From: Evansella sp. LMS18
GTDB taxonomy: Bacteria; Bacillota; Bacilli; Bacillales; Salisediminibacteriaceae
Assembly: GCF_024362785.1 (NCBI RefSeq)
Contig: NZ_CP093301.1
Coordinates: 372,001 to 436,000, forward strand
Reading direction: 5' to 3'
DNA: 64,000 nt
Shown here: piece by piece, positions 1 through 64,000 of the stretch
Numbering within the stretch: the first letter of the stretch is position 1
Layout: each line of letters begins with the position of its first letter
The notes under the pieces: model-generated
What the model was told of the DNA's origin: nothing
Database searches by the model: none
What the model saw: the letters and a program-made list of their open reading frames with translations, nothing else
Translations under genes and position numbers: made by a program

Positions 1-44
1 CAATATTCAGGAATTTCGCAGAAAAACATAAATAGTCAGATTAG

Positions 45-79
45 AAAAAAGGCTCCTGGGAGAGACAATCCCGGGAGCC
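45..79 (-). terminator. Rho-independent terminator
   Basis: A GC-rich inverted repeat (GGCTCC...GGGAGCC, 51-79) is followed on the minus strand by a T run (the A run at 45-50). It lies just downstream of the minus-strand gene ending at 89. Confidence 0.8.
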
Positions 80-88
80 TTTGGATAT

Positions 89-337
89 TCATATGGAAAT
101 GTCAATATGCGACCCTTTCCCTGTGACGGTGTTTTCACATTCTTTCACTTTTCGTTTTAACTGCTGCTTTACCACGTTTCTTTCAAAGAAATTTCCACAG
201 CGCGACCTGTTTCTTAGAAATTCATAAAATTCAGCACGCTGTACCGCTGCAGCTGGAGAGACCGAGGGTGAATGTTTCTGCTGGCGGCTGCCATAGATAA
301 TCATTTGTTCATCTCTGACTGGCGGAATATAGCCCAT
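89..337 (-). CDS. Small hypothetical protein, 82 aa
   Basis: I do not recognise this protein. It begins MGYIPPVRDEQ and is rich in Gln, Arg and Lys, with no membrane segment or signal peptide. The ATG at 337 is chosen because GAGGTGAT, a near-perfect Shine-Dalgarno sequence, sits 8 bases upstream; the longer frame starting with GTG at 346 would overlap that site. A terminator follows directly. It lies beside other small, probably spore-associated genes, but nothing in the sequence itself gives a function. Confidence 0.6.
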   Translation of the reverse strand: MGYIPPVRDEQMIIYGSRQQKHSPSVSPAAAVQRAEFYEFLRNRSRCGNFFERNVVKQQLKRKVKECENTVTGKGSHIDISI

Positions 338-415
338 TACCATCACCTCTTCTCCTGTATATAATTCCCCTTTTCACTTCGGCCGAAACCTTCAGAAAGG
401 GGCAGGAGCTGAGTG

Positions 416-553
416 TCAGTCTTTTTTCTTAAGCTTTTTTCCGCAGCCGCATCCTCTTCTTTGAATCTTTTTTATCGTCTCCTTAGCCTTAACATGAGTA
501 TTCACCTGTTTTTTCTTATTTTGTGAGAGTACAATTAAACGTTCAAGCTTCAT
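416..553 (-). CDS. Small basic CGCG-motif protein, 45 aa
   Basis: This 45-codon frame starts with ATG at 553 behind GGAG at 8 bases spacing. It encodes a lysine-rich peptide ending in a GCGCGKKLKKKD tail. The paired Cys-Gly repeat and basic tail are reminiscent of small spore or metal-binding proteins, but I cannot assign a family. It fits between two other minus-strand genes without overlap, and its ribosome binding site makes it likely to be translated. Its role is unknown. Confidence 0.55.
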   Translation of the reverse strand: MKLERLIVLSQNKKKQVNTHVKAKETIKKIQRRGCGCGKKLKKKD

Positions 554-708
554 CACTTAATCTCCTTTCCTCTTTACCAATATGGTATGTAAGGAAAGAG
601 CTTGTGACCATCCACCTGACTATGTTTTAGCATAAGATGGCGACTGTCCATCTGAAGCGCTAATCGAACAACCAAGTAACTTTTCGAGTCAAAGTTGAAA
701 ATCTTCGT

Positions 709-1233
709 TTAAGTGTCTTTATTTTTTTTCTGCTGCGTATGAAGATTACTGATAAACCAGTCATCTTTTGCTACTCTGGCCTTCCCTTCCCCTTCCTCCC
801 TGTTTTTCCTCTGTAAGCCTGCCTTTCTGTTCTCTTCCGGTAACGGCAGAAACGTTGTACTTCTCTCCTCATACTTCTTAATTTTTTCCATTAGCAGCAC
901 ATTATCCTGAAGCGTTTCCTCCAGCTGCTTATTTAAAAGAATTCCTTTCTCTGTCAGTACATTTATTTTCTCTGCAGCAGCCTTAAATTTTTGCCTCCAT
1001 TCTTCATTCTCATTTAGTAATCTTTCTTTTTCATTGGTTAATTTTTTCATTTGCTCTTCAGCTGTTTCATTCTTCTGCCTTAACTCTTCATTGTTTTGTT
1101 TCAAGTCTTCGAGCAGCCGGTAATGATAATTTTCTTCATAGTCCTTAATTTTCTTTTCATACTTATGGAGCTCCGATCTCAGGTGAATAACTTTTTGCTT
1201 CAGTTGCACTGTGGTCATCCGTTCCTGCTTCAT
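709..1233 (-). CDS. Coiled-coil protein, 174 aa
   Basis: Residues 8-120 are almost entirely charged heptad repeats, a long alpha-helical coiled coil. A short Glu/Lys-rich tail follows. No signal peptide or membrane segment is visible. The segment QLKQKVIHLRSELHKYEKK near the N-terminus matches a segment at the start of the plus-strand gene at 2266 (pattern QLxQKVxHxxSELxKY), so the two look like relatives of different length flanking a Cys-rich gene. The family is not recognised. A structural role, for instance in spore layers, is inference from context only. Confidence 0.6.
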   Translation of the reverse strand: MKQERMTTVQLKQKVIHLRSELHKYEKKIKDYEENYHYRLLEDLKQNNEELRQKNETAEEQMKKLTNEKERLLNENEEWRQKFKAAAEKINVLTEKGILLNKQLEETLQDNVLLMEKIKKYEERSTTFLPLPEENRKAGLQRKNREEGEGKARVAKDDWFISNLHTQQKKNKDT

Positions 1234-1339
1234 CCTCTTCCCCCTTTACGTTTCACTCCCTTTTTATCATCTTATGTCCATATGAGCGGAAACTTTCCAA
1301 AGTCAAGCCCATAGTCTCAAATTCAAAGTGGGATTTTGC

Positions 1340-1366
1340 ACAAATTTTTCCTTTCTTCATACAATG
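1340..1366 (+). promoter_or_regulatory. Candidate sigma-K (or sigma-E) promoter
   Basis: CATACAATG at 1358-1366 resembles the sigma-K -10 (CATANNNTA) and contains the sigma-E -10 CATACAAT. An AC dinucleotide (1340-1341) lies 16 bases upstream, as in the sigma-K -35. It is about 50 bp ahead of the Cys-rich gene at 1416. This is pattern matching, not proof, but it fits mother-cell expression. Confidence 0.45.
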
Positions 1367-1415
1367 AAGTAGTCCCGAATAAAGGAACAAACACGAGTGA
1401 AAGGATGATAAAAGA

Positions 1416-2096
1416 ATGTCCGACTTAGAGAATCTTTGTATCCGGGTCACTAAAGTTTATGACTGGGTAACAAGGCAAGTAGATAAAGATTATACTTTCA
1501 ACGGCAAAACCGGGCTGGCGGACCTTGGATTCACCTGCAATGGGACTCCAAGTAATAATCCTTGTGCTTTGATTGACGATGGAGAAGATTTCTTCGTCTC
1601 TGTTGTGCCGACAGATTCAGAGGGTAACGTTATTCCCCTTAATGAAATAGAATGCCGTGAGGTAGGCACCCGCAGAGATATCTTCGTAGAAGAACTGGGA
1701 ATAGAGCTTCAGCTTGTGAAAATCAAAAAGCAGGGATTCTTCGCAGTGGAGCTGCGGGAAGAAGAAGATGGCCCGGTGGTATGCGTTTCTGAACCGGTTC
1801 CGTTCTGCATATTTGAAAGATTTTTGCTGTGTGCTCCTGAAGGTACAGATGTAAATTGCCATATTTACGACTTTTTCGGTACCGGTGTTGTATGCTGCAA
1901 TAACGGCGACTTCCTCGATCTTGCCCTAACATTGACTATCTGCCAGTCGGTTCAGGCAGAAGCTGAAGTTAAGCTTGAAGTTGAGGGGAAACTCTGTCAG
2001 CCAAGAGAAGATATAGCTGCTCCAATTGTGGAAAGAGTCTGCCCGGATATCACTTATCCACCGCAGTGCCCTGAGATATTCCCTCCTGACCATTAA
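1416..2096 (+). CDS. Cys-rich putative spore-surface protein, 226 aa
   Basis: The protein opens with CIRVTKVYDWVTRQVD, a motif I associate with uncharacterised Bacillus proteins linked to spores, and has about 14 cysteines, some in pairs (VVCCNN). It has no signal peptide and no hydrophobic transmembrane segment; the composition is acidic and rich in beta-prone residues, typical of cross-linked coat or exosporium proteins. The start is ATG at 1416 after AAGGATGAT. The upstream sigma-K/E-like promoter and the downstream terminator make it a single-gene unit. The function is inferred, not demonstrated. Confidence 0.6.
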   Translation: MSDLENLCIRVTKVYDWVTRQVDKDYTFNGKTGLADLGFTCNGTPSNNPCALIDDGEDFFVSVVPTDSEGNVIPLNEIECREVGTRRDIFVEELGIELQLVKIKKQGFFAVELREEEDGPVVCVSEPVPFCIFERFLLCAPEGTDVNCHIYDFFGTGVVCCNNGDFLDLALTLTICQSVQAEAEVKLEVEGKLCQPREDIAAPIVERVCPDITYPPQCPEIFPPDH

Positions 2097-2153
2097 AACC
2101 TCACAGTGAAATGGCTGTCAGGAGAAACGGGAAATTTATACAGCTTTTCTATT

Positions 2154-2193
2154 ATCAGATTGATGCCACTCATCAATCTGATTTATTTTTTTA
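2154..2193 (+). terminator. Rho-independent terminator
   Basis: A perfect 12-bp stem (ATCAGATTGATG / CATCAATCTGAT) with a 5-base loop is followed by a T-rich tract. It ends the gene finishing at 2096. Confidence 0.9.
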
Positions 2194-2265
2194 TCCTATA
2201 AGTGATCTTTTTGCATACATATTTTTATATATACGTATTCAGTAACTTGTAAAGGGGCTTTTATT

Positions 2266-2919
2266 ATGGGAGACCGGTACAAACAGCTCATCAAAAATAA
2301 AGAGGATAAAATAAACCAGCTTAACCAGAAGGTGCTTCATTACCATTCCGAGCTCACTAAATATAAACGGGAACTATCCCGATTATCCAGGAAGTATAAT
2401 AGTAAAACGGAACCAGAAAGAGGAATGGACCAGGGAACAGCCTTTTCTGAACTGGAAAAGAAAGTTTCCCCGGTACTATCCTATTTCAGCAGCGCTGTAT
2501 TCCTGGAGAAGGAAACAGAATTTGACCGGACTATCGACATTATCGGCCATTTTACTTTTCAAAATCTGACAGATAGAAGTATCAGGGATCCTGTCATCTG
2601 CCTTCGTGTAAAACCTGTTTCGAAAGTATTTATAGGCGGGAAGGTTACCTCTCACAATAATATTAATGATAAAATATCTGAGCTGAAGGAGGAATGGGTC
2701 TATATTCAGAAAGAATGGGTGAAAGAACGGGGAGAGCACTGGCTAAAACCCCTCCACTTAAAAGAGTTGAAGCCGATGGAAAAAGGGAGATTCAAGAATT
2801 TTAATATCTCAATGGAGCTTACGGAAGAATTTTCACATTATTTAGTTGAAGGCTTTTTCTATTCACGAAATCACCAGGCCGGCATACCTGCCGTCAATTC
2901 CATATCTATTTATATATAA
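2266..2919 (+). CDS. N-terminal coiled-coil hypothetical protein, 217 aa
   Basis: Residues 5-50 form a charged coiled coil that shares the pattern QLxQKVxHxxSELxKY with the minus-strand protein at 709-1233. Residues 60-217 form a mixed alpha/beta domain (FDRTIDIIGHFTFQN..., ending SISIYI) that I cannot assign. There is no signal peptide. The start ATG at 2266 follows AAAGGGG. A terminator is 25 bp downstream. It sits between the Cys-rich gene and yjcA, so a spore-related role is plausible but unproven. Confidence 0.6.
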   Translation: MGDRYKQLIKNKEDKINQLNQKVLHYHSELTKYKRELSRLSRKYNSKTEPERGMDQGTAFSELEKKVSPVLSYFSSAVFLEKETEFDRTIDIIGHFTFQNLTDRSIRDPVICLRVKPVSKVFIGGKVTSHNNINDKISELKEEWVYIQKEWVKERGEHWLKPLHLKELKPMEKGRFKNFNISMELTEEFSHYLVEGFFYSRNHQAGIPAVNSISIYI

Positions 2920-2944
2920 AGTCGGAAGTAGTGTTATAAGTGTT

Positions 2945-2966
2945 CCTGCCCACAGGCAGGCTTTTT
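2945..2966 (+). terminator. Rho-independent terminator
   Basis: A CCTGCC / GGCAGG hairpin with a CACA loop is followed by CTTTTTCTTT. It terminates the gene ending at 2919. Confidence 0.8.
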
Positions 2967-3052
2967 CTTTGAAAGCTGCTTTACCCTGGATACTGTGCCT
3001 CCGGGGGAAACTTGCAAGCAAAAGCGCATAATGCCTAAATGGCTTTTAACTG

Positions 3053-3406
3053 TTATTCGATATACTTAATGACAATCGTATGGATTACAGAGGCTAGCCC
3101 TGCAGCAGCGAAAATCCATATAACGGCGTTAAACGCAGCGGGAAATACCATGCAGCCTCCCCAAAGGAAGAAACTAACCCACAACCCAGTACACCAATGG
3201 CATGTTATAAGCTCACCAGCCCATTTTTTCCAGCCTTTTTCTGCAAGGACAATAAATTTTTCCTCTTCTCCTGTATCATTCATCTGGGTCTCATATCTCA
3301 AAATAAGCCCTCTTGCGGATTCGAGGATACTATCATATACAATCAGATGAGTGAATCTGAATACCGCTAAAGCAAAAATAGTAAACTCCAGAACAGTTCC
3401 AGCCAT
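3053..3406 (-). CDS. yjcA: DUF1360 sporulation protein YjcA
   Basis: At 117 aa it matches the length and layout of B. subtilis YjcA (DUF1360). It has an N-terminal hydrophobic segment (about 5-22), a charged middle, a conserved CHWCTGLWVS motif at about 69-78, and two further membrane segments. YjcA is a sporulation membrane protein of unknown mechanism. In B. subtilis it lies just beyond the cotZYXWV genes and fabI; here fabI follows on the same strand and the cot genes are missing. The identification rests on the motif and synteny. Confidence 0.8.
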   Translation of the reverse strand: MAGTVLEFTIFALAVFRFTHLIVYDSILESARGLILRYETQMNDTGEEEKFIVLAEKGWKKWAGELITCHWCTGLWVSFFLWGGCMVFPAAFNAVIWIFAAAGLASVIHTIVIKYIE

Positions 3407-3584
3407 ATCCTTCTCCCCTACATTCCTTATTTAGTCTGCAGCCCAGTGGAAGTTCTAATACAGAACTCCTCTTCTATATGTATGTTAATAAGACATAATG
3501 TGAGATAAGATTTTGGTGAAAAACTACGTTTTTACATGAATTGCTTAATATTCCAAGTTCGCTTTTCAGTCGATAACGCGCAAT

Positions 3585-3623
3585 AAAAAACACAGTGGCC
3601 GAATGCTCTTCAGCCGCTGTGTT
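3585..3623 (-). terminator. Terminator of fabI
   Basis: An ACACAG-GGC inverted repeat (3589-3623) is followed on the minus strand by TTTTTTATTG. It lies 19 bp after the fabI stop. Confidence 0.85.
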
Positions 3624-3641
3624 CTAAAGCAAATATCATTA

Positions 3642-4421
3642 TTACATTAACCCAATGGTGTTATAGCCTCCATCGACATGCAGGATTTCACCTGTAATTC
3701 CTCTTGCCAGATCGCTTACAAGGAACAGAGCTGTATCTCCTACTTCCTGCTGGGAAACTGTCCTTCTTAACGGTGCTTTTTCTTCCATTTCATGAAGTAC
3801 TTCATTGAAGCCCCCTATTCCTTTTGCTGCAAGTGTTCTGATCGGACCGGCAGAGATAGCGTTGACTCTTACCCCTTCTTTTCCAAGATCATTCGCCAGG
3901 TACTTCACGCTCGCATCAAGAGAAGCTTTCGCTACACCCATTACATTATAATTCTTTACGACCTGCTCCCCGCCGAGATAGGTCATCGTTACGATACTGG
4001 AACCTTCTGCAAGCATTGGGCGAGCCGCCTTTACAACTGCAGTCAGAGAGTATGCACTGATATTCTGGGCAAGGAGGAAACCGTCCCTCGTTGTATTTAA
4101 GTACTCCCCTTCGATTTCTTCCCTTTTTGCAAATGCGATACAATGGGCAATCCCATGAATTTCCCCTGCTTTTTCCTTTATTTCTGCAAAAGCCTTATCT
4201 ATTTCTTCATCTATCGTTACGTCGCATGGAATAATTAAATAATCGTCCCTTTCAAGCGTTTCCGCAAGCTGGCGGACATTCTTCTCCAGTCTCTCTCCCT
4301 GATAAGTGAAAATCAGCCTGGCTCCGGCTTTTGATAATGATTCGGCGATTGCCCATGCAATGCTTCTTTTATTTGCCACACCCATGATGACATATGTACG
4401 ATTACTTAAATCGATTTTCAT
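3642..4421 (-). CDS. fabI: Enoyl-[acyl-carrier-protein] reductase FabI
   Basis: This is the NAD(P)H-dependent reductase that completes each fatty-acid elongation cycle. At 259 aa it has the normal FabI length. The Rossmann start VIMGVANKRSIAWAIA and the active-site Tyr-x6-Lys (YNVMGVAK, about residues 158-165) after SYLGGEQ identify FabI rather than a generic SDR. The gene is monocistronic: it has its own terminator and, upstream, a FapR operator, which fits malonyl-CoA-responsive control. It is the counterpart of B. subtilis yjbW. Confidence 0.95.
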   Translation of the reverse strand: MKIDLSNRTYVIMGVANKRSIAWAIAESLSKAGARLIFTYQGERLEKNVRQLAETLERDDYLIIPCDVTIDEEIDKAFAEIKEKAGEIHGIAHCIAFAKREEIEGEYLNTTRDGFLLAQNISAYSLTAVVKAARPMLAEGSSIVTMTYLGGEQVVKNYNVMGVAKASLDASVKYLANDLGKEGVRVNAISAGPIRTLAAKGIGGFNEVLHEMEEKAPLRRTVSQQEVGDTALFLVSDLARGITGEILHVDGGYNTIGLM

Positions 4422-4454
4422 TTATATTTCCTCCTCAAGTTCCTATATGTTGTT

Positions 4455-4473
4455 ATTAGTACTTGGTACTAAT
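4455..4473. promoter_or_regulatory. FapR operator of fabI
   Basis: ATTAGTACTTGGTACTAAT is a near-perfect match to the FapR palindrome (TTAGTACCNNGTACTAA type). It lies 34 bp upstream of the fabI start. FapR represses lipid-synthesis genes and is released by malonyl-CoA. Confidence 0.85.
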
Positions 4474-4488
4474 TTTAACGGTAGATGA

Positions 4489-4902
4489 GTAATCCGTCAA
4501 TCGTCTTCTGCTATTAAACAGTTGGGTGATTTCCGAATATGCAAAAAGCCGGGATGTTTTATAAGTGTCATTAAAAAGTATTTTCAACAAATTCTGCTCA
4601 TCAAAGATTTAATATAAGAATCAGGGCAAGGCGAATATCCCAGCAAAACTGATACAATCGAAAGAATGTTCAGCCCCAAACTGTGTAAAATAACGGGGAT
4701 AATGATTAATTGCAATAACTAAAACGATAACATGAGATGTAATTGAGGCATGTTACTTTTTTAGTGTATCCCTCCTTGTAAGGTAGTTTAGCTTAATGTT
4801 AGTTGTTTTTACATCAAGGTTCATCCTGTTATAGAATTATTATGAGACTATTTCCAGTCCGATTATTTTTTGTCGTCCCCATGTCATATTAAAATGAGGT
4901 GA
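4489..4902. other. AT-rich intergenic region, nothing recognised
   Basis: There is no frame with a plausible ribosome binding site. The region must hold the prpE promoter near its right end, but I see no convincing conserved element. Confidence 0.5.
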
Positions 4903-4908
4903 TTGAAG

Positions 4909-5646
4909 TTGTATGACATTATTGGTGATATTCACGGATGTTTTAAGGAGATGAATGACCTTTTAAGAGAACTGGATTATGAAATAAACGAAGGGGATAT
5001 CCGCCATCCTGAAGGCAGAATTCCTGTTTTCCTCGGAGACCTCACTGACCGGGGACCAGATTCTCTTGCAGTCATCTATGCTGTAGCTCCGTGGGTAAAA
5101 ACCGGGAAAGCACTGTACTGCCCCGGGAACCACTGTAATAAACTGTACCGTTATTTCTTAGGGAGAAATGTTGTAATCAGCCATGGGCTGGAAACGACTG
5201 TTGCCGAACTGGAAGCTTTAAGTAATAAAGAACAGGGGCATGTTTCTTCTATGTTCAGAACCCTTTATGAGAACGCTCCATTATACCTGATGCTGGATAA
5301 CAGGCAGCTTGTTGTGGCGCATGCTGGTATCCGCCCAAATGATATAGGCAAGGTGGGAAAACGGGTTCAGACCTTTGTACTATATGGAGACATTACCGGG
5401 GAAAAACATCCCGACGGCAGACCTGTCAGGCGGGACTGGGCTTCTAAATACGATTATGGCTGTACTGTAGTTTACGGACATACTCCTGTATTAGAACCAC
5501 GTCAGATAGGCAGCACGATTAATATTGATACAGGCTGCGTTTTCGGGAATAAATTATCCGCCTACCGCTGGCCTGAAAAAACAGTTGTCTCTGTACCTTC
5601 AAAGCAGCCATTTCTTGAAGAAAAGTTCCGCCCGGTGGATCCTTAA
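4909..5646 (+). CDS. prpE: Bis(5'-nucleosyl)-tetraphosphatase PrpE
   Basis: A PPP-family metallophosphatase, 245 aa, essentially the length of B. subtilis PrpE. The signature motifs are in order: GDIHG (about 6-10), [10 protein letters not shown] (about 44-53), GNHCNK, HAGI and GHTP. PrpE hydrolyses Ap4A-type dinucleotides and in B. subtilis affects spore germination. The start is taken as TTG at 4909, 9 bases after GAGG; the TTG at 4903 falls inside the Shine-Dalgarno sequence. It converges on rluD with a shared terminator. Confidence 0.9.
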
Positions 5647-5815
5647 AAAGTAATTAGTCACGGGGGAGGGGGTCCTTAAGGGGATTGTGGAGGAATTGAG
5701 GTAGAGCTTTTACCATTCTGAAGGGACGAATGACTCCCTACCAGGAATTGAATTGACACTTTCTCTACTCTCAACGTATGAAGGACCACACATGAACGAA
5801 TAGAAAATAACGAAA

Positions 5816-5840
5816 AAACAACGGCCACCCGCCGTTGTTT
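5816..5840. terminator. Bidirectional terminator between prpE and rluD
   Basis: An AAACAACGGC / GCCGTTGTTT hairpin has an A run on one side and a T run on the other, so it can stop both converging genes. Confidence 0.85.
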
Positions 5841-5841
5841 T

Positions 5842-6750
5842 TCATTTAACTGCTTCCAGAGTTTTTATGGCATTTTCCATATCTGAAAATAAAGGACTGG
5901 TAAATTCAAGAATTTTGTTTTCTATTGGGTGAAGGAATTTAATTTTCGAAGAATGAAGCGCCTGCCTTCCGATTAGCTTCTTTGTGCCCCCATACAAAGT
6001 ATCGCCTGCCAGTGGATGGCCGAGATGGCTGAAATGGACACGAATCTGGTGGGTTCTTCCAGTCTCCAGATTAATACTGACTAAAGAAGCCTCAGAAAAA
6101 AGACGTTCTGCCTTGAAATGGGTCACAGCTTCCTGCCCATCAGGGGTTACTTCCCGTTCAATTATGCTTGTTGATTTTCTGCCTATAGGCAAATCAATGG
6201 TCCCTTCCCCCTTACTCAGCTTCCCTTCCAGAAGGGCAGTATATGTCCGTTCTATGTTATGCTGCATCTGCATTCTCACAAATAAATCATGCACATAACG
6301 ATGCTTTGCTACAAGCATAAGTCCGGATGTATCCTTATCCAGTCTGTTAACTGCATGAAAAGTAGAAGGGATATTATGTTTTTTATAATAATGAACCACC
6401 GCCCCTGCAAGGGAAACCTCTCTGTGTTCCCTGGAAGGGATGGTGGATAAGGAAGGAGGTTTATTTATTACAAGCAGATGGTCATCTTCAAATACGATAT
6501 CAAGTTCTCTTTCAACAGAAACTATCCCTTCACTGACGTTCTCGGGCGGGAAGGTAATCTTAATAGCTTCCCCTTCTTTAAGTACATGCCTGACAGTTAC
6601 GCGCCTGCCGTCAACAGAGATATCCCCGCCTTTAAATTTTATATCTGCAAGAGCTTTCTTGGATATCCCTTTTTTTACGCGAAGAAAGGTTTTCAGGAGC
6701 TGCCCATCCTCTTCAGCCCCTGCTTTCCATTGAAGAATAATCCCGTTCAT
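5842..6750 (-). CDS. yjbO: RluD-family 23S rRNA pseudouridine synthase
   Basis: An N-terminal S4-like RNA-binding domain (about 15-75) precedes the pseudouridine synthase domain. The catalytic Asp lies in RLDKDTSGLMLVAKH. At 302 aa it matches B. subtilis YjbO (RluD family), which isomerises uridines in rRNA. It is the last gene of the minus-strand yjbM-ppnK-yjbO unit, two bases after ppnK, so translational coupling is likely. Confidence 0.9.
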   Translation of the reverse strand: MNGIILQWKAGAEEDGQLLKTFLRVKKGISKKALADIKFKGGDISVDGRRVTVRHVLKEGEAIKITFPPENVSEGIVSVERELDIVFEDDHLLVINKPPSLSTIPSREHREVSLAGAVVHYYKKHNIPSTFHAVNRLDKDTSGLMLVAKHRYVHDLFVRMQMQHNIERTYTALLEGKLSKGEGTIDLPIGRKSTSIIEREVTPDGQEAVTHFKAERLFSEASLVSINLETGRTHQIRVHFSHLGHPLAGDTLYGGTKKLIGRQALHSSKIKFLHPIENKILEFTSPLFSDMENAIKTLEAVK

Positions 6751-6752
6751 TG

Positions 6753-7547
6753 TTATTCAGCGATAAAGGATTCCTTGACCCTCTTCCAGAAAGGGAACGG
6801 CCGGAATCTTGCAAAACGGACTTTTTCTTCAGCAACACGATACTGGATGGACTTCACTTCCTGCTGCAATAACGTAAGATGGTCAATAGTCACCTGAAAA
6901 TCCACATTATTTTTCGGTTTCAAAAGACATGTATGGTGCTGCGGAAGTACGAGCGGTGAACCGACAGTCCTGTACACCCGATTGTTGATAGAAGCCATCT
7001 CTGCAATCTGAATTGTGGACAGGGACGGATGCAATATCGCTCCCCCAAGGGCTTTATTATAAGCCGTGCTTCCTGATGGGGTGGAAATACACAGGCCGTC
7101 TCCACGGAATGTCTCGAAAAGATCTCCTTTTATTTCCAAATCCATCACGAGGGAACCCTCCATACTTTTAACTGTACACTCATTAAGAGCTAAGAACCTT
7201 TCTGATTTCCGTTCTCCATTATGGCGGATAATCACTTCCAGTACCGGATACTCAACAACTTTAAAAGGTGTTTTTGCAATATGGATGACGAGCTTTTCAA
7301 CCTCTTCCGGCTGCCAGTCTGCATAAAAACCGAGATGCCCTGTATGCACACCCACGAACGCCGTTTCTGAAAGCCGGTGTGTATACTCATGGAAAGCTTC
7401 CAACAAGGTTCCGTCTCCGCCTACAGATATTACAATGTCCGGAGATTCCGGATCGAACTCCAGACTGAATTCGAGCAGATAATTTTTAATTCTTTGTGAT
7501 ATCATGTTGGAATCGTGGTCCCCTCTTGACCTGACTGTAAACCTCAT
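6753..7547 (-). CDS. ppnK: NAD kinase
   Basis: It phosphorylates NAD to NADP. The [11 protein letters not shown] motif (about residues 43-53) and the NECTVK...[16 protein letters not shown] region are diagnostic of NAD kinases. At 264 aa it agrees with B. subtilis PpnK (YjbN, 266 aa). It lies between yjbM and yjbO with a 2-base gap to the latter, the same order as in B. subtilis, and probably belongs to one operon with them. Confidence 0.95.
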
Positions 7548-7571
7548 GAAATGTGCATCCCTTCCTGTTTA

Positions 7572-8207
7572 TTAGTTTTTTCGTAGCGATTGCTGCTTGC
7601 GGGAGATTATTTTCTGGGCTTCCTGTACTTCTCCTCTGATCTGGGACATTTCCTCGTCAAGCCTGAAAGCAGCCTCTGCTGCCCGCTGCAGGCGTTCTTC
7701 AATTTTTTCAGGTATTTTACCGGAATATTTATATTGAAGAGAATGTTCTATCGTAGCCCAGAAATTCATTGCGAGTGTACGGATCTGCAATTCCACGAGG
7801 ATTCTTTTCTCTCCCCCTTCTATCATCTGAACCGGGTATCTGAGCACAATATGGTAAGAACGGTACCCGCTCTTTTTTTTATGTTTAATGTAGTCCCTCT
7901 CTTCAACTATTTCAAAATCAGTCCTTGCATGAATAAGTTCTACAACTGTGTCTATGTCACCTACAAACTGGCACATAACTCTTACTCCTGCAAGATCCTG
8001 CATTTCTTCTTCCAGTTTATCCACAGGGATATTCTTTCTTTTAGCCTTTTCCAGTATGCTTGAAACAGGCTTTACGCGCCCTGTTACAAATTCAATCGGC
8101 GTATGCTTTGATGACAACTGATATTGCTCCCGTATTCCCTTCAGCTTTATCTTCAGTTCATCAACAGCCTGTTTGTAAGGGGCAAGCATAGCATCCCAGT
8201 CCTTCAA
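7572..8207 (-). CDS. yjbM: Small alarmone synthetase YjbM/RelQ ((p)ppGpp synthase)
   Basis: A stand-alone synthetase domain of the RelA/SpoT type without hydrolase or regulatory domains. Motifs include EFVTGRVKPVSSILEK, DLAGVRVMCQF, GYRSYHIVL and ELQIRTLAMNFWATIEHSL. TTG at 8207 is preferred: it gives 211 aa, the length of B. subtilis YjbM, and lies just after GGTGGTGAT, whereas the GTG at 8222 would overlap that site. It makes (p)ppGpp from ATP and GDP or GTP. First gene of the yjbM-ppnK-yjbO unit. Confidence 0.93.
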   Translation of the reverse strand: MKDWDAMLAPYKQAVDELKIKLKGIREQYQLSSKHTPIEFVTGRVKPVSSILEKAKRKNIPVDKLEEEMQDLAGVRVMCQFVGDIDTVVELIHARTDFEIVEERDYIKHKKKSGYRSYHIVLRYPVQMIEGGEKRILVELQIRTLAMNFWATIEHSLQYKYSGKIPEKIEERLQRAAEAAFRLDEEMSQIRGEVQEAQKIISRKQQSLRKN

Positions 8208-8283
8208 GGAGATCACCACCAAGCTTTTGATTCTGCTTCAATCAGCAGACTGAACATACAATTTTAGTTTCCCGGGACGAAGA

Positions 8284-8673
8284 TTACTCCATGTCCAGTT
8301 CAAAAATCGTTTCTACAGCTTCTACCATTTCCGGCCCATAGTTGCTGTTTCCCTGGATGTTTTCCAGCAGACTATTTAATTCCGTCCAGAATTCCGGGAG
8401 TTCAACAGCCGTATTCTGGTCAAGCTGAAACTTAACAGGCGGAGTGGTTTTCCTTTCCTCGGACAAAACGCCCCACACTTGTTCAGGGAATCGAAGGTGT
8501 GCGAACCCCTCTTGATCTGCCAGTAAATATACGAATGCCTTTCCGTCTGAATCCGCAAGTATCTGGCCTTCAGGTTCTAATTCCTGCAGTTTCTCTGTAT
8601 TATCTTCTGTATTTGCATATACTTTTAAAGTCGCCTCTTCTTTAACTATTTCTTTAACTTCTAATGAAATCAT
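8284..8673 (-). CDS. yjbL: UPF0738 family protein YjbL
   Basis: A 129-aa acidic protein with no signal peptide or membrane segment. Position between yjbM and yjbK and its size match YjbL of B. subtilis (UPF0738), whose function is unknown. The ATG at 8673 follows GGAGG with 8 bases spacing, so the upstream GTG at 8691 is unlikely. It is divergent from yjbK, so the roughly 250 bp between them hold promoters for both directions. Confidence 0.75.
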   Translation of the reverse strand: MISLEVKEIVKEEATLKVYANTEDNTEKLQELEPEGQILADSDGKAFVYLLADQEGFAHLRFPEQVWGVLSEERKTTPPVKFQLDQNTAVELPEFWTELNSLLENIQGNSNYGPEMVEAVETIFELDME

Positions 8674-8923
8674 TGTCACTACCTCCACCATAACTGCGTT
8701 AATAAATCCATATTTAGTTTATCATAATTTTCAAGACTCAGCGATTATGACCCCTTTGCTTTTACGGGTAAAATGCGCTTAAAAAATAATGAGGCACTTA
8801 AGGCATATTGTCAAAAAAAATTGCTTATGAAATAATATATTTAACATGAAAATTGCTTTTCCGGCAATAATCTGAAGAATATTACAATACCAGACTACAT
8901 AAAACAACCGGCAGGTGAAAAAA

Positions 8924-9514
8924 TTGCACCAGGAAATTGAAATTGAATTTAAAAACCTACTGACAGAGCAGGAATATAACCTTCTTTTTGAACAGCTGAA
9001 TAATGGAAAAGAAGTCGCAAAAAAACAGGTTAACTATTACTTTGACACCGTAGAAATGCTTTTAAAAGAAAACAAAAGCGCTCTGAGAATCCGTAAAAAG
9101 GGCGGAGAATATGTGATTACCCTGAAGGAGCCCCATCCGGAAGGTCTACTGGAAACCCACCAGAAATGCACAGAAACGGAAGCTATCAACGCAATGGAAA
9201 CTGGAAATATTCCGGAAGGCCAGGTGACAGAACAAATCCGAAAGCTTACCTCCATATCAGAGCCACAATTTAATTATCTTGGAGAACTTTCTACAGAACG
9301 ACTTGAAATTCAGGGGCAGGATGGTTTAATCGTACTTGATAAAAGTGATTATCTCGGGAAAACCGACTATGAGCTGGAATTTGAAACTACCGCAAGAACG
9401 GCTGGGGAAGCTGCATTTAAACGGCTTCTGAAAAAGTTTGATATCCCTCAGAGGAAAACAAGAAACAAAATCGAACGATTTTATGAGAGAAGCCTGCAGC
9501 TTCGCGGAAATTAA
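8924..9514 (+). CDS. yjbK: CYTH domain protein YjbK (putative triphosphatase)
   Basis: It begins (M)HQEIEIEFKN, containing the CYTH signature ExExK-like EIEIEFK. The later EYVITLKEP and YELEFET strands of the triphosphate tunnel are also present. Alignment with B. subtilis YjbK and the GCAGGTGA ribosome binding site both favour TTG at 8924 over GTG at 8915, giving 196 aa. CYTH enzymes hydrolyse tripolyphosphate or related triphosphates; the exact substrate here is unknown. Its conserved neighbourhood with the (p)ppGpp synthase yjbM is notable. Confidence 0.88.
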   Translation: MHQEIEIEFKNLLTEQEYNLLFEQLNNGKEVAKKQVNYYFDTVEMLLKENKSALRIRKKGGEYVITLKEPHPEGLLETHQKCTETEAINAMETGNIPEGQVTEQIRKLTSISEPQFNYLGELSTERLEIQGQDGLIVLDKSDYLGKTDYELEFETTARTAGEAAFKRLLKKFDIPQRKTRNKIERFYERSLQLRGN

Positions 9515-9609
9515 AAACACCGCCGTTACAGTCTCTGATAAGTGGCTGAAGGCATGTTTTTCAACCCTCGGCTGCTGATGCATTCTAAATCATTATAAGG
9601 AGAAAAAGT

Positions 9610-10284
9610 ATGAAAACAAACATGTTCAGTGAATATTATCAATGGCAGGTTCTCCGTTCCTGGGGTGAAAAGCAAGCCGCCCGGCTGACAACTGCTCCCC
9701 CTTCCGAAAAGAGCTTTAACAGTTTTATGCAAGCAGCACTAATGGATAACACTTTATCAATAACCTCCCAGGATACCCTGAAGGGTGCGGAGCAGTCCAC
9801 GAAAGCTGCATCTGCAGGAAGCCCGGCAGCAGAACAGAATTCAACTCAGCCTGCTGCCCCTGTGGATATGATGAGCAGAACAGAACGAGACAAAGCTTTC
9901 CTTCCTTATATTGAAGAAGCTTCCGCTAAGTTCGGGGTTGATAAACATTTGATTTACGCTGTTATCCAGGCTGAGTCAGGATTCAGGCCACAGGCTGTGA
10001 GCCATGCTGGTGCGAGAGGACTTATGCAGCTTATGCCTCAAACTGCCAGAGGCCTTGGGGTAACCGACAGCTTTGATCCTAAACAAAATATTGAAGGCGG
10101 GACTCGATACCTGAAATCGATGCTTGATAAATACAATGGCGATACCTCCCTCGCTCTTGCCGCTTATAATGCAGGGCCTGGAAATGTGGACCGGTACGGC
10201 GGTATCCCACCGTTCAGAGAAACCCAGAATTACGTACCAAAAGTTCTTAACAACTATCATTCCCTAAAATCATTTTTTGTTTAA
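9610..10284 (+). CDS. cwlQ: Lytic transglycosylase/muramidase CwlQ (YjbJ)
   Basis: The C-terminal SLT domain (about residues 95-224) has the catalytic Glu in [12 protein letters not shown], then [10 protein letters not shown] and [12 protein letters not shown]. The N-terminal 90 residues are low-complexity, rich in Ala, Ser and Gln. No classical signal peptide is visible. B. subtilis CwlQ (YjbJ) is a bifunctional muramidase and soluble lytic transglycosylase. A strong terminator follows, separating it from yjbI. Confidence 0.9.
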
Positions 10285-10289
10285 TTATT

Positions 10290-10325
10290 AACACACTGCT
10301 GAAAAGTCGGCAGTGTGTTTTTTGT
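10290..10325 (+). terminator. Terminator of cwlQ
   Basis: AACACACTGC / GCAGTGTGTT hairpin followed by TTTTTG. Confidence 0.9.
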
Positions 10326-10481
10326 TTATATAGAACAGGGCACAGGACAGCTCATCGGGGGCCAGGTGACCCATTGACACAGCCGACACTCAAAAAGGAC
10401 GCCTTTCCCCTCCTCTCTGGCACCGGTAAAACTAATTAATCCAGTTATTACTCCCAAAATCAGCAATGCGAATCACATTTG

Positions 10482-10510
10482 TTGCTGGTCTTAGCTATGC
10501 TTGCTACAAT
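10482..10510 (+). promoter_or_regulatory. Sigma-A promoter for yjbI-spxH
   Basis: TTGCTG and TACAAT are separated by exactly 17 bases, about 80 bp ahead of the globin start. The rest of 10326-10590 holds nothing else I can name. Confidence 0.6.
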
Positions 10511-10590
10511 AAGACTTAAATAATTAAGGTTAAATAGTTGTACTGTAGAGTTTAATTATTTATTATTAGATGACAATGCGGGGAAATAAT

Positions 10591-10971
10591 ATGAGTGAAA
10601 ACCAAAAAACCTTATACGAACTAATCGGCGAAGAACAGCTTTACAGGTTAGTGGATCGTTTTTACCAGCTTGTAGGAGAGCATCCGGACTTAGCACCCTT
10701 GTTTCCTGAGGACCTTACAGAAACAGCCAGAAAACAAAAGCAGTTTCTGACACAGTTCCTCGGAGGTCCCCAGTTGTACACCGAAGAACATGGGCATCCT
10801 ATGCTTCGTGCAAGGCACTTGCCTTTTCCAATAACACCGGAACGGGCTCAGGACTGGCTTTCCTGTATGGCCCAGGCTATGGTTGATACCGAAATCGAAG
10901 AGCCGCTCAGATCACAGTTTTTCAGCCGCCTGTCATATACTGCCAGGCATATGGTAAATACCCAGGAGTAA
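10591..10971 (+). CDS. yjbI: Truncated haemoglobin YjbI (group II, trHbO-like)
   Basis: A 126-aa 2/2 globin. The distal-side QFLGGPQLY motif, the proximal His in RHLPFPI and the Trp in AQDWLSCM are typical of group II truncated haemoglobins. Start ATG at 10591 follows GGGGA. Such proteins bind O2 and can carry peroxidase-like activity. It lies 30 bp before spxH, as yjbI-yjbH in B. subtilis, so the two are probably cotranscribed. Confidence 0.93.
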   Translation: MSENQKTLYELIGEEQLYRLVDRFYQLVGEHPDLAPLFPEDLTETARKQKQFLTQFLGGPQLYTEEHGHPMLRARHLPFPITPERAQDWLSCMAQAMVDTEIEEPLRSQFFSRLSYTARHMVNTQE

Positions 10972-11001
10972 CTTGCTCTCTGTAAGAAGGAGGGAACAGA
11001 A

Positions 11002-11922
11002 ATGTCAGCAAAAGAAATCAACTATATTTGTGATGAAATGGGCCTCTGTTGTCCTTCAGAGCCATCTTCGTTTTATATATCCGATAAGAAAAAGAAGCCG
11101 CTGGAAATATATATGTTTATAGATCCTCTTTGTCCTGAATGCTGGGCACTGGAGCCTATAATCAAAAAGCTTCAGATGGAGTACTCCCCTTATTTCACTC
11201 TGAGGACATATCTTGGGAGCGAAATGAGGACGTTTAATAAAACTTACGGGCCGAAGAAAGCTTCCCAGCTTCGCGAGCGGGCCAGAAAGTATAATGAAAC
11301 AGCAAGCCGGACCGGGATGCCATGTGATGGTGATGTCTGGAATGAAAACACGCTGATAACGCCTTATACTTCTCTCCTTGCTGTTAAAGCAGCTGAACTG
11401 CAGGGGAAAGCAATTGGTTCCAAATATTTAAGAAGCCTCAGGGAAGCCCTCTTTCTTAATAAGCAGAATATCGCTGATGAAAACGTGCTGATTGAATGTG
11501 CGGAAAAAGTTGAAGGAATGGATATCAGCGAATTCAGAAATGACCTGAATTCACAGAGTGCCTCAAAAGCTTTTCAGTGCGATGTGAAGACTACTAAAGA
11601 GATGGATGTTACAACAGTGCCTACGCTGGTCTTCTTTAACGACGATGTTAATGAGCCGGGATTAAAAGTATCGGGATTGTATGATTACCATATTTATGTA
11701 AGTATTATGGAGGAAATGCTCGGGAAAAAACTCGAAAAATGCCCAACCATGTCTTTAGAAAGTTTTCTTAAATTCTATACCTTAGTAGCCGCAAAGGAAG
11801 TCAGTGTGGTTTTTGACTGGACCCCTGAAGAAGTTGAACGACAGATGAAACGTTTAAAACTAATGCAAAAGGTTGAAAAAATCAACGTGAAAAACGGGAC
11901 GCTTTGGCGTTATATTGATTAA
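11002..11922 (+). CDS. spxH: ClpXP adaptor SpxH (YjbH)
   Basis: A DsbA/FrnE-like thioredoxin-fold protein, 306 aa, with a CPEC motif in FIDPLCPECWALEP (about residues 47-50). YjbH binds Spx and presents it to ClpXP for degradation; disulfide stress inactivates or aggregates it. Here its substrate gene, spx, lies about 6.4 kb away in the same window. The start has a strong AAGGAGGG site. A terminator immediately follows. Confidence 0.93.
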   Translation: MSAKEINYICDEMGLCCPSEPSSFYISDKKKKPLEIYMFIDPLCPECWALEPIIKKLQMEYSPYFTLRTYLGSEMRTFNKTYGPKKASQLRERARKYNETASRTGMPCDGDVWNENTLITPYTSLLAVKAAELQGKAIGSKYLRSLREALFLNKQNIADENVLIECAEKVEGMDISEFRNDLNSQSASKAFQCDVKTTKEMDVTTVPTLVFFNDDVNEPGLKVSGLYDYHIYVSIMEEMLGKKLEKCPTMSLESFLKFYTLVAAKEVSVVFDWTPEEVERQMKRLKLMQKVEKINVKNGTLWRYID

Positions 11923-11929
11923 TTTAATT

Positions 11930-11958
11930 AACCGGCTGAAATCATCAGCCGGTTTTTT
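11930..11958 (+). terminator. Terminator of yjbI-spxH
   Basis: AACCGGCTGA / TCAGCCGGTT hairpin with a 5-base loop and a T run. Confidence 0.9.
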
Positions 11959-12247
11959 TATACTTTAAGAAAAGATAAATTTTTTAGCGATGGAGTTAAT
12001 TCGATGCAGGGAAAATCTTTATGGCCTAAGTATAAGTGCAGCTACTACTTCGTTTTTCCCTTATGTCTCGCTAATCGGCGAGTTTTTCTTTATGTTTCAA
12101 AAGGGTCCTTACATTTAAATTTACTAAATTGGCTATGCAGCAACAATAGTTTTCCGGTATATTTCACAGTATTTTCACATATCAAATGGTAATAACAGAA
12201 TCTGACAGGCATAGATTGTATTACTATGTATGAAGGAGGGGCCGTAA

Positions 12248-12424
12248 GTGGTCATTATGCTAATTTTATCGATCGCCGGGATTGCAGCGAGTTTTTATTT
12301 AGTCGTCCTCAGTATTTTAAATTTGTTTCCAAAGCTGATAGCTTTCCCGCTTCTCTTCCTTTTCATCACTATCCTGATTCACCTGTTTAACGAGCGGCAC
12401 AGGTTTAAAGGCTTCCGTTCCTGA
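12248..12424 (+). CDS. Small membrane protein, 58 aa
   Basis: This short frame begins with GTG at 12248, six bases after AAGGAGGGG, one of the best ribosome binding sites in the window. It encodes two hydrophobic helices (about 3-23 and 27-46) and a basic tail ending RHRFKGFRS. The topology would be a two-TM hairpin. I do not recognise the family, and the codon pattern looks coding. It lies alone between spxH and the pepF terminator. Confidence 0.65.
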   Translation: MVIMLILSIAGIAASFYLVVLSILNLFPKLIAFPLLFLFITILIHLFNERHRFKGFRS

Positions 12425-12503
12425 CCATGCCTGGTGTTGAAAAAGGTTCAATCTCTCCCATTAAATAAACGACTGGTTCATAGTTTTTCAATGAGCAAAA
12501 AAA

Positions 12504-12545
12504 GAAGTGCCGGACCCATATTCCTGTCAGGCCGGCACTCTTTTT
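12504..12545 (-). terminator. Terminator of pepF
   Basis: A long inverted repeat (AGTGCCGG...CCGGCACT) is followed on the minus strand by CTTTTTTTGC. Confidence 0.85.
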
Positions 12546-12550
12546 ATAGT

Positions 12551-14365
12551 TTATTTTTCAAATAATAAGGTCTCAAGCTCGTTCAGGGTCTCTTCAAAAA
12601 CAGCAAAGGCCTGTTTGATTGGTTCCGGAGAAGTCATATCGACTCCTGCTTTTTTCAGAACTTCGATAGGATAATCAGAGCTTCCCGCTTTCAGAAATTC
12701 AAGATAACGCTCAACAGCAGGTTCTCCTTCCTCCTGAATCTGTTTAGCAAGTGCTGTGGCAGCACTGTACCCCGTAGCGTACTGATATACATAGAAATTA
12801 AAATAAAAATGCGGGATCCTTGCCCATTCAAGTGCAATCTCTTCATCAATAACAAGATCGTCCCCAAAGTACTTTTTATTGAGATCGTAATAAATTTCAC
12901 TTAACAGGTCCCGTGTTAAAGGCTCTCCGTTTTCTGCTCTCTGATGGATAGTATGTTCAAATTCTGCGAACATTGTCTGGCGGAAGACCGTCCCTCTGAA
13001 ACCTTCCAGGAAATGGTTAAGCAGATAAAGTTTTTCCTGCTTATCTTCTGTAACCTTTAAAAGGTGGTCGTTCAGCAGGGCTTCATTACATGTCGAAGCA
13101 ACCTCGGCCACAAATATGGAATAGTTAGCATAAGGGTACGGCTGATGCTTCCTCGTATAATAACTGTGGACAGAATGGCCGAATTCGTGTGCCAGTGTGA
13201 ATAAGTTATTTACGTTATCCTGCCAGTTCATAAGAATGTAAGGCATAGTTCCATATGTTCCGGAAGAGTATGCTCCGCTTCGTTTACCTGCATTTTCCTC
13301 TACGTCAACCCAGCGATTATTGAATCCTTCTTCTACAATAGAAACATATTCTTCACCAAGAGGAGCAACTCCTTTTTTGACGTGCTCCTTTGCCTCTTCA
13401 TAAGGTATTTCCATTTTCACTTCTTTCACAAGCGGTGTATACAGATCATACATATGAAGCTCATCCAGTCCAAGAGCCCGCTTTCTGATGTTCACATATT
13501 TATGAAGTAAATGCAGATTATCATTCACTGTGGACACAAGCTGATCATATACAACTTCAGGAATATGGTTTTTGCTTAATGCCGCCTGGCGGGATGATTC
13601 ATAATTCCTGATTCTTGCGTTAAAAATATTTTTCTTGACGTTCCCGCTCAGAGTACTTGAAAATGTGTTCTTATACTTGCCATAAGTATCATAAACAGCT
13701 TTAAAAGCATTTTTTCTTACGTCTCTGTCACTGCTTTCCAGAAAACGGATGTAGCGCCCATGAGTGATTTCCACGTCATCGCCATTCTCATCCTTCACTT
13801 CCGGGAACTTCATATCCGCATTATTAAGCATGCCAAATGTGTTGGAAGGACTGGCAGTTACTTCACTCACCTGAGCAAGAAGGGACTCCTCTTTTTCACT
13901 AAGTACATGAGGCCGCTGCTTGTTTAACAGTTCAAGAAGGTGGCGGTACAGCTCAAGATCAGGATATTCCTTAAGGAAGCCCTCAATTTTTTCCTGCTCC
14001 ACGGCAAGTATTTCAGGAGTAATGAATGAGGCTGCCTGAGAAACCTGTGAAGCCAGCTGGCTTGCACGGTCGTTTAACCCCTGGTAGAAAGAATCCGTTG
14101 TATCCTGGTCATAACGCATATGAGCATATGTATAGACCTTCCCAAGTTTTTTAGAAACTTCATTCTGATACTGCAGTGCTTCATAGAGCACCTTCCCTGA
14201 CTCACCCAGTCTTCCTTTAAAGTCGGTAATCCCAGAAAGCATTTCTTTTACTTCACTGAATTCCTTTTCCCAGTCGGCATCTGTTTTATAAATGTCTTCC
14301 AGATCCCATGTTAATTCTTTTGGTAGTTCATTGCGCTTTGGTAAAGTGTTCGTTTTACCTGACAT
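12551..14365 (-). CDS. pepF: Oligoendopeptidase F (M3B)
   Basis: A zinc metallopeptidase of 604 aa, the usual PepF length. The catalytic HExxH is in LAHEFGHSVHSYY (about residue 390), with the downstream Glu ligand in AEVASTCNE. Cytoplasmic PepF cleaves 7-17-residue peptides. In B. subtilis the counterpart is yjbG, between yjbH and coiA; the same position is kept here. The start ATG is followed by the charged KTNTLPKRNELPKELTWDLE N-terminus typical of the family. Confidence 0.95.
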   Translation of the reverse strand: MSGKTNTLPKRNELPKELTWDLEDIYKTDADWEKEFSEVKEMLSGITDFKGRLGESGKVLYEALQYQNEVSKKLGKVYTYAHMRYDQDTTDSFYQGLNDRASQLASQVSQAASFITPEILAVEQEKIEGFLKEYPDLELYRHLLELLNKQRPHVLSEKEESLLAQVSEVTASPSNTFGMLNNADMKFPEVKDENGDDVEITHGRYIRFLESSDRDVRKNAFKAVYDTYGKYKNTFSSTLSGNVKKNIFNARIRNYESSRQAALSKNHIPEVVYDQLVSTVNDNLHLLHKYVNIRKRALGLDELHMYDLYTPLVKEVKMEIPYEEAKEHVKKGVAPLGEEYVSIVEEGFNNRWVDVEENAGKRSGAYSSGTYGTMPYILMNWQDNVNNLFTLAHEFGHSVHSYYTRKHQPYPYANYSIFVAEVASTCNEALLNDHLLKVTEDKQEKLYLLNHFLEGFRGTVFRQTMFAEFEHTIHQRAENGEPLTRDLLSEIYYDLNKKYFGDDLVIDEEIALEWARIPHFYFNFYVYQYATGYSAATALAKQIQEEGEPAVERYLEFLKAGSSDYPIEVLKKAGVDMTSPEPIKQAFAVFEETLNELETLLFEK

Positions 14366-14587
14366 AAGGCACCTCCGGAGTAGTTAAAATAATATTCTGT
14401 AATTCTTAAGGATGTGACAAAATTGTCCCTGGTATGGCTTCCCGTTTACGCCCAATAAATCCAGAGCAAAAAAAGGATTAATGGATTTTATTGAAGCAGG
14501 CTTTTTACCAGCCTGTGACAAATCACATCTTTAATAGTTCTATTTTTTTCTTTACAATTCCTCTTCTTTTTCACTAATTACAACGCT

Positions 14588-15796
14588 TTATTTTCCACAC
14601 AGCCTTTCTTTAAATTTGTTAAGTACATATTCATCATCATTACATAGTGTGTCCAGTTGTTTGTAAAGATTAATATGGCTTTTTATTCTGTAAACTCCAG
14701 GATGGGTTTGTGCCACACCTCCAAACAATGTCAGAGCATCAAGGTACTCTCCTGCCGATTCTCTTGTTTTTTCTTTAGGATGGACGCCGAATGGCCTTGT
14801 ATGGAAGCATCCCAATTTAACTTCTTTGTACAGCAATTCAGCTGTTTCAGAAAGCCTGACGACACTGTTTAATGGTTTACCATTAATTATAGTAAGTATT
14901 ATCCAGGACTGCCACCAATATGGCGGGGTAAAAAAATTGAAATTACTTTTAAGCGGAAGAGCTGCTACAGCGGGGAAGTAATTGAGGTTCAGCCTGTGCT
15001 GCAGAAATAGTCGATTCATTCTTTTTTCAACCGGGGTATAAGAGAGGTAAACATGCAGTCGTTTCTTTCGGATCTGCTTCTTCCACAAACTGAAATAAAT
15101 ATCTGTATATTTCGGTAAATGTGAGGTGCTATCATTTAATTTTAAAATGCAGGCTGGTGGTTTGTCCAGGGAGATAAAATGGGGCACCGCGAAGACTTTC
15201 TTTGGAGAAAGATACATAAAATCTGTTAGCATAAGCCATCTTTCATGCTGAATATCAAGGTAAATGGAATGCTTGACAGGAAGATTCCTTATAAGAAAAT
15301 TATCCAGCTGCCTGGAGGGGATTACTCCGTAATACTTCATCTGTGGAGGTGGCAATCCGGCCCAGACGGTTTCTATACCGGCTGCCAGATAGCTGTTCTG
15401 CCGTTTCATAAACAACTCGCTTGAGAGGGCTGATCTCTGTAGCTCAAAGGCAATCATTTTGTCTTCCATTTGAACAAGAATATCAGGACGCTGCTTAATC
15501 CCCTTAATATAATGCTCTTCCAGAGGATGATAACCTTGTCTGTGAAGCCACCTCATCAGGAGAAGCTTCCCTTTAATATGTACGTCTGTTTCTCTTCGGC
15601 TGTTATGGGTGCACAGGCTATCAGGATGATGGGCAAAATGCCAGGCTTGCGTGTTGCCAAGCTTCAGGATCAAACGTCCTTTACAATTACCGCAAAAAAA
15701 AGTTGTTTTACTTCGTTCCAGTTCCAGCTCTTCCCTGCTCCACCTTTTGGAATACAGAGAAATTGGTGCACCGCTTTCACGAAAAGCTGTAAACAT
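14588..15796 (-). CDS. coiA: Competence protein CoiA
   Basis: CoiA is needed for recombination of incoming DNA during transformation. The N-terminal part has the CxxC zinc knuckle FCGNCKGRLILK, then HFAHH and the nuclease-like core (HIKGKLLLMRWL, RPDILVQ, AFELQRSALSS). At 402 aa it is a full-length member. It lies between pepF and mecA as in B. subtilis. A sigma-A-like promoter overlapped by a LexA-type palindrome sits directly upstream, which is not the usual ComK picture. Confidence 0.9.
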   Translation of the reverse strand: MFTAFRESGAPISLYSKRWSREELELERSKTTFFCGNCKGRLILKLGNTQAWHFAHHPDSLCTHNSRRETDVHIKGKLLLMRWLHRQGYHPLEEHYIKGIKQRPDILVQMEDKMIAFELQRSALSSELFMKRQNSYLAAGIETVWAGLPPPQMKYYGVIPSRQLDNFLIRNLPVKHSIYLDIQHERWLMLTDFMYLSPKKVFAVPHFISLDKPPACILKLNDSTSHLPKYTDIYFSLWKKQIRKKRLHVYLSYTPVEKRMNRLFLQHRLNLNYFPAVAALPLKSNFNFFTPPYWWQSWIILTIINGKPLNSVVRLSETAELLYKEVKLGCFHTRPFGVHPKEKTRESAGEYLDALTLFGGVAQTHPGVYRIKSHINLYKQLDTLCNDDEYVLNKFKERLCGK

Positions 15797-15821
15797 AGAA
15801 TGTTCACCCCTTTTTTAACTG

Positions 15822-15850
15822 ATTATACAGCAAAAGGGAACGTATGTTCA
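15822..15850 (-). promoter_or_regulatory. coiA promoter with overlapping LexA-like box
   Basis: On the minus strand TGAACA (15850-15845) and TATAAT (15827-15822) are 17 bases apart. The palindrome GAACGTATGTTC (15838-15849), which fits the Bacillus LexA box core GAAC-N4-GTTC, covers the -35 element. Flanking C and G of the full consensus are not present. Confidence 0.5.
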
Positions 15851-16046
15851 AAAAATATTCATCGGCAACAGAACAAACAGTATTGGTGTGAGTATGAATA
15901 TTAATCTTTAAATTAAACTTGGTCGATCCGACTCCAGAATAAAGAGAATTTGCACTTACCGGTTCTTAGGATTTAAGTTAAACACCCGATTTAATAATTA
16001 GACGTAAAAATTCCGGTTAATTAATAATTTTCGAGAAAAAGAGCTT

Positions 16047-16072
16047 AAATAGACGGAGCGATTCCGCTTATT
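16047..16072. repeat. Short palindromic repeat, copy 1
   Basis: AAATAGACGGAGC...TCCGCTTATT forms an imperfect palindrome. A second copy at 16159 reads in the opposite sense, and a fragment (AACCGGAAAACTTCC) lies near 16109. The rest of 15850-16500 has no gene. Confidence 0.45.
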
Positions 16073-16158
16073 CACTCTAAAAATGCAAAAATGAGAGCTT
16101 TGGATTCGCATAACCGGAAAACTTCCCCCTATACCACCCCAAAACGACCTTCAGTCTT

Positions 16159-16185
16159 AAATAGCCGGAAAAGCTCCGTTTATTT
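16159..16185. repeat. Short palindromic repeat, copy 2 (inverted)
   Basis: AAATAGCCGGA...TCCGTTTATTT is the same element as at 16047 in reverse orientation. Similar CGGA/TCCG palindromes are common in Bacillaceae intergenic DNA. Confidence 0.45.
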
Positions 16186-16410
16186 AGTTTACTCCTGCAT
16201 GCTAAAGAAATCTTGTTAAAACAAAAATGCACACTTATATTTTTACATTAGAATTTTCACCGCAGCGAAAAACCTCTCCACAAAAGTTTCTTTATGTAAA
16301 GAAAACTTGGCAAGCCAAACCTTAACAGGCGAAGGATTGCCTTAGTTGCACTTTTACTATAATCCTTAAAATTTTAATTTCATTGAGACTATTCGCAGCA
16401 AAAATTTATG

Positions 16411-16472
16411 AAAAAAAGCGCAAGCGCTTTGTTCACGAGCGATAAGCGCTGGAGCTGGACGACTTATCCACA
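16411..16472. repeat. Bacillaceae-type dispersed repeat (AAGCGCAAGCGC...CTGGAGCTGGAC)
   Basis: AAAGCGCAAGCGCTTT followed by TTCACGAGCGATAAGCGCTGG and GGAGCTGGAC matches a class of intergenic repeats I know from several Bacillaceae genomes. Only one copy is seen in this window. Confidence 0.5.
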
Positions 16473-16505
16473 GAATTAAACTTTTAATTTCCTAAACAAT
16501 AAAAA

Positions 16506-16541
16506 AGCCTCAGCAACCAGTTTAGCTGGTGTGCTGGGGCT
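16506..16541 (-). terminator. Terminator of mecA
   Basis: A hairpin built from AGCCTCAGCA-CCAG and CTGG-TGCTGGGGCT is followed on the minus strand by TTTTTTATTG, directly after the mecA stop. Confidence 0.85.
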
Positions 16542-16549
16542 CATTATTT

Positions 16550-17206
16550 TCAGGCAAACTGCTCTTTTATTTTTTCAAGGGCATCAGCTGCGATGATTTC
16601 GGTTCCGTACTCAGAAATACGGTGAATTGTAATATCTGATTCATAACCGAATTCAAGCATCCTGCTAAGCATATTATCCTGTTCCTCATCTGTGTACTTC
16701 TCATCAAGAGTAACATAAATATAATATTTCCCTTCAAAGCTGTGGAAGCTTGTTTCCACATCCTCGTCAAATGTATGGCTTAAGGAAATGACATCTTCAA
16801 GGTCTTTAAAGCCTAATACGACACTTAAAGAATGGTCTTTGAGAAGGTCGCCGTCTTTATCCTTCTTGAAGTTATTATCAAGCATGTCGACAATATTGTT
16901 ATCCATAGACATATCATCCTTTTCCTCATCTTCCATCGGAATTTCCAGCTTCACATTGCCATCGCTCATCTGTCCACGGGTTACAATTATTTCAAGGCCT
17001 TTATCTAATGCGTGCACCTGCACCCACAGCGGCCCGTTCATCTCGAACTGTTCTTTATCGTTGGCCTCATTCATCATTTCAAAGAAAAGCTCTTCTCCGC
17101 GCTCACGGTTATACCATATTTCTTCTTTCTCAAAACCACGACGCTCTATATCATTATACGTAATGTAAAACTTGATTGTTGATTCATTAATACGCTCTAT
17201 TTCCAT
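16550..17206 (-). CDS. mecA: Clp adaptor MecA
   Basis: MecA targets ComK and other substrates to ClpCP. The protein is 218 aa with the usual N-terminal substrate-binding domain (starts MEIERINESTIKFYITYND), an acidic linker and a C-terminal ClpC-binding domain (SFEGKYYIYVTLD...). Length and order (coiA, mecA, yjbE, spx) are those of B. subtilis. It has its own terminator. Confidence 0.95.
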   Translation of the reverse strand: MEIERINESTIKFYITYNDIERRGFEKEEIWYNRERGEELFFEMMNEANDKEQFEMNGPLWVQVHALDKGLEIIVTRGQMSDGNVKLEIPMEDEEKDDMSMDNNIVDMLDNNFKKDKDGDLLKDHSLSVVLGFKDLEDVISLSHTFDEDVETSFHSFEGKYYIYVTLDEKYTDEEQDNMLSRMLEFGYESDITIHRISEYGTEIIAADALEKIKEQFA

Positions 17207-17537
17207 GTGTTCTCACCCTTTCAAGAGAATCTTACAATCTAATTTGGAGAACAACTTCCTAATTGTTACTTTGGAGATATAAATACCCCAATCCATTAAA
17301 AGATAATCTTTATTTATTATATCCTATTCTAAGTCATTAGCCGGCGAAAGAAAATAGTTCTGTCTGAATTTTTTACTAATTTGTTTTTTTGCTTAAACGA
17401 GCAATTTTAATAGGAAATGTTCTTAAAAAGTTAAAGCTTGTATATATATAAATGAGATTCCTTATTTGTTTTCCCAAGAACGACTAATTACTAAAAGTAC
17501 TTTTTATTTTATTGTATGGACAAGGAGGAATCAACTT
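17207..17537. other. AT-rich divergent intergenic region mecA / yjbE
   Basis: It must contain the promoters of both divergent genes. I looked for a yybP-ykoY riboswitch, as often found ahead of TerC genes, and did not find its conserved motifs here. Confidence 0.5.
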
Positions 17538-18221
17538 TTGAGCTCAGAATTTTTAATTTCCCTTTTGACTATAATTGGAATCGATATTATTCTTGGCGGG
17601 GATAATGCCATTGTAGTAGCCTTAGCATGCCGCAAACTGCCTCCCCATCTCAGGAATAAAGCAATCATACTTGGCATTTTACTTGCGATAGCCGGTAGAG
17701 GAGTGCTTACCCTGATAGCTGTACAGCTGCTTGCAATTCCTTATTTAATGTCAGTAGGCGGAATACTTCTCTTATGGATTGCTTTCCGCCTGCTCACTAA
17801 TACAGAACAGGATCATAATATTACAGGTGAAGCTAAACTAACCGAAGCAATTAAAACGATCGTTATCGCCGATATTGTCATGGGATTTGATAATGTTCTC
17901 GCTGTAGCTGGTGCTGCCGGAGGCGATGGCTTGCTCGTTTTGCTTGGCTTGTTAATATCCATTCCAATAATCATATGGGGAAGCAAAATTATATTATTTT
18001 TAATGAACCGGTTTTCATGGATTATCTATCTTGGCGCTGCAATCCTTATTTATACATCAGGGAAAATGATTTTGCATGAACCATTTTTCTACAGCTTCCT
18101 GTATGATACAGGCATCCATACAACTGTCTTTCTTATCTTGCTTGTCTTATCGGTTCTTGCGTTCGGCTGGCTTTATAACCAGATTAAAGGGATAGAATGG
18201 TTTCATACACTCAGAAAGTAA
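17538..18221 (+). CDS. yjbE: TerC family membrane protein YjbE
   Basis: An integral membrane protein with about seven helices. Both conserved acidic motifs of the TerC family are present: DIILGGDNAIVVALA (about 15-29) and DIVMGFDNVLAVAGA (about 110-124). Relatives export Mn2+ or help metallate exoenzymes. TTG at 17538 is the likely start because AAGGAGGA lies just upstream; the longer frame begins inside the promoter region. This gives 227 aa, close to B. subtilis YjbE. Confidence 0.88.
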   Translation: MSSEFLISLLTIIGIDIILGGDNAIVVALACRKLPPHLRNKAIILGILLAIAGRGVLTLIAVQLLAIPYLMSVGGILLLWIAFRLLTNTEQDHNITGEAKLTEAIKTIVIADIVMGFDNVLAVAGAAGGDGLLVLLGLLISIPIIIWGSKIILFLMNRFSWIIYLGAAILIYTSGKMILHEPFFYSFLYDTGIHTTVFLILLVLSVLAFGWLYNQIKGIEWFHTLRK

Positions 18222-18256
18222 TCCTATCTTGATTATATCAGAATACAAAAACAAAG

Positions 18257-18284
18257 GGCCTTCCACATTCTGCCGTGGAAGGCC
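18257..18284. terminator. Bidirectional terminator between yjbE and spx
   Basis: Perfect 10-bp stem GGCCTTCCAC / GTGGAAGGCC between two converging genes. Confidence 0.85.
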
Positions 18285-18289
18285 GTTCT

Positions 18290-18691
18290 TTATTCGTTAA
18301 CCAGTTTTTTTGCAGCTTCCTGCAGCTGGAACGTACGTACTTTCCTCGGTAAAAACCGGCGGATTTCCGCTTCATTATACCCGACCTGAATTCTCTTTTC
18401 ATCAAGAATGATCGGACGTCTCAGCAACCCGGGATGGTCGCTGATTAATTTAAATAAATCCTGTAACGGCATAGCATCCAGTTCCACTTCCAGCTCCTGA
18501 AATACCTTTGAACGGGTAGAGATAATTTCATCTGTTCCGTCCTCCGTCATTCTGACTACCTCTTTTACTTCTTCCACTGTTAGCGGCTCTGAAAAAATAT
18601 TTCTTTCTTTAAATTCAATATCGTTTTCCTGCAGCCATGCTTTTGCCTTCCGGCAGGATGTGCAGCTTGGGGATGTGAATAATGTAACCAT
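18290..18691 (-). CDS. spx: Transcriptional regulator Spx
   Basis: An ArsC-like RNA polymerase-binding regulator of thiol and cell-wall stress. The redox switch CTSC lies at residues 10-13 in [16 protein letters not shown]. The [26 protein letters not shown] segment follows near the C-terminus. At 133 aa it has the normal length. It is controlled post-translationally by SpxH-ClpXP, whose adaptor gene is also in this window. In B. subtilis spx is cotranscribed with yjbC; here a small gene and about 700 bp intervene. Confidence 0.95.
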
Positions 18692-19070
18692 AAAGCGAAT
18701 TCTCCCTTCTATAGGTTATCAAATAGAGAAGCTTGTATGTTAGTGTGTTAGTATGGGCAAATAGTTACAAACTTTATTATACAATAATTATTCTAATTTG
18801 GACAGAGGCGATTTTCAGATGAAATTCTGCATCCAGAACAAGTATGTATTTTTTAGCCTACATTAGCTATTACCCCGCTTCGGAAAAATATAAACATAAA
18901 AAATTTATTTTTTTGATAATTTACTCCTTTTATCCTCACCTATATTATACGTTATTTTATTGCTGAAGGTTTCGAAAATCAGAAAAAAATTGTACTTTTT
19001 TTCACAAAGAGCAACATCTATTATCAATTGTCTGGCTTAATTATCAATAAGGCCGGAAAACGAAAGAAAT
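18692..19070. other. Intergenic region upstream of spx
   Basis: AT-rich DNA that should contain the spx promoters. No frame with a good ribosome binding site and no recognisable RNA element is visible. Confidence 0.45.
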
Positions 19071-19095
19071 GGCCGCCCATTATTTCAGGGCAGCC
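19071..19095 (-). terminator. Terminator of the 42-aa gene
   Basis: GGCTGCCC / GGGCGGCC hairpin (one G-U pair) followed on the minus strand by ATTTCTTTCGTTTTCC; the T tract is imperfect. Confidence 0.6.
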
Positions 19096-19101
19096 TTATA
19101 T

Positions 19102-19230
19102 TCAGGCGATGGTCTTTGACTGGGAAACAGGTCCTCTGTTCGGGAGTCTGTTCACTTCATCCCATTTTCGCTTCAGCAAGTCTTTCCATAAGCCTTTTTT
19201 TAACTTCTTTCTCTTTGTGCTGCCTTTCAT
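19102..19230 (-). CDS. Small basic protein, 42 aa
   Basis: ATG at 19230 follows AAAGGAG at about 10 bases. The product is strongly basic at the N-terminus (KRKKLKKGLWKDLLKRKW) and ends RGPVSQSKTIA. It looks amphipathic, without a membrane helix. It lies between spx and yjbC on the same strand and has its own terminator-like hairpin. I do not recognise it; a nucleic-acid or membrane-surface interaction is conceivable, but nothing more can be said. Confidence 0.55.
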   Translation of the reverse strand: MKGSTKRKKLKKGLWKDLLKRKWDEVNRLPNRGPVSQSKTIA

Positions 19231-19288
19231 ATAAAACACGCTCCTTTCATGTGTTTTCTGGAAAGACATCATACAAGCATCTATATTC

Positions 19289-19318
19289 CAGCCTGCCTGT
19301 TTAAACAGACAGGTTGGT
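19289..19318. other. Stable hairpin downstream of yjbC
   Basis: CCAGCCTG / CAGGTTGG stem whose loop contains the palindrome CTGTTTAAACAG. It lies 11 bp past the yjbC stop and may be a terminator, but lacks a clear T run. Confidence 0.45.
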
Positions 19319-19328
19319 CACCAGATAA

Positions 19329-19886
19329 TTAAGAAGTGGCCTCTGTTTCGTTAAACGTCAAGACTTTATCTGTATCTTCATAGGACTCTCCGTAAAGTTC
19401 TGTATCTTTATACGTATGAATATTTTCGTACGTGTGACGCATCTTCTCATAAATACTTTCTTCAGATTCATCTGTGGGAGACCAGTACAGTATTTCCATC
19501 TCATTAACCTTCCCTGTATCTAAAGAACGTCTCCGGTAACCGATCGACTGTGCATGACTGAATCCTTCCCGTGCATAAAACCTCTGCCTCTTTTGAGTAT
19601 CGGAATCTTCATAGTCAATTGGCTCCACTTCAAGAATAATTGGTTTCCCCTTCTTTTTCAGTTGATCCAGGAGCTTTTTACCTATCCCCTGGCCACGTGC
19701 TTTTCCGGAAACAAATAAATAATCAATGAAGATAAAATCTTCCATCTCCACATACATAAGCACATGATTTTCACTTTCATCCTTATTATATATCCCTTTC
19801 TTCTCTTTTAAAAGAAGTTCCATATGCTCCTTTGATTTCATTTCTTCTACAGGAAAATACTGATTTAGTTTTTCATACCAATTCAT
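19329..19886 (-). CDS. yjbC: GNAT acetyltransferase-like protein YjbC
   Basis: It starts MNWYEKLNQYFPVEEMKSKE, closely matching what I recall of B. subtilis YjbC. The acetyl-CoA binding loop GKARGQGIGKKLL lies at about residues 61-73. The second half has GYRRRSL and an acidic C-terminus. At 185 aa it is full length. YjbC is a member of the Spx-associated stress neighbourhood; its acyl acceptor is unknown. ATG at 19886 is used, although GGAGG is 13 bases upstream, because homologues begin there. Confidence 0.88.
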   Translation of the reverse strand: MNWYEKLNQYFPVEEMKSKEHMELLLKEKKGIYNKDESENHVLMYVEMEDFIFIDYLFVSGKARGQGIGKKLLDQLKKKGKPIILEVEPIDYEDSDTQKRQRFYAREGFSHAQSIGYRRRSLDTGKVNEMEILYWSPTDESEESIYEKMRHTYENIHTYKDTELYGESYEDTDKVLTFNETEATS

Positions 19887-20142
19887 TAATCCAAGAACCT
19901 CCACAATTTTAATTGCCGTATCTCAGTTTTGTAAGCGCAGCCACTTATATACTTTTATTATATGCAATTCTTAAAAAATGATAAACATTTCCTGACGGGC
20001 ATATATGTTAAAGGACACTTACTAACCAGACCTATTACCAATGAGACGGTTCATTCGCAAAATTACTGTCATATACTGCCGTAAGTATAGAAATGGAAAA
20101 TAAGCTGACGATTGATGTGCCTTATCAATACTTTCCTAACGT

Positions 20143-20175
20143 ACAAACAGCCGGCTATTTCAGCCGGCTGTTTGT
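20143..20175. terminator. Terminator of the glycoside hydrolase gene
   Basis: A perfect 14-bp stem (ACAAACAGCCGGCT / AGCCGGCTGTTTGT) with a 5-base loop, 8 bp after the stop at 20183. Confidence 0.85.
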
Positions 20176-20182
20176 TCACGAA

Positions 20183-21403
20183 TCAGTCATTCTCCAGCAA
20201 ATAATCCACGCCTCTTGTGTAATTGTTGCCGGCATCCCAAAGGAGAAACTCATCTATTCCATTATCGTATAAAGCCCGGATCTGAGCTTCCACTTCTTCC
20301 ACTCCGTACGGTATATAGTTGCCAGATCCAAGGTAGGATGCTGTAAAGTCCTGCAGCCATGGACGGGATACTGGTGGATTATCGAGCTGTCCAAGCACTT
20401 CATTTTCAACCTGGGAATATGCATCCACGAGCTCATACGGATACAAATCAGGCTTGTCCAGCCCAAAATGAGGTGTCCAGTGACTCGGATATATCATCGA
20501 ACTGATAACATCCACATTCTCAGATATTCGTGTGAAATTCTGTCCTATGCCCGGCGCTTCCGAGATAGTTGCAGCATAACCGAAAATATCAACAGAAACA
20601 TCCACATCGTAAGGCTCAAGACGCTCCCTCGCATAAGCAACGAAGTCTGTCACTGAATCCACCCGTTTTTGTACGTTATCTTCTCCGTCTGTATAATTGC
20701 CTACATCATAATCAAGAATATCATCCCTGTTTTCAAATCCTTCCGGGAAACGGACATAGTCAAACTGGATTTCCTGAAAACCCATTTCTGCTGCCATTAT
20801 GGCTATATCCACATTATATTCCCATACCTCTTCCAGGAACGGGTTCACAAAGGCTTCCCCTCTTCTGTTTTTCCATACTTCCCCATCCTGTGTGAATGAA
20901 AGGTCTGGTCTTTCTTCTGCAAGAACGCTGTCTTTAAAAACAACAATTCTGGCTATAGGATAAATTTCGTTTTCTTCCAGAGTCTCCATCATTCCTTCAG
21001 GGTCTGCAATCATTCTCTGGGAAATATCATAATAAGGATTGTCTTCTTCCGGTCGGTAAGTTAAGTATCCGTGATCCTCTTTTATGTCTATTACCATGGA
21101 ATTCAAAGCTGTATCATTCAAAAATTCCAGCAGATTTTCAAATCTGGCTCCGCCTGCTGAATGCCCTGTTACATAAATGCCGCGTACTGCGTCAGGATAT
21201 TCGAATGTATAACCTGAATCAAAAGTAAATCTGGCTACACGATCAGGCCATTCCCTCTCCTGCAAATTAGTACTTTTGCCAGGATGCTCGTAAGCTGTAC
21301 GCGGTCCTTCCTCATCAGCCGCTGCTCCGGACTGCAGTGTCCAGAATGCTGCCCCGAGGACAGCCAGACCACCTATTATTTGAAATTTCCCCAATGTTTT
21401 CAC
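20183..21403 (-). CDS. DUF4015 putative glycoside hydrolase, secreted
   Basis: 406 aa with an N-terminal hydrophobic segment (about 8-27, ending at an Ala-rich stretch) that fits a signal peptide or anchor, so the enzyme probably acts outside the cell. The body is the TIM-barrel family formerly DUF4015: RGIYVTGHSAGG, VIDIKEDHGY, the strand EIQFDYVRFPEG and the C-terminal EFLLWDAGNNYTRG. The substrate is unknown; a cell-wall or exopolysaccharide glycan is likely. It is highly acidic, in keeping with a saline or alkaline habitat. It is a single-gene unit. Confidence 0.85.
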   Translation of the reverse strand: MKTLGKFQIIGGLAVLGAAFWTLQSGAAADEEGPRTAYEHPGKSTNLQEREWPDRVARFTFDSGYTFEYPDAVRGIYVTGHSAGGARFENLLEFLNDTALNSMVIDIKEDHGYLTYRPEEDNPYYDISQRMIADPEGMMETLEENEIYPIARIVVFKDSVLAEERPDLSFTQDGEVWKNRRGEAFVNPFLEEVWEYNVDIAIMAAEMGFQEIQFDYVRFPEGFENRDDILDYDVGNYTDGEDNVQKRVDSVTDFVAYARERLEPYDVDVSVDIFGYAATISEAPGIGQNFTRISENVDVISSMIYPSHWTPHFGLDKPDLYPYELVDAYSQVENEVLGQLDNPPVSRPWLQDFTASYLGSGNYIPYGVEEVEAQIRALYDNGIDEFLLWDAGNNYTRGVDYLLEND

Positions 21404-21746
21404 AACCTTTTATTATGTAATATAATTTCTTCTGCGATCAGGCAAACTCCTGTCTTTATCCTATTTTCACAAATGGATAATTGTTAAACCTGATTTTGCA
21501 GTTAATGGTGCTTTTTACTATATGTTCTCAATTATACATGGGAATTATTATTTAACCAATGCCAATTAACAACTTAATTCCCTTTACTTCGATAGTTTTT
21601 TCCAATCATTTTAATCCGGGGTTTTATTATCTCCAGGAAGGTAAATGAAAATATATATTGACTTTGTCAGTGATTCTCCTTATAATCTTGAACAATATAC
21701 CTTTTTAGGATGCGGAATCTATTATAAAAGTGAGGAGGAGATGAAA
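21404..21746. other. Divergent intergenic region
   Basis: This separates the glycoside hydrolase and HD-domain genes. It is AT-rich, with no recognisable element beyond the HD gene's ribosome binding site. Confidence 0.4.
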
Positions 21747-22298
21747 ATGGAAAGAGTCAGTTTACTGGAAATTTACAAGCACCCAATCTGCCAGAAATAT
21801 GTTTCCCGGGCCGGGATGGAGCATGCTATTTCAACGGCTGAGTACGCGCTTGATTTCGCGGAAGAGTTCAAGACGGATCCTGATTTAGCTGTAAAAGCTG
21901 CATTTTTACATGATATGGGACATTACACCTGGTACAGGAATGGGAAATGGGATTACAACCTGTATAAAGAAAATGATATCCATGCTATTAAAGGTGCCGA
22001 GCGGGCCCATAAACTGCTCATTCGTCTTGGGGAACACCCAGTAAACGCAAAGGAAATCGCCCTGGCTATCCTTCTTCATACTGATTCATACCTTCCGGAA
22101 GGCCAGCTTCAGCTTAATCCCCTGCAAAAAGTTGTGGCTATGGCTGATAAAGCGGACGAGGAACCTGGCGGACACCACCATTATAAAAAAATAAGCAGAG
22201 AAAGCGCCATTGCACGCCTCCATGCACTTGATGAAAGAATTGAAGAGAAACTGTCTGCAAGGAGGACCAGCGAAGGGCGGGGCCAGCCAGCTTCGTAA
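21747..22298 (+). CDS. HD-domain metal-dependent phosphohydrolase
   Basis: 183 aa. The HD motif AAFLHDMGHYTW lies at about residues 52-63, with upstream His in AGMEHAIST and downstream DIHAIKGAERAH and LLHTDSY giving further metal ligands. Such proteins hydrolyse nucleotides or related phosphoesters. The substrate cannot be told. ATG at 21747 is chosen: GAGGAGG is 8 bases upstream, while the earlier frame from 21645 has no ribosome binding site. The Mn2+ riboswitch of the next gene begins about 120 bp downstream. Confidence 0.75.
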   Translation: MERVSLLEIYKHPICQKYVSRAGMEHAISTAEYALDFAEEFKTDPDLAVKAAFLHDMGHYTWYRNGKWDYNLYKENDIHAIKGAERAHKLLIRLGEHPVNAKEIALAILLHTDSYLPEGQLQLNPLQKVVAMADKADEEPGGHHHYKKISRESAIARLHALDERIEEKLSARRTSEGRGQPAS

Positions 22299-22416
22299 TC
22301 CCTTCCTCCCCCCTGTTTCAGGGGACTTCAGGAACACCATGTATTTGCAGCAACAAGTTTTAGTTGACTTGCAAGGAACAAAATGATAGATTAATAACAA
22401 CCAAATAAACTGCCTT

Positions 22417-22572
22417 GTAAAAAGGGGAGTAGCGACCATACAGGTTAATGAATCGTCATTTCAGCAGGATACTGCTCGGTTCATTAAGCTTTGCAGAAAG
22501 CGCAAAGTACGCAAGACCTTTTTATGAAATGTTTTTCCTTGATCAAAAAGGGGCATTTCATGAAAAGGTCTG
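22417..22572 (+). ncRNA. yybP-ykoY (Mn2+) riboswitch with terminator
   Basis: AAAGGGGAGTAGC (22421-22433) and GCAAGACCTTTTT (22511-22523) are the two conserved ends of the yybP-ykoY aptamer, with internal hairpins between. P1 can form from AAAAAGG and CCTTTTT. The same 3' strand is shared with a long terminator (AGACC...ATGAAATG / CATTTCATGAAAAGGTCT plus T run). Metal binding that stabilises P1 would therefore prevent termination, an ON switch for the antiporter gene downstream. Confidence 0.85.
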
Positions 22573-22602
22573 TTTTTTTGTCAAAAAAAGGAGACGATGT
22601 CC

Positions 22603-23607
22603 ATGATGTATGTAATTTTTGCTGCTGCAGCTTTGATCACTGTGCTGGCATCTGTAAAACTTTCATCCTATGCTGATGTTTTAAGCGAGAGAACCTCTCT
22701 CGGTGGTATGATGGTAGGTACCCTGCTTCTTGCCGGCGCCACCTCGCTTCCTGAAGTAACAACAAGTGCTACAGCTGTTTTTGTGAATAATCCTGATATA
22801 GCTGTAGGAAACGTACTTGGAAGTAACTTATTCAATCTTTTGATTCTTGCGGTTTTCGATGTAGTTTACCGAAAAAAGCAAATGATGAGCCAGATACAAA
22901 GCAGCCATCTTCTCACCGGATTTGTCAGCCTGGGGTTAACAGCTTTTATTCTTGTAGCCATCCTTACTCCAAGCGGGGTAGTTTTTCTTGGGATTGGCAT
23001 TGAATCTTATCTACTAGTAATCTTTTATATTATTAGCATGAGAACAATCTCCCGAGCCGGTTCGCCGGTAGAACATATGGAAGCAGCCGCTTCGGAAGCA
23101 GTGGAAGTCGTTGAATCTCATCATACGAGAGCAATTTCAGTCAAAAGGGCAAAAATCGGTTTTGCTATAGCAGCCGCGATAATATTCGCTTCAGGCTCCC
23201 TGTTGACCCTTTCAGGGGATGCGATTGCTGCTGCTACAGGATTAAGCTCCAGTTTTGTCGGAAGTTTCCTGATAGCAGGTGCTACATCGCTTCCCGAAGT
23301 TGTTACTGTCCTTGTAGCAATTCAGCTATTGAATTACAACCTGGCAGTTGGGAATATTCTCGGGAGCAATATTTTTAACCTGCTGATCCTAGTATTATCC
23401 GATGTATTATACAGAGGCGGCAGCATCCTTTCTGTGGCAAGCCCGGTTAGTGCTGTGACAGCTCTGGCGGTCATCGGTTTAAATATCATTGTGCTTGGGG
23501 CGATCATGTTCTGGAGAATACGCTCTCCACACAAAGGTTATGCCCTTCCTTCGATTTTGCTGATTTTACTATATGGAATTTCCAGTTACCTGATCTTCAC
23601 ATTCTAG
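22603..23607 (+). CDS. Cation antiporter of the Na+/Ca2+ exchanger (CaCA) family
   Basis: 334 aa with about ten transmembrane helices. The two alpha repeats are clear: GATSLPEVTTSATAVF...GNVLGSNLFNLL (about 45-80) and GATSLPEVVTVLVAI...GNILGSNIFNLL (about 225-265). A cytoplasmic linker separates the halves. The family exchanges Ca2+ or other divalents for Na+ or H+. The yybP-ykoY riboswitch directly upstream suggests that Mn2+ is a physiological substrate and that this is an efflux system (inference). ATG at 22603 has the best spacing to AAGGAG. Confidence 0.88.
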   Translation: MMYVIFAAAALITVLASVKLSSYADVLSERTSLGGMMVGTLLLAGATSLPEVTTSATAVFVNNPDIAVGNVLGSNLFNLLILAVFDVVYRKKQMMSQIQSSHLLTGFVSLGLTAFILVAILTPSGVVFLGIGIESYLLVIFYIISMRTISRAGSPVEHMEAAASEAVEVVESHHTRAISVKRAKIGFAIAAAIIFASGSLLTLSGDAIAAATGLSSSFVGSFLIAGATSLPEVVTVLVAIQLLNYNLAVGNILGSNIFNLLILVLSDVLYRGGSILSVASPVSAVTALAVIGLNIIVLGAIMFWRIRSPHKGYALPSILLILLYGISSYLIFTF

Positions 23608-23653
23608 GACCTAAAGGTAAGCATACTGCCAAAAATAGATTTGAAGCTAAAAT

Positions 23654-23683
23654 CCGCGGTTCCTTTTAGGAACACGCGGCTTT
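23654..23683 (+). terminator. Terminator of the CaCA antiporter gene
   Basis: CCGCGGTTCC / GGAACACGCGG hairpin with one bulge followed by CTTTTCTTT. Confidence 0.8.
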
Positions 23684-23695
23684 TCTTTGGATACA

Positions 23696-24259
23696 TTATT
23701 TTTGAAAAAAAGCTTTCTCTGAAATATCCTCTCTCGTTGTAAGTGAATGAAGCCTGGAATCAATAACCCCTTCTTCATCAATTAACAGGACGGTAGGTAC
23801 ACCGAAAACCTTATACTTTTCCTGTGCTGAACCTTCCTCATCCATAAGCACTGTCACATTACCTGCCGGCAGTGACTCTGCATACTGTAAAACATTGTTT
23901 TTACTTTGTTCTTCCTTCGTTAAGTTAACAGCAACTATATTTATATTTTCCATCAGACCTTCAGACAAAGCTAAATCCAGTTCACTCCATTGTTCTGCAC
24001 AAACGTGACACCAGGTGGTAAAAAACAAAAGCATTACTTTTTCCCCTGAAAATCCCGAAAGCTCCACTGTTTCGCCAGCAAGGTTTTTCAATGCGAAATC
24101 AGGTGCTTTATCCCCATTTTCTGATCCTTCCGCAACCTCACTCATCGTCCTTTGAGTAAGTGCAAGGTCATGGGACGAATTCATATAGAAAGCACCCGCT
24201 GCTGATAAAATAAAAAACAATGCAAACCATTGCAGTTTTCTTTTACTAAACACGAACAT
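23696..24259 (-). CDS. TlpA/ResA-like thiol-disulfide oxidoreductase
   Basis: 187 aa with an N-terminal signal anchor (about 10-27), so the thioredoxin domain faces outside. The redox motif is WCHVC at about 83-87 in LLFFTTWCHVCAEQW, and the cis-Pro loop is FGVPTVLLIDEEG. This AhpC/TSA-type fold acts in cytochrome c maturation or in keeping extracytoplasmic thiols reduced. It is not next to ccd or res genes, so its partner is unknown. It converges on the CaCA antiporter gene. Confidence 0.85.
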   Translation of the reverse strand: MFVFSKRKLQWFALFFILSAAGAFYMNSSHDLALTQRTMSEVAEGSENGDKAPDFALKNLAGETVELSGFSGEKVMLLFFTTWCHVCAEQWSELDLALSEGLMENINIVAVNLTKEEQSKNNVLQYAESLPAGNVTVLMDEEGSAQEKYKVFGVPTVLLIDEEGVIDSRLHSLTTREDISEKAFFQK

Positions 24260-24342
24260 CCCCCCTGCTACACTTTATGCATCAGGGGGGACCAGCAGTA
24301 CAATCTTTTCTATCTGCCGTTCACCAGTATTCGGTTTTTTTA

Positions 24343-25494
24343 TTACGCTCCAGTTTTCTTTGTTACTATCTTATCTACCAGTAAAGCGATTGCTCCATCC
24401 CCAGTAACGTTGGCCCCTGTTCCAAAACTATCCTGAGCCATATACAAAGCAATCATCAGGCCGATAGCCGCTTCCGAAAAGCCAAGCATGGAAGTGAGTA
24501 TTCCCAGAGCAGCCATTATCGCTCCACCCGGGACGCCTGGAGCAGCAATCATAATGATACCAAGCATTGCGATTACTGGAATTATTTCAAAAATTGAAGG
24601 AATGCTGTATCCGTCAAGTACTGACATTACAGCAACAGAACAAGTCACAATCGTGATAACACTTCCAGACAGGTGGATGGTAGCACCAAGAGGAACACTA
24701 AAGTTCGCTACTTCTTCACGCACTTTATTTTGCTTTGCCTGTCTAAGTGTTACAGGAATAGTAGCCGCGCTGCTCATTGTTCCTAATGCCGTAAAATAAG
24801 CAGGAAGCATTGTCTTAATAAGAGCAAATGGATTTCGCTTTGTCACTGTTCCGGCAATAGTATACTGAATAATGATCCACACCCAGTGGGTCGCTATCGC
24901 CGTAACAAGAACCAGGCCGAATATACGCAACGTCTCAAATACAGTCCCCTCCGCTGCCAGTCCGGCAAAAATACCCGCGATGTACACAGGGAGGAATGGG
25001 ATGATTACTTTCCTGATAATTAACTCAACAATCGCCCGACCTTCGTCAAAAACTTTAATAAGAATACCGCTTTGAAGTTTCGCCATACTGATTCCAAACA
25101 CAAATGCCAGCACTAAAGCGGTAATGACTCCCATAAGAGGAGCGATTTCAAAGGAGAAAAAAGCTTCAAGGCCGCCTCCCTCTTCAGGTGGAGTTCCTCC
25201 TGCTGAAATAAATGGCATCACAGTTATAGCAACAATAAATGCCGCAATTCCTGCCAGGAGAGTGGAAGTATAAGCCAGACCAACTGTATAACCAACCATT
25301 TTTCCTGATTCTCCCCCGAGCTGTGATACTCCGGATGCGATAAAAAATAAAATAATTAAAGGAATCATAAAGCCGATAAACTGCCCGAAGATATCAGAAA
25401 CAGTGAGCAGCAGTCTTGTTAAGAACTCGATTTGTGTAATACCGATAATAATACCTGCGACAATACCTGCAATAAGCTTCAGTATAAGTTTCAT
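24343..25494 (-). CDS. Dicarboxylate/amino acid:cation symporter (DAACS, GltP-like)
   Basis: 383 aa with about eight helices plus two re-entrant loops. Conserved motifs include the Ser-rich LGTMSSAATIPVTLRQA (HP1), the GVPGGAIMAAL segment, and DSFGTGANVTGDGAIALLVDK near the C-terminus. These carriers import glutamate, aspartate, C4-dicarboxylates or serine with Na+ or H+. The substrate is not evident. It stands alone; a good AGGAGG-type site precedes ATG 25494. Confidence 0.9.
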   Translation of the reverse strand: MKLILKLIAGIVAGIIIGITQIEFLTRLLLTVSDIFGQFIGFMIPLIILFFIASGVSQLGGESGKMVGYTVGLAYTSTLLAGIAAFIVAITVMPFISAGGTPPEEGGGLEAFFSFEIAPLMGVITALVLAFVFGISMAKLQSGILIKVFDEGRAIVELIIRKVIIPFLPVYIAGIFAGLAAEGTVFETLRIFGLVLVTAIATHWVWIIIQYTIAGTVTKRNPFALIKTMLPAYFTALGTMSSAATIPVTLRQAKQNKVREEVANFSVPLGATIHLSGSVITIVTCSVAVMSVLDGYSIPSIFEIIPVIAMLGIIMIAAPGVPGGAIMAALGILTSMLGFSEAAIGLMIALYMAQDSFGTGANVTGDGAIALLVDKIVTKKTGA

Positions 25495-25644
25495 AAAATT
25501 CCTCCCGTCTTTCTTTTTTTAAAAAAGTAAGGCTTGTACTTTTCTAAAAACTATCATGCCTCCTATTCAATAAAATAGCAATATATTTAGAAAATATTAC
25601 AATATTCGGAATTTATACTAAATTCTTATTATGAGAATATTTTT

Positions 25645-25674
25645 TTGCATTCTATCAGCTTAACCTGCTAAGAT
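25645..25674 (+). promoter_or_regulatory. Extended -10 promoter of the ykvI-like gene
   Basis: TTGCAT, 18 bases, then TGC-TAAGAT. Located about 35 bp ahead of the start at 25708. Confidence 0.5.
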
Positions 25675-25707
25675 GTTATAGTGAAAAAATATTATTGGAG
25701 GATTCAT

Positions 25708-26787
25708 ATGAGAAATTCATTTATTATTGGAAGCGCTTTTATCGGGGTTATTGTAGGGGCAGGCTTTGCTTCCGGGCAGGAGGTGCTCCAGTACTTTACC
25801 AGTTTTGGTATAATGGGCATCGTTGGCGCTGTTCTTGCTACCGCTTTATTTGCTTATACAGGAATGCTTCTCGTCTGGATTGGGAGCAAAACAAAGACTA
25901 CCTCCCATAAGGAAGTAATTTATCAGATCAGCGGAAAGGTTTTAGGGAGAGTCATTGATTACGTCTTAATATTTACCCTGTTCGGTGTAGGTGTAGTCAT
26001 GATAGCAGGAGCAGGTTCCAACCTGAACCAGCAATTTGGACTGCCGGTTGTAGCAGGAACTATTTTAATGACCCTGCTTGTACTTCTGGCTGGAACACTG
26101 AAAGTAGACAGAGTTGTAAATATTATTGGGGGTATTACACCTTTTCTGATAATATTTGTATTAATCATTTCTGTTTATAGTTTTATTAGTGCAGACGGTT
26201 CATTAAACGCATTGGATCCTGCAGCAAGGGAGATTTCTACCACACTGCCAAACTGGTTCATCTCCGCGATCAATTATGTGTCCTTTAACATTGCAGTAGG
26301 AGCTTCCATGGCTCTCGTAATGGGCGGGGCTGAAATAAACCGAAAAACCGCAGCGGTTGGCGGACTATTAGGTGGTTTAGGACTTGGAATTCTGATTCTT
26401 TTAAGTAATCTTGCTATGTTCTCTAAGGTGGAACAAGTTGGCGGCGCTGATATGCCAATGCTGCTAATTGTGAATAACCTGTCGCCTGTTTTAGGAACGG
26501 TTATGTCCATAGTAATCTTTGCAATGATATTCAACACTGCCTTAAGCATGTTTTTCTCATTTACTGCCAGGTTTACCGAAATGGATACCAGTAAATTTAA
26601 AGTGTTCTTTGCGGGCACTATGCTGATTGCTTTCATTCTCAGCTTTGTCGGCTTCACTGATCTCGTTGCTTATTTCTATCCGCTTATTGGCTATCTTGGT
26701 TTGATATTGATTGCAGTTCTGATTGTTACTCCTTTCCGAATGAGGAAAGCAGATAAAGAAGAAAAGAAAATTGAACAAGCAAATTGA
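25708..26787 (+). CDS. YkvI family membrane protein (APC-like transporter)
   Basis: 359 aa, about ten transmembrane helices. The N-terminus IVGAGFASGQEVLQYF is the broken first helix typical of LeuT/APC-fold carriers and is shared with B. subtilis YkvI, an uncharacterised relative of Na+-coupled amino-acid permeases. ATG at 25708 follows GGAGG by 6 bases. It is followed at once by a dispersed repeat, not by a terminator I can recognise. The substrate is unknown. Confidence 0.82.
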   Translation: MRNSFIIGSAFIGVIVGAGFASGQEVLQYFTSFGIMGIVGAVLATALFAYTGMLLVWIGSKTKTTSHKEVIYQISGKVLGRVIDYVLIFTLFGVGVVMIAGAGSNLNQQFGLPVVAGTILMTLLVLLAGTLKVDRVVNIIGGITPFLIIFVLIISVYSFISADGSLNALDPAAREISTTLPNWFISAINYVSFNIAVGASMALVMGGAEINRKTAAVGGLLGGLGLGILILLSNLAMFSKVEQVGGADMPMLLIVNNLSPVLGTVMSIVIFAMIFNTALSMFFSFTARFTEMDTSKFKVFFAGTMLIAFILSFVGFTDLVAYFYPLIGYLGLILIAVLIVTPFRMRKADKEEKKIEQAN

Positions 26788-26800
26788 GAAGAGTGAAATA

Positions 26801-26960
26801 AAGTGAACCTTCAATCAGTGGGGGTTTATTCATCCCCCACTGATTGTTAGTTGAACCAATCGGGATGTTAGCGTCCGTTATCTCCCGCCTATCCATCTCC
26901 GCTTCCACTCCTGTTTTGAGGATTTGAGGCGGGAGTTTTACGGAAGGTTACATCGGGATA
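26801..26960. repeat. Dispersed structured repeat, copy A (full length)
   Basis: It starts AAGTGAACCTTCAATCAGTG and ends CATCGGGATA. The left end folds (CAATCAGTGGGGG / CCCCCACTGATTG), and TCCGTTATCTCCCGCC pairs with GGCGGGAG-TTACGGA on the right. Other copies are at 28441-28490 and 60671-60805. It is non-coding and carries no transposase. It could be a MITE or a structured RNA element. Confidence 0.75.
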
Positions 26961-27079
26961 ATTAAAGTGTTTTAAGAATGAATATTTGTGCACCTTGCAT
27001 TTAGGTGTAAGAATATATATAATGATAAAAAATTAATATCATAAGCAATGATAAAGATATAGTACAATTACCCGCTGGA

Positions 27080-27240
27080 TTTCAGAGAGCTTGTGGCTGG
27101 TGTGAACAAGTACCATGGTATATTGGAATTGGGCTTTGGAGCTTTTTTGATGAAAGTGATCTTACTTATGTAAGATAATAAGGGTGGTACCGCGGTCCAT
27201 TCGTCCCTTCTCAACAGGAGACGAATGGGCTTTTTTTATT
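27080..27240 (+). ncRNA. T-box riboswitch (Trp) of trpS
   Basis: The T-box sequence AGGGTGGTACCGCGG (27181-27195) is followed by a terminator (CCATTCGTC / GACGAATGG plus seven T). Stem I starts near CAGAGAGC and has the GGTGTGAA segment. A TGG triplet in TATTGGAATTGG is the likely Trp specifier. Uncharged tRNA-Trp would stabilise the antiterminator and allow trpS transcription. A TACAAT -10 lies at 27063-27068. Confidence 0.93.
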
Positions 27241-27245
27241 TTTGA

Positions 27246-28256
<1,011 letters not shown>

Positions 28257-28440
28257 CCAGGAATAGTTATTCCGTGCATTTTTTGATAGCGGTGCACTCA
28301 TTCCGTTAAATCACAGAATATGGTGGTTAAGATCTGTGTTGCGGTTCCTCTATATGGCAAAAAAGGGGCTCCTGATGCTGCGCAGCGCTTCCTCATCCCA
28401 CTATATGAATGAGGGGCGGCAACAGGCAAACATCCCTATA
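28257..28440. other. Intergenic region after trpS
   Basis: No gene or terminator directly after trpS can be recognised here. Repeat copy B and a hairpin terminator follow at 28441-28544. Confidence 0.4.
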
Positions 28441-28490
28441 AAGTGAACCTTCAATCAGTGGGGGTTTTACGGACGATTTCATCGGGATAA
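28441..28490. repeat. Dispersed structured repeat, copy B (internally deleted)
   Basis: It has the same left end as copies A and C (AAGTGAACCTTCAATCAGTG), then passes directly to the right end (TTTTACGGACG...CATCGGGATA). The central section of roughly 110 bp is missing. Confidence 0.75.
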
Positions 28491-28510
28491 AAGAAGGCAA
28501 TTAAATAAAC

Positions 28511-28544
28511 AAAAACGCCTGGTTAATGAATCTCAGGCGTTTTT
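28511..28544. terminator. Bidirectional terminator between trpS and yjbA
   Basis: AAAAACGCCTG / CAGGCGTTTTT hairpin with A and T tracts on its two sides. Confidence 0.85.
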
Positions 28545-28646
28545 GCTTGCTATTTATTGTGCTGATATAATGTGTTTTTTCATTTATGATGTGCGATTTT
28601 CTCCACGGCTGCTTATGCTAAGCCGCACCTTCTTTTTTCATGACTC

Positions 28647-29405
28647 TTATCTCACGTTTTTCTTTGCGGCCTCGTCCTGCTGAAGCTCCCATAATTTCTC
28701 AAAAAATGGCTGGCCCTTAATCATCGTATAACAGTACTCTTCATGCTTCTTGGACCATCCATTCTTAATTTCACCGTATAAGCCATGCCAAGCTTCTTTA
28801 AGCTCCATCTCATTAATCTTCCTGTATTTTTCAGGGGCCCACTCGGTATACCAGTATCTCATTTCCGCCAGCTCTGCTTCACTGTATAACTGGTCAAGCG
28901 CCATAAACAACAGCTGCTTGAGCTGCCTTTCTTTTCTGATCAGCCCGTTCATAAGCCCAGGTTCCGGAGATAAAATATGGTATTGCTTTTCGCATTCCAG
29001 ATAATCAATATAGTATTCTCTTACAGGCTCTGAAGCAATCAGGTTAAACAGCTGCTCCTCCTGCCTTGGAACCATCCTGCTCTTTCTTACAGGTGTTACA
29101 TAACCAATTGTATCCACTACAATACTTCTTTTACCGTCAGTAGCCAAAAAACAATATTCCAGTTCTACCCGCTGGCTTTTTCTACGGACGAAACTTTGTT
29201 TGTACACGTCAGCCAGCAGTTCTTCAGGAAGCTCCTGAAGACTATTTTCAATGTAGTCAAAAAGATCTTCTTTGATTTTCAATACAGCTACCTGGTCAAG
29301 CAGTTCAATCCTGTCTTCTTTTTTCCATTCAAAAAATTCGCAGACGTTGTAGCCGTTTTCTTCACCTTCAAACCAGTTCACCCATACATCCCGCATATGG
29401 AGCAT
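28647..29405 (-). CDS. yjbA: YjbA family protein (UPF0736)
   Basis: 252 aa, rich in Glu, Lys and aromatic residues, with no signal peptide or membrane segment. It begins [21 protein letters not shown] and contains [19 protein letters not shown]. Position next to trpS and the length agree with B. subtilis YjbA, a conserved Bacillaceae protein without known function. A second in-frame ATG lies three codons in, so the precise start is uncertain. Confidence 0.85.
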
Positions 29406-29482
29406 TTATTTTTAACCCCCTTGCACGATTCATTTATATGAACAGTATGGGCAGGTGAAAACCAGTTTATTCCACTATTTTT

Positions 29483-29689
29483 TCACTTCTTTCGCAAGGG
29501 GAAATATATTATGGACCAGATAAGCACCAGACCTGATAAAAATATATATAATTCCGGCCGCGTCAAAAGAAACAACCCGTATTCCCTAAGCGAAAAACCT
29601 ACAGTAAGAAGATTTAAATAGGCTACAAGACTTACTCCTCCGAGCACAGCAAGTCCAAATCCTACAAGCAGAAAAAACACTCTTGCCAA
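29483..29689 (-). CDS. Small two-TM membrane protein, 68 aa
   Basis: The reading frame is open back to 29776, but the long purine-rich Shine-Dalgarno tract (GGAGGAAGGAGGGGG) lies inside it and points to TTG at 29689. The product has two hydrophobic helices (about 2-25 and 46-62) and a basic end (PLRKK), with LREYGLFLLTRPELY between. I do not recognise it. It lies between yjbA and yjaZ on the same strand. Confidence 0.6.
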   Translation of the reverse strand: MARVFFLLVGFGLAVLGGVSLVAYLNLLTVGFSLREYGLFLLTRPELYIFLSGLVLIWSIIYFPLRKK

Positions 29690-29839
29690 CTTTCTCCCCC
29701 TCCTTCCTCCCTCCTTGTCCATTTGGTTAATAGTTATATTTATGATTCTCTTTCTGAAAAAAAGAACCTGATGCAATACATTTTTACAAAGCCTTCGATA
29801 CTTTTAAACAGAAAAAACTGCAGAAGCATATACAGCAGG

Positions 29840-30649
29840 TTACTGGACAAAATCTGAACCTCTGTATATTTCATCTGCAGTCATCTTCACAAAGCTTATA
29901 TGGTCCTGGATACCGCAATTTGCTATATAGCTTTCTGTAATTTTATATCCCATGGCGTACCCCAGCCATTTGGGGAAGCCATACTTTCCGCCATACAAAT
30001 ACGGCAGCTGCCTCTTTCTTCCGATGATATCAATTTTATTTTTAATTTTCCTCTCCCACCATCTGCCCAGGAACTCCTGGTCGTACATTGTCATCCAAGG
30101 GGCAACATATTCCTCGCCAATAATTCTCTTCACTTCTGTTTCAGCCAGTCCTTCCATAACCATGGATTCCAGCAGGGAAATATTCTGCTCATTCAGATGA
30201 TGGTGATCAAGCCGGCATGCATGGTGGTACTCATGGAGCAGAAGAGCAGAAAGTTCTGCTGGCGCAATATCTTTCTGAAAAAAAAGAAAGATAAAACTGT
30301 TGAACGTCAGACCATTTCTCCCCTTCATCGTGTTCATGAATTTCCTGTCCAGCGTATTTACAGGGAACAGATACACATCTAGTTCCGGACCACTAAACAA
30401 AGATTTATATTCTTTATATTTTTCCTGAAGCAATTTCATAGGAACCTGTTCCTCCCACTCTTGCCATTCCTGTTTAAACCGCTCTCCTGCAGGGAGCATA
30501 CCTTGTTTGTATAACAAAGAAAGCCAGTCTTTACTCAGCAACGGGGGAAATGCAGTGCCAGGTAAATTTCTGTGTGAATGGTTATCTATTGGATTAAATT
30601 TTTTATTAAAGAGTTCCCTTACCCATTCCTGGGGGTCAATGATGGGCAT
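29840..30649 (-). CDS. yjaZ: DUF2268 putative Zn-protease YjaZ
   Basis: 269 aa. HExxH is present in LLLHEYHHACRLDHHHL (about residue 140), with a downstream Glu-rich helix (MVMEGLAETEVKRIIGEE) likely to give the third ligand. This is the DUF2268 (predicted zincin) fold of B. subtilis YjaZ. There is no signal peptide, so it appears cytoplasmic. The substrate is unknown. In B. subtilis yjaZ follows fabF; here an fnr gene sits between them. Confidence 0.87.
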   Translation of the reverse strand: MPIIDPQEWVRELFNKKFNPIDNHSHRNLPGTAFPPLLSKDWLSLLYKQGMLPAGERFKQEWQEWEEQVPMKLLQEKYKEYKSLFSGPELDVYLFPVNTLDRKFMNTMKGRNGLTFNSFIFLFFQKDIAPAELSALLLHEYHHACRLDHHHLNEQNISLLESMVMEGLAETEVKRIIGEEYVAPWMTMYDQEFLGRWWERKIKNKIDIIGRKRQLPYLYGGKYGFPKWLGYAMGYKITESYIANCGIQDHISFVKMTADEIYRGSDFVQ

Positions 30650-30797
30650 TTAAATCACTCCTGTTCAAATATAGTCGGGGAAGGACTGTGGCCACCCTGG
30701 CGTTGAGCAGAAAAGTACCGGGTTTCCACGTCCCTTTGTGCTAATTTGTCAGCTTTCTTTTTCTCACGGTTTCTCGTGATTACTCGCCGTTTTATCC

Positions 30798-30843
30798 TGG
30801 CACTTTGGTTCCAGGCACCTGCGTTCCAGGAACCTCGGTGCCA
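30798..30843. other. Two-part perfect inverted repeat upstream of fnr
   Basis: TGGCAC-ttt-GGTTCC and GGAACC-tcg-GTGCCA form two stacked 6-bp stems around a 16-base loop. It ends 45 bp before the Fnr box. It could be a protein-binding site or a hairpin in an upstream transcript. Confidence 0.55.
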
Positions 30844-30888
30844 CGTTGAAAACCTTTCGCAACGTATATTTTCTCTCAGCAAATAAGG

Positions 30889-30931
30889 TGTGAGATTCCT
30901 CACTTTTATACACTTATAATTATGCTATGCT
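30889..30931 (+). promoter_or_regulatory. Fnr box and class II promoter of fnr copy 1
   Basis: TGTGA-GATTCC-TCACT (30889-30904) is a near-consensus Crp/Fnr site. Exactly 21 bases further is TATGCT (30926-30931) preceded by TGC, an extended -10. That puts the box at -41.5, so the gene is probably activated by Fnr or its paralogues. Confidence 0.75.
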
Positions 30932-30977
30932 GAATTAAATTGATAAGTTCCTATAGATACAGGGAGGAGGAAAAAAT

Positions 30978-31697
30978 TTGAGTGAAGTCAAAAACCAGGC
31001 GAAATACGCACCTTTTTTTCAGCAGCTTTCCAGGGAAAATCAGCATATTCTGCTTATTCACGGGACTGCAATGACAGCGCGTGCAGGGCAAACCTTGTTT
31101 TATGAGGGTGAAGAGGCGAAATATATTTACCTTATACAAAAAGGAATTGTCCGCTTAAGTAAAATGACGATTGAAAATAAAAAGTTTTTTCTCCACCAGA
31201 AGCAAGAGGGTGACATAGCCGGGGAGTTCAGCCTTTTTAATGATATGAGCTGCAGCATGACCGCTGAGGTCGTTAGTGATGCTGAACTTATGAAGTTTGA
31301 AAGGAAAGACCTTGAGGCGTTATTCTCCCAGAACGGAGAGATCGCAACTGCTTTTATTAAACTCTTTGCAAGAAACACTCAGCTGACACAGGCGAAATTC
31401 TCCGACCTCCTTTTATACGGAAAAACAGGCGCACTCTACTCCATCCTCATTCGTTTTGCCAATTCATATGGCGAAGAAAGGCAGACAGGCATCCTGATTG
31501 ACTGGAAGCTGACAAACCAGGACCTGGCCCATTTTACCGGCACAAGCAGAGAAACAGTAAACCGGATGTTGAATGATTTAAAACGAAACAATATTATTTC
31601 TGTAAAAAAAGGCTGTATTTTAATAAAAGATATCGATTTTCTCAGGGAACATTTACACTGTGAGAAATGCCCGCTGGAGAGATGCACAATATCATGA
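30978..31697 (+). CDS. fnr: Fnr-type oxygen-sensing regulator, copy 1
   Basis: A Crp/Fnr regulator of 239 aa: cyclic-nucleotide-type beta barrel (about 20-130), dimer helix, and winged HTH with the recognition segment GTSRETVNRMLNDL. The C-terminus ends HCEKCPLERCTIS. The CxxCx4C spacing is that of the [4Fe-4S] ligands of B. subtilis Fnr, which also lie at the C-terminus. It should be active only without oxygen. The start is TTG after GGGAGGAGG. An Fnr box precedes it, suggesting autoregulation. It converges on fabF. Confidence 0.88.
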   Translation: MSEVKNQAKYAPFFQQLSRENQHILLIHGTAMTARAGQTLFYEGEEAKYIYLIQKGIVRLSKMTIENKKFFLHQKQEGDIAGEFSLFNDMSCSMTAEVVSDAELMKFERKDLEALFSQNGEIATAFIKLFARNTQLTQAKFSDLLLYGKTGALYSILIRFANSYGEERQTGILIDWKLTNQDLAHFTGTSRETVNRMLNDLKRNNIISVKKGCILIKDIDFLREHLHCEKCPLERCTIS

Positions 31698-31716
31698 GAT
31701 TACAGGACAGCAAAAA

Positions 31717-31745
31717 AACCGGCCAGGAGAACATCCTGGCCGGTT
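31717..31745. terminator. Bidirectional terminator fnr / fabF
   Basis: A perfect 12-bp stem AACCGGCCAGGA / TCCTGGCCGGTT with flanking A and T tracts. Confidence 0.9.
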
Positions 31746-31753
31746 CTATTCAC

Positions 31754-32992
31754 TTATTCGTATTTGCGGAAAACTAATGTTGCGTTGTGGCCGCCGAAGC
31801 CAAGAGAGTTGCTCATTACTGCTTTGACCTCCTGCTGCCTTGCTTTATTAGGAACATAATCAAGATCACATTCCGGGTCCGGAGTTTCATAGTTAATTGT
31901 CGGCGGGATGATACCTTCTTCAATTGCTTTTACAGAGAACAAGGCTTCAACCGCTCCGGCTGCTCCAAGCAAATGGCCTGTCATAGACTTTGTCGAGCTG
32001 ATTGCAAGATTATATGCATGCTCACCAAAGACGTTTTTCGCTGCCATTGTTTCATATTTATCATTGTATTCTGTACTTGTTCCATGGGCGTTCAGATAAG
32101 TTATTTCCTCAGGGCGCATTCCTGCGTCTTCGAGAGCCTGCTTCATCGCCCTGGCCCCTCCTTCACCTTCGGGAGCCGGAGCAGTTATATGATGGGCATC
32201 GCCAGTAGCTCCATACCCAACCAGTTCCGCATATATTCTTGCTCCACGTTTCTGTGCCGATTCCAGCGACTCAATAACAAGTACCCCGGAACCTTCTCCC
32301 ATTACAAAGCCATCCCTGTTTTTATCAAATGGCCGGCTGGCATTTGCAGGATCATTGTTTGTGGACATCGCTTTTGCAGAACTGAACCCCGCGAAGGCCA
32401 TCTCAGTAATTGGAGCTTCGGCACCACCGGTAATCATTATATCTGCATCGCCCCGCTGAACTACTTTAAATGCATCTCCAATGGAATTCGCACCTGAAGC
32501 ACAAGCAGTCACTGTACAGGAGTTGACACCTTTCGCCCCTAAAGTAATAGATACCTGCCCCGAAGCCATATCAGGGATCATCATAGGTACAAAAAACGGG
32601 CTTACTCTTCGGTGGCCTCTTTTCTCATACATTCTGAATTGCTTCTCGAATGTTTCCATTCCGCCGATACCGGAGCCTATCCATACACCCGTACGTTCAG
32701 CATTTGATTCGTCTATTGTAAGATTTGCATCTTTCACAGCCATTAATGAAGCTGCTACAGCAAACTGCGTAAAACGGTCCATTTTTCTGGCTGCTTTCGG
32801 GTCAATAAATTCAGCAGGATCGAATTCAAGTGCTTCCCCTGCTACTTTCGTCGGGAAGTCAGCTTCTTCGTATTTCGATAGTTCATTAATACCTGACTCG
32901 CCGTTAATAAGCCTTTCCCAGGTAGTCTTAGCGCTATTGCCAAGAGGAGTCACTGCCCCCAGGCCGGTTATTACAACTCTTCTTTTTTCCAT
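31754..32992 (-). CDS. fabF: 3-oxoacyl-ACP synthase II FabF
   Basis: A condensing enzyme of fatty-acid elongation, 412 aa. The Cys-His-His triad is visible: Cys in [11 protein letters not shown] (about 164), His in [11 protein letters not shown] (about 304) and His in [12 protein letters not shown] (about 341). It lies 48 bp after fabH on the same strand, the usual Bacillus fabHA-fabF operon, under a FapR-type box upstream of fabH. Confidence 0.97.
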
Positions 32993-33040
32993 GTTTCCTG
33001 TCTCCCTTCAATTACACTGGCAAAACTGCTTTAATTTTAC

Positions 33041-33973
33041 TTAACGTCCCCATCTCATTGCAACTGAGCCCCAGACGAGCCCGGCGCCGAATCCGACTAA
33101 AACAATGAGGTCTCCATCTTTAATTCTATCATGTTCAAGTTCATACATTAATGATAAAGGTATAGAGGCAGAGGAGGTGTTACCATATCTCTCCACTGTT
33201 CTCGACATTCTTTCCGGCGGGAGGTCCAGCCTCTGCCGGGCTGATTCCATAATGCGGATGTTTGCCTGGTGAGGAATGAGGAAATCTACATCCTCTTTTG
33301 ATAAGCCGGCTTTTTCAACCACATTCATGGAAGACTCGCCCATTTGACGGACTGCGAATTTGAATACTTCCCGCCCGTTCATTCTTAAAAATTCCTCTTG
33401 TTTAATATGGTCCCCGCCACTGCCGTCGGCTCCAAGTTCAAAAGAGATAATACCCTTTCCTTCAGAAACGTCTCCTAAAACTGCCGCCCCTGAGCCGTCG
33501 CCGAATAAAACGGCAGTGTTTCTGTCATCCCAGTCAGTGATTTTAGAAAGTTTTTCGGTACCGATAACGAGCACATATTTACAACTTCCAGACTCAATAA
33601 ACTGCTTGGCTGTTACCAGTCCGTATATAAATCCTGCACAGGCAGCACTTACATCCATTGCAGCAGCATTCCTGGCACCCAGCTGATGCTGCAGCATGGA
33701 AGACACAGAAGGAAACGGCTGATCTGGAGTAACTGTTGCTACAAGAATGAGATCAAGTTCTTCCGGTGATATTCCCGCATTATCAATCGCTTCTTTAGCA
33801 GCTCTGTAGGACATGTGAGAGGTATCTGTATCATCAGATGCTATTCTTCGCTCTTTAATTCCTGTTCTGGTTTGAATCCACTCGTCGGATGTATCCAGCT
33901 TCTTCTCTAAATCGGCGTTTGTTAATACATTTTCAGGAACGTATTTCCCCATGCCGATAATTCCTGCCCCCAT
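33041..33973 (-). CDS. fabH: 3-oxoacyl-ACP synthase III FabH
   Basis: It starts fatty-acid synthesis by condensing acyl-CoA (branched primers in Bacillus) with malonyl-ACP. The Cys-His-Asn triad is in DVSAACAGF (about 112), [10 protein letters not shown] (about 237) and [10 protein letters not shown] (about 267). At 310 aa it is full length. It is first gene of the fabH-fabF operon, ahead of which stands a FapR-like operator. Confidence 0.97.
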
Positions 33974-34021
33974 AGTGTTTCCTCCTCAGTTCATAGCTTT
34001 TTTGGATTTTTATAGTTATTA

Positions 34022-34038
34022 TTATGACCTAGTACTAA
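34022..34038. promoter_or_regulatory. FapR-like operator of fabH-fabF
   Basis: TTATGACCTAGTACTAA differs from the FapR palindrome TTAGTACCTAGTACTAA at two positions. It is about 50 bp upstream of the fabH start, as in B. subtilis. Confidence 0.7.
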
Positions 34039-34128
34039 AAAAATTGCAATCCTGATTTCATAATAAGTGGTTAATTGAATATATTGGGGTGGGTTCAAGC
34101 AATAGGGATACTCATTTTTAATAAAAAA

Positions 34129-34155
34129 CCCTGCAGTGCTGAGTCACATGCAGGG
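34129..34155 (-). terminator. Terminator of the med/110-aa unit
   Basis: CCCTGCA / TGCAGGG hairpin followed on the minus strand by TTTTTTATT. Confidence 0.8.
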
Positions 34156-34170
34156 CAAATAAAATCCTGG

Positions 34171-34503
34171 TTAATTTTGTTCGTTATTTTTTTCAATAGA
34201 ACTCATCAGCTCTTCGAACATCTCATCTACCCTCTGTTTAATAGCAGACTCTTTCTCATTTTTCGGCTCATATTTCTGCAGTTCCTCATATGTGTTTAGG
34301 AACTCGTCCACATCTTTCGAGCCGATTTGAGCAATGGCCAGATATGATAAGAAAATCACATTTGGTTTCGTTTCCTGATGAAGAAAGGTTCTTAAAGGTT
34401 CAAGCAGCTTTTTGGCATTCTGGTACTCCCTTTTATGTACTGCATCATAACCCTCTAAAACTCTTTGGGCCATTTTTTGAACCGCTTTGTTTTTTTCAGG
34501 CAT
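34171..34503 (-). CDS. Helical TPR-like protein at the comZ position, 110 aa
   Basis: The start ATG follows TAAGGAGGA. The product is predicted all-helical; segments such as VLEGYDAVHKREYQNAKKLL and FLSYLAIAQIGSKDVDEFLN resemble degenerate TPR units. It lies 43 bp after med. In B. subtilis that slot holds comZ, which encodes a 63-aa competence protein, but length and sequence here differ and I do not call it ComZ. Cotranscription with med is likely; the function is unknown. Confidence 0.6.
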   Translation of the reverse strand: MPEKNKAVQKMAQRVLEGYDAVHKREYQNAKKLLEPLRTFLHQETKPNVIFLSYLAIAQIGSKDVDEFLNTYEELQKYEPKNEKESAIKQRVDEMFEELMSSIEKNNEQN

Positions 34504-34546
34504 TGTATCCTCCTTACTTATAACGTGGTTAATTTCTTCCTGAATG

Positions 34547-35506
34547 TTACTGGCTGTTTATTTCATGGGGAAGCAATCCGGTGTCAATATAAGATTCCAC
34601 AGCATCCTCAATCATCAGCACCGTTTCCTCCGGCACCTCTGAACTGAACTCCCCAAGACTGATTACACCGTCTTTGAAATCGAAAAATTTGTTTCCTCCG
34701 TCAAGTTCTCCATTAAGATACTTTCCTGCAACATACTCATAAAGCCTGTCCACATGCTGGACTGTACTGGTGAGGACAGTCGTTTCCCCCAGGTCAATCT
34801 GGTCACTGACATAACCGATTGCAAATAAGCCGGCATTTTTAATTTCTTCAATAACAGCTATATGAAAGCCATCGCCAGCAGGGTAAAATACATCAGCACC
34901 TGATTCTTTCATAACATTGAACGCTTCGATTGCTTTCCCTTCATCTATCCAGCTCTCCATATACTGAGTGTCTACTTCAACATCTGGATTCTGGAACCTT
35001 GCTCCTTCCTCAAACCCTTGTATTTCCGGCTGGAATGGAAAGGCAGCTATCACACCGAGCTTATTTGTTTCTGTCATCTCACCTGCGAGCATCCCTGCAA
35101 AATACCCCATGGCATATCCTTCGAAATGGAGACTCGTAATATTTTCCCCTTCTACCTCACCATTGAAACTTACAAAATGAACCGATGGATAGTCATCTTT
35201 AACTTCCATAAACAAATCAGCGTATGTAATACTGTGGCCAAATATCAGCCGGACTTCATCCTCTGCAAATTCATCAATAGCAGACAGGATATCCTCTTTT
35301 CTATTGATATCTTCTCTGACGAAAATTTCCATACCCAGGTTTGCCTGTGTATTCAGCATTCCCTGGTACCCTTTGCTGTTCCAGCCCTGGTCGTCTATTG
35401 GGTGCGGCAGCAGCAGTGCCGCCTTTTCTGGTGCTCCCACAGAAGTCCCGGCACAGCCGCCTGCCATTAAAATCACTGATAAGCAGTAAATTATCCAATA
35501 TTTCAT
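34547..35506 (-). CDS. med: Med-like BMP-family lipoprotein
   Basis: 319 aa, beginning MKYWIIYCLSVILMAGGC with a lipobox (MAGGC), so the mature protein is a membrane-anchored lipoprotein. The rest is the BMP/PnrA periplasmic-binding fold (QGWNSKGYQGML, GYAMGYFAGMLAGEM, DVFYPAGDG). In B. subtilis Med is a BMP lipoprotein encoded just upstream of comZ and fabHA that raises comK expression. Synteny with fabH supports med. The first ATG of the frame (35569) lacks a ribosome binding site; GAGGAG is 13 bases before 35506. Confidence 0.8.
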   Translation of the reverse strand: MKYWIIYCLSVILMAGGCAGTSVGAPEKAALLLPHPIDDQGWNSKGYQGMLNTQANLGMEIFVREDINRKEDILSAIDEFAEDEVRLIFGHSITYADLFMEVKDDYPSVHFVSFNGEVEGENITSLHFEGYAMGYFAGMLAGEMTETNKLGVIAAFPFQPEIQGFEEGARFQNPDVEVDTQYMESWIDEGKAIEAFNVMKESGADVFYPAGDGFHIAVIEEIKNAGLFAIGYVSDQIDLGETTVLTSTVQHVDRLYEYVAGKYLNGELDGGNKFFDFKDGVISLGEFSSEVPEETVLMIEDAVESYIDTGLLPHEINSQ

Positions 35507-35661
35507 TGTAACTGACACGCTCCTCTGCGTTCCATTGAAAACCTGAGGCTGAAAGATTGGCCATTCCATATGTCATTATTATACTAATCTTTCAAACCAA
35601 AACTTTATATTCGACAACCGAAAGAAAAAATCCTCTTTTTCTTTAACGCGGCAAAGGTGGA

Positions 35662-35835
35662 TTATGTACTGTCCTTCCTCTGCCTGTATTTATAAAATAT
35701 AATTTCAGCAAGAATCCCGGCGCAAATTGCCATCAACACGCTGACAACCTGGTCGAAAGCGGTTAACAATTCCAGAATAAAAAATGTAATCAGACATATA
35801 ACAGAAAAGATAATAACTCCATAAACAGCTTTCAA
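35662..35835 (-). CDS. Small two-TM membrane protein, 57 aa
   Basis: TTG at 35835 lies eight bases after AAAGGAG. The product has a first helix (about 3-22) and a second (about 27-46) separated by a short acidic turn, and ends with the charged tail KYRQRKDST. It lies alone between the yjaU-like gene and med. I do not recognise it; the ribosome binding site and clean hydrophobic pattern support translation. Confidence 0.6.
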   Translation of the reverse strand: MKAVYGVIIFSVICLITFFILELLTAFDQVVSVLMAICAGILAEIIFYKYRQRKDST

Positions 35836-36009
35836 AATTTGCCGCTCCTTTCATGAAAAAACGCTAATTACAATCATTACAGACGTTCATGAAAATAACA
35901 AGCATTAGTTCATCTAAGGATCTGTTAAACTATGATGCTTAGTTTCACTGCCGGACGCCCACTTCCCTTGGGTGTCTCTCTTATCTGCATCAGCATTCTG
36001 TTTACAATT

Positions 36010-36786
36010 TCACCCCTCGTCTCTGACAGAACCTAATTTTAAAGAAGTTGTTTCATATTTTTTGAAAAATAAGAGTAATTGTTTCGTGAACTGTTCCATT
36101 GTTTTCCCTGGCATATAAAAGGTCGTTACAAGATCCTTCTGTCTGTCATTTCTTTCTTTTATAAAAGGGCGCACATGAACATCAGGCGAGTATGGTGCCT
36201 GGTATATGAGCTGGAAAACTCTTAATGGTATATGAAATGGGGCCTCACTCATTTCCCTTGTCCTTTTTTCGCATATTTCGTGAACTTCCTCTTCCTTCAC
36301 ACTGTAAGCAATAACCAGTTCCTTCACAAACCTTTTGTAAAAAAAGCGATTGATTTTTTCTTCCCTCAAATGTTTATCCAAATCCAGGCAAGGATTAAAC
36401 AAAGTTACCGACCGCAGACTGTCCTGTGACCGAACCATCAGCCGCACCGCTAACAGTGCCCCCATTCCTTCGGCAAGGATGTGTATCTTCCTGTTCAGAA
36501 TTTCATTTTTCAGTACATGCCGGATCAGGCGCTCTGTTATATTCAGATATTTGTCACTGCCCCAGTGAATTTCCCCCATCCCTGAATAAAACACTGTATA
36601 TCCTTCATTAATTAAACTCTGCAGCAGCTGTCTTCTTGCAGTATGCTGCTGCCAGAAACTGATTCCACCTTCCACATAATGGTTCCTGTCCCCTAAAATA
36701 AGCACCCCGAATCCATTAGGCCTTGTTGGCAGATGGACCAGGCATTCTACATTCTCAATCTTTATATGGCGCAGACTAATAGACAT
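36010..36786 (-). CDS. yjaU: YjaU-like alpha/beta-hydrolase fold protein
   Basis: 258 aa with alpha/beta hydrolase features: strand VLILGDRNHYVEGG near the start and an elbow-like HILAEGMGALLAV at about 107-119. The usual nucleophile elbow GxSxG reads AEGMG, so the expected Ser is Gly and catalysis by the standard mechanism looks impossible. The position upstream of med fits B. subtilis yjaU. ATG at 36786 follows GAGAGG by 7 bases. It could be a degenerate or non-catalytic member. Confidence 0.6.
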   Translation of the reverse strand: MSISLRHIKIENVECLVHLPTRPNGFGVLILGDRNHYVEGGISFWQQHTARRQLLQSLINEGYTVFYSGMGEIHWGSDKYLNITERLIRHVLKNEILNRKIHILAEGMGALLAVRLMVRSQDSLRSVTLFNPCLDLDKHLREEKINRFFYKRFVKELVIAYSVKEEEVHEICEKRTREMSEAPFHIPLRVFQLIYQAPYSPDVHVRPFIKERNDRQKDLVTTFYMPGKTMEQFTKQLLLFFKKYETTSLKLGSVRDEG

Positions 36787-36939
36787 GACCATCCCTCTCT
36801 AATTAAATCTTAAGCCTCAAGCCTCATAATAACGTATTCATTCCTTTGAAAGGTTGTTCATATATATGTCTGATTTACAATAATTAGATTAGATTCCGCA
36901 GAATAGTATGCCGTATTGCTGAGTGTTCCCGTCCATAAC

Positions 36940-36968
36940 GGAAGCCGGAGCTGCTGCCTCCGGCTTCC
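36940..36968. terminator. Strong hairpin downstream of yjzC
   Basis: A perfect 11-bp stem GGAAGCCGGAG / CTCCGGCTTCC. There is little T tract on the minus strand, so it may also act as an mRNA stabiliser. Confidence 0.6.
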
Positions 36969-36977
36969 TTGCGTAAT

Positions 36978-37157
36978 TCACGGTTTTCTTTTGTAGGTCC
37001 AGATTCTGTCTTTATTTTTTGTTTCCGGGAATTTTTCCCCAGCCTCCAGATGTATTTGCTGAGGGTCGTTTACCATGCTTTCTGTTTCACCAATTTCTAC
37101 ATAAAATCCATTGTTAGGAGCTTTATCTCCTGGTTTGAAATGCCTGCTCTGGCCCAT
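36978..37157 (-). CDS. yjzC: YjzC family protein, 59 aa
   Basis: A small soluble protein: MGQSRHFKPGDKAPNNGFYVE, then IGETESMVNDPQQIHLEAGEK and FPETKNKDRIWTYKRK, the typical YjzC pattern. ATG at 37157 follows AGAGGTGA by 5 bases, so the upstream ATG at 37166 is unlikely. YjzC is widespread in Bacillus and of unknown function. In B. subtilis it also lies near the yja-fab region. Confidence 0.85.
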   Translation of the reverse strand: MGQSRHFKPGDKAPNNGFYVEIGETESMVNDPQQIHLEAGEKFPETKNKDRIWTYKRKP

Positions 37158-37274
37158 TCTGTTCACCTCTCTGATTATCCTGCATCTTAATGACGTCCTT
37201 ATATAAAATGCCCGGCAAAGGGATAATTATCCCTATACATGAAAGGGAAGGCCATTCGGTGAACCAGAAAGGCT

Positions 37275-37997
37275 TTACATATAGTAAGCCCCTACAATAA
37301 TTATAAAAAACAAAGCACTGTTCACGATTTCAACAATTCCAATATGCATTGGACGGCGCAGGTATTTTTTCGGCACAAACAAGGTTTTCAGCAGGCTTAC
37401 AAGGAAGGCAGCTGAGACGAAAAACAATTGCATCAGTAACGGAACAGCTACAACCAGGCTATGGTAGATGAGAGATTTTTTGTGGAAAGCCTGGTTTTTC
37501 TTTTCCCTGATAAGTGACTTCACATGAAAAACACTTGCTGTAAAAAATAACACAGTTACAAATAAATAAAAAAACGCTTCCAGCTGCAGCGCAGGCTCAG
37601 TAAGCCGGTATGCCATCAACAGCAGGGACGAGAGAGCGATAATCGCAATGAGATCATTTATAAACAATCTCTCCCTCTTTGTTTTAGCAAAATAGATATT
37701 CAGAAGAAATAATGGCAGTATAGCAAGCCCAATCAGCAGCAGGGCTGGATTACTCAAGATAAACGGTAAGGTTAACAGCAGGCCCGCACCTATATAGATA
37801 AAAAACGACGGCCATACATCTTTATGCTTTGGATTCCTGACATAAGTCAGCAGTGGAGCCTGAGCAAAATAAGCTGCAAATAAACCAGCAAAAAAAACAA
37901 AATGGGACCAGTGAAGCCCGCTGATTGCTGCGCCTATCCAGTAGGGTACTATCAGCATCGCCCAAGCTCCGTGCTCCCGGGGTAGATACCATTTCAT
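37275..37997 (-). CDS. ywiC: YwiC-like membrane protein
   Basis: 240 aa with about eight to nine helices. It starts KWYLPREHGAWAMLIVPYW, the conserved REHGAW motif of the YwiC family. In B. subtilis ywiC sits between narGHJI/arfM and fnr-narK, hence a link to nitrate respiration, although its activity is unknown. Here it has an Fnr-type box upstream, supporting the same link. ATG at 37997 is chosen because the motif begins there in homologues. Confidence 0.85.
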   Translation of the reverse strand: MKWYLPREHGAWAMLIVPYWIGAAISGLHWSHFVFFAGLFAAYFAQAPLLTYVRNPKHKDVWPSFFIYIGAGLLLTLPFILSNPALLLIGLAILPLFLLNIYFAKTKRERLFINDLIAIIALSSLLLMAYRLTEPALQLEAFFYLFVTVLFFTASVFHVKSLIREKKNQAFHKKSLIYHSLVVAVPLLMQLFFVSAAFLVSLLKTLFVPKKYLRRPMHIGIVEIVNSALFFIIIVGAYYM

Positions 37998-38040
37998 GGT
38001 GACCACTTCTTTCTCTACGCAATAATATATCATCAATTCT

Positions 38041-38083
38041 ATTGTAAACAACCTGGCATAGCTGTAAAGTGACCGGAATCACA
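38041..38083 (-). promoter_or_regulatory. Fnr-type box and class II promoter of ywiC
   Basis: AGTGA-CCGGAA-TCACA (38068-38083) is followed, 21 bases on along the minus strand, by TACAAT (38046-38041). This places the box at -41.5. Confidence 0.65.
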
Positions 38084-38214
38084 ATATATAAGCTCATTTA
38101 AATTATTCACAAGTTGTCCATGTTATAATTGTTCTGGTATGTGAATTTTCCCACAGTGCAAAAGTTATTTGTTTGTTATTATGAATTCAGCAACATAATG
38201 AGAGGAGAATTGGA

Positions 38215-38763
38215 ATGCTGCAAGTAAAAATATCCTATTCAGGTGAACAGATGCTGTACGGAATTCTCTCCGCCCTGGGGTTTAAATATGATAATTCCCG
38301 TTATTCATTAAAACTTTCCCCAAAGGCAGGCGGTCCGCTGGTTTTGACTAATCATCCTGCAGACAAAGAAATTAATCTTACTTTTCCTGAGGAAGTTACA
38401 ATGGAAGACTGTATCGAGATAAACAGGATAATAGAAGCCATAGCCGGTGAGATCGATGGTAAAGTTGACGACAGTGAGGCTCACCTTGGTTACGATAAAG
38501 ACGGCAACAAAAAGTTTATTTACCACGGCTTTAACAGCTGGGCAGAATTTATTGATGATGCACGGCATAAGACACTTGAAGGCCAGAAGGTTGCAGTAAA
38601 ACACGGTGATGAGATTATGGGCGAAGGAATTCTGCTTACTCTTGACAGAGCCAGAGAAGGAGACAAAGTGAAAGTTATCAGCTGTACGCTTGTTACCACT
38701 TCCGGAGAACAGTCTTTTTACGGCGATGATCTGCAGATCCTTCCGGTAACAACATGGCAATAG
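38215..38763 (+). CDS. Hypothetical protein, 182 aa
   Basis: ATG at 38215 follows AGAGGAGA. An acidic soluble protein, with alternating strands and helices, containing GYDKDGNKKFIYHGFNSWAEF in its middle. No signal peptide, membrane segment or motif I can name. An extended -10 (TGT-TATAAT, 38121-38129) lies upstream and a terminator follows, so it is a single-gene unit. It stands between ywiC and the second fnr gene, but has no Fnr box in the activating position. Confidence 0.6.
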   Translation: MLQVKISYSGEQMLYGILSALGFKYDNSRYSLKLSPKAGGPLVLTNHPADKEINLTFPEEVTMEDCIEINRIIEAIAGEIDGKVDDSEAHLGYDKDGNKKFIYHGFNSWAEFIDDARHKTLEGQKVAVKHGDEIMGEGILLTLDRAREGDKVKVISCTLVTTSGEQSFYGDDLQILPVTTWQ

Positions 38764-38782
38764 TTCCCTCGCTTCAGAAAAA

Positions 38783-38825
38783 CATCGAACAAGGGAATTC
38801 TCTCCTGTTCGATGCTTTTCTTTTT
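38783..38825 (+). terminator. Terminator of the 182-aa gene
   Basis: CATCGAACA / TGTTCGATG hairpin followed by CTTTTCTTTTTG. Confidence 0.85.
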
Positions 38826-38874
38826 GCCACTCGGCTCTTTCTCTATTTAAAACCAGGTGTCGCAACACCGGCAA

Positions 38875-39585
38875 TTAAATGGTGCAAATCTCCACTGGAC
38901 AGTCACCGCAGTGAAGATAGTCCTTTAAAAACTGGATATCATGCAGCTGAATATGTCCGTTCTTCATAGAAACAATGTTTGTTTTCTTCAGGTCATTAAT
39001 CATCCGGTTAACGCTTTCCCGTGTAGTTCCAATATAGTTAGCTATATCCTGATTAGTCAGCTGTACATTAATTAAAATTCCGTCATCGCTCTGAATTCCA
39101 TAAGAGTTACTAAAGCGGATCAGGGTAGAATAAAACGCTCCTGTTTTTCCGCATAAGATTAAATCTCTGAATTTCGCCTGAGTGGACTGGGTATGACGGG
39201 CAAACCATTTCATAAATGCTACTGCAATCTCTCCGTTTTCCCTGAACAAAACTTCAAGAGTATGCCGGTCAAATCTTACCAGAACAGCTTCTTCAATGAC
39301 TTCCGCACTTACACTGATTGCCATTTCATTAAACAGCCCGACTTCCCCTACGAGCTCATCCCTCTGCTTCAGGTGAACGGAAAATTCCCTGCCCTCTGCA
39401 GTCATTTTACTAAGTCGTACTTTACCAGATCTCACTAAATAAACGTGGTCAGGGTAGTCTCCTTCATAAAAAAGGAAAGTACCGCTTTTCACTTTTATTT
39501 CAAGCCCATGAATAAGGAGCAGTTTCTGGTTTTCTTCAGAAATTTCGTTAAAAAACCTTTTCATTTCCAATTGTTTTTTTTCCAT
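38875..39585 (-). CDS. Fnr-type oxygen-sensing regulator, copy 2
   Basis: 236 aa and clearly paralogous to the protein at 30978: same barrel (LLLIHGLEIKVKSGTFLFYEGD), same HTH (GTTRESVNRMINDL) and C-terminal HCGDCPVEICTI with CxxCx4C cluster ligands. It should bind a [4Fe-4S] cluster and respond to oxygen. No Fnr box is seen upstream, unlike copy 1, so one copy may be constitutive. The ATG at 39585 has a weak ribosome binding site; ATG seven codons later is an alternative. It stands divergent from nothing close and downstream of narK's terminator. Confidence 0.85.
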   Translation of the reverse strand: MEKKQLEMKRFFNEISEENQKLLLIHGLEIKVKSGTFLFYEGDYPDHVYLVRSGKVRLSKMTAEGREFSVHLKQRDELVGEVGLFNEMAISVSAEVIEEAVLVRFDRHTLEVLFRENGEIAVAFMKWFARHTQSTQAKFRDLILCGKTGAFYSTLIRFSNSYGIQSDDGILINVQLTNQDIANYIGTTRESVNRMINDLKKTNIVSMKNGHIQLHDIQFLKDYLHCGDCPVEICTI

Positions 39586-39601
39586 GGAGAAAACCCGCTT
39601 T

Positions 39602-40022
39602 CTTTAATTGAATTTTATTTAACTCTTATTGAGCCTGTCATGCCCCATATGATTTAGTTCAATGTATTCCCTGCAGCAAACAGGGATCCCGTTACTTTTC
39701 GATTGGCGTTTTACTTCCTTCTGATACTAATATTATCACTGTTTCCATAGGATATAGTGGTTATTATTTGAAGATATTATGAATGTTTACACTCCGCATC
39801 TTTGGGAAATTCAAACCTTTTCTCCCCTCACTTTTCCTGTTATCCAGGCTGTTAGCGGAATGAGGAACCGTTGCACCCATTTTTACGGTTTCTCATTCCT
39901 CTATTTCGATAAAATCATGGATTCTGTGATGTTTTCGGTTCCTGGTTCCGTTATTAGCCTGTTTCACCTCTGAAAACACACAAAATTAATCTTTTTCCCT
40001 ACTGTGCAAAGTCATGGAAAAA
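39602..40022. other. Non-coding stretch between fnr copy 2 and narK
   Basis: It holds the fnr copy 2 promoter region and an isolated hairpin (39858-39898). No credible gene is present. Confidence 0.45.
39858..39898. other. Long hairpin of unknown role
   Basis: GAATGAGGAACCGT and ACGGTTTCTCATTC form a 14-bp stem with one mismatch around a 13-base loop. No T run follows, and no gene end is near on the plus strand. Confidence 0.55.
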
Positions 40023-40047
40023 GACGGCCCTTTTTATTCGGACCGCC
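40023..40047 (-). terminator. Terminator of the respiratory operon
   Basis: GGCGGTCC / GGGCCGTC hairpin (two G-U pairs) followed on the minus strand by TTTTTCC, 17 bp after the narK stop. Confidence 0.75.
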
Positions 40048-40063
40048 TTAAGAGTCAAATTCC

Positions 40064-41359
40064 TCAGCATTTCACTTCCGCGTTCTTTCTGGAATAGAAA
40101 TACCAGTTTATCACCAGACTTACAGCATAATAAGCTATGAAAATATACAGGGCAAGATTCGCAGCTCCTGTAGTGTCGATGGACCATCCGAAAATACTCG
40201 GAATCAGGTAAGCACCAAATGCGCCGATTGCAGAAGTCCAGCCAATAACAGCCGCAGCCTCTTTAGGCTTTTTGAAAATAAACGGAATCATACGGAATGT
40301 TGAGCCATTAGCAATACCTGTTGCCATGAACACGACCATGAACATGATCAGGAAGCCTGTAAAATTGCCAGCGTTATAAAAGAAAATAACACCGAATGTC
40401 GCAGCAATCATCAGGATAATGTCCCAGAAAGTAACGAACGCTCCGCCAAGTTTGTCAGACATCCAGCCGCCGACCGGACGGATCAGGGCTCCGATAAGTG
40501 GACCAAGGAAAGCAAATGCCATAGCGTTTACTTCAGGGAACTCTGTACGGATTAACAACGGGAACGCTGCCGCATATCCGATGAATGAACCGAAACACAT
40601 TACATAAAGCCACGTCATAATCCATGTATGTTTCATTTTCAGAATAACCATCTGCTCTCTTACGGATGCTTTCGTTCCTGGAAGGTTATCCATTTTAAAC
40701 ATAGCCGCAATAACAGTCAGGATAATTGGTATTACCCAGATAAATGCAGCGTTTTGCATATAAACTGGTGTTCCATCCCCTAAATATTGAGGTGCTCCTG
40801 CGAATGCGCCAAAAAGGGCGAACGTAACAACGATCGGTGCCAGAAGCTGAACAGCACTCACACCGAGGTTTCCGATACCTGCGTTAAGGCCCAGTGCCGT
40901 CCCTTTCTCTTTCAGCGGGTAGAAAAAGCTGATGTTAGACATGCTTGAAGCAAAGTTTCCTCCACCTAACCCGCAAAGTGCAGCGAGAATAGCCATTGTC
41001 GTGAATGAAGTTTCCGGGTTCTGTACCGCAATACCAATACCAATTGACGGAATTAACAAGGAAGCAGTACTGATTACGGTCCAGTTCTTCCCTCCAAAAA
41101 TCGGAACGACAAAGGTGTATATTACACGCAGTGCAGCTCCCGTCAGACCAGGAAGAGCTGCCAGCAGGAAGAGCTCCCGCTCCGTAAAGGCAAATCCTAC
41201 ATCATTTAAGTTTACTGCTACTACAGACCAGATTTGCCAGACGGCAAAGGCCAGAAACAGAGCTGGAATCGATACCCACAGATTCCTTCTCGCATGGCCT
41301 TTCCCTTCTGTTTCCCAGAAATGTTCATCTTCAGGATTCCATTTTTTTATAGCTCCCAT
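40064..41359 (-). CDS. narK: NarK-type nitrate/nitrite transporter
   Basis: An MFS carrier of 431 aa, 12 helices. Nitrate-porter signatures are visible: CGLGGGNFASSMSNISFF in TM5 and ATGIANGSTFRMIPFIF in TM11, plus the anion-binding Arg in GLTGAALRVIY (TM2) and in STFRMIP. It imports nitrate or exchanges nitrate for nitrite. It is the last gene of the operon starting at 46058. Its presence is the main evidence that the neighbouring molybdoenzyme acts on nitrate. Confidence 0.92.
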   Translation of the reverse strand: MGAIKKWNPEDEHFWETEGKGHARRNLWVSIPALFLAFAVWQIWSVVAVNLNDVGFAFTERELFLLAALPGLTGAALRVIYTFVVPIFGGKNWTVISTASLLIPSIGIGIAVQNPETSFTTMAILAALCGLGGGNFASSMSNISFFYPLKEKGTALGLNAGIGNLGVSAVQLLAPIVVTFALFGAFAGAPQYLGDGTPVYMQNAAFIWVIPIILTVIAAMFKMDNLPGTKASVREQMVILKMKHTWIMTWLYVMCFGSFIGYAAAFPLLIRTEFPEVNAMAFAFLGPLIGALIRPVGGWMSDKLGGAFVTFWDIILMIAATFGVIFFYNAGNFTGFLIMFMVVFMATGIANGSTFRMIPFIFKKPKEAAAVIGWTSAIGAFGAYLIPSIFGWSIDTTGAANLALYIFIAYYAVSLVINWYFYSRKNAEVKC

Positions 41360-41401
41360 TTTTTTCCCTCCATTAACTCAAAAGTTTATTGATTTCCTGA
41401 G

Positions 41402-41653
41402 TTAAACTGCTTGATCTGTCTCCCCAGACTGACCAGATGCATCAGGCTTTTTTTCAGTGCCTGTTTTATATTCGAGCTTTCTCCATTGAAGCAAAGTAAA
41501 GAATGCAATGAATGCTGAAACAACAGCGACCCCTGAATACACTAATGTGATTTCGTATTCTCTCCCCAGCCAGGCTTCCACAGTCCACTGCAGCATTACC
41601 ACGTTTATGGCGATGGTTACAAATATTATCCCCCAGCATGTTTTCTTACCCAT
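41402..41653 (-). CDS. Small two-TM operon membrane protein, 83 aa
   Basis: Starts MGKKTCWGIIFVTIAINVVML. Two hydrophobic segments (about 7-25 and 37-58) and a hydrophilic, acidic C-terminal tail. ATG at 41653 overlaps the end of the Rieske gene by 8 bp and follows GGGGAGG, so it is translationally linked. No haem or cluster ligands are evident. It may anchor the Rieske protein or be a small oxidoreductase subunit. I know no family for it. Confidence 0.7.
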   Translation of the reverse strand: MGKKTCWGIIFVTIAINVVMLQWTVEAWLGREYEITLVYSGVAVVSAFIAFFTLLQWRKLEYKTGTEKKPDASGQSGETDQAV

Positions 41654-42185
41654 GGCGGTACTGCCTCCCCGTGGCATATACCGTTCCGTTAATTACTTCA
41701 ACTTCAATCAGCGGAAGTTCCCTTTGCGGGGGACCGGCAATCGGGTGGCCGCTTTTCAGGTCAAAGTATCCTTTATGGCACGGACAGAGCAGAGTCTCAC
41801 TCTCTTTTTCATAGAAAACCGGACACATAAGATGAGTGCAGGCTGAATTATAAGCGACGAGCTCTCCGTCATTTGTATGAACAAGAATAGATGGATCGTT
41901 CTCTGTAGGATAGTTGAATGTTACCGATTCTCCACGTGGCAGCTGGTCCAGCTGAACAATCTCTACATGCTCGGTGTCATCCTCGGCCAGCCCTACCATC
42001 GCTCTTAAGCTGAATGGGACAGTAGCCAGCCCGAGAGCCATGGAGGCTCCCGCTGCTGTTTTAAGAAATGCACGACGGTTTAATGTCATATCATCCTTCT
42101 GCTCGATGTTTCCTGTGAGATTTACCATATCACTTTTTGATTTCTTTCCGTGTCTTCCTCTTTCTTTCGGGCAATCATTTGACAT
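41646..42185 (-). CDS. Tat-exported Rieske [2Fe-2S] protein
   Basis: 179 aa. Residues 1-33 are hydrophilic; then TLNRRAFLK and a hydrophobic stretch make a twin-arginine signal/anchor. The Rieske domain has CTHLMC and CPCHKG, with His and Cys ligands plus the extra Cys pair of high-potential Rieske proteins. It should sit on the outer face of the membrane. ATG at 42185 follows AAGGGGTGG; the earlier frame start (42269) would overlap the ferredoxin gene by 50 bp. It probably passes electrons from the quinol side to an unseen acceptor or to the complex. Confidence 0.87.
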   Translation of the reverse strand: MSNDCPKERGRHGKKSKSDMVNLTGNIEQKDDMTLNRRAFLKTAAGASMALGLATVPFSLRAMVGLAEDDTEHVEIVQLDQLPRGESVTFNYPTENDPSILVHTNDGELVAYNSACTHLMCPVFYEKESETLLCPCHKGYFDLKSGHPIAGPPQRELPLIEVEVINGTVYATGRQYRHG

Positions 42186-42219
42186 GTTTGCCACCCCTTT
42201 CCGAATTTTAGCCGGTACT

Positions 42220-42762
42220 TCAGTCTGAATAGACCCCGAAAAACTCCGGTACGTACTGCCACTTATCATTTTCAGAAGGCTTTTTGCCTTCGATTAAGTT
42301 CATCTGTGTTCTTTTTCTGCGTAATTCCATCATTTCCTCATGGTCGATAAAGCGAATTGCATCACTTGGGCATACAGACGCACACATTGGAGCAATATCA
42401 TGCTTCGTTCGGTCATAACACATGTCACATTTGTACATCTTGTTCTCTTCAAAATCGAACTTCGGAATTCCGAACGGACAGCCAAATGTACAGTTGCGGC
42501 AGCCGATACATTTTTCTTCCATGGCGGAAAGTACGACGCCTTCTTCTGTAATCTGGATTGCATTCGCAGGGCAGACACGGGCACATGCCGGATCTTTACA
42601 CTGCATACACATCATGGGAAATGTCTGTCTGCTTTCAAAGAAGTCGATATATTCAACGTAGTTACGTTCCTTTGCATCATGACCGCCACATTCTCTGCAG
42701 GCAGCCTGGCAGGATCTACACCCGATACAGCGTTCAAATTCTAAATACATTACTTTTTTCAT
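42220..42762 (-). CDS. Four-cluster ferredoxin-type subunit (DmsB/NrfC-like)
   Basis: 180 aa with four Cys groups: CIGCRSCQAAC (12-22), CMQCKDPACARVCP, CIGCRNCTFGCPFG and CDMC...CASVCP. This is the electron-transfer subunit of many molybdopterin oxidoreductases. It has no Tat motif, so it belongs on the cytoplasmic side with the catalytic subunit, whose gene ends 25 bp upstream. Ribosome binding site GGAGGAAAC precedes ATG 42762. Confidence 0.92.
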   Translation of the reverse strand: MKKVMYLEFERCIGCRSCQAACRECGGHDAKERNYVEYIDFFESRQTFPMMCMQCKDPACARVCPANAIQITEEGVVLSAMEEKCIGCRNCTFGCPFGIPKFDFEENKMYKCDMCYDRTKHDIAPMCASVCPSDAIRFIDHEEMMELRRKRTQMNLIEGKKPSENDKWQYVPEFFGVYSD

Positions 42763-42786
42763 GAATGTTTCCTCCTCCAGCTTCTG

Positions 42787-44913
42787 TTAGTTCACCTTTT
42801 TGAGATTGACGGCACATACTTTAAATTCTGGCATTCTTGATGTTGGATCGAGAGCTGGGTTAGTGAGCTGGTTTACGGAAAGCTCTTTGCCCCAGTGATA
42901 CGGAATAAATACATGGTCCGCTCTGATTGCTTTTGTGAGTCTTGCTTTCACTGTCATGGATCCTCTTCTCGTTGTAAGAAGTACGTTGTCTCCATTTTGG
43001 ATGTTATATCTGGATGAAAGCTCAGGATGCATTTCTACATAAGGCTCCGGGCATTGTTCCATGAGGAATTTCACCCTTCTGGTTTGTGTACCTGACAGGT
43101 AGTGGAATACTACCCTGCCTGTAGTCAGCGTGTGCGGATACTCAAAGTCAGGTATTTCAGCAGCTTCCTGCCAGTCTACCGCTGCAAGGTTTGCTTTTCC
43201 GTCTGGTGTTCCAAATTCATCTATAAACATTGTCGGCGTTCCTGGGTGGTCCTCCGAAGGGCAAGGCCAGAATACACCGTCTTCTTTATCAATTCTGTCA
43301 TAAGTGATTCCGTAATAATCTGCTTTTCCACCTTTGGAAGCGAGACGGAACTCATCAAATATTTCCGGAACATTCTCATATGGGAAAAACTCCCCTTTAC
43401 CCATCCGCTCTGCAATCAATTTCATAATCTCCCAGTCTGTTTTCGATTCTCCAATTGGATCCTTTACTTTACGTATCCGAATGACACGTCCTTCTAAATT
43501 CGTTGTCGTACCTTCATCCTCGGCCCACGTTGTTGCCGGTAAAACCACATCAGCAAATTCCGCTGTCTCAGACATGAAGAAATCACTTACAACGAGGAAA
43601 TCTAATTTTCTGAAGCTGTCCCAGACATATTGTGTATTAGGTGCAGAAACCGCTGGATTACTGCACATCACATGCATGGCGCGAATATTTCCTTCTTGAA
43701 TTTCATCAAACATTTCATAAGCTGAAACTCCGGCTTTTGGCATTTCTTCAGGTTTGATACCCCACACACCAGCCACGTATTTAACATGTTCAGGGTCCGC
43801 AATTTTTCTGTAGCCAGGTAAAGCATCTGCTTTTTGCCCATGCTCACGCCCACCTTGGCCGTTACCTTGCCCTGTTACAGTTGCAACACCTGAAGCAAAT
43901 TTCCCAATCTGCCCCCTTAATAGAGCCATGGAAGTATAAACGCTGACGTTGTCTACTCCTTTTGATTGTTGTTCAATACCACGGCAGAACATCACCACTG
44001 ACCTAGGAGACTGACCGTAAATCCTGGCTGCTTTTTCAAGCTTTTCCACAGATACTCCAGTTATTTGGGAAGTATATTCCGGTGTGAATTTCTTAACTAG
44101 TTCCTTCATTTCCTCATAATTGTTACAGCGTTCATTAACATAAGCCTCATCGACATACCCGTCACGGACTATGATGTGTAACATTCCGTTTGCTAAAGCA
44201 GAGTCTGTACCTGATTTAATATCTAAATGTACGTCCGCAATTCGTGCAATTTGAGTTTCCCTTGGGTCAACTACGATCATTTTGGCCCCTTTATCTCTGG
44301 CTTTCCACAACCATTGAATAGATGTAGGGTGGCATTCCGCCGCATTCCAGCCGGAAATGAAGAAGCAATCTGTATGTTCGAGCTCAGTCCATGGTAATGT
44401 TGATCCACGATCTGTTCCCAGGGTCTTCATGAACCCACCTGCTGCAGATGACATACAAAATCTTCCGTTATAATCAACAAATCTTGTTCCTAAAGCAACT
44501 CGGGCATATTTACCGACGAGGTAACATTTCTCATTTGTCATCGATACACCTCCATATACTGAGAGTGCATCCTTTCCGTGGTCATTCTGAAGCCTCTTGA
44601 AATTCTTTTCGATGAGATCGAGTGCTTCTTCCCATGTGCTTTCAACAAACTTCCCGTTTTTCTTAATTAATGGTGTTTTAATTCTCTCTTCATGGTCTAC
44701 TGTCTGGTAAGCAGTTACACCTTTAGGACACATTTTCCCAAGCGTTACAGGCCAGTCATATCTCGGCTCTACGCCAACCACTTTCCCTGACTTTTCATTT
44801 ACTCTTATATGCATGCCGCACTGCATACCACAGTAACAGCAGTGAGTGGTGATCAGTTTTTCACCTTTATTCTGAATGTTCTTAACTCCTGGTTTAACGA
44901 TAAATTCTGTCAT
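42787..44913 (-). CDS. Molybdopterin oxidoreductase, NasC/NapA-like catalytic subunit
   Basis: 708 aa. The N-terminal [4Fe-4S] motif is CCYCGMQCGMH...GKMCPKG (about 26-66). The Mo ligand region NGRFCMSSAAGG (about 150) has Cys, as in assimilatory and periplasmic nitrate reductases, not the Asp of NarG. The C-terminal MopB region ends LTNPALDPTSRMPEFK, also NasC-like. No Tat signal is present, so it should be cytoplasmic. With NarK, MoCo genes and Fnr boxes nearby, nitrate reduction is the best guess; formate or other oxyanions remain possible. It overlaps the upstream gene by 4 bp (ATGA). Confidence 0.87.
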   Translation of the reverse strand: MTEFIVKPGVKNIQNKGEKLITTHCCYCGMQCGMHIRVNEKSGKVVGVEPRYDWPVTLGKMCPKGVTAYQTVDHEERIKTPLIKKNGKFVESTWEEALDLIEKNFKRLQNDHGKDALSVYGGVSMTNEKCYLVGKYARVALGTRFVDYNGRFCMSSAAGGFMKTLGTDRGSTLPWTELEHTDCFFISGWNAAECHPTSIQWLWKARDKGAKMIVVDPRETQIARIADVHLDIKSGTDSALANGMLHIIVRDGYVDEAYVNERCNNYEEMKELVKKFTPEYTSQITGVSVEKLEKAARIYGQSPRSVVMFCRGIEQQSKGVDNVSVYTSMALLRGQIGKFASGVATVTGQGNGQGGREHGQKADALPGYRKIADPEHVKYVAGVWGIKPEEMPKAGVSAYEMFDEIQEGNIRAMHVMCSNPAVSAPNTQYVWDSFRKLDFLVVSDFFMSETAEFADVVLPATTWAEDEGTTTNLEGRVIRIRKVKDPIGESKTDWEIMKLIAERMGKGEFFPYENVPEIFDEFRLASKGGKADYYGITYDRIDKEDGVFWPCPSEDHPGTPTMFIDEFGTPDGKANLAAVDWQEAAEIPDFEYPHTLTTGRVVFHYLSGTQTRRVKFLMEQCPEPYVEMHPELSSRYNIQNGDNVLLTTRRGSMTVKARLTKAIRADHVFIPYHWGKELSVNQLTNPALDPTSRMPEFKVCAVNLKKVN

Positions 44914-46058
44914 GATTTAACTTCCTCCTTTACTGCCTGGTTATAAAATTCTTCCGCTCGTTCCCGGCCAAAGCCCGGCACATGAATTCCATTGTTTGTT
45001 TGTACAGGTCCGCTGACTTTTCCAAATTTGGATTTCATATTCAGGTGATCCATAACTCTGATCATCCTTCGGCAAGCTGTACAATAGTCCGAAGGCTTGT
45101 TGCCGTTATCCATTTCCAGATCAAATGCCTGGTTGCCAAGGATTTGCTGAACATCTGCGATTTGATCATCATTTGAGTAAAGCTCGCCGCAGCCGGCACA
45201 CTCTTTCGTGTCTACCTCAACAACTTCCTGATAGTTCATCGGGACTGCAGCTGCCATTGGACGAATCGGCAGGTGGAACAGTTTCCCGAATGGGAAGTAT
45301 ACAAGGAATACTACTACCGTAATCTGGTGGATAAGCGCCAGTTCAGGGTGCATCCAGCCGCTTAGCAGTTTATAGGAAACTGTCAGTGCGAGACCTGTTA
45401 CTGTCATCGCGAGGAGCAGATATAATGGGAACAAGTCAAACTCTGCCCGCTGAGTAACCTTCAAATCGTTATTTCCGATTCTTCTTACAAGTGCCATGAT
45501 TACCCCTACAAGAAGCATCGCAGCTGTTATATTCAATCCTTCAAATATCATGGAAGCGAGGATTCCGTCCGGATGCATGGAGATTGTTGGAATTCCGAAC
45601 ACTACCATCTGGTATGTTTCTGCGTTGATTAACTTAAAGTGCATCCAGCCGAATGTCAGTCCGAATGTGATGGCCAGGGATCCGATACACCCCCAGGCAA
45701 TTAGCCAGTGCTGTATACCTCTGTACCATCCTCTTTTGAAAATGAATTTCTGAAGAATGATATTATCAATTAATGTTTTAGCTATTGCTTTGAAATTTCT
45801 TTTCTGGCGCTTTTTTGTTTTCATGTTCTTTATGGACCGTTTAACTACTTCGTAGGTGGCCGGCCTCATAAGCCATGATGTCAGCCTGACTGTTATTCCG
45901 ATAAAGAAGATAAAGGACGAAACCATATATCCAAATAACATCCAGTCCATATGTGAAAACTGGCCTGTGCCAATCCACATCAGCATAAACAACACAACTA
46001 CTACTATGAAAGAATACATACTTGCCTTTGAATAAAAGGACCTCTCTAACCTTTCCAC
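44910..46058 (-). CDS. Membrane cytochrome b-like protein with Cys-rich C-terminal domain
   Basis: 382 aa. About six helices with candidate haem His in YRGIQHWLIAWG, MHPDG/WMHPELALIHQ and FGKLFHLP resemble NarI/DsrM/TmcC quinol-oxidising subunits. After about residue 280 a soluble domain carries CAGCGE and YCTACRRM, cluster-binding motifs of HdrC/CCG-like proteins. It would oxidise menaquinol and pass electrons to the ferredoxin subunit. GTG start behind AGGAGG. First gene of the six-gene operon. Confidence 0.8.
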   Translation of the reverse strand: MERLERSFYSKASMYSFIVVVVLFMLMWIGTGQFSHMDWMLFGYMVSSFIFFIGITVRLTSWLMRPATYEVVKRSIKNMKTKKRQKRNFKAIAKTLIDNIILQKFIFKRGWYRGIQHWLIAWGCIGSLAITFGLTFGWMHFKLINAETYQMVVFGIPTISMHPDGILASMIFEGLNITAAMLLVGVIMALVRRIGNNDLKVTQRAEFDLFPLYLLLAMTVTGLALTVSYKLLSGWMHPELALIHQITVVVFLVYFPFGKLFHLPIRPMAAAVPMNYQEVVEVDTKECAGCGELYSNDDQIADVQQILGNQAFDLEMDNGNKPSDYCTACRRMIRVMDHLNMKSKFGKVSGPVQTNNGIHVPGFGRERAEEFYNQAVKEEVKS

Positions 46059-46110
46059 AGCATTTCCTCCTTTATTTCTGTCAATTAATTCAGCAACTGT
46101 TCATGGTTTT

Positions 46111-46176
46111 ATTTTAAAAATTTGAGTATCCGGTAACTGTGTAAACTCTCACACCAAATCTGTGAAAAAAGTCACT
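46111..46176 (-). promoter_or_regulatory. Tandem Fnr-type boxes and promoter of the respiratory operon
   Basis: TGTGT-AAACTC-TCACA (46138-46153) lies 21 bases upstream of TAAAAT (46116-46111, minus strand), the class II spacing. A second box, TGTGA-AAAAAG-TCACT (46161-46176), is centred 23 bp further upstream. Confidence 0.75.
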
Positions 46177-46563
46177 CCCGGACGCCTAATACACTAATCT
46201 TTTGTGAACAACCCCCTGCGAAACTGTTGTGACTCTAGTGTTTTTCTGGACTCTGTATCTCTTGCTCTGCTGTTCACAAATCTGTCAACTTCACAAATTC
46301 GTCATTTTTACTCCCTTGATCATCCTGGCTTATTTCTATGAGCTTTTTATTTTGTTTTTCTTTGCTGATTCAAATGTTATCACCATTACAACCTTGGAAA
46401 TGGTAATAAATATGACCAAATTATGAAGTGGCCGATTAATTCACAATTCCGAGTTATTTCTGTCACACCCTGTTCAAATATGGAAAAACTGATTTGAGGA
46501 AATGCGGAGCGGGCGGTGTTTATTCGAGGGAAATAAGTTGGTTTTTGAGAAAGGAGCGATCAA
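46177..46563. other. Intergenic region, no gene recognised
   Basis: An open frame at 46229-46426 encodes a hydrophobic peptide but has no ribosome binding site; I do not call it. Half-sites TTGTGA occur near 46203 and 46228. Confidence 0.4.
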
Positions 46564-46825
46564 GTGCTTGAATCAATTTCATAATTCAAGGTTTACAACT
46601 TTAAAACGAACATTATCTTATAAGGTTACTTTGTTGTTCGATTTACGCTTCAGACGGACGCGTTCTGCGGGCACGGCTTCAACTAATTTTTGACGGCTGA
46701 ACGCCGTCAAAAATGGATTTTCAGCTCGCGCTTTTCCCGCCAGAGTCGCCGTCTTACTCTGCAATCGAAAAGAAACATTCGTCTTTTTTACACAAAGTCT
46801 ATATATGAAATTCATTTGGTTATGT
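46564..46825. repeat. Dispersed repeat family 2, copy D
   Basis: It shares several blocks with 63121-63370: TTTCATAATTCAA, GCCGTCAAAAATGG plus ATTTTCAGCTCGC, GTCGCCGTCTTAC and CTGCAATCG, in the same order. Within it TTTTTGACGGC / GCCGTCAAAAA (46687-46713) is a perfect terminator-like hairpin. It is non-coding. Confidence 0.7.
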
Positions 46826-46853
46826 AAAAAATAAAAGCAAGGTTATTTTCCAT

Positions 46854-46884
46854 AAAAAAACCGGGACTATTTGATGTCCCGGTT
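46854..46884 (-). terminator. Terminator of the HesB-like gene
   Basis: AACCGGGAC / GTCCCGGTT hairpin followed on the minus strand by TTTTTTTATG. Confidence 0.88.
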
Positions 46885-46897
46885 TCTCATAACTATT

Positions 46898-47188
46898 TTA
46901 ATTATTATGTTTGTATACAATCTCTTCTCTGTCTTCATTAAATTCCACTAAAAAGTTTTTTCCGTCGAAATACCATATATCCTTATTTTCAATAAAGAAT
47001 TGTATATTATCTTTAGTCGTTTCCACTGCCGGGTCTTCCGGATCTTTTTTCGTTACTCCTAAAGAAAATCCTGTCTGAAAATCACCGTGTCCCCCATACC
47101 TTACAAAAAACTGCACTGCTTCACCATCTGTAAGCTCCAGTTCTTTTTTAAACCACTCTGCTGCTTTATCTGTTACTTCTATCTCCAC
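46898..47188 (-). CDS. HesB/YneR family protein
   Basis: 96 aa with the HesB-like fold: starts MEIEVTDKAAEWFKKEL and contains VQFFVRYGGHGDFQTGFSLGV. The Cys residues used by IscA-type carriers are absent, as in the Bacillus YneR/HesB branch. A role in Fe-S metabolism is suggested by family name only. It lies between the respiratory operon and the LpdD-like gene. No Fnr box is found upstream. Start ATG is behind GGAGGGA. Confidence 0.82.
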   Translation of the reverse strand: MEIEVTDKAAEWFKKELELTDGEAVQFFVRYGGHGDFQTGFSLGVTKKDPEDPAVETTKDNIQFFIENKDIWYFDGKNFLVEFNEDREEIVYKHNN

Positions 47189-47395
47189 GTTATTCCCTCC
47201 ACTAACTAATAATTATTATAGTAGTTCCCTGCACAGTCTCATTCAAACACAAGCCTGGCTATTGAAAATTTAAACGTAGTGAGAATATAACACAGGATAT
47301 TAATATATAGTTGATTTTTGCTTATATCCTTAATTCTTTAAGATTTTTTTCCCTGGCTCATGCAGTGTATTCCAGCTGCATGCTGGGGCGAAAAT

Positions 47396-47731
47396 TTAAT
47401 GTGCCTCCTGGGCAACTACTTTATGATCGGCCATGAGATTAAAGAAACTTTCCCAGGCAGCATTCACCAAGTTATCAATATCTTCCGCTGTTGCATTATC
47501 AACATGTATTCCTCCGCTGACCACAACAGTTTTTCGAAAGGTATGACACCAGACCTTTGCCAGCTCTGTAAACAAACCTTCCTCTTTATGGCCTGAAAGA
47601 CTATGGCTTGCTACGTTCGGCTGCCCTTCCTCCCACACAGCAATAACAATGGCTCCTACATGAGGTTTTGTCCCTCCTGTAACGAAGATAACGTCGTCTT
47701 CCCCGAGATGATTGATTTGGCATTGTACCAT
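47396..47731 (-). CDS. LpdD-like (prenylated-flavin chaperone-like) protein
   Basis: 111 aa. The core VTGGTKPHVGAIVIA and the later TVVVSGGIHVDNAT resemble the LpdD domain, small subunit D of gallate decarboxylase, thought to help with prenylated flavin. No UbiD-type decarboxylase is near. ATG at 47731 follows AAGGAGG; the frame to 47764 would start upstream of the predicted transcription start. An Fnr box in class II position precedes it, so it seems to belong to the anaerobic regulon. The job here is unknown. Confidence 0.65.
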   Translation of the reverse strand: MVQCQINHLGEDDVIFVTGGTKPHVGAIVIAVWEEGQPNVASHSLSGHKEEGLFTELAKVWCHTFRKTVVVSGGIHVDNATAEDIDNLVNAAWESFFNLMADHKVVAQEAH

Positions 47732-47770
47732 AATGAACCTCCTTGAACCCTTCATATATTTCATGTCAAT

Positions 47771-47813
47771 ACTTTATCATGATTGTCTGGTTTCTTATGT
47801 GAAAACAATCACA
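47771..47813 (-). promoter_or_regulatory. Fnr box and promoter of the LpdD-like gene
   Basis: TGTGA-AAACAA-TCACA (47798-47813) is a perfect consensus box. On the minus strand TAAAGT (47776-47771) lies 21 bases downstream. Confidence 0.75.
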
Positions 47814-47851
47814 CATATAAATTTATTATTTAACCAATTTCCAACATGGAA

Positions 47852-47894
47852 GGTGACGTTAGTCACCGCTCTATGTAATGGAATCTTCTATGAT
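47852..47894 (+). promoter_or_regulatory. Crp/Fnr-type box and promoter of the DUF2249 gene
   Basis: The perfect palindrome GGTGA-CGTTAG-TCACC (47852-47867) is followed after 21 bases by TATGAT (47889-47894). It differs from TGTGA in the outer base, perhaps favouring one of the three paralogues. Confidence 0.7.
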
Positions 47895-47937
47895 GAGAGC
47901 AGAAACTTAAACAAAAAATTAAATGAGGTGATTTTCC

Positions 47938-48162
47938 ATGTCAAAAATCTTTACCCTTGATGTAAGAGAAGATATACAGCAAAAAAAAGAACCTTTTCAG
48001 CGGATCATGAAAACAGTGGAACAGGTTGAAGATGGCGGCCAGCTGATCCTCCACACCCCGTTTGTCCCTGAACCTTTGTACAATATTATGAAAGGAAAAG
48101 GGTTCCGTTATGAGGTAGAGCAAATAGACAACGAACACTTCGTAACAGTTTTCCACAAATGA
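47938..48162 (+). CDS. DUF2249 protein, 74 aa
   Basis: A single DUF2249 domain: FTLDVREDIQQKKEPFQRIM, then LILHTPFVPEPLYNIMKGKG and the final strand HFVTVFHK. This TusA-like small fold is common beside denitrification and NO-response genes in many bacteria; its role is not established. ATG follows GAGGTGAT. A close relative with two domains is encoded at 49910. Upstream stands a box in activating position. Confidence 0.82.
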   Translation: MSKIFTLDVREDIQQKKEPFQRIMKTVEQVEDGGQLILHTPFVPEPLYNIMKGKGFRYEVEQIDNEHFVTVFHK

Positions 48163-48185
48163 TTTCCTGAACTGATAATACTCAC

Positions 48186-48228
48186 TATGAAAAAAGTCAC
48201 AGTTACAAATCCTTCTTCCTGCTACAAT
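48186..48228 (+). promoter_or_regulatory. Crp/Fnr-type box and promoter of the third regulator
   Basis: TATGA-AAAAAG-TCACA (48186-48201), then 21 bases, then TACAAT (48223-48228). The predicted transcript starts near 48235, which excludes the upstream ATG at 48227 as start. Confidence 0.7.
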
Positions 48229-48271
48229 GCTCATATATGAAAAAGGACCAGCGAAGGAGGCAGGTTTATTT

Positions 48272-48955
48272 ATGAATGAAATTCTTAATAAGATTACTAT
48301 ATTTACACATTTGCCGGAAAAAATAAAAGATCAGTTAAGTGAAATTGTTATCTCTAAAACTGTAACGAAGGGGGAAGTTCTTTTTCACGAAGCGTCTCCT
48401 GCTGAAGCTGTTTATTTTGTTAATGAAGGTAAAGTTAAAATTTCGAAAAGCACTCCGGATGGAAAAGAAATTCTCCTGAGTATAAGACAACCTGGAGAGA
48501 TGTTTGCGGAAGTAGCATTATTTAAAGAAGCAAACTGTACCTATCCGGCTACTGCATCTGTAATTGAGAACGGTGCCGTTTCTCTCATTAGAAATGAGGA
48601 ACTTGAGCTCTTCCTGTATCAGCACCCTGAGCTTGGGATGGCGATATTCCGTGTTATGGCCGAAAGACTGCAAATCTCACAGGCTACTCTGAGAGATGTT
48701 GCATTATATGGAAAATTGGGCGCCCTGGCAGCAACACTTGTAAGACTGACGGAAGATTATGGAGAGGCTGCTGATGATGGCGTAATCATTAAGTTAAAAT
48801 TAACCCACGAAGATCTTGGAAGTTTTTTCGGTGCTACAAGGGAAAGTGTCACAAGAATGATGAATCAGCTTAAACAGCAGGGAATTCTGAATAAACATCA
48901 GGGAAATATTATAATAAACGATCTGGACGGATTGAAAACTTACATTACTAATTAA
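48272..48955 (+). CDS. Crp/Fnr-family regulator without cluster cysteines
   Basis: 227 aa: barrel domain (VLFHEASPAEAVYFVNEGKVKIS), dimer helix and HTH GATRESVTRMMNQL. Unlike the two Fnr copies it lacks the C-terminal CxxCx4C, so it does not carry that [4Fe-4S] cluster. Family relatives of this kind sense NO via haem (DNR/NnrR) or other signals; which applies is unknown. ATG at 48272 follows AAGGAGG with a long spacer. The promoter carries its own type of box, so it is probably part of a regulatory cascade over the flanking DUF2249 genes. Confidence 0.85.
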   Translation: MNEILNKITIFTHLPEKIKDQLSEIVISKTVTKGEVLFHEASPAEAVYFVNEGKVKISKSTPDGKEILLSIRQPGEMFAEVALFKEANCTYPATASVIENGAVSLIRNEELELFLYQHPELGMAIFRVMAERLQISQATLRDVALYGKLGALAATLVRLTEDYGEAADDGVIIKLKLTHEDLGSFFGATRESVTRMMNQLKQQGILNKHQGNIIINDLDGLKTYITN

Positions 48956-48969
48956 ACAGTTGTAAACTT

Positions 48970-48994
48970 AAGGCAGTGCGATGCGCACTGCCTT
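48970..48994 (+). terminator. Hairpin after the third regulator
   Basis: AAGGCAGTGCG / CGCACTGCCTT stem with a 3-base loop. No T run follows, so it may be a weak terminator between two cotranscribed genes. Confidence 0.55.
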
Positions 48995-49025
48995 ATGTAT
49001 TACTCCCGGAAAAGGAGGTATGGAA

Positions 49026-49439
49026 GTGAGCCAGATTTTCATAATATTATCAGGCTATACAGCTGTATTTCTCGTACTATGTAATTTTCTCATGTTTATA
49101 TTATTTCTATGGATCCGCAAGTCAAAAAACAGAGCGGTTCAGAAAAAAGTAGCCAGGACGGCGAGATTCTGGATGAAAACGCATCGTCCTTTCGCAGCAG
49201 CAGCTGCATTTATGGTAATTATCCACTTTATCAGTGTATCTCAGTATTTAAACTTCAGAGAAAACATCCAGGCTGGCACCGGTATGTCGGCAGCAGCAAT
49301 TTTTATTGTTCTGCTTGTATCCGGCTTGTTTCGTAACCGTAAAGCTACAGGCAGGAGAAGAAAATTTCACCGGTTTATGGCCTTTCTGTTTCTCATCATG
49401 ATGTTCCTCCATTTATTCAGCTCCTGGTTTACTACATAA
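49026..49439 (+). CDS. Four-TM cytochrome b-like membrane protein, 137 aa
   Basis: Four hydrophobic helices. His pairs occur in THRPFAAAAAFMVIIHF and FHRFMAFLFLIMMFLHLF, spaced about one helix length, as in di-haem cytochrome b membrane proteins. GTG at 49026 is chosen because GGAGG is 7 bases upstream; the ATG at 49020 touches the Shine-Dalgarno. It lies 70 bp after the third Crp/Fnr gene and ends before a terminator. An electron-transfer role is inferred from the His pattern only. Confidence 0.7.
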   Translation: MSQIFIILSGYTAVFLVLCNFLMFILFLWIRKSKNRAVQKKVARTARFWMKTHRPFAAAAAFMVIIHFISVSQYLNFRENIQAGTGMSAAAIFIVLLVSGLFRNRKATGRRRKFHRFMAFLFLIMMFLHLFSSWFTT

Positions 49440-49527
49440 CTATCTCTCAGAAAAGGCCTCAGCTGCTCAGGATGATCATTACAGGGTAAAAAGCTGCGAA
49501 TCCCCTTTAGCAACTTAAACAGAAAAC

Positions 49528-49553
49528 AAGCTGCTGAATAATTTCAGCAGCTT
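49528..49553 (+). terminator. Terminator-like hairpin
   Basis: A perfect 11-bp stem AAGCTGCTGAA / TTCAGCAGCTT with a 4-base loop, after the gene ending at 49439. Confidence 0.65.
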
Positions 49554-49580
49554 AATCTGTTCATATGATTGGGGGTCATT

Positions 49581-49673
49581 ATGAACAACACATGTTGCAC
49601 ATTCTTTAGGTTTGTAACGTGGATTAATACGCTAGTCGATTGGGGGCCATCAGCTATATTAATCTGTTTATAA
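49581..49673 (+). CDS. Possible 30-aa small protein
   Basis: ATG at 49581 after TTGGGGGTCATT opens 30 codons ending in a hydrophobic run (VDWGPSAILICL). The sequence GATTGGGGG(T/C)CAT occurs both before it and inside it, 71 bp apart. A further 15-codon frame with a strong AGGAGG site follows at 49690-49737. These may be leader peptides of the downstream operon or chance frames. Confidence 0.3.
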   Translation: MNNTCCTFFRFVTWINTLVDWGPSAILICL

Positions 49674-49757
49674 ATCAGGAGGTAAAACTATGGACCGCGG
49701 AGAAAGTATTTTTCCCCGGCCACATTTATTATTATAAGCTCTCCTTCCAAAGTTTTA

Positions 49758-49869
49758 TGTGAATTACATCACAATAGGAATCGATTCTTGGTTGAATTGT
49801 GAAAACTTTGTGGCAGGGGAAGGTGCTGTGACTTGAATCACTTCTTCTTTTTCAAATAATTACTATAGT
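49758..49869 (+). promoter_or_regulatory. Two Fnr boxes and promoter of the DUF2249/NnrS-like operon
   Basis: TGTGA-ATTACA-TCACA (49758-49773) is perfect. TGTGA-CTTGAA-TCACT (49827-49842) lies 21 bases before TATAGT (49864-49869), a class II promoter. The boxes are centred 69 bp apart. Confidence 0.78.
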
Positions 49870-49909
49870 TATGGTAATAACCCTGTAAGGTAATAAGGAG
49901 GACAGGAAG

Positions 49910-50470
49910 ATGACTATAGTAAATTTGGATGTTCGTAAGGATCTGGAGAACAAAAAGGATCCATTTAAAAAAATTATGACCACTGTGAAAGCTCTTAAGA
50001 AGGATGAAAAGCTGGTTCTTCATTCTACTATTAAACCTGTGCCGCTTCTCACTATTATGAAAGCAAAGGGCTACACGAATAAAGTTGAAAAAATAGCAGC
50101 AGATCATTACAGAACCACATTCGAAAAGAACAAAGAAGGGCTGATAAAAAGTATTTTTAAAAGAAAGAAAAAGGAAGAGACACCTGCACCGGTTCAAGGG
50201 GCACCTGCTTTTCCAACGAACGAAAATCTTTTGAAAGACGAAGAAAAAGGGGCATTCTTTCTCGATAACCGAGGGCTGGAACCACCACAGCCCATGGTCA
50301 GAACATTAAAAAGGCTTGAATCGCTGAAAGTTTCGGAAACGCTGACCATTCATAATGACCGGGTGCCGGTTTATTTACTGGAAGAACTGAAAAACCTCGG
50401 TGTGAATTACACTATAGAAGAACAGCCGGACGGTTCGGCAAAAGTTCATTTAACACGTACAGAAGAGTAG
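49910..50470 (+). CDS. Tandem DUF2249 protein, 186 aa
   Basis: Two DUF2249-like domains: residues 1-70 (TIVNLDVRKDLENKKDPFKK, close to the 74-aa protein at 47938) and about 115-186 (LDNRGLEPPQPMVRTLKRLE...). A basic, Pro-rich linker (FKRKKKEETPAPVQ) joins them. The second repeats the pattern D-R-x-L-E-P-P typical of family members. ATG follows AGGAGG. Twelve bases separate it from the next gene, so they form one operon under strong Fnr boxes. Confidence 0.82.
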   Translation: MTIVNLDVRKDLENKKDPFKKIMTTVKALKKDEKLVLHSTIKPVPLLTIMKAKGYTNKVEKIAADHYRTTFEKNKEGLIKSIFKRKKKEETPAPVQGAPAFPTNENLLKDEEKGAFFLDNRGLEPPQPMVRTLKRLESLKVSETLTIHNDRVPVYLLEELKNLGVNYTIEEQPDGSAKVHLTRTEE

Positions 50471-50482
50471 GAGGGGAAAGAC

Positions 50483-51757
50483 ATGCATACAGCATTACAG
50501 CAAAGTACTTCACAAAAATCCGATCAATTTATCCTTCCCTTTTCTTTTATTATTTCAAGTTTGATCTTTCTTGTGATTTTCTCTGTTGGTCTCGCAAGCA
50601 GCCCGGGAGTGTTTTCTTTTGATTCGCTTCGTTCTCCTGCCGCCCTTGCGATGGCTCACCTTTTTATTCTCGGCTGGGCGACGATGCTGGCAATGGGAGC
50701 TGTCTACCAGTTAATTCAGGTAGTTTCCCAGAGACCTGTCCACAGCAGTAAGCTTGGATTTATCCACTTTGGCCTGTATATCTCAGGAGTGACGGGATTA
50801 TATATCTCCCTTCCTGACTTTATTATACCTGCACTAATTATTTTTGGACTTCTTACTGTCGCCGGAGTGGGGTGTTTCCTGTTCAATGTCCTGCTGACTC
50901 TTAAAGACTCGAAACTAGTAAACCCAGTCATTTCAGCCACTAAAAGTGCACTACTGTATTTAGGATTAACAGTTGCCACAGGACTGGTTATGGTATTGAA
51001 TTTCCGTTTTGGCTTCCTGGGAACATTTCATAACGGGATTTTTCTTCTCCATTTATGGGCTGGCCTGATCGGATGGTTTCTGTTCCTGATCGCTGGCTAC
51101 AGTTTTAAAATGCTCCCTATGTTTTTTCTGGCACACGGACATGACGAAAAATGGCAAAAATGGATTCTCATTGCTCTTCATGGAGCAATATGGGTCAGCG
51201 CTGCTGCCGGAGCTGCGGGAATGGCTTCCACTTTCCTCCCATTAAGCCTTGCTCTATTGTCGTTAGGCCTTGTAATGCTGCTCGTTCAGATAAGTGAAAT
51301 CAGAAAAAATAAATTTAAGAAGAATCCCGGAAGAGGCATTATCTTTTTTATAACTTTACTAAAAGGATTTACTGCACTTTCAGTAGTTTTATTCTTACTT
51401 TCAATAGTAAATGTTGAGTTTCTTCTGCAGTATTCTGTACTTGGTCCTATCCTGATGTTTTATATTTTCGGATTTGTCAGTTTATCTATTGCAGCCTACC
51501 TGTCAAAAATAATCCCATTTCTCTGGTGGACCTTCCGTTATGGCGGTCAGGTAGGACAGAAAGAAACTCCGTCACTCGCAATTATGGTTGATGAAAATGT
51601 CGCTGAAAGAAAATTGTGGTTACAGCTCGCCGCTTTAATCCTGTTTATTTGCAGCCTCTGGACCGGTCTTCAATTCTTAATCATCGGAACTGCTATTCTC
51701 TTTGCATTTACCATTGTCTTTTATATTTTTACTATTGGGAAGGCCTTCACTTATTAG
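50483..51757 (+). CDS. Haem-copper-oxidase-like/NnrS-like 12-TM protein
   Basis: 424 aa, about 12 helices. LAMAHLFILGWATMLAMG (about 51-68) and FHNGIFLLHLWAGLIGWFLF (about 176-195) carry conserved His in the style of cbb3-oxidase subunit I and NnrS. The set of ligands needed for a catalytic haem-Cu centre is not obvious, so it may be a haem protein for NO handling and not an oxidase. It follows the tandem DUF2249 gene by 12 bp and shares its Fnr-controlled promoter. NnrS relatives protect denitrifiers from NO stress. Confidence 0.65.
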   Translation: MHTALQQSTSQKSDQFILPFSFIISSLIFLVIFSVGLASSPGVFSFDSLRSPAALAMAHLFILGWATMLAMGAVYQLIQVVSQRPVHSSKLGFIHFGLYISGVTGLYISLPDFIIPALIIFGLLTVAGVGCFLFNVLLTLKDSKLVNPVISATKSALLYLGLTVATGLVMVLNFRFGFLGTFHNGIFLLHLWAGLIGWFLFLIAGYSFKMLPMFFLAHGHDEKWQKWILIALHGAIWVSAAAGAAGMASTFLPLSLALLSLGLVMLLVQISEIRKNKFKKNPGRGIIFFITLLKGFTALSVVLFLLSIVNVEFLLQYSVLGPILMFYIFGFVSLSIAAYLSKIIPFLWWTFRYGGQVGQKETPSLAIMVDENVAERKLWLQLAALILFICSLWTGLQFLIIGTAILFAFTIVFYIFTIGKAFTY

Positions 51758-51876
51758 AAGGATAATTCATGGAGCAGCGGGCAGGTTTGGGATTCATCAG
51801 CGGGTTGGCTGTCGAGAGTGTGTGAGGGAAGTTTTTGATACTGTAAAACTTATTAAATAATTGAGGAGGATTTAAG

Positions 51877-52176
51877 ATGGCTAACATAACAAAAGAAGAA
51901 ATTATGGAAAAGCTCGGTACAGTAATTGACCCGGAACTTGGAGTGGATGTAGTAAACCTGGGGCTGATTTATAATGTAGATGTAAATGATACTGAGGTTG
52001 CTGTGAGGATGACGCTTACCACACCTGGCTGCCCTCTTCATGACACGATGATAAACGGTGTTAAAACCGCAGTGGAGCAGCATCCTCTCGTTTCAAAATG
52101 TGAAGTTAATCTCACGTGGGAGCCAGCCTGGTCTCCCGATATGATGAGTGATAAAGTAAGGAGCATGTTCGCTTGA
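51877..52176 (+). CDS. MIP18/DUF59 iron-sulfur assembly protein
   Basis: 99 aa. The signature DPELGVDVVNLGLIYNVDV and the Cys motif LTTPGCPLHDTM are those of the MIP18/PaaD/SufT family, which helps mature Fe-S proteins. ATG after GAGGAGGA. It is 119 bp after the 12-TM gene on the same strand, without an intervening terminator, so it may be in the same anaerobic transcript and serve the clustered Fe-S respiratory proteins. Confidence 0.88.
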   Translation: MANITKEEIMEKLGTVIDPELGVDVVNLGLIYNVDVNDTEVAVRMTLTTPGCPLHDTMINGVKTAVEQHPLVSKCEVNLTWEPAWSPDMMSDKVRSMFA

Positions 52177-52196
52177 TAAAATGAATATGGACAGGG

Positions 52197-52226
52197 CCGC
52201 TGCAGGTTTTTATGCAGCGGTTTTTC
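52197..52226 (+). terminator. Terminator of the DUF2249-to-MIP18 transcript
   Basis: CCGCTGCA / TGCAGCGG hairpin followed by TTTTTCTTTTT. Confidence 0.88.
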
Positions 52227-52280
52227 TTTTTATGTGGCTGGCATTTAATTAACTTCGGTTCTGGTTTAATTTTTGATATG

Positions 52281-52830
52281 GATGCGGGCGGGGCTGAACT
52301 CTTGCTTTACCGCTCCGCCTGATTTTCCACCCAAGCGGGCACGCGAGACCTCCTTGCGTTACCGCTCCGCCTCAATTTTCATCCGAGCGGGCACGCAAGA
52401 CCTCCTTGCGTTACCGCTCCGCCTCAATTTTCTTCCGAGCGGGCATGCGAGACCTTCTTGCGTTACCGCTCCACCTCAATTTTCCCCCGAGCGGGCATGC
52501 GAGAACTCCTTGCGTTACCGCTTCACCTCAATTTTCTTCCGAGCGGGTATGCGAGACCTTCTTGCGTTACCGCTCCACCTCAATTTTCATCCAAGCGGGC
52601 ACGCGAGACCTCCTTGCGTTACCGCTCCACCTCAATTTTCATCCAAGCGGGCACGCGAGACCTCCTTGCGTTACCGCTCCGCCTCAATTTTCATCCGAGC
52701 GGGCATGCGAGACCTTCTTGCGTTACCGCTCCACCTATTTTTTCCACCCAAGCGGGCATGCGAGAACTCCTTGCGTTACCGCTTCACCTCAATTTTCCCC
52801 CGAGCGGGCACGCAAGACCCCCCCTCTCTT
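52281..52830. repeat. 52-bp tandem repeat array, about ten units
   Basis: Units begin GCTCC(G/A)CCTCAATTTTC and contain GAGCGGGCA(C/T)GC, ending CTTGCGTTACC. Ten near-identical units run from 52312; one has 53 bp. A decayed part unit lies at 52281-52311. As 52 is not a multiple of 3, open frames across it rotate through the same peptide in all frames and are not genes. There are no unique spacers, so it is not CRISPR. Confidence 0.92.
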
Positions 52831-52841
52831 GCATGCCCAAT

Positions 52842-52876
52842 AAAAAATAAAAAATGCTCCCGCATCTGCGGGAGCA
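52842..52876 (-). terminator. Terminator of the moeA-moaD operon
   Basis: TGCTCCCGCA / TGCGGGAGCA hairpin followed on the minus strand by TTTTTTATTTTTTATT. Confidence 0.9.
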
Positions 52877-52894
52877 ATAAAGAGATCTTCCATA

Positions 52895-53131
52895 TTATCC
52901 TCCGCTTACTGGTGGGATGAAGGCAACATTGTCGCCGGCTTTCGCTTTCACTTCGTCCTCGGCGTATTCTTCGTTAATTGCCGGCATCGCCGTATTTATA
53001 ACCGTTAACTGAGGAAACTTATTCAGGAGATAGATTTTTATATCAGAGATTTTCATTTCCTCCGCAGAAATTTCAACTTCCCGCTGTCCGGCTTTTTCTT
53101 CCAGTTCAGCAAATAACAAAACTTTTATCAT
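52895..53131 (-). CDS. moaD: Molybdopterin synthase small subunit MoaD
   Basis: A 78-aa ubiquitin-like protein ending in the required Gly-Gly (PPVSGG) that is thiocarboxylated and donates sulfur to precursor Z. It overlaps moaE by 4 bp (ATGA). Last gene of the moeA-mobB-moaE-moaD operon, which supplies the cofactor for the neighbouring molybdoenzyme. Confidence 0.95.
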   Translation of the reverse strand: MIKVLLFAELEEKAGQREVEISAEEMKISDIKIYLLNKFPQLTVINTAMPAINEEYAEDEVKAKAGDNVAFIPPVSGG

Positions 53132-53601
53132 TGTAAATCCTCCTTTTCAGGCTTTCCGGATGGGTATGGCTTCTTTTCAAGCTGATCGCCGATCCACTCT
53201 TCTCCGTCTTCCCAATGTTCTTTTTTCCAGATTGGCACGATTTCTTTAATTCTTTCGATTGCATATCTGCTGGCAGTAAAAGCATCCGCCCGATGTGGCG
53301 TGGAGACGGCGATAACTACAGCAATATCTGTAATACCCAGTTCACCGATCCTGTGGGTTATTGCTACTTTTGCTTCAGGGAAATCAATCTGGATTTCGTC
53401 CCCTATCTGTGCGAGTTTTTTCTCGGCCATCGGCACATAAGCATCATATTTTAAATAAAGTGTCTTCTTTCCTTTGGTCAGTTCCCTGACCGTCCCGATA
53501 AAAGTGTTAACAGCTCCGGCATTTCTGTCTGTTACTTTATCTACAACTTCCTGGATATTGATCACTTCTTCAGTGATTAAAAAGTTTTTCTGCTCAGCCA
53601 T
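53128..53601 (-). CDS. moaE: Molybdopterin synthase large subunit MoaE
   Basis: 157 aa. Typical segments are GAVNTFIGTVRELTKG, LKYDAYVPMAEKKL, HRIGELGITDIAVVIAVSTPHR and the active-site Lys region WKKEHWEDGEEW. With MoaD it converts precursor Z to molybdopterin. ATG at 53601 overlaps the mobB stop (TGATG); the TTG one codon upstream is less likely. Confidence 0.96.
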   Translation of the reverse strand: MAEQKNFLITEEVINIQEVVDKVTDRNAGAVNTFIGTVRELTKGKKTLYLKYDAYVPMAEKKLAQIGDEIQIDFPEAKVAITHRIGELGITDIAVVIAVSTPHRADAFTASRYAIERIKEIVPIWKKEHWEDGEEWIGDQLEKKPYPSGKPEKEDLQ

Positions 53602-54140
53602 CAAATATCACGCTCCTTGTTTACCCGGCTCGTTAGCCAGTCAAGATATTGATTTTCTTCTGTAATGCAAAAAACCGGGACATTCAGTTTTTTTTCAGCA
53701 GCCTCAAGCATGTCATCGTTCCAGCAAACCACCGCTTCCACGTTAATGGAGTTTTCTGCAAACCTCAGATCATCCATATTTCGCAACAACAGAAGTTTAG
53801 GGTATGTTTCCTTCTTGAATCCTTCAATAATAATGATATCAAGAGAAAACGGTTTATAAAAATTAATTAATTCCTCAAGGGATAAAGGCCTGTCCAGTTT
53901 CATCATGAACTGGAGCTCCTCGCCGCTTGCAACAATCGTTCCGGAAGAGCCTGCTTCCCGGTGGCCGGCTGAATCCTTGCCTGTATCGGCAGTTTTCAGT
54001 TTCCCGCCATGTCCGTGATGCTTAATAGTAGCAGATTGTATACCTGCTTCACTCAACCTTTTCAGCCACTTTTTAACTAAAGTTGTCTTGCCGCTGTTTG
54101 AATACCCTGCGATTTGAAAAATAAACGGTGTTTCTCTCAT
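53601..54140 (-). CDS. mobB: Molybdopterin-guanine dinucleotide biosynthesis protein MobB
   Basis: A P-loop GTPase of 179 aa. Walker A is GYSNSGKTTL (about 12-21), followed by TIKHHGHGGK and the strand IIIEGFKKETYPK. It assists MobA in attaching GMP to molybdopterin, consistent with the bis-MGD enzyme encoded upstream. It overlaps moeA by 4 bp (ATGA) and moaE by 1 base. Confidence 0.94.
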   Translation of the reverse strand: MRETPFIFQIAGYSNSGKTTLVKKWLKRLSEAGIQSATIKHHGHGGKLKTADTGKDSAGHREAGSSGTIVASGEELQFMMKLDRPLSLEELINFYKPFSLDIIIIEGFKKETYPKLLLLRNMDDLRFAENSINVEAVVCWNDDMLEAAEKKLNVPVFCITEENQYLDWLTSRVNKERDI

Positions 54141-55432
54141 TCGTTTTCTTTCCTGGTTTTCAAAGGATCTTTCAGAGGAACCTCTGAACCTTCCCGGTTT
54201 AAAAGCAAAATATCTACTTCGTCACCCGCCTTATAGCCTCTGCTCCCTCCTGGGACGGCCACAAGTGCGTCCGTATGCGCAAGGGATGTTACTACTTGAG
54301 ATTTATCCATCCCGACTGGAGAAGCGGTAATTTTCCCATCTGCGAAATCTGTTTTACTGCGGATGAATCTTGTAAACGGGTTTGGCTTTGGGAAATCTTT
54401 CGTCAAACTTCCCTTAACTGTTTCTACATACGGAGTCCGTGAATAAAGATACTTTTTAATCCATGGTCTCGTATAAAGCTCAAAGCCTACGAAGCACGCA
54501 GATGGATTTCCTGACAGCCCGAAAAGGAGCTTCCCGTCTGCTTCCGCAACTGTTGTAACACTGCCTGGCCTCATGGCAATTTTATTGAACAGCACATTTG
54601 CTCCCAGCTTAGCGTATATCTCCGGGAGGAAATCAAAATCACCGACTGAGACGCCTCCGGTAGTAATAAGGGCGTCCACTTTTTCCAGAGCGTTGCTGAC
54701 TGCGTTGAAACTAAGGTCGAAATCATCGATCAGCTGGCCGAAGTAAACTGGCTCTCCGCCTGCCTGCCTGATTTGAGCCTGGATCATGTAAGCATTACTA
54801 TTTCTGATTTTCCCCGGCTCCAGAGGCTCGCCAACATCGAGAAGCTCTGTCCCCGTAGCATATATTCCAATTACCGGCTTTTTCACCACCGGCACTTCTT
54901 TATAGCCGAAGGTAGCTAAAACAGCTATTACACCGGCGTGTATCCTGCTTCCAGCTTCAAGCAGCACATCCCCTTTTTGTGTTTCTTCCCCTTCAAAGGA
55001 AACAAAGTCTCCTTCTTTAAAAGTTCGCTTTATTTCTATATATTGTCTGCCTTCCTCTTCAATTTCCTTCGTGAGCTCAAACATGACGATTGCATCACAG
55101 TCTTCAGGCATAATCGTTCCTGTCATCACTCTTACAGCCTGCCCTGGTTTCACCTCAAGGGAGGGGACTCCACCCGCGCCTACTGTTTCAATAACTTCCA
55201 GCCTGACTGGATGTTCTCCGCTTGCGTTTTTTGTATCTTCACTCCTCACGGCAAAACCATCGAGGGGAGATCTGTCAAATGGAGGTATATTATGGTCCGC
55301 TATTACAGCTTCTGCCAGATATCTTCCATCTGCGTTTTCAATATCGATATATTCCTTTTCCCCTTCCCGGGAAAACTCCATTACTTTTTTAACCGCTTCA
55401 CTAACCTGTATAGCCGTCCGCTCTTCAAACAT
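54137..55432 (-). CDS. moeA: Molybdopterin molybdenumtransferase MoeA
   Basis: 431 aa. Domains run in the usual order, with PPFDRSPLDGFAVRSED, VRVMTGTIMPEDCDAIV, the MoCF-like TTGGVSVGDFDFLPE and GLSGNPSACFVGFE. It inserts molybdate into adenylylated molybdopterin. ATG at 55432 is used. Earlier in-frame ATGs would precede or coincide with the predicted transcription start from the Fnr-box promoter. First gene of the operon. Confidence 0.95.
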   Translation of the reverse strand: MFEERTAIQVSEAVKKVMEFSREGEKEYIDIENADGRYLAEAVIADHNIPPFDRSPLDGFAVRSEDTKNASGEHPVRLEVIETVGAGGVPSLEVKPGQAVRVMTGTIMPEDCDAIVMFELTKEIEEEGRQYIEIKRTFKEGDFVSFEGEETQKGDVLLEAGSRIHAGVIAVLATFGYKEVPVVKKPVIGIYATGTELLDVGEPLEPGKIRNSNAYMIQAQIRQAGGEPVYFGQLIDDFDLSFNAVSNALEKVDALITTGGVSVGDFDFLPEIYAKLGANVLFNKIAMRPGSVTTVAEADGKLLFGLSGNPSACFVGFELYTRPWIKKYLYSRTPYVETVKGSLTKDFPKPNPFTRFIRSKTDFADGKITASPVGMDKSQVVTSLAHTDALVAVPGGSRGYKAGDEVDILLLNREGSEVPLKDPLKTRKENE

Positions 55433-55466
55433 ATTAACCGCACATCCTTCCTCTGACATCCTTGAT

Positions 55467-55510
55467 ATTTTAACAGACCTTGATAGATAAAGGTTGTATG
55501 TTTTATCACA
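55467..55510 (-). promoter_or_regulatory. Fnr-type box and promoter of moeA-moaD
   Basis: TGTAT-GTTTTA-TCACA (55495-55510, 9 of 10 conserved bases) lies 22 bases before TAAAAT (55472-55467) on the minus strand. Confidence 0.6.
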
Positions 55511-55545
55511 AATTCCTGAAATTTTCGTTCTCATATGTATTGTAA

Positions 55546-55582
55546 GAAAAAAACTGCGCCGACACAAAAATACCGGCACAGT
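55546..55582 (-). terminator. Terminator of ctaG-sco
   Basis: ACTGTGCCG / CGGCGCAGT hairpin (one G-U) followed by TTTTTTTC on the minus strand. It ends the sco transcript just before the moeA promoter. Confidence 0.82.
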
Positions 55583-55596
55583 TTTGAATATTTATG

Positions 55597-56220
55597 TTAT
55601 TGTCCGACGAGATATTTCAAATCTGCAACTGTTGCTTCAAGGTCGAATCCGTCTTCTCCGCTGTACATCCGGACCAGCTCACCTTCAGGACTGATGAGAT
55701 AAAAGCGGGTGGGATGCATAATATCGTTTTGTTCCGGGACCTTTACGATTGGTGCCCTGAACGTATCCATCGCAAATTCTTCAAGCTCTTCCTGGGTATA
55801 TCCGGTAACAAAATCCCAATTCGAAAATTCAGCTCCATATGACTCTCCGTAATCCCGGAGCCTTTCAGGCGTATCGAAGTCAGCATCCACTGTAAAGGAA
55901 ACTATTCGCACGTCAAGGTCTTCTTCAAGAATCCCTTCCTGAAGCTGAGCCATATTGGGCGTCATCGTCATACACACTGTCGGGCAGCGGGTGAAAATAG
56001 TTTTTGTTACCCACCACTCCCCTGCCATTTCTTCGGTGCTCCATGGCTCACCATCCTGGTTTTCACCTGATATATCTGCTATCCCCCAGTCATCTTCAGA
56101 CTGGGTTACATCGATAATTGCGTCAGATTCAGGAGGCGCCGGAGCGGAATAGAGAAAACTGCATCCCTGAAGCAGTAATGCAAGACCTGCTAACAAAAGC
56201 AGGCTGTGTAGCTTACTCAT
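55597..56220 (-). CDS. SCO1/SenC family copper chaperone lipoprotein
   Basis: 207 aa. The lipobox LLLQGC (residues 15-20) anchors the protein outside. The copper-binding CPTVC motif (about 82-86) and the distal His in DIMHPTRFYLISP (about 167) are present. Sco proteins deliver copper to the CuA site of cytochrome oxidase. It follows ctaG by 20 bp on the same strand, so the two form an oxidase-assembly operon. Confidence 0.93.
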   Translation of the reverse strand: MSKLHSLLLLAGLALLLQGCSFLYSAPAPPESDAIIDVTQSEDDWGIADISGENQDGEPWSTEEMAGEWWVTKTIFTRCPTVCMTMTPNMAQLQEGILEEDLDVRIVSFTVDADFDTPERLRDYGESYGAEFSNWDFVTGYTQEELEEFAMDTFRAPIVKVPEQNDIMHPTRFYLISPEGELVRMYSGEDGFDLEATVADLKYLVGQ

Positions 56221-56240
56221 TCTGTATACCTCTTTTCTGC

Positions 56241-57176
56241 TTATGCTTCTGTCATACTTTTCCGGTTTACCATTTCATATTCTTTAAGCTCTACATCAAG
56301 CTTGTCCGTGGACGCTTTATCCGACCTCATCCACAGGGCGAATATATAACCAATCGCGGCGCTGTATATAAGCTCCTGGATAACCTTCATCATCACTCCC
56401 CCAAGCTGCTGGTCCTGAAGGGGAGTCAACAGGGCGATAGTCTGTTCACCTGTGGTGAAAATTTCATAGGGAATATCTGCACCTGCTGGAAGGCAATAGC
56501 TGATTGCAGCCGCCCATACAGCCGGGTTAGTGTATGTTTCATAAAGGGGCTCTCCTGCGAATATAATCAGGACACAAGCCGGGGTAATCAGCACCGTGCC
56601 TGCGAACATATATCCCATCTTTTTCAAATCGCTAAGCTCCCGTTTTGTTTTCATTCGCGGGATAACATGCCACCACATCATAAGCGCAGCCCCAAGCATT
56701 GCCAGCTGATATGCGTTGTGCCAGCCTTCATTTGTAAGAAAGCGGTCAAACATCTGAGGCAGATGGTAAAAAGAAATCATAGCGTTGAACAGCACGAGTC
56801 CGATTATCGGGATACCGAGAACTACAAAAATCCCTCTAATAACTTTAAATTCTCCCAGCCACCGGAAAAACCACGAAGGTGTTCCAAGCAGCAGGAGGGG
56901 AGGTGCCATAAAATAAATAATGGCCATGGAAAGCATATGCATACTCAGCATGAGATGGCCAAGAACATACAATGGCCCCCCAAAGCCAAAATATATACAG
57001 ATAAGGCCAAGGTGGAAATAAATCTTCCTTGATACCTTTACAGGCTCTGATCCTGGGAACTTATGGCGCCAGGGGCCGGTAATCATAAAATAAAGAAAGC
57101 TGATAATCGCTAATACAACAATTAACTCGGGGGTCCAGATCGTTCGTGCAGAGAACGTGGAAAAGAATTGCTCCAC
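56241..57176 (-). CDS. ctaG: Cytochrome c oxidase assembly factor CtaG
   Basis: 311 aa with about seven helices, the Bacillus-type (caa3) CtaG. Typical segments are GPLYVLGHLMLSMHMLSMAIIYFMAPPLLLLG and MMWWHVIPRMKT. His-rich motifs in the helices probably bind copper. No oxidase structural genes are in the window. GTG start at 57176 behind AAGGAGG. Confidence 0.93.
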   Translation of the reverse strand: MEQFFSTFSARTIWTPELIVVLAIISFLYFMITGPWRHKFPGSEPVKVSRKIYFHLGLICIYFGFGGPLYVLGHLMLSMHMLSMAIIYFMAPPLLLLGTPSWFFRWLGEFKVIRGIFVVLGIPIIGLVLFNAMISFYHLPQMFDRFLTNEGWHNAYQLAMLGAALMMWWHVIPRMKTKRELSDLKKMGYMFAGTVLITPACVLIIFAGEPLYETYTNPAVWAAAISYCLPAGADIPYEIFTTGEQTIALLTPLQDQQLGGVMMKVIQELIYSAAIGYIFALWMRSDKASTDKLDVELKEYEMVNRKSMTEA

Positions 57177-57388
57177 CGCTCTTCCCTCCTTGATAGATAT
57201 ATATTTTACCTTCCTGACAGGTCTGCGGAAATTTCTGCGCCAGCCAGAAACTTTATCTTCATCCTAAACTAGTATAGTATATTTATAACATGTTTGCATG
57301 GCAAAACCTAATTTTTTCGCCAAGCAGGTGCAAGAATCTGCTGGAAAAACGAAAAGTGCAGGCGCTGGCTTACGAGCGGCACTCTTCA

Positions 57389-57550
57389 CATGCGTTGAGT
57401 AACCGCAGGAGCAACTCTTTTCATGCGACGAGTAACCACAGGAGCAACTCTTTTCATGCGACGAGTAACCGCAGGAGCAAGCGCCCCCCATGCGACGAGT
57501 AACCGCAGGAGCAAGCGCCCCCCATGCGACGAGTAACCGCAGGAGCAGTC
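57389..57550. repeat. 33/34-bp tandem repeat array, five units
   Basis: Units start CATGCGACGAGTAACCGCAG and continue GAGCAA plus either CTCTTTT (33 bp) or GCGCCCCC (34 bp); starts are at 57389, 57422, 57455, 57489 and 57523. A minus-strand frame across it gives a CSCGYSSHEKS repeat peptide, which I regard as spurious. Confidence 0.88.
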
Positions 57551-57587
57551 GTTTTATATTAAAAAAGTGGAACAGGAGTGAGGCAGA

Positions 57588-58397
57588 ATGCAGCCGCATA
57601 TAATCGCAGTCGATTTAGACGGAACATTATTAGATGATAACAAAAACATATCCCTGAGAAACCGGGCCGCCCTGGCGAAAGTTAGAGAACTTGGCCATAA
57701 AGTAGTTATTGCGACCGGCCGGCCGTACCGGGCAAGCGAAGTATATTATAAGGAACTTTTCCTTGATTCTCCTATGGTAAATTTCAACGGTGCGTTCACA
57801 CACCACCCGAAAGACCCTTCCGGATTCCAGACCTCCCATTCCCCTTTGGATAAAGGGACTGCACACTCGGTCATTGAAACATGCGAAGCATTCAGGGTAC
57901 AGAATATTATGGTGGAAGTAATGGATGAATATTATCTTCGCTATAAAAATAAAGGCTTCGCAGGTGCTTTCACACTGGGCCAGTCACCAGTGGAGTACGG
58001 TAATCTGGCAGAAATCCTAAAAGTGGACCCAACATCTATCCTGGTGCATCCGGAAGATTCAAACTACAGGCAGCTCAGAGACTTATTAGAAGACGCTCAT
58101 GCGGAAGTTATTGACCAGCGATCCTGGGGAGCCCCTTGGAACGTGATTGAGATTGTTAAAAAAGGACTTAGCAAAGCAGTGGGATTAAAGAAAATATCCG
58201 ATTATTACGGTATCCCGAAAGAGAGAGTCATTGCTTTTGGGGATGAGGACAATGATCTGGAAATGCTTGATTATGCCGGCTGCGGTGTAGCAATGGCCAA
58301 TGCCATTGATGAACTGAAATCTGTAAGCAACGAACAGACCGTTACGAACGAAGAGGACGGTGTCGCCGCCTTCCTGGAAGATCGGTTCAATATTTAA
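57588..58397 (+). CDS. Cof-type HAD-IIB phosphatase
   Basis: 269 aa. HAD motifs in order: DLDGTLLDDN (10-19) with nucleophile Asp, VIATGRPYR (motif II), the Lys in KGLSKAVGLK (motif III) and FGDEDNDLEML (motif IV). The C2 cap between II and III is that of Cof/YitU/YkrA proteins, which dephosphorylate sugar phosphates, FMN precursors or PLP. The substrate is unknown. Start ATG follows AGGAGTGAGG. A DUF3813 gene follows, an association also found around yitR/yitU in B. subtilis. Confidence 0.9.
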   Translation: MQPHIIAVDLDGTLLDDNKNISLRNRAALAKVRELGHKVVIATGRPYRASEVYYKELFLDSPMVNFNGAFTHHPKDPSGFQTSHSPLDKGTAHSVIETCEAFRVQNIMVEVMDEYYLRYKNKGFAGAFTLGQSPVEYGNLAEILKVDPTSILVHPEDSNYRQLRDLLEDAHAEVIDQRSWGAPWNVIEIVKKGLSKAVGLKKISDYYGIPKERVIAFGDEDNDLEMLDYAGCGVAMANAIDELKSVSNEQTVTNEEDGVAAFLEDRFNI

Positions 58398-58399
58398 AA

Positions 58400-58446
58400 A
58401 CCTGCACGGCCTGAGATAATGCATCTCCTGCCGTGCAGGTTTTTTG
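58400..58446 (+). terminator. Terminator of the HAD gene
   Basis: ACCTGCACGGC / GCCGTGCAGGT stem and TTTTTTG. Confidence 0.92.
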
Positions 58447-58590
58447 TTGTGAATTGCACAGTCCGCCCTCATTCAAATTAATGAGCGAAAAGCCACATAG
58501 TTTCTCCTGCTTAGCCCCATAATACAGAATGACCAATCCAGGTCATTATGCAGAATGTCAAAACTAATAATTAACGGCAGGAGGATTTAT

Positions 58591-58824
58591 ATGGGAAATC
58601 GTTATTTTCAGGAAGCAAGAGATGCAGTAAATGAAGCGGCCGCAGCTATGTCGCAGACACATACACCATTACAGCAGGCAGGTGCAGAAGAGAAAATCAG
58701 ACGTGCCAGACAAGCTCTTTCCCAGGCATTTGCCGATTCATCTTTAGCTGAACGGGAGCAGCTTATGGATATTCAAAAATCCCTTTATGAAATATCAGGG
58801 GAATTTTTAAGCGAGGAGCTTTAA
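58591..58824 (+). CDS. DUF3813 family protein, 77 aa
   Basis: MGNRYFQEARDAVNEAAAAM, then EEKIRRARQALSQAFADSSLAE and a helical C-terminus. This all-helical pattern fits DUF3813 (B. subtilis YitR-like), a Bacillaceae family of unknown function. ATG at 58591 follows GGAGG with 6 bases; the frame start at 58555 lacks a site. It has its own gap from the HAD gene but shares its orientation. Confidence 0.78.
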   Translation: MGNRYFQEARDAVNEAAAAMSQTHTPLQQAGAEEKIRRARQALSQAFADSSLAEREQLMDIQKSLYEISGEFLSEEL

Positions 58825-58989
58825 AACCCTTATATTTGAGTGATAAATTTATATAATAAGAACACGGCAGAAGTCCATGTAAAAAGGAAGTCTCCTCCCT
58901 TCACCTGTGCTATAATTTATTCCCGAAGGAAATTTTTATTTTTTATGGAATAGTTATAGTGTACGGAAGGGAGATTGGAGGCTTATCCT

Positions 58990-59442
58990 ATGAAAGTTTA
59001 TAAAGTAGAGAAATCAGAAAATCCGGAGGTCCGTTTAAAAATAACGGAATTAATGATGGAACAAATGAATGCCCTCAGTATCGAAATTAACGAAGAAGAA
59101 CTGTTGAAAACGGTTGACCTTGCACTGGAGGAATCTTCCGGAGCAGAAATCTTCGCAGCTGAGACAAACGGAAAAATTGTGGGCTGTGCTTTCCTGAATA
59201 AAGGTATTGGGCTTGATAAGGGCGGACCTTATATCTGGTTAAATGATTTATATGTACAGAGAGATTTCCGTCGCCAGGGGATAGCCCGAAAGCTCCTTTT
59301 GAAAGTTCTTTATTGGGCTGAGCAGGAAGATTTTAAAGGAATTGAACTGGAAACCGGCATTAATAATGCCGCCACTAAAAAGCTGTACAATTCACTTGGC
59401 TTTTATGACATTGTTTCTAAAAGATACGGAAGGCAACTATAA
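58990..59442 (+). CDS. GNAT family N-acetyltransferase
   Basis: 150 aa. The fold is complete: FAAETNGKIVGCAFLN (strands 3-4), WLNDLYVQRDFRRQGIARKLL (acetyl-CoA pyrophosphate loop RRQGIA at about 99-104) and the final ELETGINNAATKKLYNSLGF. The acceptor is unknown. GGAGG lies just before ATG 58990. It is followed by a large hairpin terminator. Confidence 0.88.
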   Translation: MKVYKVEKSENPEVRLKITELMMEQMNALSIEINEEELLKTVDLALEESSGAEIFAAETNGKIVGCAFLNKGIGLDKGGPYIWLNDLYVQRDFRRQGIARKLLLKVLYWAEQEDFKGIELETGINNAATKKLYNSLGFYDIVSKRYGRQL

Positions 59443-59517
59443 TTATGTTTGAATCCCGGGGTGCCGGGAGCAGCGGCAAACCAGGTAATGCAATTGAAAA
59501 GCATAATTTAATAAAAA

Positions 59518-59574
59518 AAGAGGTTGTGTTCCCCACTGCCTGATTTCAGGACGCAGAATGAAAACACACCTCTT
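59518..59574. terminator. Bidirectional terminator between GNAT gene and azlD
   Basis: AAGAGGTTGTGTT / AACACACCTCTT stem (one G-U mismatch region) around a 31-base loop, with A and T tracts on either side. Confidence 0.75.
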
Positions 59575-59612
59575 CTTTATTTTTCCGTTATTTACTTACC
59601 GGCATAACTTAT

Positions 59613-59918
59613 TTAAAAAACATATGTAACCAGCGCTAGCCCGGCAATCGCACCGCCTACTACACCGATTAAAGGGACACCGATACTTGCCAGCACGATT
59701 GCTATCACACCTGCAAACAACCCGAACAGCAAATTCTCATGCACAGTCAGTATACCCGGAAAAATCAACGCTCCTAACACAGCGTAAGGTACCCTCGAGA
59801 GCATACGCTTTGACCATTTAGGCCAATTTTCAGTATTAAGCATGATTAGCGGCAGCAGCCGGGGAATATACGTCACTGCTCCCATCCCCACAATCATCCA
59901 GAACATTGTCATACTCAT
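59613..59918 (-). CDS. azlD: AzlD family branched-chain amino acid exporter subunit
   Basis: A 101-aa protein with three to four helices. It contains TYIPRLLPLIMLNTENWPKW and RVPYAVLGALIFPGIL, the AzlD pattern. It pairs with AzlC to export branched-chain amino acids or their analogues. Overlaps azlC by 4 bp (ATGA), so translation is coupled. Confidence 0.92.
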   Translation of the reverse strand: MSMTMFWMIVGMGAVTYIPRLLPLIMLNTENWPKWSKRMLSRVPYAVLGALIFPGILTVHENLLFGLFAGVIAIVLASIGVPLIGVVGGAIAGLALVTYVF

Positions 59919-60643
59919 TGTTCATCAACCTCCTTCAGGACAACCCGGTCAATGCCTTCAAATAATATTACCGCAGCTATCGTTCCGAGCATGATTGCCC
60001 AGCCTGTTGACATCCACAGCTGAAAAACGGTATGGAAAACCCCTCCCAGAAGCGCAAGCATAATTACAACTTTCCCTTCCTTCTTAATCGAAGGGACTAA
60101 CAATGCAATAAACAATGCATATAAAGCAACTGCCATGCTTTCCTGCAGCAGACCCGGAAGGAAAGCTCCCGCAAAGAATCCTACAGCAGTAAAGGAAACC
60201 CAGCTGGAATAAGCAGCCAGCCCTGTTCCAATAATATAGCCTGAACGTACCGGAGCTTCCTGTGACGATGCAACAGCAAAAACTTCGTCTGTAAGACCGA
60301 AAGCATAAACTGCCCGGATTTTTTTAGAGGACTTCTCTGCCCGCTCATGAATAGAAGCACTCATGAGCAAATGCCTGAAGTTAACGATGAATGTTGCAAG
60401 AATTATTTCCAGGGCCCCTGAACCAAGCGCAATCATGGAAAGGGCCATATACTGGGAGGCACCAGCAAAAACGACCATGCTCATTAAGACTGCTTCCATT
60501 ACGGTCAGCCCAGTTGCCCCTGCAATCAGGCCGAATGTAAGAGCTACAGGCATATAGCCTATCGCTATTGGGAGGCCGTCCAAAACGCCTTTCTTCCACG
60601 TTGCTGTTTCTTTCTGTTCATATGAATTTGTAAGACTTTCCAT
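59915..60643 (-). CDS. azlC: AzlC family branched-chain amino acid exporter subunit
   Basis: 242 aa, about six to seven helices. Typical motifs are LPIAIGYMPVALTFGLIAG, VFAGASQYMALSMI and NFRHLLMSASI. It forms the large component of the AzlCD exporter. No Lrp-type azlB regulator is adjacent. ATG 60643 has AGGAG about 12 bases upstream, slightly far. A dispersed repeat (copy C) begins 28 bp upstream of the start. Confidence 0.92.
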   Translation of the reverse strand: MESLTNSYEQKETATWKKGVLDGLPIAIGYMPVALTFGLIAGATGLTVMEAVLMSMVVFAGASQYMALSMIALGSGALEIILATFIVNFRHLLMSASIHERAEKSSKKIRAVYAFGLTDEVFAVASSQEAPVRSGYIIGTGLAAYSSWVSFTAVGFFAGAFLPGLLQESMAVALYALFIALLVPSIKKEGKVVIMLALLGGVFHTVFQLWMSTGWAIMLGTIAAVILFEGIDRVVLKEVDEQ

Positions 60644-60670
60644 AACTGCAACCGCTCCTATCGCTATATA

Positions 60671-60805
60671 AAGTGCACCTTCAGTCAGTGGTGAGTTAAT
60701 GTATCCCCCATTGATTGTCAGTTGAACTAACCGGGATGTTAGCGTCCGTCGAACTTCAACTCATGTATTGAGACGGGAGTTTTACGGACGGCTTCTTTGG
60801 GATAA
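60671..60805. repeat. Dispersed structured repeat, copy C
   Basis: It matches copy A at 26801 over both ends and the conserved middle GGGATGTTAGCGTCCGT, with a shorter right-hand stem. It lies in the azlC promoter region, so it may influence azlCD expression. Confidence 0.72.
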
Positions 60806-61077
60806 AAACTCTGAAAATTATAATCTATTTTACTCCTGATAATTCCACCTTTCAAGAGAATTTCGCCTTTCGAAAAAAAGAATCGCTTAATGTATAGAGT
60901 TATCAGCGATTTCCACAAAGTCCACTCAAATTCATATGTTTTGCTTATTGGGGATCAGCTCCATAGTATGCCCGGCTTTTCGAGAGGAGCCGTAACACCT
61001 CGTGGAGCACTAGTTTAGTGGATCCTGTATACTGATTTAAGTTTCTAAATATCAAATAATCGTTGATAAAAGTAAAA
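60806..61077. other. Intergenic region, nothing recognised
   Basis: AT-rich DNA between repeat copy C and the hemerythrin gene's terminator. No gene or conserved element is apparent. Confidence 0.4.
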
Positions 61078-61115
61078 AAATCACAGCCCCAATCCTAAGG
61101 TTTGGTCTGTGATTT
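61078..61115 (-). terminator. Terminator of the hemerythrin gene
   Basis: AAATCACAG / CTGTGATTT stem followed on the minus strand by TTTTACT. Confidence 0.72.
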
Positions 61116-61183
61116 ACATACTCTTCTTATATTTTTCCATCAAAATGGTACTCATCTGATTTACGGAGGCTTCGGACCATTGA

Positions 61184-61729
61184 TTATACGGCTGGTGAAT
61201 GGTGGAATTTCTGAAGGAGTGCGAGCTTTTCTTCGTCGTTGAGAAGCCCTTCCGCAAACGGAAAGAGTATCTCTTCTTCTTTGAGGAAATGGTCGGTTAA
61301 CGTGTGAAACACCCCTGCTGCTATATATGCCAGCTCCCTGACGTCTTCTGGTGTAAAGCCTGGCCCTTCAGAATATTTAGTGAAGAATTTATCCAGGCCC
61401 TCTTTTACTTTTATATGTTCATTTTCCATTACAGTTAAAGGGCTGGAGCCGTTTCCAACGTATTTTGTTACATAGTCAAAAAGGTACTCTTCCTTTTCCG
61501 CGCGCAGGAATAATTTTTTATGAAAGCTTTCTATTTGCATACAGAGCTGCTTGGCCAGTTCGTCCCGGTCCTCCCGCTGTGGGTTATATGCCAGCATTGC
61601 AGCTGTTTCGCGGAACTGGTCCATCTCCTTCGTTAAAGATGGATGTTCTTCGAGAAGCCACTGAATCGCTTCGCAATAATTATCCGGCTTAGAAAAACTG
61701 CTTGTAAGACACCCGTGGAAATTATACAT
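61184..61729 (-). CDS. Hemerythrin (HHE) domain protein
   Basis: 181 aa, a four-helix bundle with the expected di-iron ligands: His in LLEEHPSLTKEM, His in IESFHKKLFLRAEKEEYLF, ENEHIKVKEGL, and FHTLTDHFLKEEEILFP. Bacterial HHE proteins bind O2 or NO or protect Fe-S clusters (the RIC/YtfE type). The Cys-containing ScdA domain is not present. An Fnr-type box in class II position implies anaerobic or nitrosative induction. Confidence 0.85.
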   Translation of the reverse strand: MYNFHGCLTSSFSKPDNYCEAIQWLLEEHPSLTKEMDQFRETAAMLAYNPQREDRDELAKQLCMQIESFHKKLFLRAEKEEYLFDYVTKYVGNGSSPLTVMENEHIKVKEGLDKFFTKYSEGPGFTPEDVRELAYIAAGVFHTLTDHFLKEEEILFPFAEGLLNDEEKLALLQKFHHSPAV

Positions 61730-61764
61730 AGTTTCCAGCTCCTTTCTATAGATTTCTTACCTTA

Positions 61765-61807
61765 ATATTAACTAAAAAGGAGCTTTGCATGGGTGATATT
61801 ACTCACA
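61765..61807 (-). promoter_or_regulatory. Fnr-type box and promoter of the hemerythrin gene
   Basis: GGTGA-TATTAC-TCACA (61792-61807), 21 bases, then TAATAT (61770-61765) on the minus strand. Confidence 0.65.
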
Positions 61808-61891
61808 TTTCAATAAGTGTTCACACGGTCTTCACAGTTCATTCAACCATCTGTAACCACTGTGACATAATTAAGCCTCTGCAACAGAAAA

Positions 61892-61927
61892 AAACGGCAA
61901 TCAGACTCAAACACTGACTTGCCGTTT
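61892..61927. terminator. Terminator of the Nfu-N gene
   Basis: AAACGGCAA / TTGCCGTTT stem with A and T tracts on both sides. Confidence 0.75.
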
Positions 61928-62025
61928 CTTATTTTTGGTTATTTATTAATGTTCAGGTAGCCTGCTTTGCGCATCGTTTTATCGCTGCGCGGCTTTACAG
62001 AAACATTCCCTGCCCTTTGGTAAGG

Positions 62026-62295
62026 TTAATTGTAAACCTTATTAAATGCTTCTTCAATGTTTGGAAGAAGCGAATCCCAATCGGCTCCCATCTCTTTGTT
62101 TACAGTCACAAAGTCCTGAAATCCGAAAATATTGTCCACTCCGTCAATTGACAGAAGTTCCTTTGCTAAAGGATGATCGGGCTCGTCCCCTTTTTTGAAA
62201 GAAGTACTGCCGGAGCCTTCGAAAAGCACTTGATTTGCAGTAAATTTCATTGCATTTGGATTAGGTGTTGGTTCTCCTCTGACTTCGATAGCCAT
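62026..62295 (-). CDS. Scaffold protein Nfu/NifU N-terminal domain
   Basis: 89 aa. It begins with EVRGEPTPNPNAMKFTANQ, the hallmark PTPNPNxxKF of the Nfu N-terminal domain, and includes LLSIDGVDNIFGFQDFVTVNK. The Cys-bearing C-terminal Nfu domain is absent, so it cannot hold a cluster by itself; stand-alone copies are common in Bacillaceae. A helper role in Fe-S assembly is likely. Strong AAAGGAGG site. Confidence 0.92.
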   Translation of the reverse strand: MAIEVRGEPTPNPNAMKFTANQVLFEGSGSTSFKKGDEPDHPLAKELLSIDGVDNIFGFQDFVTVNKEMGADWDSLLPNIEEAFNKVYN

Positions 62296-62413
62296 ACATA
62301 CACCTCCTTTATGTATTTACGGCTATCATATCACGTAAAGAGTAATTTTCAAAAGAAATTACCGTGCAAAAGCGAGAAGACCTGAAGCACCCTCCTGTGA
62401 ATGAATCGTCGTC

Positions 62414-63034
62414 TTATTCCATCGTATTCCCTTCAGCGGGGATCGGCTGCTCTTTTAGCATTCTTGCGAAATGAAGCAAATTATATGACATCATGCTAAC
62501 CTGCTGTTTTGTAAAATCATTGTCCTCTCCACCCTCAATGTAGGAAGCTCCTGGTCCTGCTTCTCCTACCCAGTACGTATCAACGTTAGGTGGGATGGTG
62601 AAGCCTAGCTGAGTCAAAGCATAAAGCACTGACCGTGATACTGCCTGTGCCCCGTCTTCATTACCAGTTACCACTACACCTCCAACTTTGTTATAGAAGA
62701 TAGACTGGCCTTTGCTGTTTGTTTTGCCGCTTACTCCGTTAAGCCGTTCCAGCGCCTTCTTTATAATGCTGCTTTTTTCACCAAGCCAGATCGGCGTTGC
62801 GATTACGAGAATGTCCGCTTCCATAATTTTATTATGGATCCCGAGCCATTCATCGTCTCCCTCATCTTCTTCCATGATTCCATAGTCAATATTATAGTCA
62901 ACAAGACGAATGACTTCTGTTTCTGCCCCTTCTTTGCTGAAAACTTCGGCTGATTTCTTAATCAGAGCTTCCGTATTTGATTCCTGCGGGCTTTTTTTCA
63001 GAGTGCCGTTAAGGAATAGCGCTTTAACAGACAT
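62414..63034 (-). CDS. NADPH-dependent FMN reductase-like flavodoxin-fold protein
   Basis: 206 aa: LFLNGTLKKSPQESNTEALI (FMN phosphate loop), ADILVIATPIWLGEKSSIIKK and GGVVVTGNEDGAQAVSR match the FMN_red family. Such enzymes reduce FMN, quinones or azo/nitro compounds. ATG at 63034 follows GGGAGG by 9 bases, so the GTG-type frame extension to 63052 is not used. It stands alone. Confidence 0.9.
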   Translation of the reverse strand: MSVKALFLNGTLKKSPQESNTEALIKKSAEVFSKEGAETEVIRLVDYNIDYGIMEEDEGDDEWLGIHNKIMEADILVIATPIWLGEKSSIIKKALERLNGVSGKTNSKGQSIFYNKVGGVVVTGNEDGAQAVSRSVLYALTQLGFTIPPNVDTYWVGEAGPGASYIEGGEDNDFTKQQVSMMSYNLLHFARMLKEQPIPAEGNTME

Positions 63035-63120
63035 ATCAATTGCCTCCCTCAATGTTTATTTCATATTTCTCTTTCCTTATCAGACTGAAATAAAACATTA
63101 AAAGCCAGGAGTTGAAAAAC

Positions 63121-63370
63121 AATGCTTCAATTTCATAATTCAACAGTTCAACTTTAACGCCGTCAAAAATGGATTTTCAGCTCGCATTTTTCCCGCAAGA
63201 ACGAGCATCTTCTTCAAGGCAAATGCATCGAGTTGTCTCGACGGATATTCTACGGGGCTGAGCTGGCTGAGGAAGAGACAGTCGCCGTCTTACGCTGCAA
63301 TCGGAAAGGTAATGTTGCGTCCTTTTTTATTCAAAACCTATTTATGAACGTCATTCCTTTATGTATTAAT
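63121..63370. repeat. Dispersed repeat family 2, copy E
   Basis: It is collinear with 46564-46825 (TTTCATAATTCAA, GCCGTCAAAAATGG, GTCGCCGTCTTAC, CTGCAATCG) but carries an extra internal segment of about 90 bp (63230s-63280s) and lacks one found in copy D. No gene lies within. Confidence 0.68.
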
Positions 63371-63425
63371 TAATCCTTTTTTACCCATGTATGCTGGCTT
63401 ACTGGTGACCGTTCGAAGACTGCAA

Positions 63426-63449
63426 CAAAAAACCCGGCTTTGCCGAGTT
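63426..63449 (-). terminator. Terminator of the gene at the right edge
   Basis: AACTCGGC / GCCGGGTT hairpin (one G-U) followed on the minus strand by TTTTTGTTG. Confidence 0.82.
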
Positions 63450-63476
63450 TATCCATTAAAGCAGCTTTCAACATGA

Positions 63477-64000
63477 CTACCTGTCATTTATATAGACCTG
63501 CAGTTTTTCTCTTTTTTCAGACAGAGAAGTAAGTTCCTTTTTAATTCGGGCAATTTCCAGACTATCCTTCGCTTTCAGGGCATCCACAAGCTCCATAAGT
63601 AAATAGTCGATTTGTGCCGTCATGATGTATAGTTTAACCTCCGGGTCGACACCTTCCATCGGACTGCTGTCTTTTTTAACCGTCCGGTATGACCCCATCT
63701 CAGCTTTTTCACCTCCTCCGATTTTCATAACCGATACTATTTTCCCGTTATCAAAACAGCTAACATAAATCCAGCCGCCAGTTGCCGTTTTCACAATTGC
63801 TCTGCCCTTAGTCTCTGTTATCAGCTCTTCAAGGATTATTGCTAAGTCCTCTATCCGGATGCTCAGTTCATTTAGCTGAATGACTGTTATTTTTTCACTT
63901 GGACGCTGAATTGGTATCAACACCTGGCCTTCCGGAGACTTAATTACCAATTCAACAGTATTTTTATCATGCCGCCAGGAAATGCGGAAATGTGCCTGCA
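63477..64000 (-). CDS. Hypothetical protein, 5' end beyond the window
   Basis: The frame stays open to base 64000: codons before the apparent TTG at 63950 continue without stop and read as protein-like (HFRISWRHDKNTVEL), so the true start probably lies outside. The visible part has a beta-rich half (VIKSPEGQVLIPI, GRAIVKTATGGWIYVSCFDNGKI) and a C-terminal helical hairpin (IDYLLMELVDALK...KELTSLSEKREKL). I do not recognise it. Confidence 0.55.
   Translation of the reverse strand, partial: QAHFRISWRHDKNTVELVIKSPEGQVLIPIQRPSEKITVIQLNELSIRIEDLAIILEELITETKGRAIVKTATGGWIYVSCFDNGKIVSVMKIGGGEKAEMGSYRTVKKDSSPMEGVDPEVKLYIMTAQIDYLLMELVDALKAKDSLEIARIKKELTSLSEKREKLQVYINDR

Follow-up and report, generated by a model that had tools for sequence, protein, structure and literature searches.

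Analysis of the gene cluster at positions 40064–46058 of the window, that is, of the whole 64,000-nucleotide stretch of DNA considered here (G000:C1:372001-436000 of a 4.90-Mb single-contig genome), points to an uncharacterised, conserved and probably dissimilatory nitrate reductase complex built on a NasC-type catalytic subunit. The cassette is common to many Bacilli and to some Deinococcus. In outline the complex resembles NarGHI, and by the tests given below it belongs neither to NarGHI nor to NapA nor to the NasC equivalog. What the sequence itself shows is which genes are present and in what order, how they are conserved, the clade and active-site motif of the catalytic subunit, the upstream boxes and the pattern of co-occurrence.

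Gene content and conservation of the cassette

ORF reading of the window found six tightly packed genes, all on the minus strand, where the original prediction had placed them. They are listed with their neighbours:

38215..38763, plus strand: 182-aa uncharacterised protein, conserved next to the cassette (65 of 95 loci)
38875..39585, minus strand: CRP/FNR-family regulator with a Cys-containing C-terminal tail, directly downstream of narK
40064..41359, minus strand: NarK family nitrate/nitrite porter (TIGR00886), 431 aa, 12 hydrophobic segments
41402..41653, minus strand: small two-TM protein, at the same position as the DUF6755 protein of Deinococcus
41646..42185, minus strand: Rieske [2Fe-2S] protein, signal-anchor of the twin-arginine type (NRRAFLK), CTHLMC/CPCH motif of the disulfide type
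42220..42762, minus strand: four-cluster ferredoxin (FdnH/DmsB-like), 180 aa
42787..44913, minus strand: MopB catalytic subunit, putative Cys-ligated NasC-type nitrate reductase, 708 aa, N-terminal [4Fe-4S] motif
44910..46058, minus strand: NarI-like membrane cytochrome b, 382 aa, six predicted TM segments, C-terminal CxxC-x35-CxxC-RR domain
46138..46176, no strand assigned: two CRP/FNR-type palindromes (TGTGAN6TCACA), 1 mismatch each

The Rieske gene probably starts at 42185 (ATG after GGAAAGGGG) instead of the longest-ORF start 42269, and the gene of the small TM protein probably at 41653 (ATG after GGGGAGGC) instead of 41677, the ribosome site fitting better in each case. The regulator is possibly associated with the operon (a CRP-type homolog is present in 46 of the 77 named loci), and the 182-aa protein is a possible accessory factor.

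The cytochrome b was searched for in 398 Bacilli genomes; matches were obtained in 41, of which 39 were kept, leaving out G056 (a C-terminal remnant only, L068) and G081 (a weak match), and the flanks were read in 30 of the 39 carriers, the window included. From a GTDB genome scan 77 named loci were kept of at least 576 relatives. The complete set, with two Deinococcus plasmid loci, comprises 109 loci, or 95 distinct ones after removal of identical cytochrome b ends; outside Bacillota it covers the GTDB genome scan, with the best 80 matches kept, and the plasmid collection. Cytochrome b, MopB, ferredoxin and Rieske genes lie on one strand and in the same order in 93 of the 95 distinct loci, so that the arrangement is more than chance, and the co-conservation proposed as a check of the prediction is borne out for these four core genes. 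Of the other two loci, L134 runs into the end of its contig and L139 is a broken copy; both copies of G086 are counted as present though their MopB frames are interrupted. Homologs of the small TM protein occur in 72 of the 95 loci, and NarK is found in the fetched flank of 29 at 40% identity or more and of 41 at 100 bits or more. A wide spread through Bacillota was considered and rejected: in a profile search of 398 phylum-wide genomes two gave a clear match, both in the window's order, and the other 17 matches (E 1e-7 to 1e-3) are fragments only.

Plasmids of Deinococcus wulumuqiensis and D. psychrotolerans carry, in this order, genes for cytochrome b, MopB, a 4Fe-4S protein, a Rieske protein, a DUF6755 protein and a transporter, the last annotated as "nitrate/nitrite transporter" or "MFS transporter" (the first scores 280 bits with TIGR00886, cut-off 312). 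In these public plasmid records the cytochrome b is itself annotated as "MFS transporter" (L075, L076), which may hide the system from surveys. Both Deinococcus small proteins match the Pfam entry DUF6755, on which our literature search found no paper. The same identity was not retained for the small TM protein of the window: it has no family match at the standard threshold of the profile search, the four Bacilli proteins tried gave no match to that Pfam entry, and the likeness was judged by eye.

The cytochrome b is the NarI-like membrane protein with a C-terminal Cys domain that had been predicted; the further label of a CCG domain falls, as the CxxC-x(35)-CxxC-RR domain, whose pattern is matched in 95 of 95 distinct loci, is without resemblance to the CCG domain pattern used for comparison. 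The predicted topology is N-in/C-in, with the basic loop and the Cys4 tail inside by the positive-inside rule. Profile searches give weak matches to QmoC and DsrM, and the protein stays far under the 300-bit family cut-offs that define cytochromes b of the QmoC, DsrM and EtfD types. Among the matches listed, the counterpart in Evansella clarkii DSM 8720 is 98% identical to it, which places the window's organism in or close to E. clarkii. An in-frame TAG apparent within the cytochrome b of five genomes proved to be the ordinary stop codon, the match having overrun the protein end. In Exiguobacterium (L045-L050, L057) a second copy of the Cys4 domain forms an ORF of its own, about 95–126 aa long, directly after the cytochrome b.

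Of the 17 Cys of the ferredoxin, 16 fall into four cluster-type groups, as foreseen; its best models, FdnH-type and DmsB, are both under cut-off, the NarH model gives 53 bits vs a cut-off of 524, and no Tat signal was seen. The Rieske protein has the anticipated twin-arginine signal-anchor. An RR signal is present in 89 of 93 Rieske ORFs, and among the core subunits the Rieske protein alone shows one; it belongs to the disulfide type, and its nearest solved relatives include AioB. The nitrate porter likewise agrees with the prediction, passing the TIGR00886 cut-off in the profile search (323 vs 311.7 bits). MoCo genes are indeed found near the operon, at a distance not of 10 kb as first estimated but of about 7 kb upstream (53128-55579); by eye we take them to be moaE-mobB-moeA. 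An Fe-S_biosyn (Pfam) gene lies upstream of the operon at 46898-47188, and Mesobacillus-type cassettes (L043, L122) have a gene for an Mrp/ApbC-like P-loop protein (name by eye) between the ferredoxin and Rieske genes.

The predicted Fnr boxes correspond to two CRP/FNR-type palindromes at 46138-46153 and 46161-46176, 80–118 bp ahead of the first gene. TGTGAN6TCACA with at most one mismatch lies within 300 bp of the cytochrome b start in 83 of the 95 distinct loci (66 perfect), which are not 83 independent cases since near relatives share upstream DNA; the background is 218 of 4480 random 300-bp stretches of the loci, duplicates included. At the same stringency the whole window contains 11 sites, where 20 mononucleotide shuffles average 2.35 and reach 8 at most; relaxing the limit to two mismatches leaves a small excess (37 vs 26.8, 4 of 100 shuffles being as high).

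Affiliation of the catalytic subunit

The catalytic subunit of the window has the motif NGRFCMSSA with Cys153 and a 4Fe-4S motif from residue 25; no signal peptide was seen on it. NGRxCM[SV][SA]A is found in 92 of the 95 loci; in the remaining three (L134, L139, L061) the ORF is shortened. The cassette has Cys-Met, whereas all five reference formate dehydrogenases with a readable motif have Cys/Sec-His; the window's own formate dehydrogenase was not matched by the motif pattern.

The best NCBIfam model is that of NasC, NF047855, at 916 bits and thus short of its cut-off of 1100, and the second-best is TIGR01591 (Fdh-alpha), whose cut-off is passed (696.6 vs 666.25 bits). TIGR01591 is passed by the window and Mesobacillus proteins, and not by the Deinococcus member (589 bits) or three NasC proteins (601–616); the window genome's own formate dehydrogenase scores 834. 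The NarG model TIGR01580 yields 90.6 bits (cut-off 1084) and the NapA model TIGR01706 311.5 bits (cut-off 930.55). By phmmer the closest solved structures are formate dehydrogenases (557 bits), with NapA at 388 bits and weak matches to AioA at about 80; none of the 60 matches listed out of 68 is a solved structure named NasC.

Two trees were calculated from a choice of rows, with 22 cassette proteins of some 110 available. In tree 1 (40 rows, rooted on two very distant MopB proteins) the 22 cassette proteins, Deinococcus included, form one group (99/98), and three formate dehydrogenase rows join NapA and NasA, apart from the cassette, so that the nitrate side is not one group. For tree 2 the distant rows were dropped and three selenocysteine FdhF-type enzymes added, giving six formate dehydrogenases in total, and these lie opposite the nitrate reductases across a 100/99 branch. 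The cassette group (22 rows, 96/96) here adjoins B. subtilis-type NasC and Mycobacterium Nas, all together at 100/100, standing beside NasC (5 rows, 99/96) and not within it. Salmonella FdnG, NarZ and the window genome's own YdeP-like protein were dropped from both trees; PhsA, the own 674-aa MopB protein and Streptomyces Nas from tree 2 only.

The Cys-Met motif and the place on the nitrate side of tree 2 assign the subunit to the NasC/NasA/NapA group, in keeping with the Cys-ligated NasC/NapA type that had been proposed. The TIGR01591 score would admit it among formate dehydrogenase alpha subunits, and the motif and the clade do not. Clustering with formate dehydrogenases in a MopB tree, which had been named as the outcome that would tell against the prediction, is absent from both trees.

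Co-occurrence with other nitrogen enzymes and phenotypes of carriers

NarG is above cut-off in 110 of the 398 Bacilli genomes, namely in 2 of 39 carriers (G013, G138) vs 108 of 359 non-carriers, an inverse distribution with a Fisher p of 5e-4, kinship uncorrected. No NarG, NapA or second NasC reaches its cut-off in the window's genome, where the best TIGR01580 match (E 7e-13) is under it and none of the eight PF00384 matches is a frame of NarG length; the second counter-indication named beforehand, narGHJI elsewhere in the genome, is therefore not encountered as far as NarG is concerned. NarG occurs in 5 of the 50 named carriers tested (50 of the 77 named loci), these being Bacillus mediterraneensis, Cytobacillus oceanisediminis, Anaerobacillus arseniciselenatis, Mesobacillus maritimus and Fredinandcohnia quinoae, and NapA is above cut-off in 7 of 51 carriers tested. 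One or both enzymes are found in 11 of the 51 (one genome with both) and neither above cut-off in 40. Since narG and napA are the genes by which nitrate respiration is usually recognised in genomes and metagenomes, these 40 carriers would pass for organisms that cannot respire nitrate, or their gene would be counted as an assimilatory nasC.

A second NasC above cut-off accompanies the cassette in 4 of 39 carriers, with further copies under it in G013 (1053 bits) and G086 (746 bits, partial); intact cassette proteins score 861–936 bits vs 1142–1322 for NasC in the same genomes. All 39 carriers have a NarK-family match (E 4e-63 or better), which by eye lies within about 12 kb of the cassette in 34 and is unlinked in G344, G255, G096 and G138, its place in G040 not being listed. 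NarK exceeds the curated cut-off in 9 of 39 carriers vs 11 of 359 others, weaker matches being present in many non-carriers too; in genus g41 all seven carriers have a match of E 7e-86 or better, against 2e-8 at best among 11 non-carriers. NirB is above cut-off in 13 of 39 carriers and in none of the seven of genus g41, NrfA is found in 3 of 39, and NirK is above cut-off in none of the 39. The window's genome has nirB above cut-off and, by eye, nirD and siroheme genes. In G056:C6 the cytochrome b remnant (L068, 7704-8030) is followed, at about 9 and 16 kb, by two copies of narG, and could be the trace of an exchange of the cassette for narGHJI.

Mesobacillus selenatarsenatis SF-1, which Kuroda et al. 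are said to have found in 2011 to respire nitrate, carries the cassette (L122), NarG and NapA being both under cut-off. The original prediction of a dissimilatory nitrate reductase that replaces narGHJI takes its support from distribution, and is limited by the five NarG-bearing named carriers and by Anaerobacillus alkalilacustris, given as not using nitrate in the accessible part of a compiled table (PMC11944866). This species carries the cassette (L089) and NapA; Anaerobacillus arseniciselenatis, nitrate-positive in the same part of that table (PMC11944866), has NarG, NapA and the cassette.

Relation to known systems and proposed function

With NarGHI the operon shares a Mo subunit without export signal, a four-cluster Fe-S subunit, NarK and FNR-type boxes, and its NarI-like cytochrome b would be the counterpart of the NarI anchor. 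Unlike NarGHI, it has a Cys-ligated NasC-type catalytic subunit of 708 aa in place of NarG, it adds the Rieske protein, the small TM protein and the Cys4 domain, and there is no narJ among its six genes. NasC of the B. subtilis type, which has soluble Nas partners, forms the neighbouring clade and has the same length and the same NGR[FY]CM motif, whereas the cassette proteins do not reach the NasC cut-off and the operon has membrane partners. Haloarchaeal nar operons also place nitrate reductase genes beside Rieske and cytochrome b genes, but their enzymes are NarG-type and outward facing, with a bc-type cytochrome b. Arsenite oxidase AioAB similarly combines a Mo enzyme with a Tat-type Rieske small subunit, and AioA lies near NasC/NasA in published trees, judging from the part of that survey available (PMC7331816); the operon differs in that its Mo subunit retains the Cys ligand and is partnered by a ferredoxin and a cytochrome b.

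An Exiguobacterium cluster described in the accessible portion of PMC7374977 comprises nasC, FdnH, fnr, narK together with a second MFS gene, and a 2Fe-2S protein that was at first named AioB; by this gene list it is the same cluster, its "uncharacterized MFS" probably being the cytochrome b. That portion presents it as a seeming assimilatory nitrate reductase cluster, with its role left open and possibly anoxic, and reports as the only test the arsenic response of nasC, which was none. Excerpts of Heylen and Keltjens 2012 (PMC3475470) deal with Bacillus Nar and Nap systems and link nasC of B. bataviensis to HCP and another Rieske gene, an arrangement which, by this description, differs from the cassette. 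The complex is not described in the available parts of PMC11388526, PMC12016495, PMC7604516 and PMC10949509, and our literature search, most subscription journals being outside its reach, found no description of it. The operon directly contradicts the statement, in the part seen of a 2020 survey, that no member of the NasA/NasC clade has canonical four-cluster or anchor subunits (PMC7331816). If dissimilatory, it would also contradict the view of the same excerpt, and of the corresponding part of a 2023 survey (PMC10100899), that NasA/NasC serve exclusively in nitrate assimilation, and the conversion of an assimilatory into a respiratory enzyme becomes a directly testable question.

From the sequence evidence we consider it likely that the product of the operon is a dissimilatory nitrate reductase, bound to the membrane and with a NasC-type catalytic subunit, which would do the job of NarGHI with different parts. 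On our best reading the complex would be quinol-linked and cytoplasm-facing, its activity, direction and Rieske role being presumed from sequence. NarK would import nitrate, and the NarI-like cytochrome b, the Rieske protein or both would oxidise menaquinol at the membrane, the Rieske protein being Tat-exported and presumably anchored in the membrane on its outer face. Electrons would cross the membrane via heme b to the cytoplasmic Cys4 domain and the four-cluster ferredoxin, and pass through the [4Fe-4S] cluster of the NasC-type subunit to the Mo centre, where nitrate would be reduced to nitrite in the cytoplasm; a CRP/FNR regulator would switch the operon on at low oxygen. Putative in this model are the assembly of the subunits into a complex, the use of quinol as donor, the direction and the topology, the number of hemes, the redox coupling, the control by oxygen and what the Rieske centre does. 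Energy would be conserved with the quinol site outside and the Mo site inside, as described for NarGHI in the accessible part of PMC3475470.

The position of the catalytic subunit next to assimilatory NasC, the nirB, nirD and siroheme genes of the window's genome and the lack there of another NasC above cut-off would also suit an assimilatory nitrate reductase tethered to the membrane, for which quinol replaces NAD(P)H or ferredoxin as payer. We regard this as rather improbable, given that NirB is not above cut-off in 26 of 39 carriers (7 of 7 in genus g41), that a separate NasC occurs in four carriers above cut-off and in two below it, that CRP/FNR-type boxes, the type searched for, lie upstream, and that the distribution is inverse to that of NarG. 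The restriction of the RR signal to the Rieske protein and the resemblance of the latter to AioB raise the idea of an enzyme wholly outside the membrane, with catalytic subunit and ferredoxin crossing the membrane as passengers of the Rieske protein and its Tat signal, as in arsenite oxidase or archaeal outward nitrate reductases. The presence of narK within the operon or close to it speaks for a cytoplasmic site, as do the basic loop and Cys4 tail of the cytochrome b, and NasC-type enzymes are tabulated as cytoplasmic in the part available of PMC10100899, which makes such export improbable in our view.

A different substrate (chlorate, selenate or another oxyanion) or a formate dehydrogenase activity is suggested by the TIGR01591 score and by the selenate and arsenate reducers among the carriers, such as Anaerobacillus and Mesobacillus selenatarsenatis; with the Cys-Met motif, the separation of formate dehydrogenases by the 100/99 branch and the linkage to NarK against it, this appears highly improbable. 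Within the dissimilatory nitrate reductase that we favour, two electron inlets can be envisaged, an outside Rieske protein (fed possibly by cytochrome c or by one-electron menaquinol splitting) being wired via the NarI-like cytochrome b to the cytoplasmic NasC-type Mo enzyme. We hold this to be a tentative and somewhat unlikely elaboration; we know of no nitrate reductase described with such an arrangement, which would supply nitrate respiration from the high-potential pool as well as from the quinone pool.

Elsewhere in the window, the regions 47938-51757 and 61184-61729 contain genes for a DUF2249 protein, a similar small ORF (by eye), a hemerythrin, a further CRP/FNR regulator and an NnrS-like protein (name by eye, with a weak COX1 match under cut-off), several of them near CRP/FNR boxes; they may form a nitrosative-stress set. 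A NirK-like copper nitrite reductase lipoprotein (199 bits, cut-off 296) is encoded in the same genome at G000:C1:1405109-1406218 (L231, 9110-10219, plus strand), by which the organism may make NO from nitrite.
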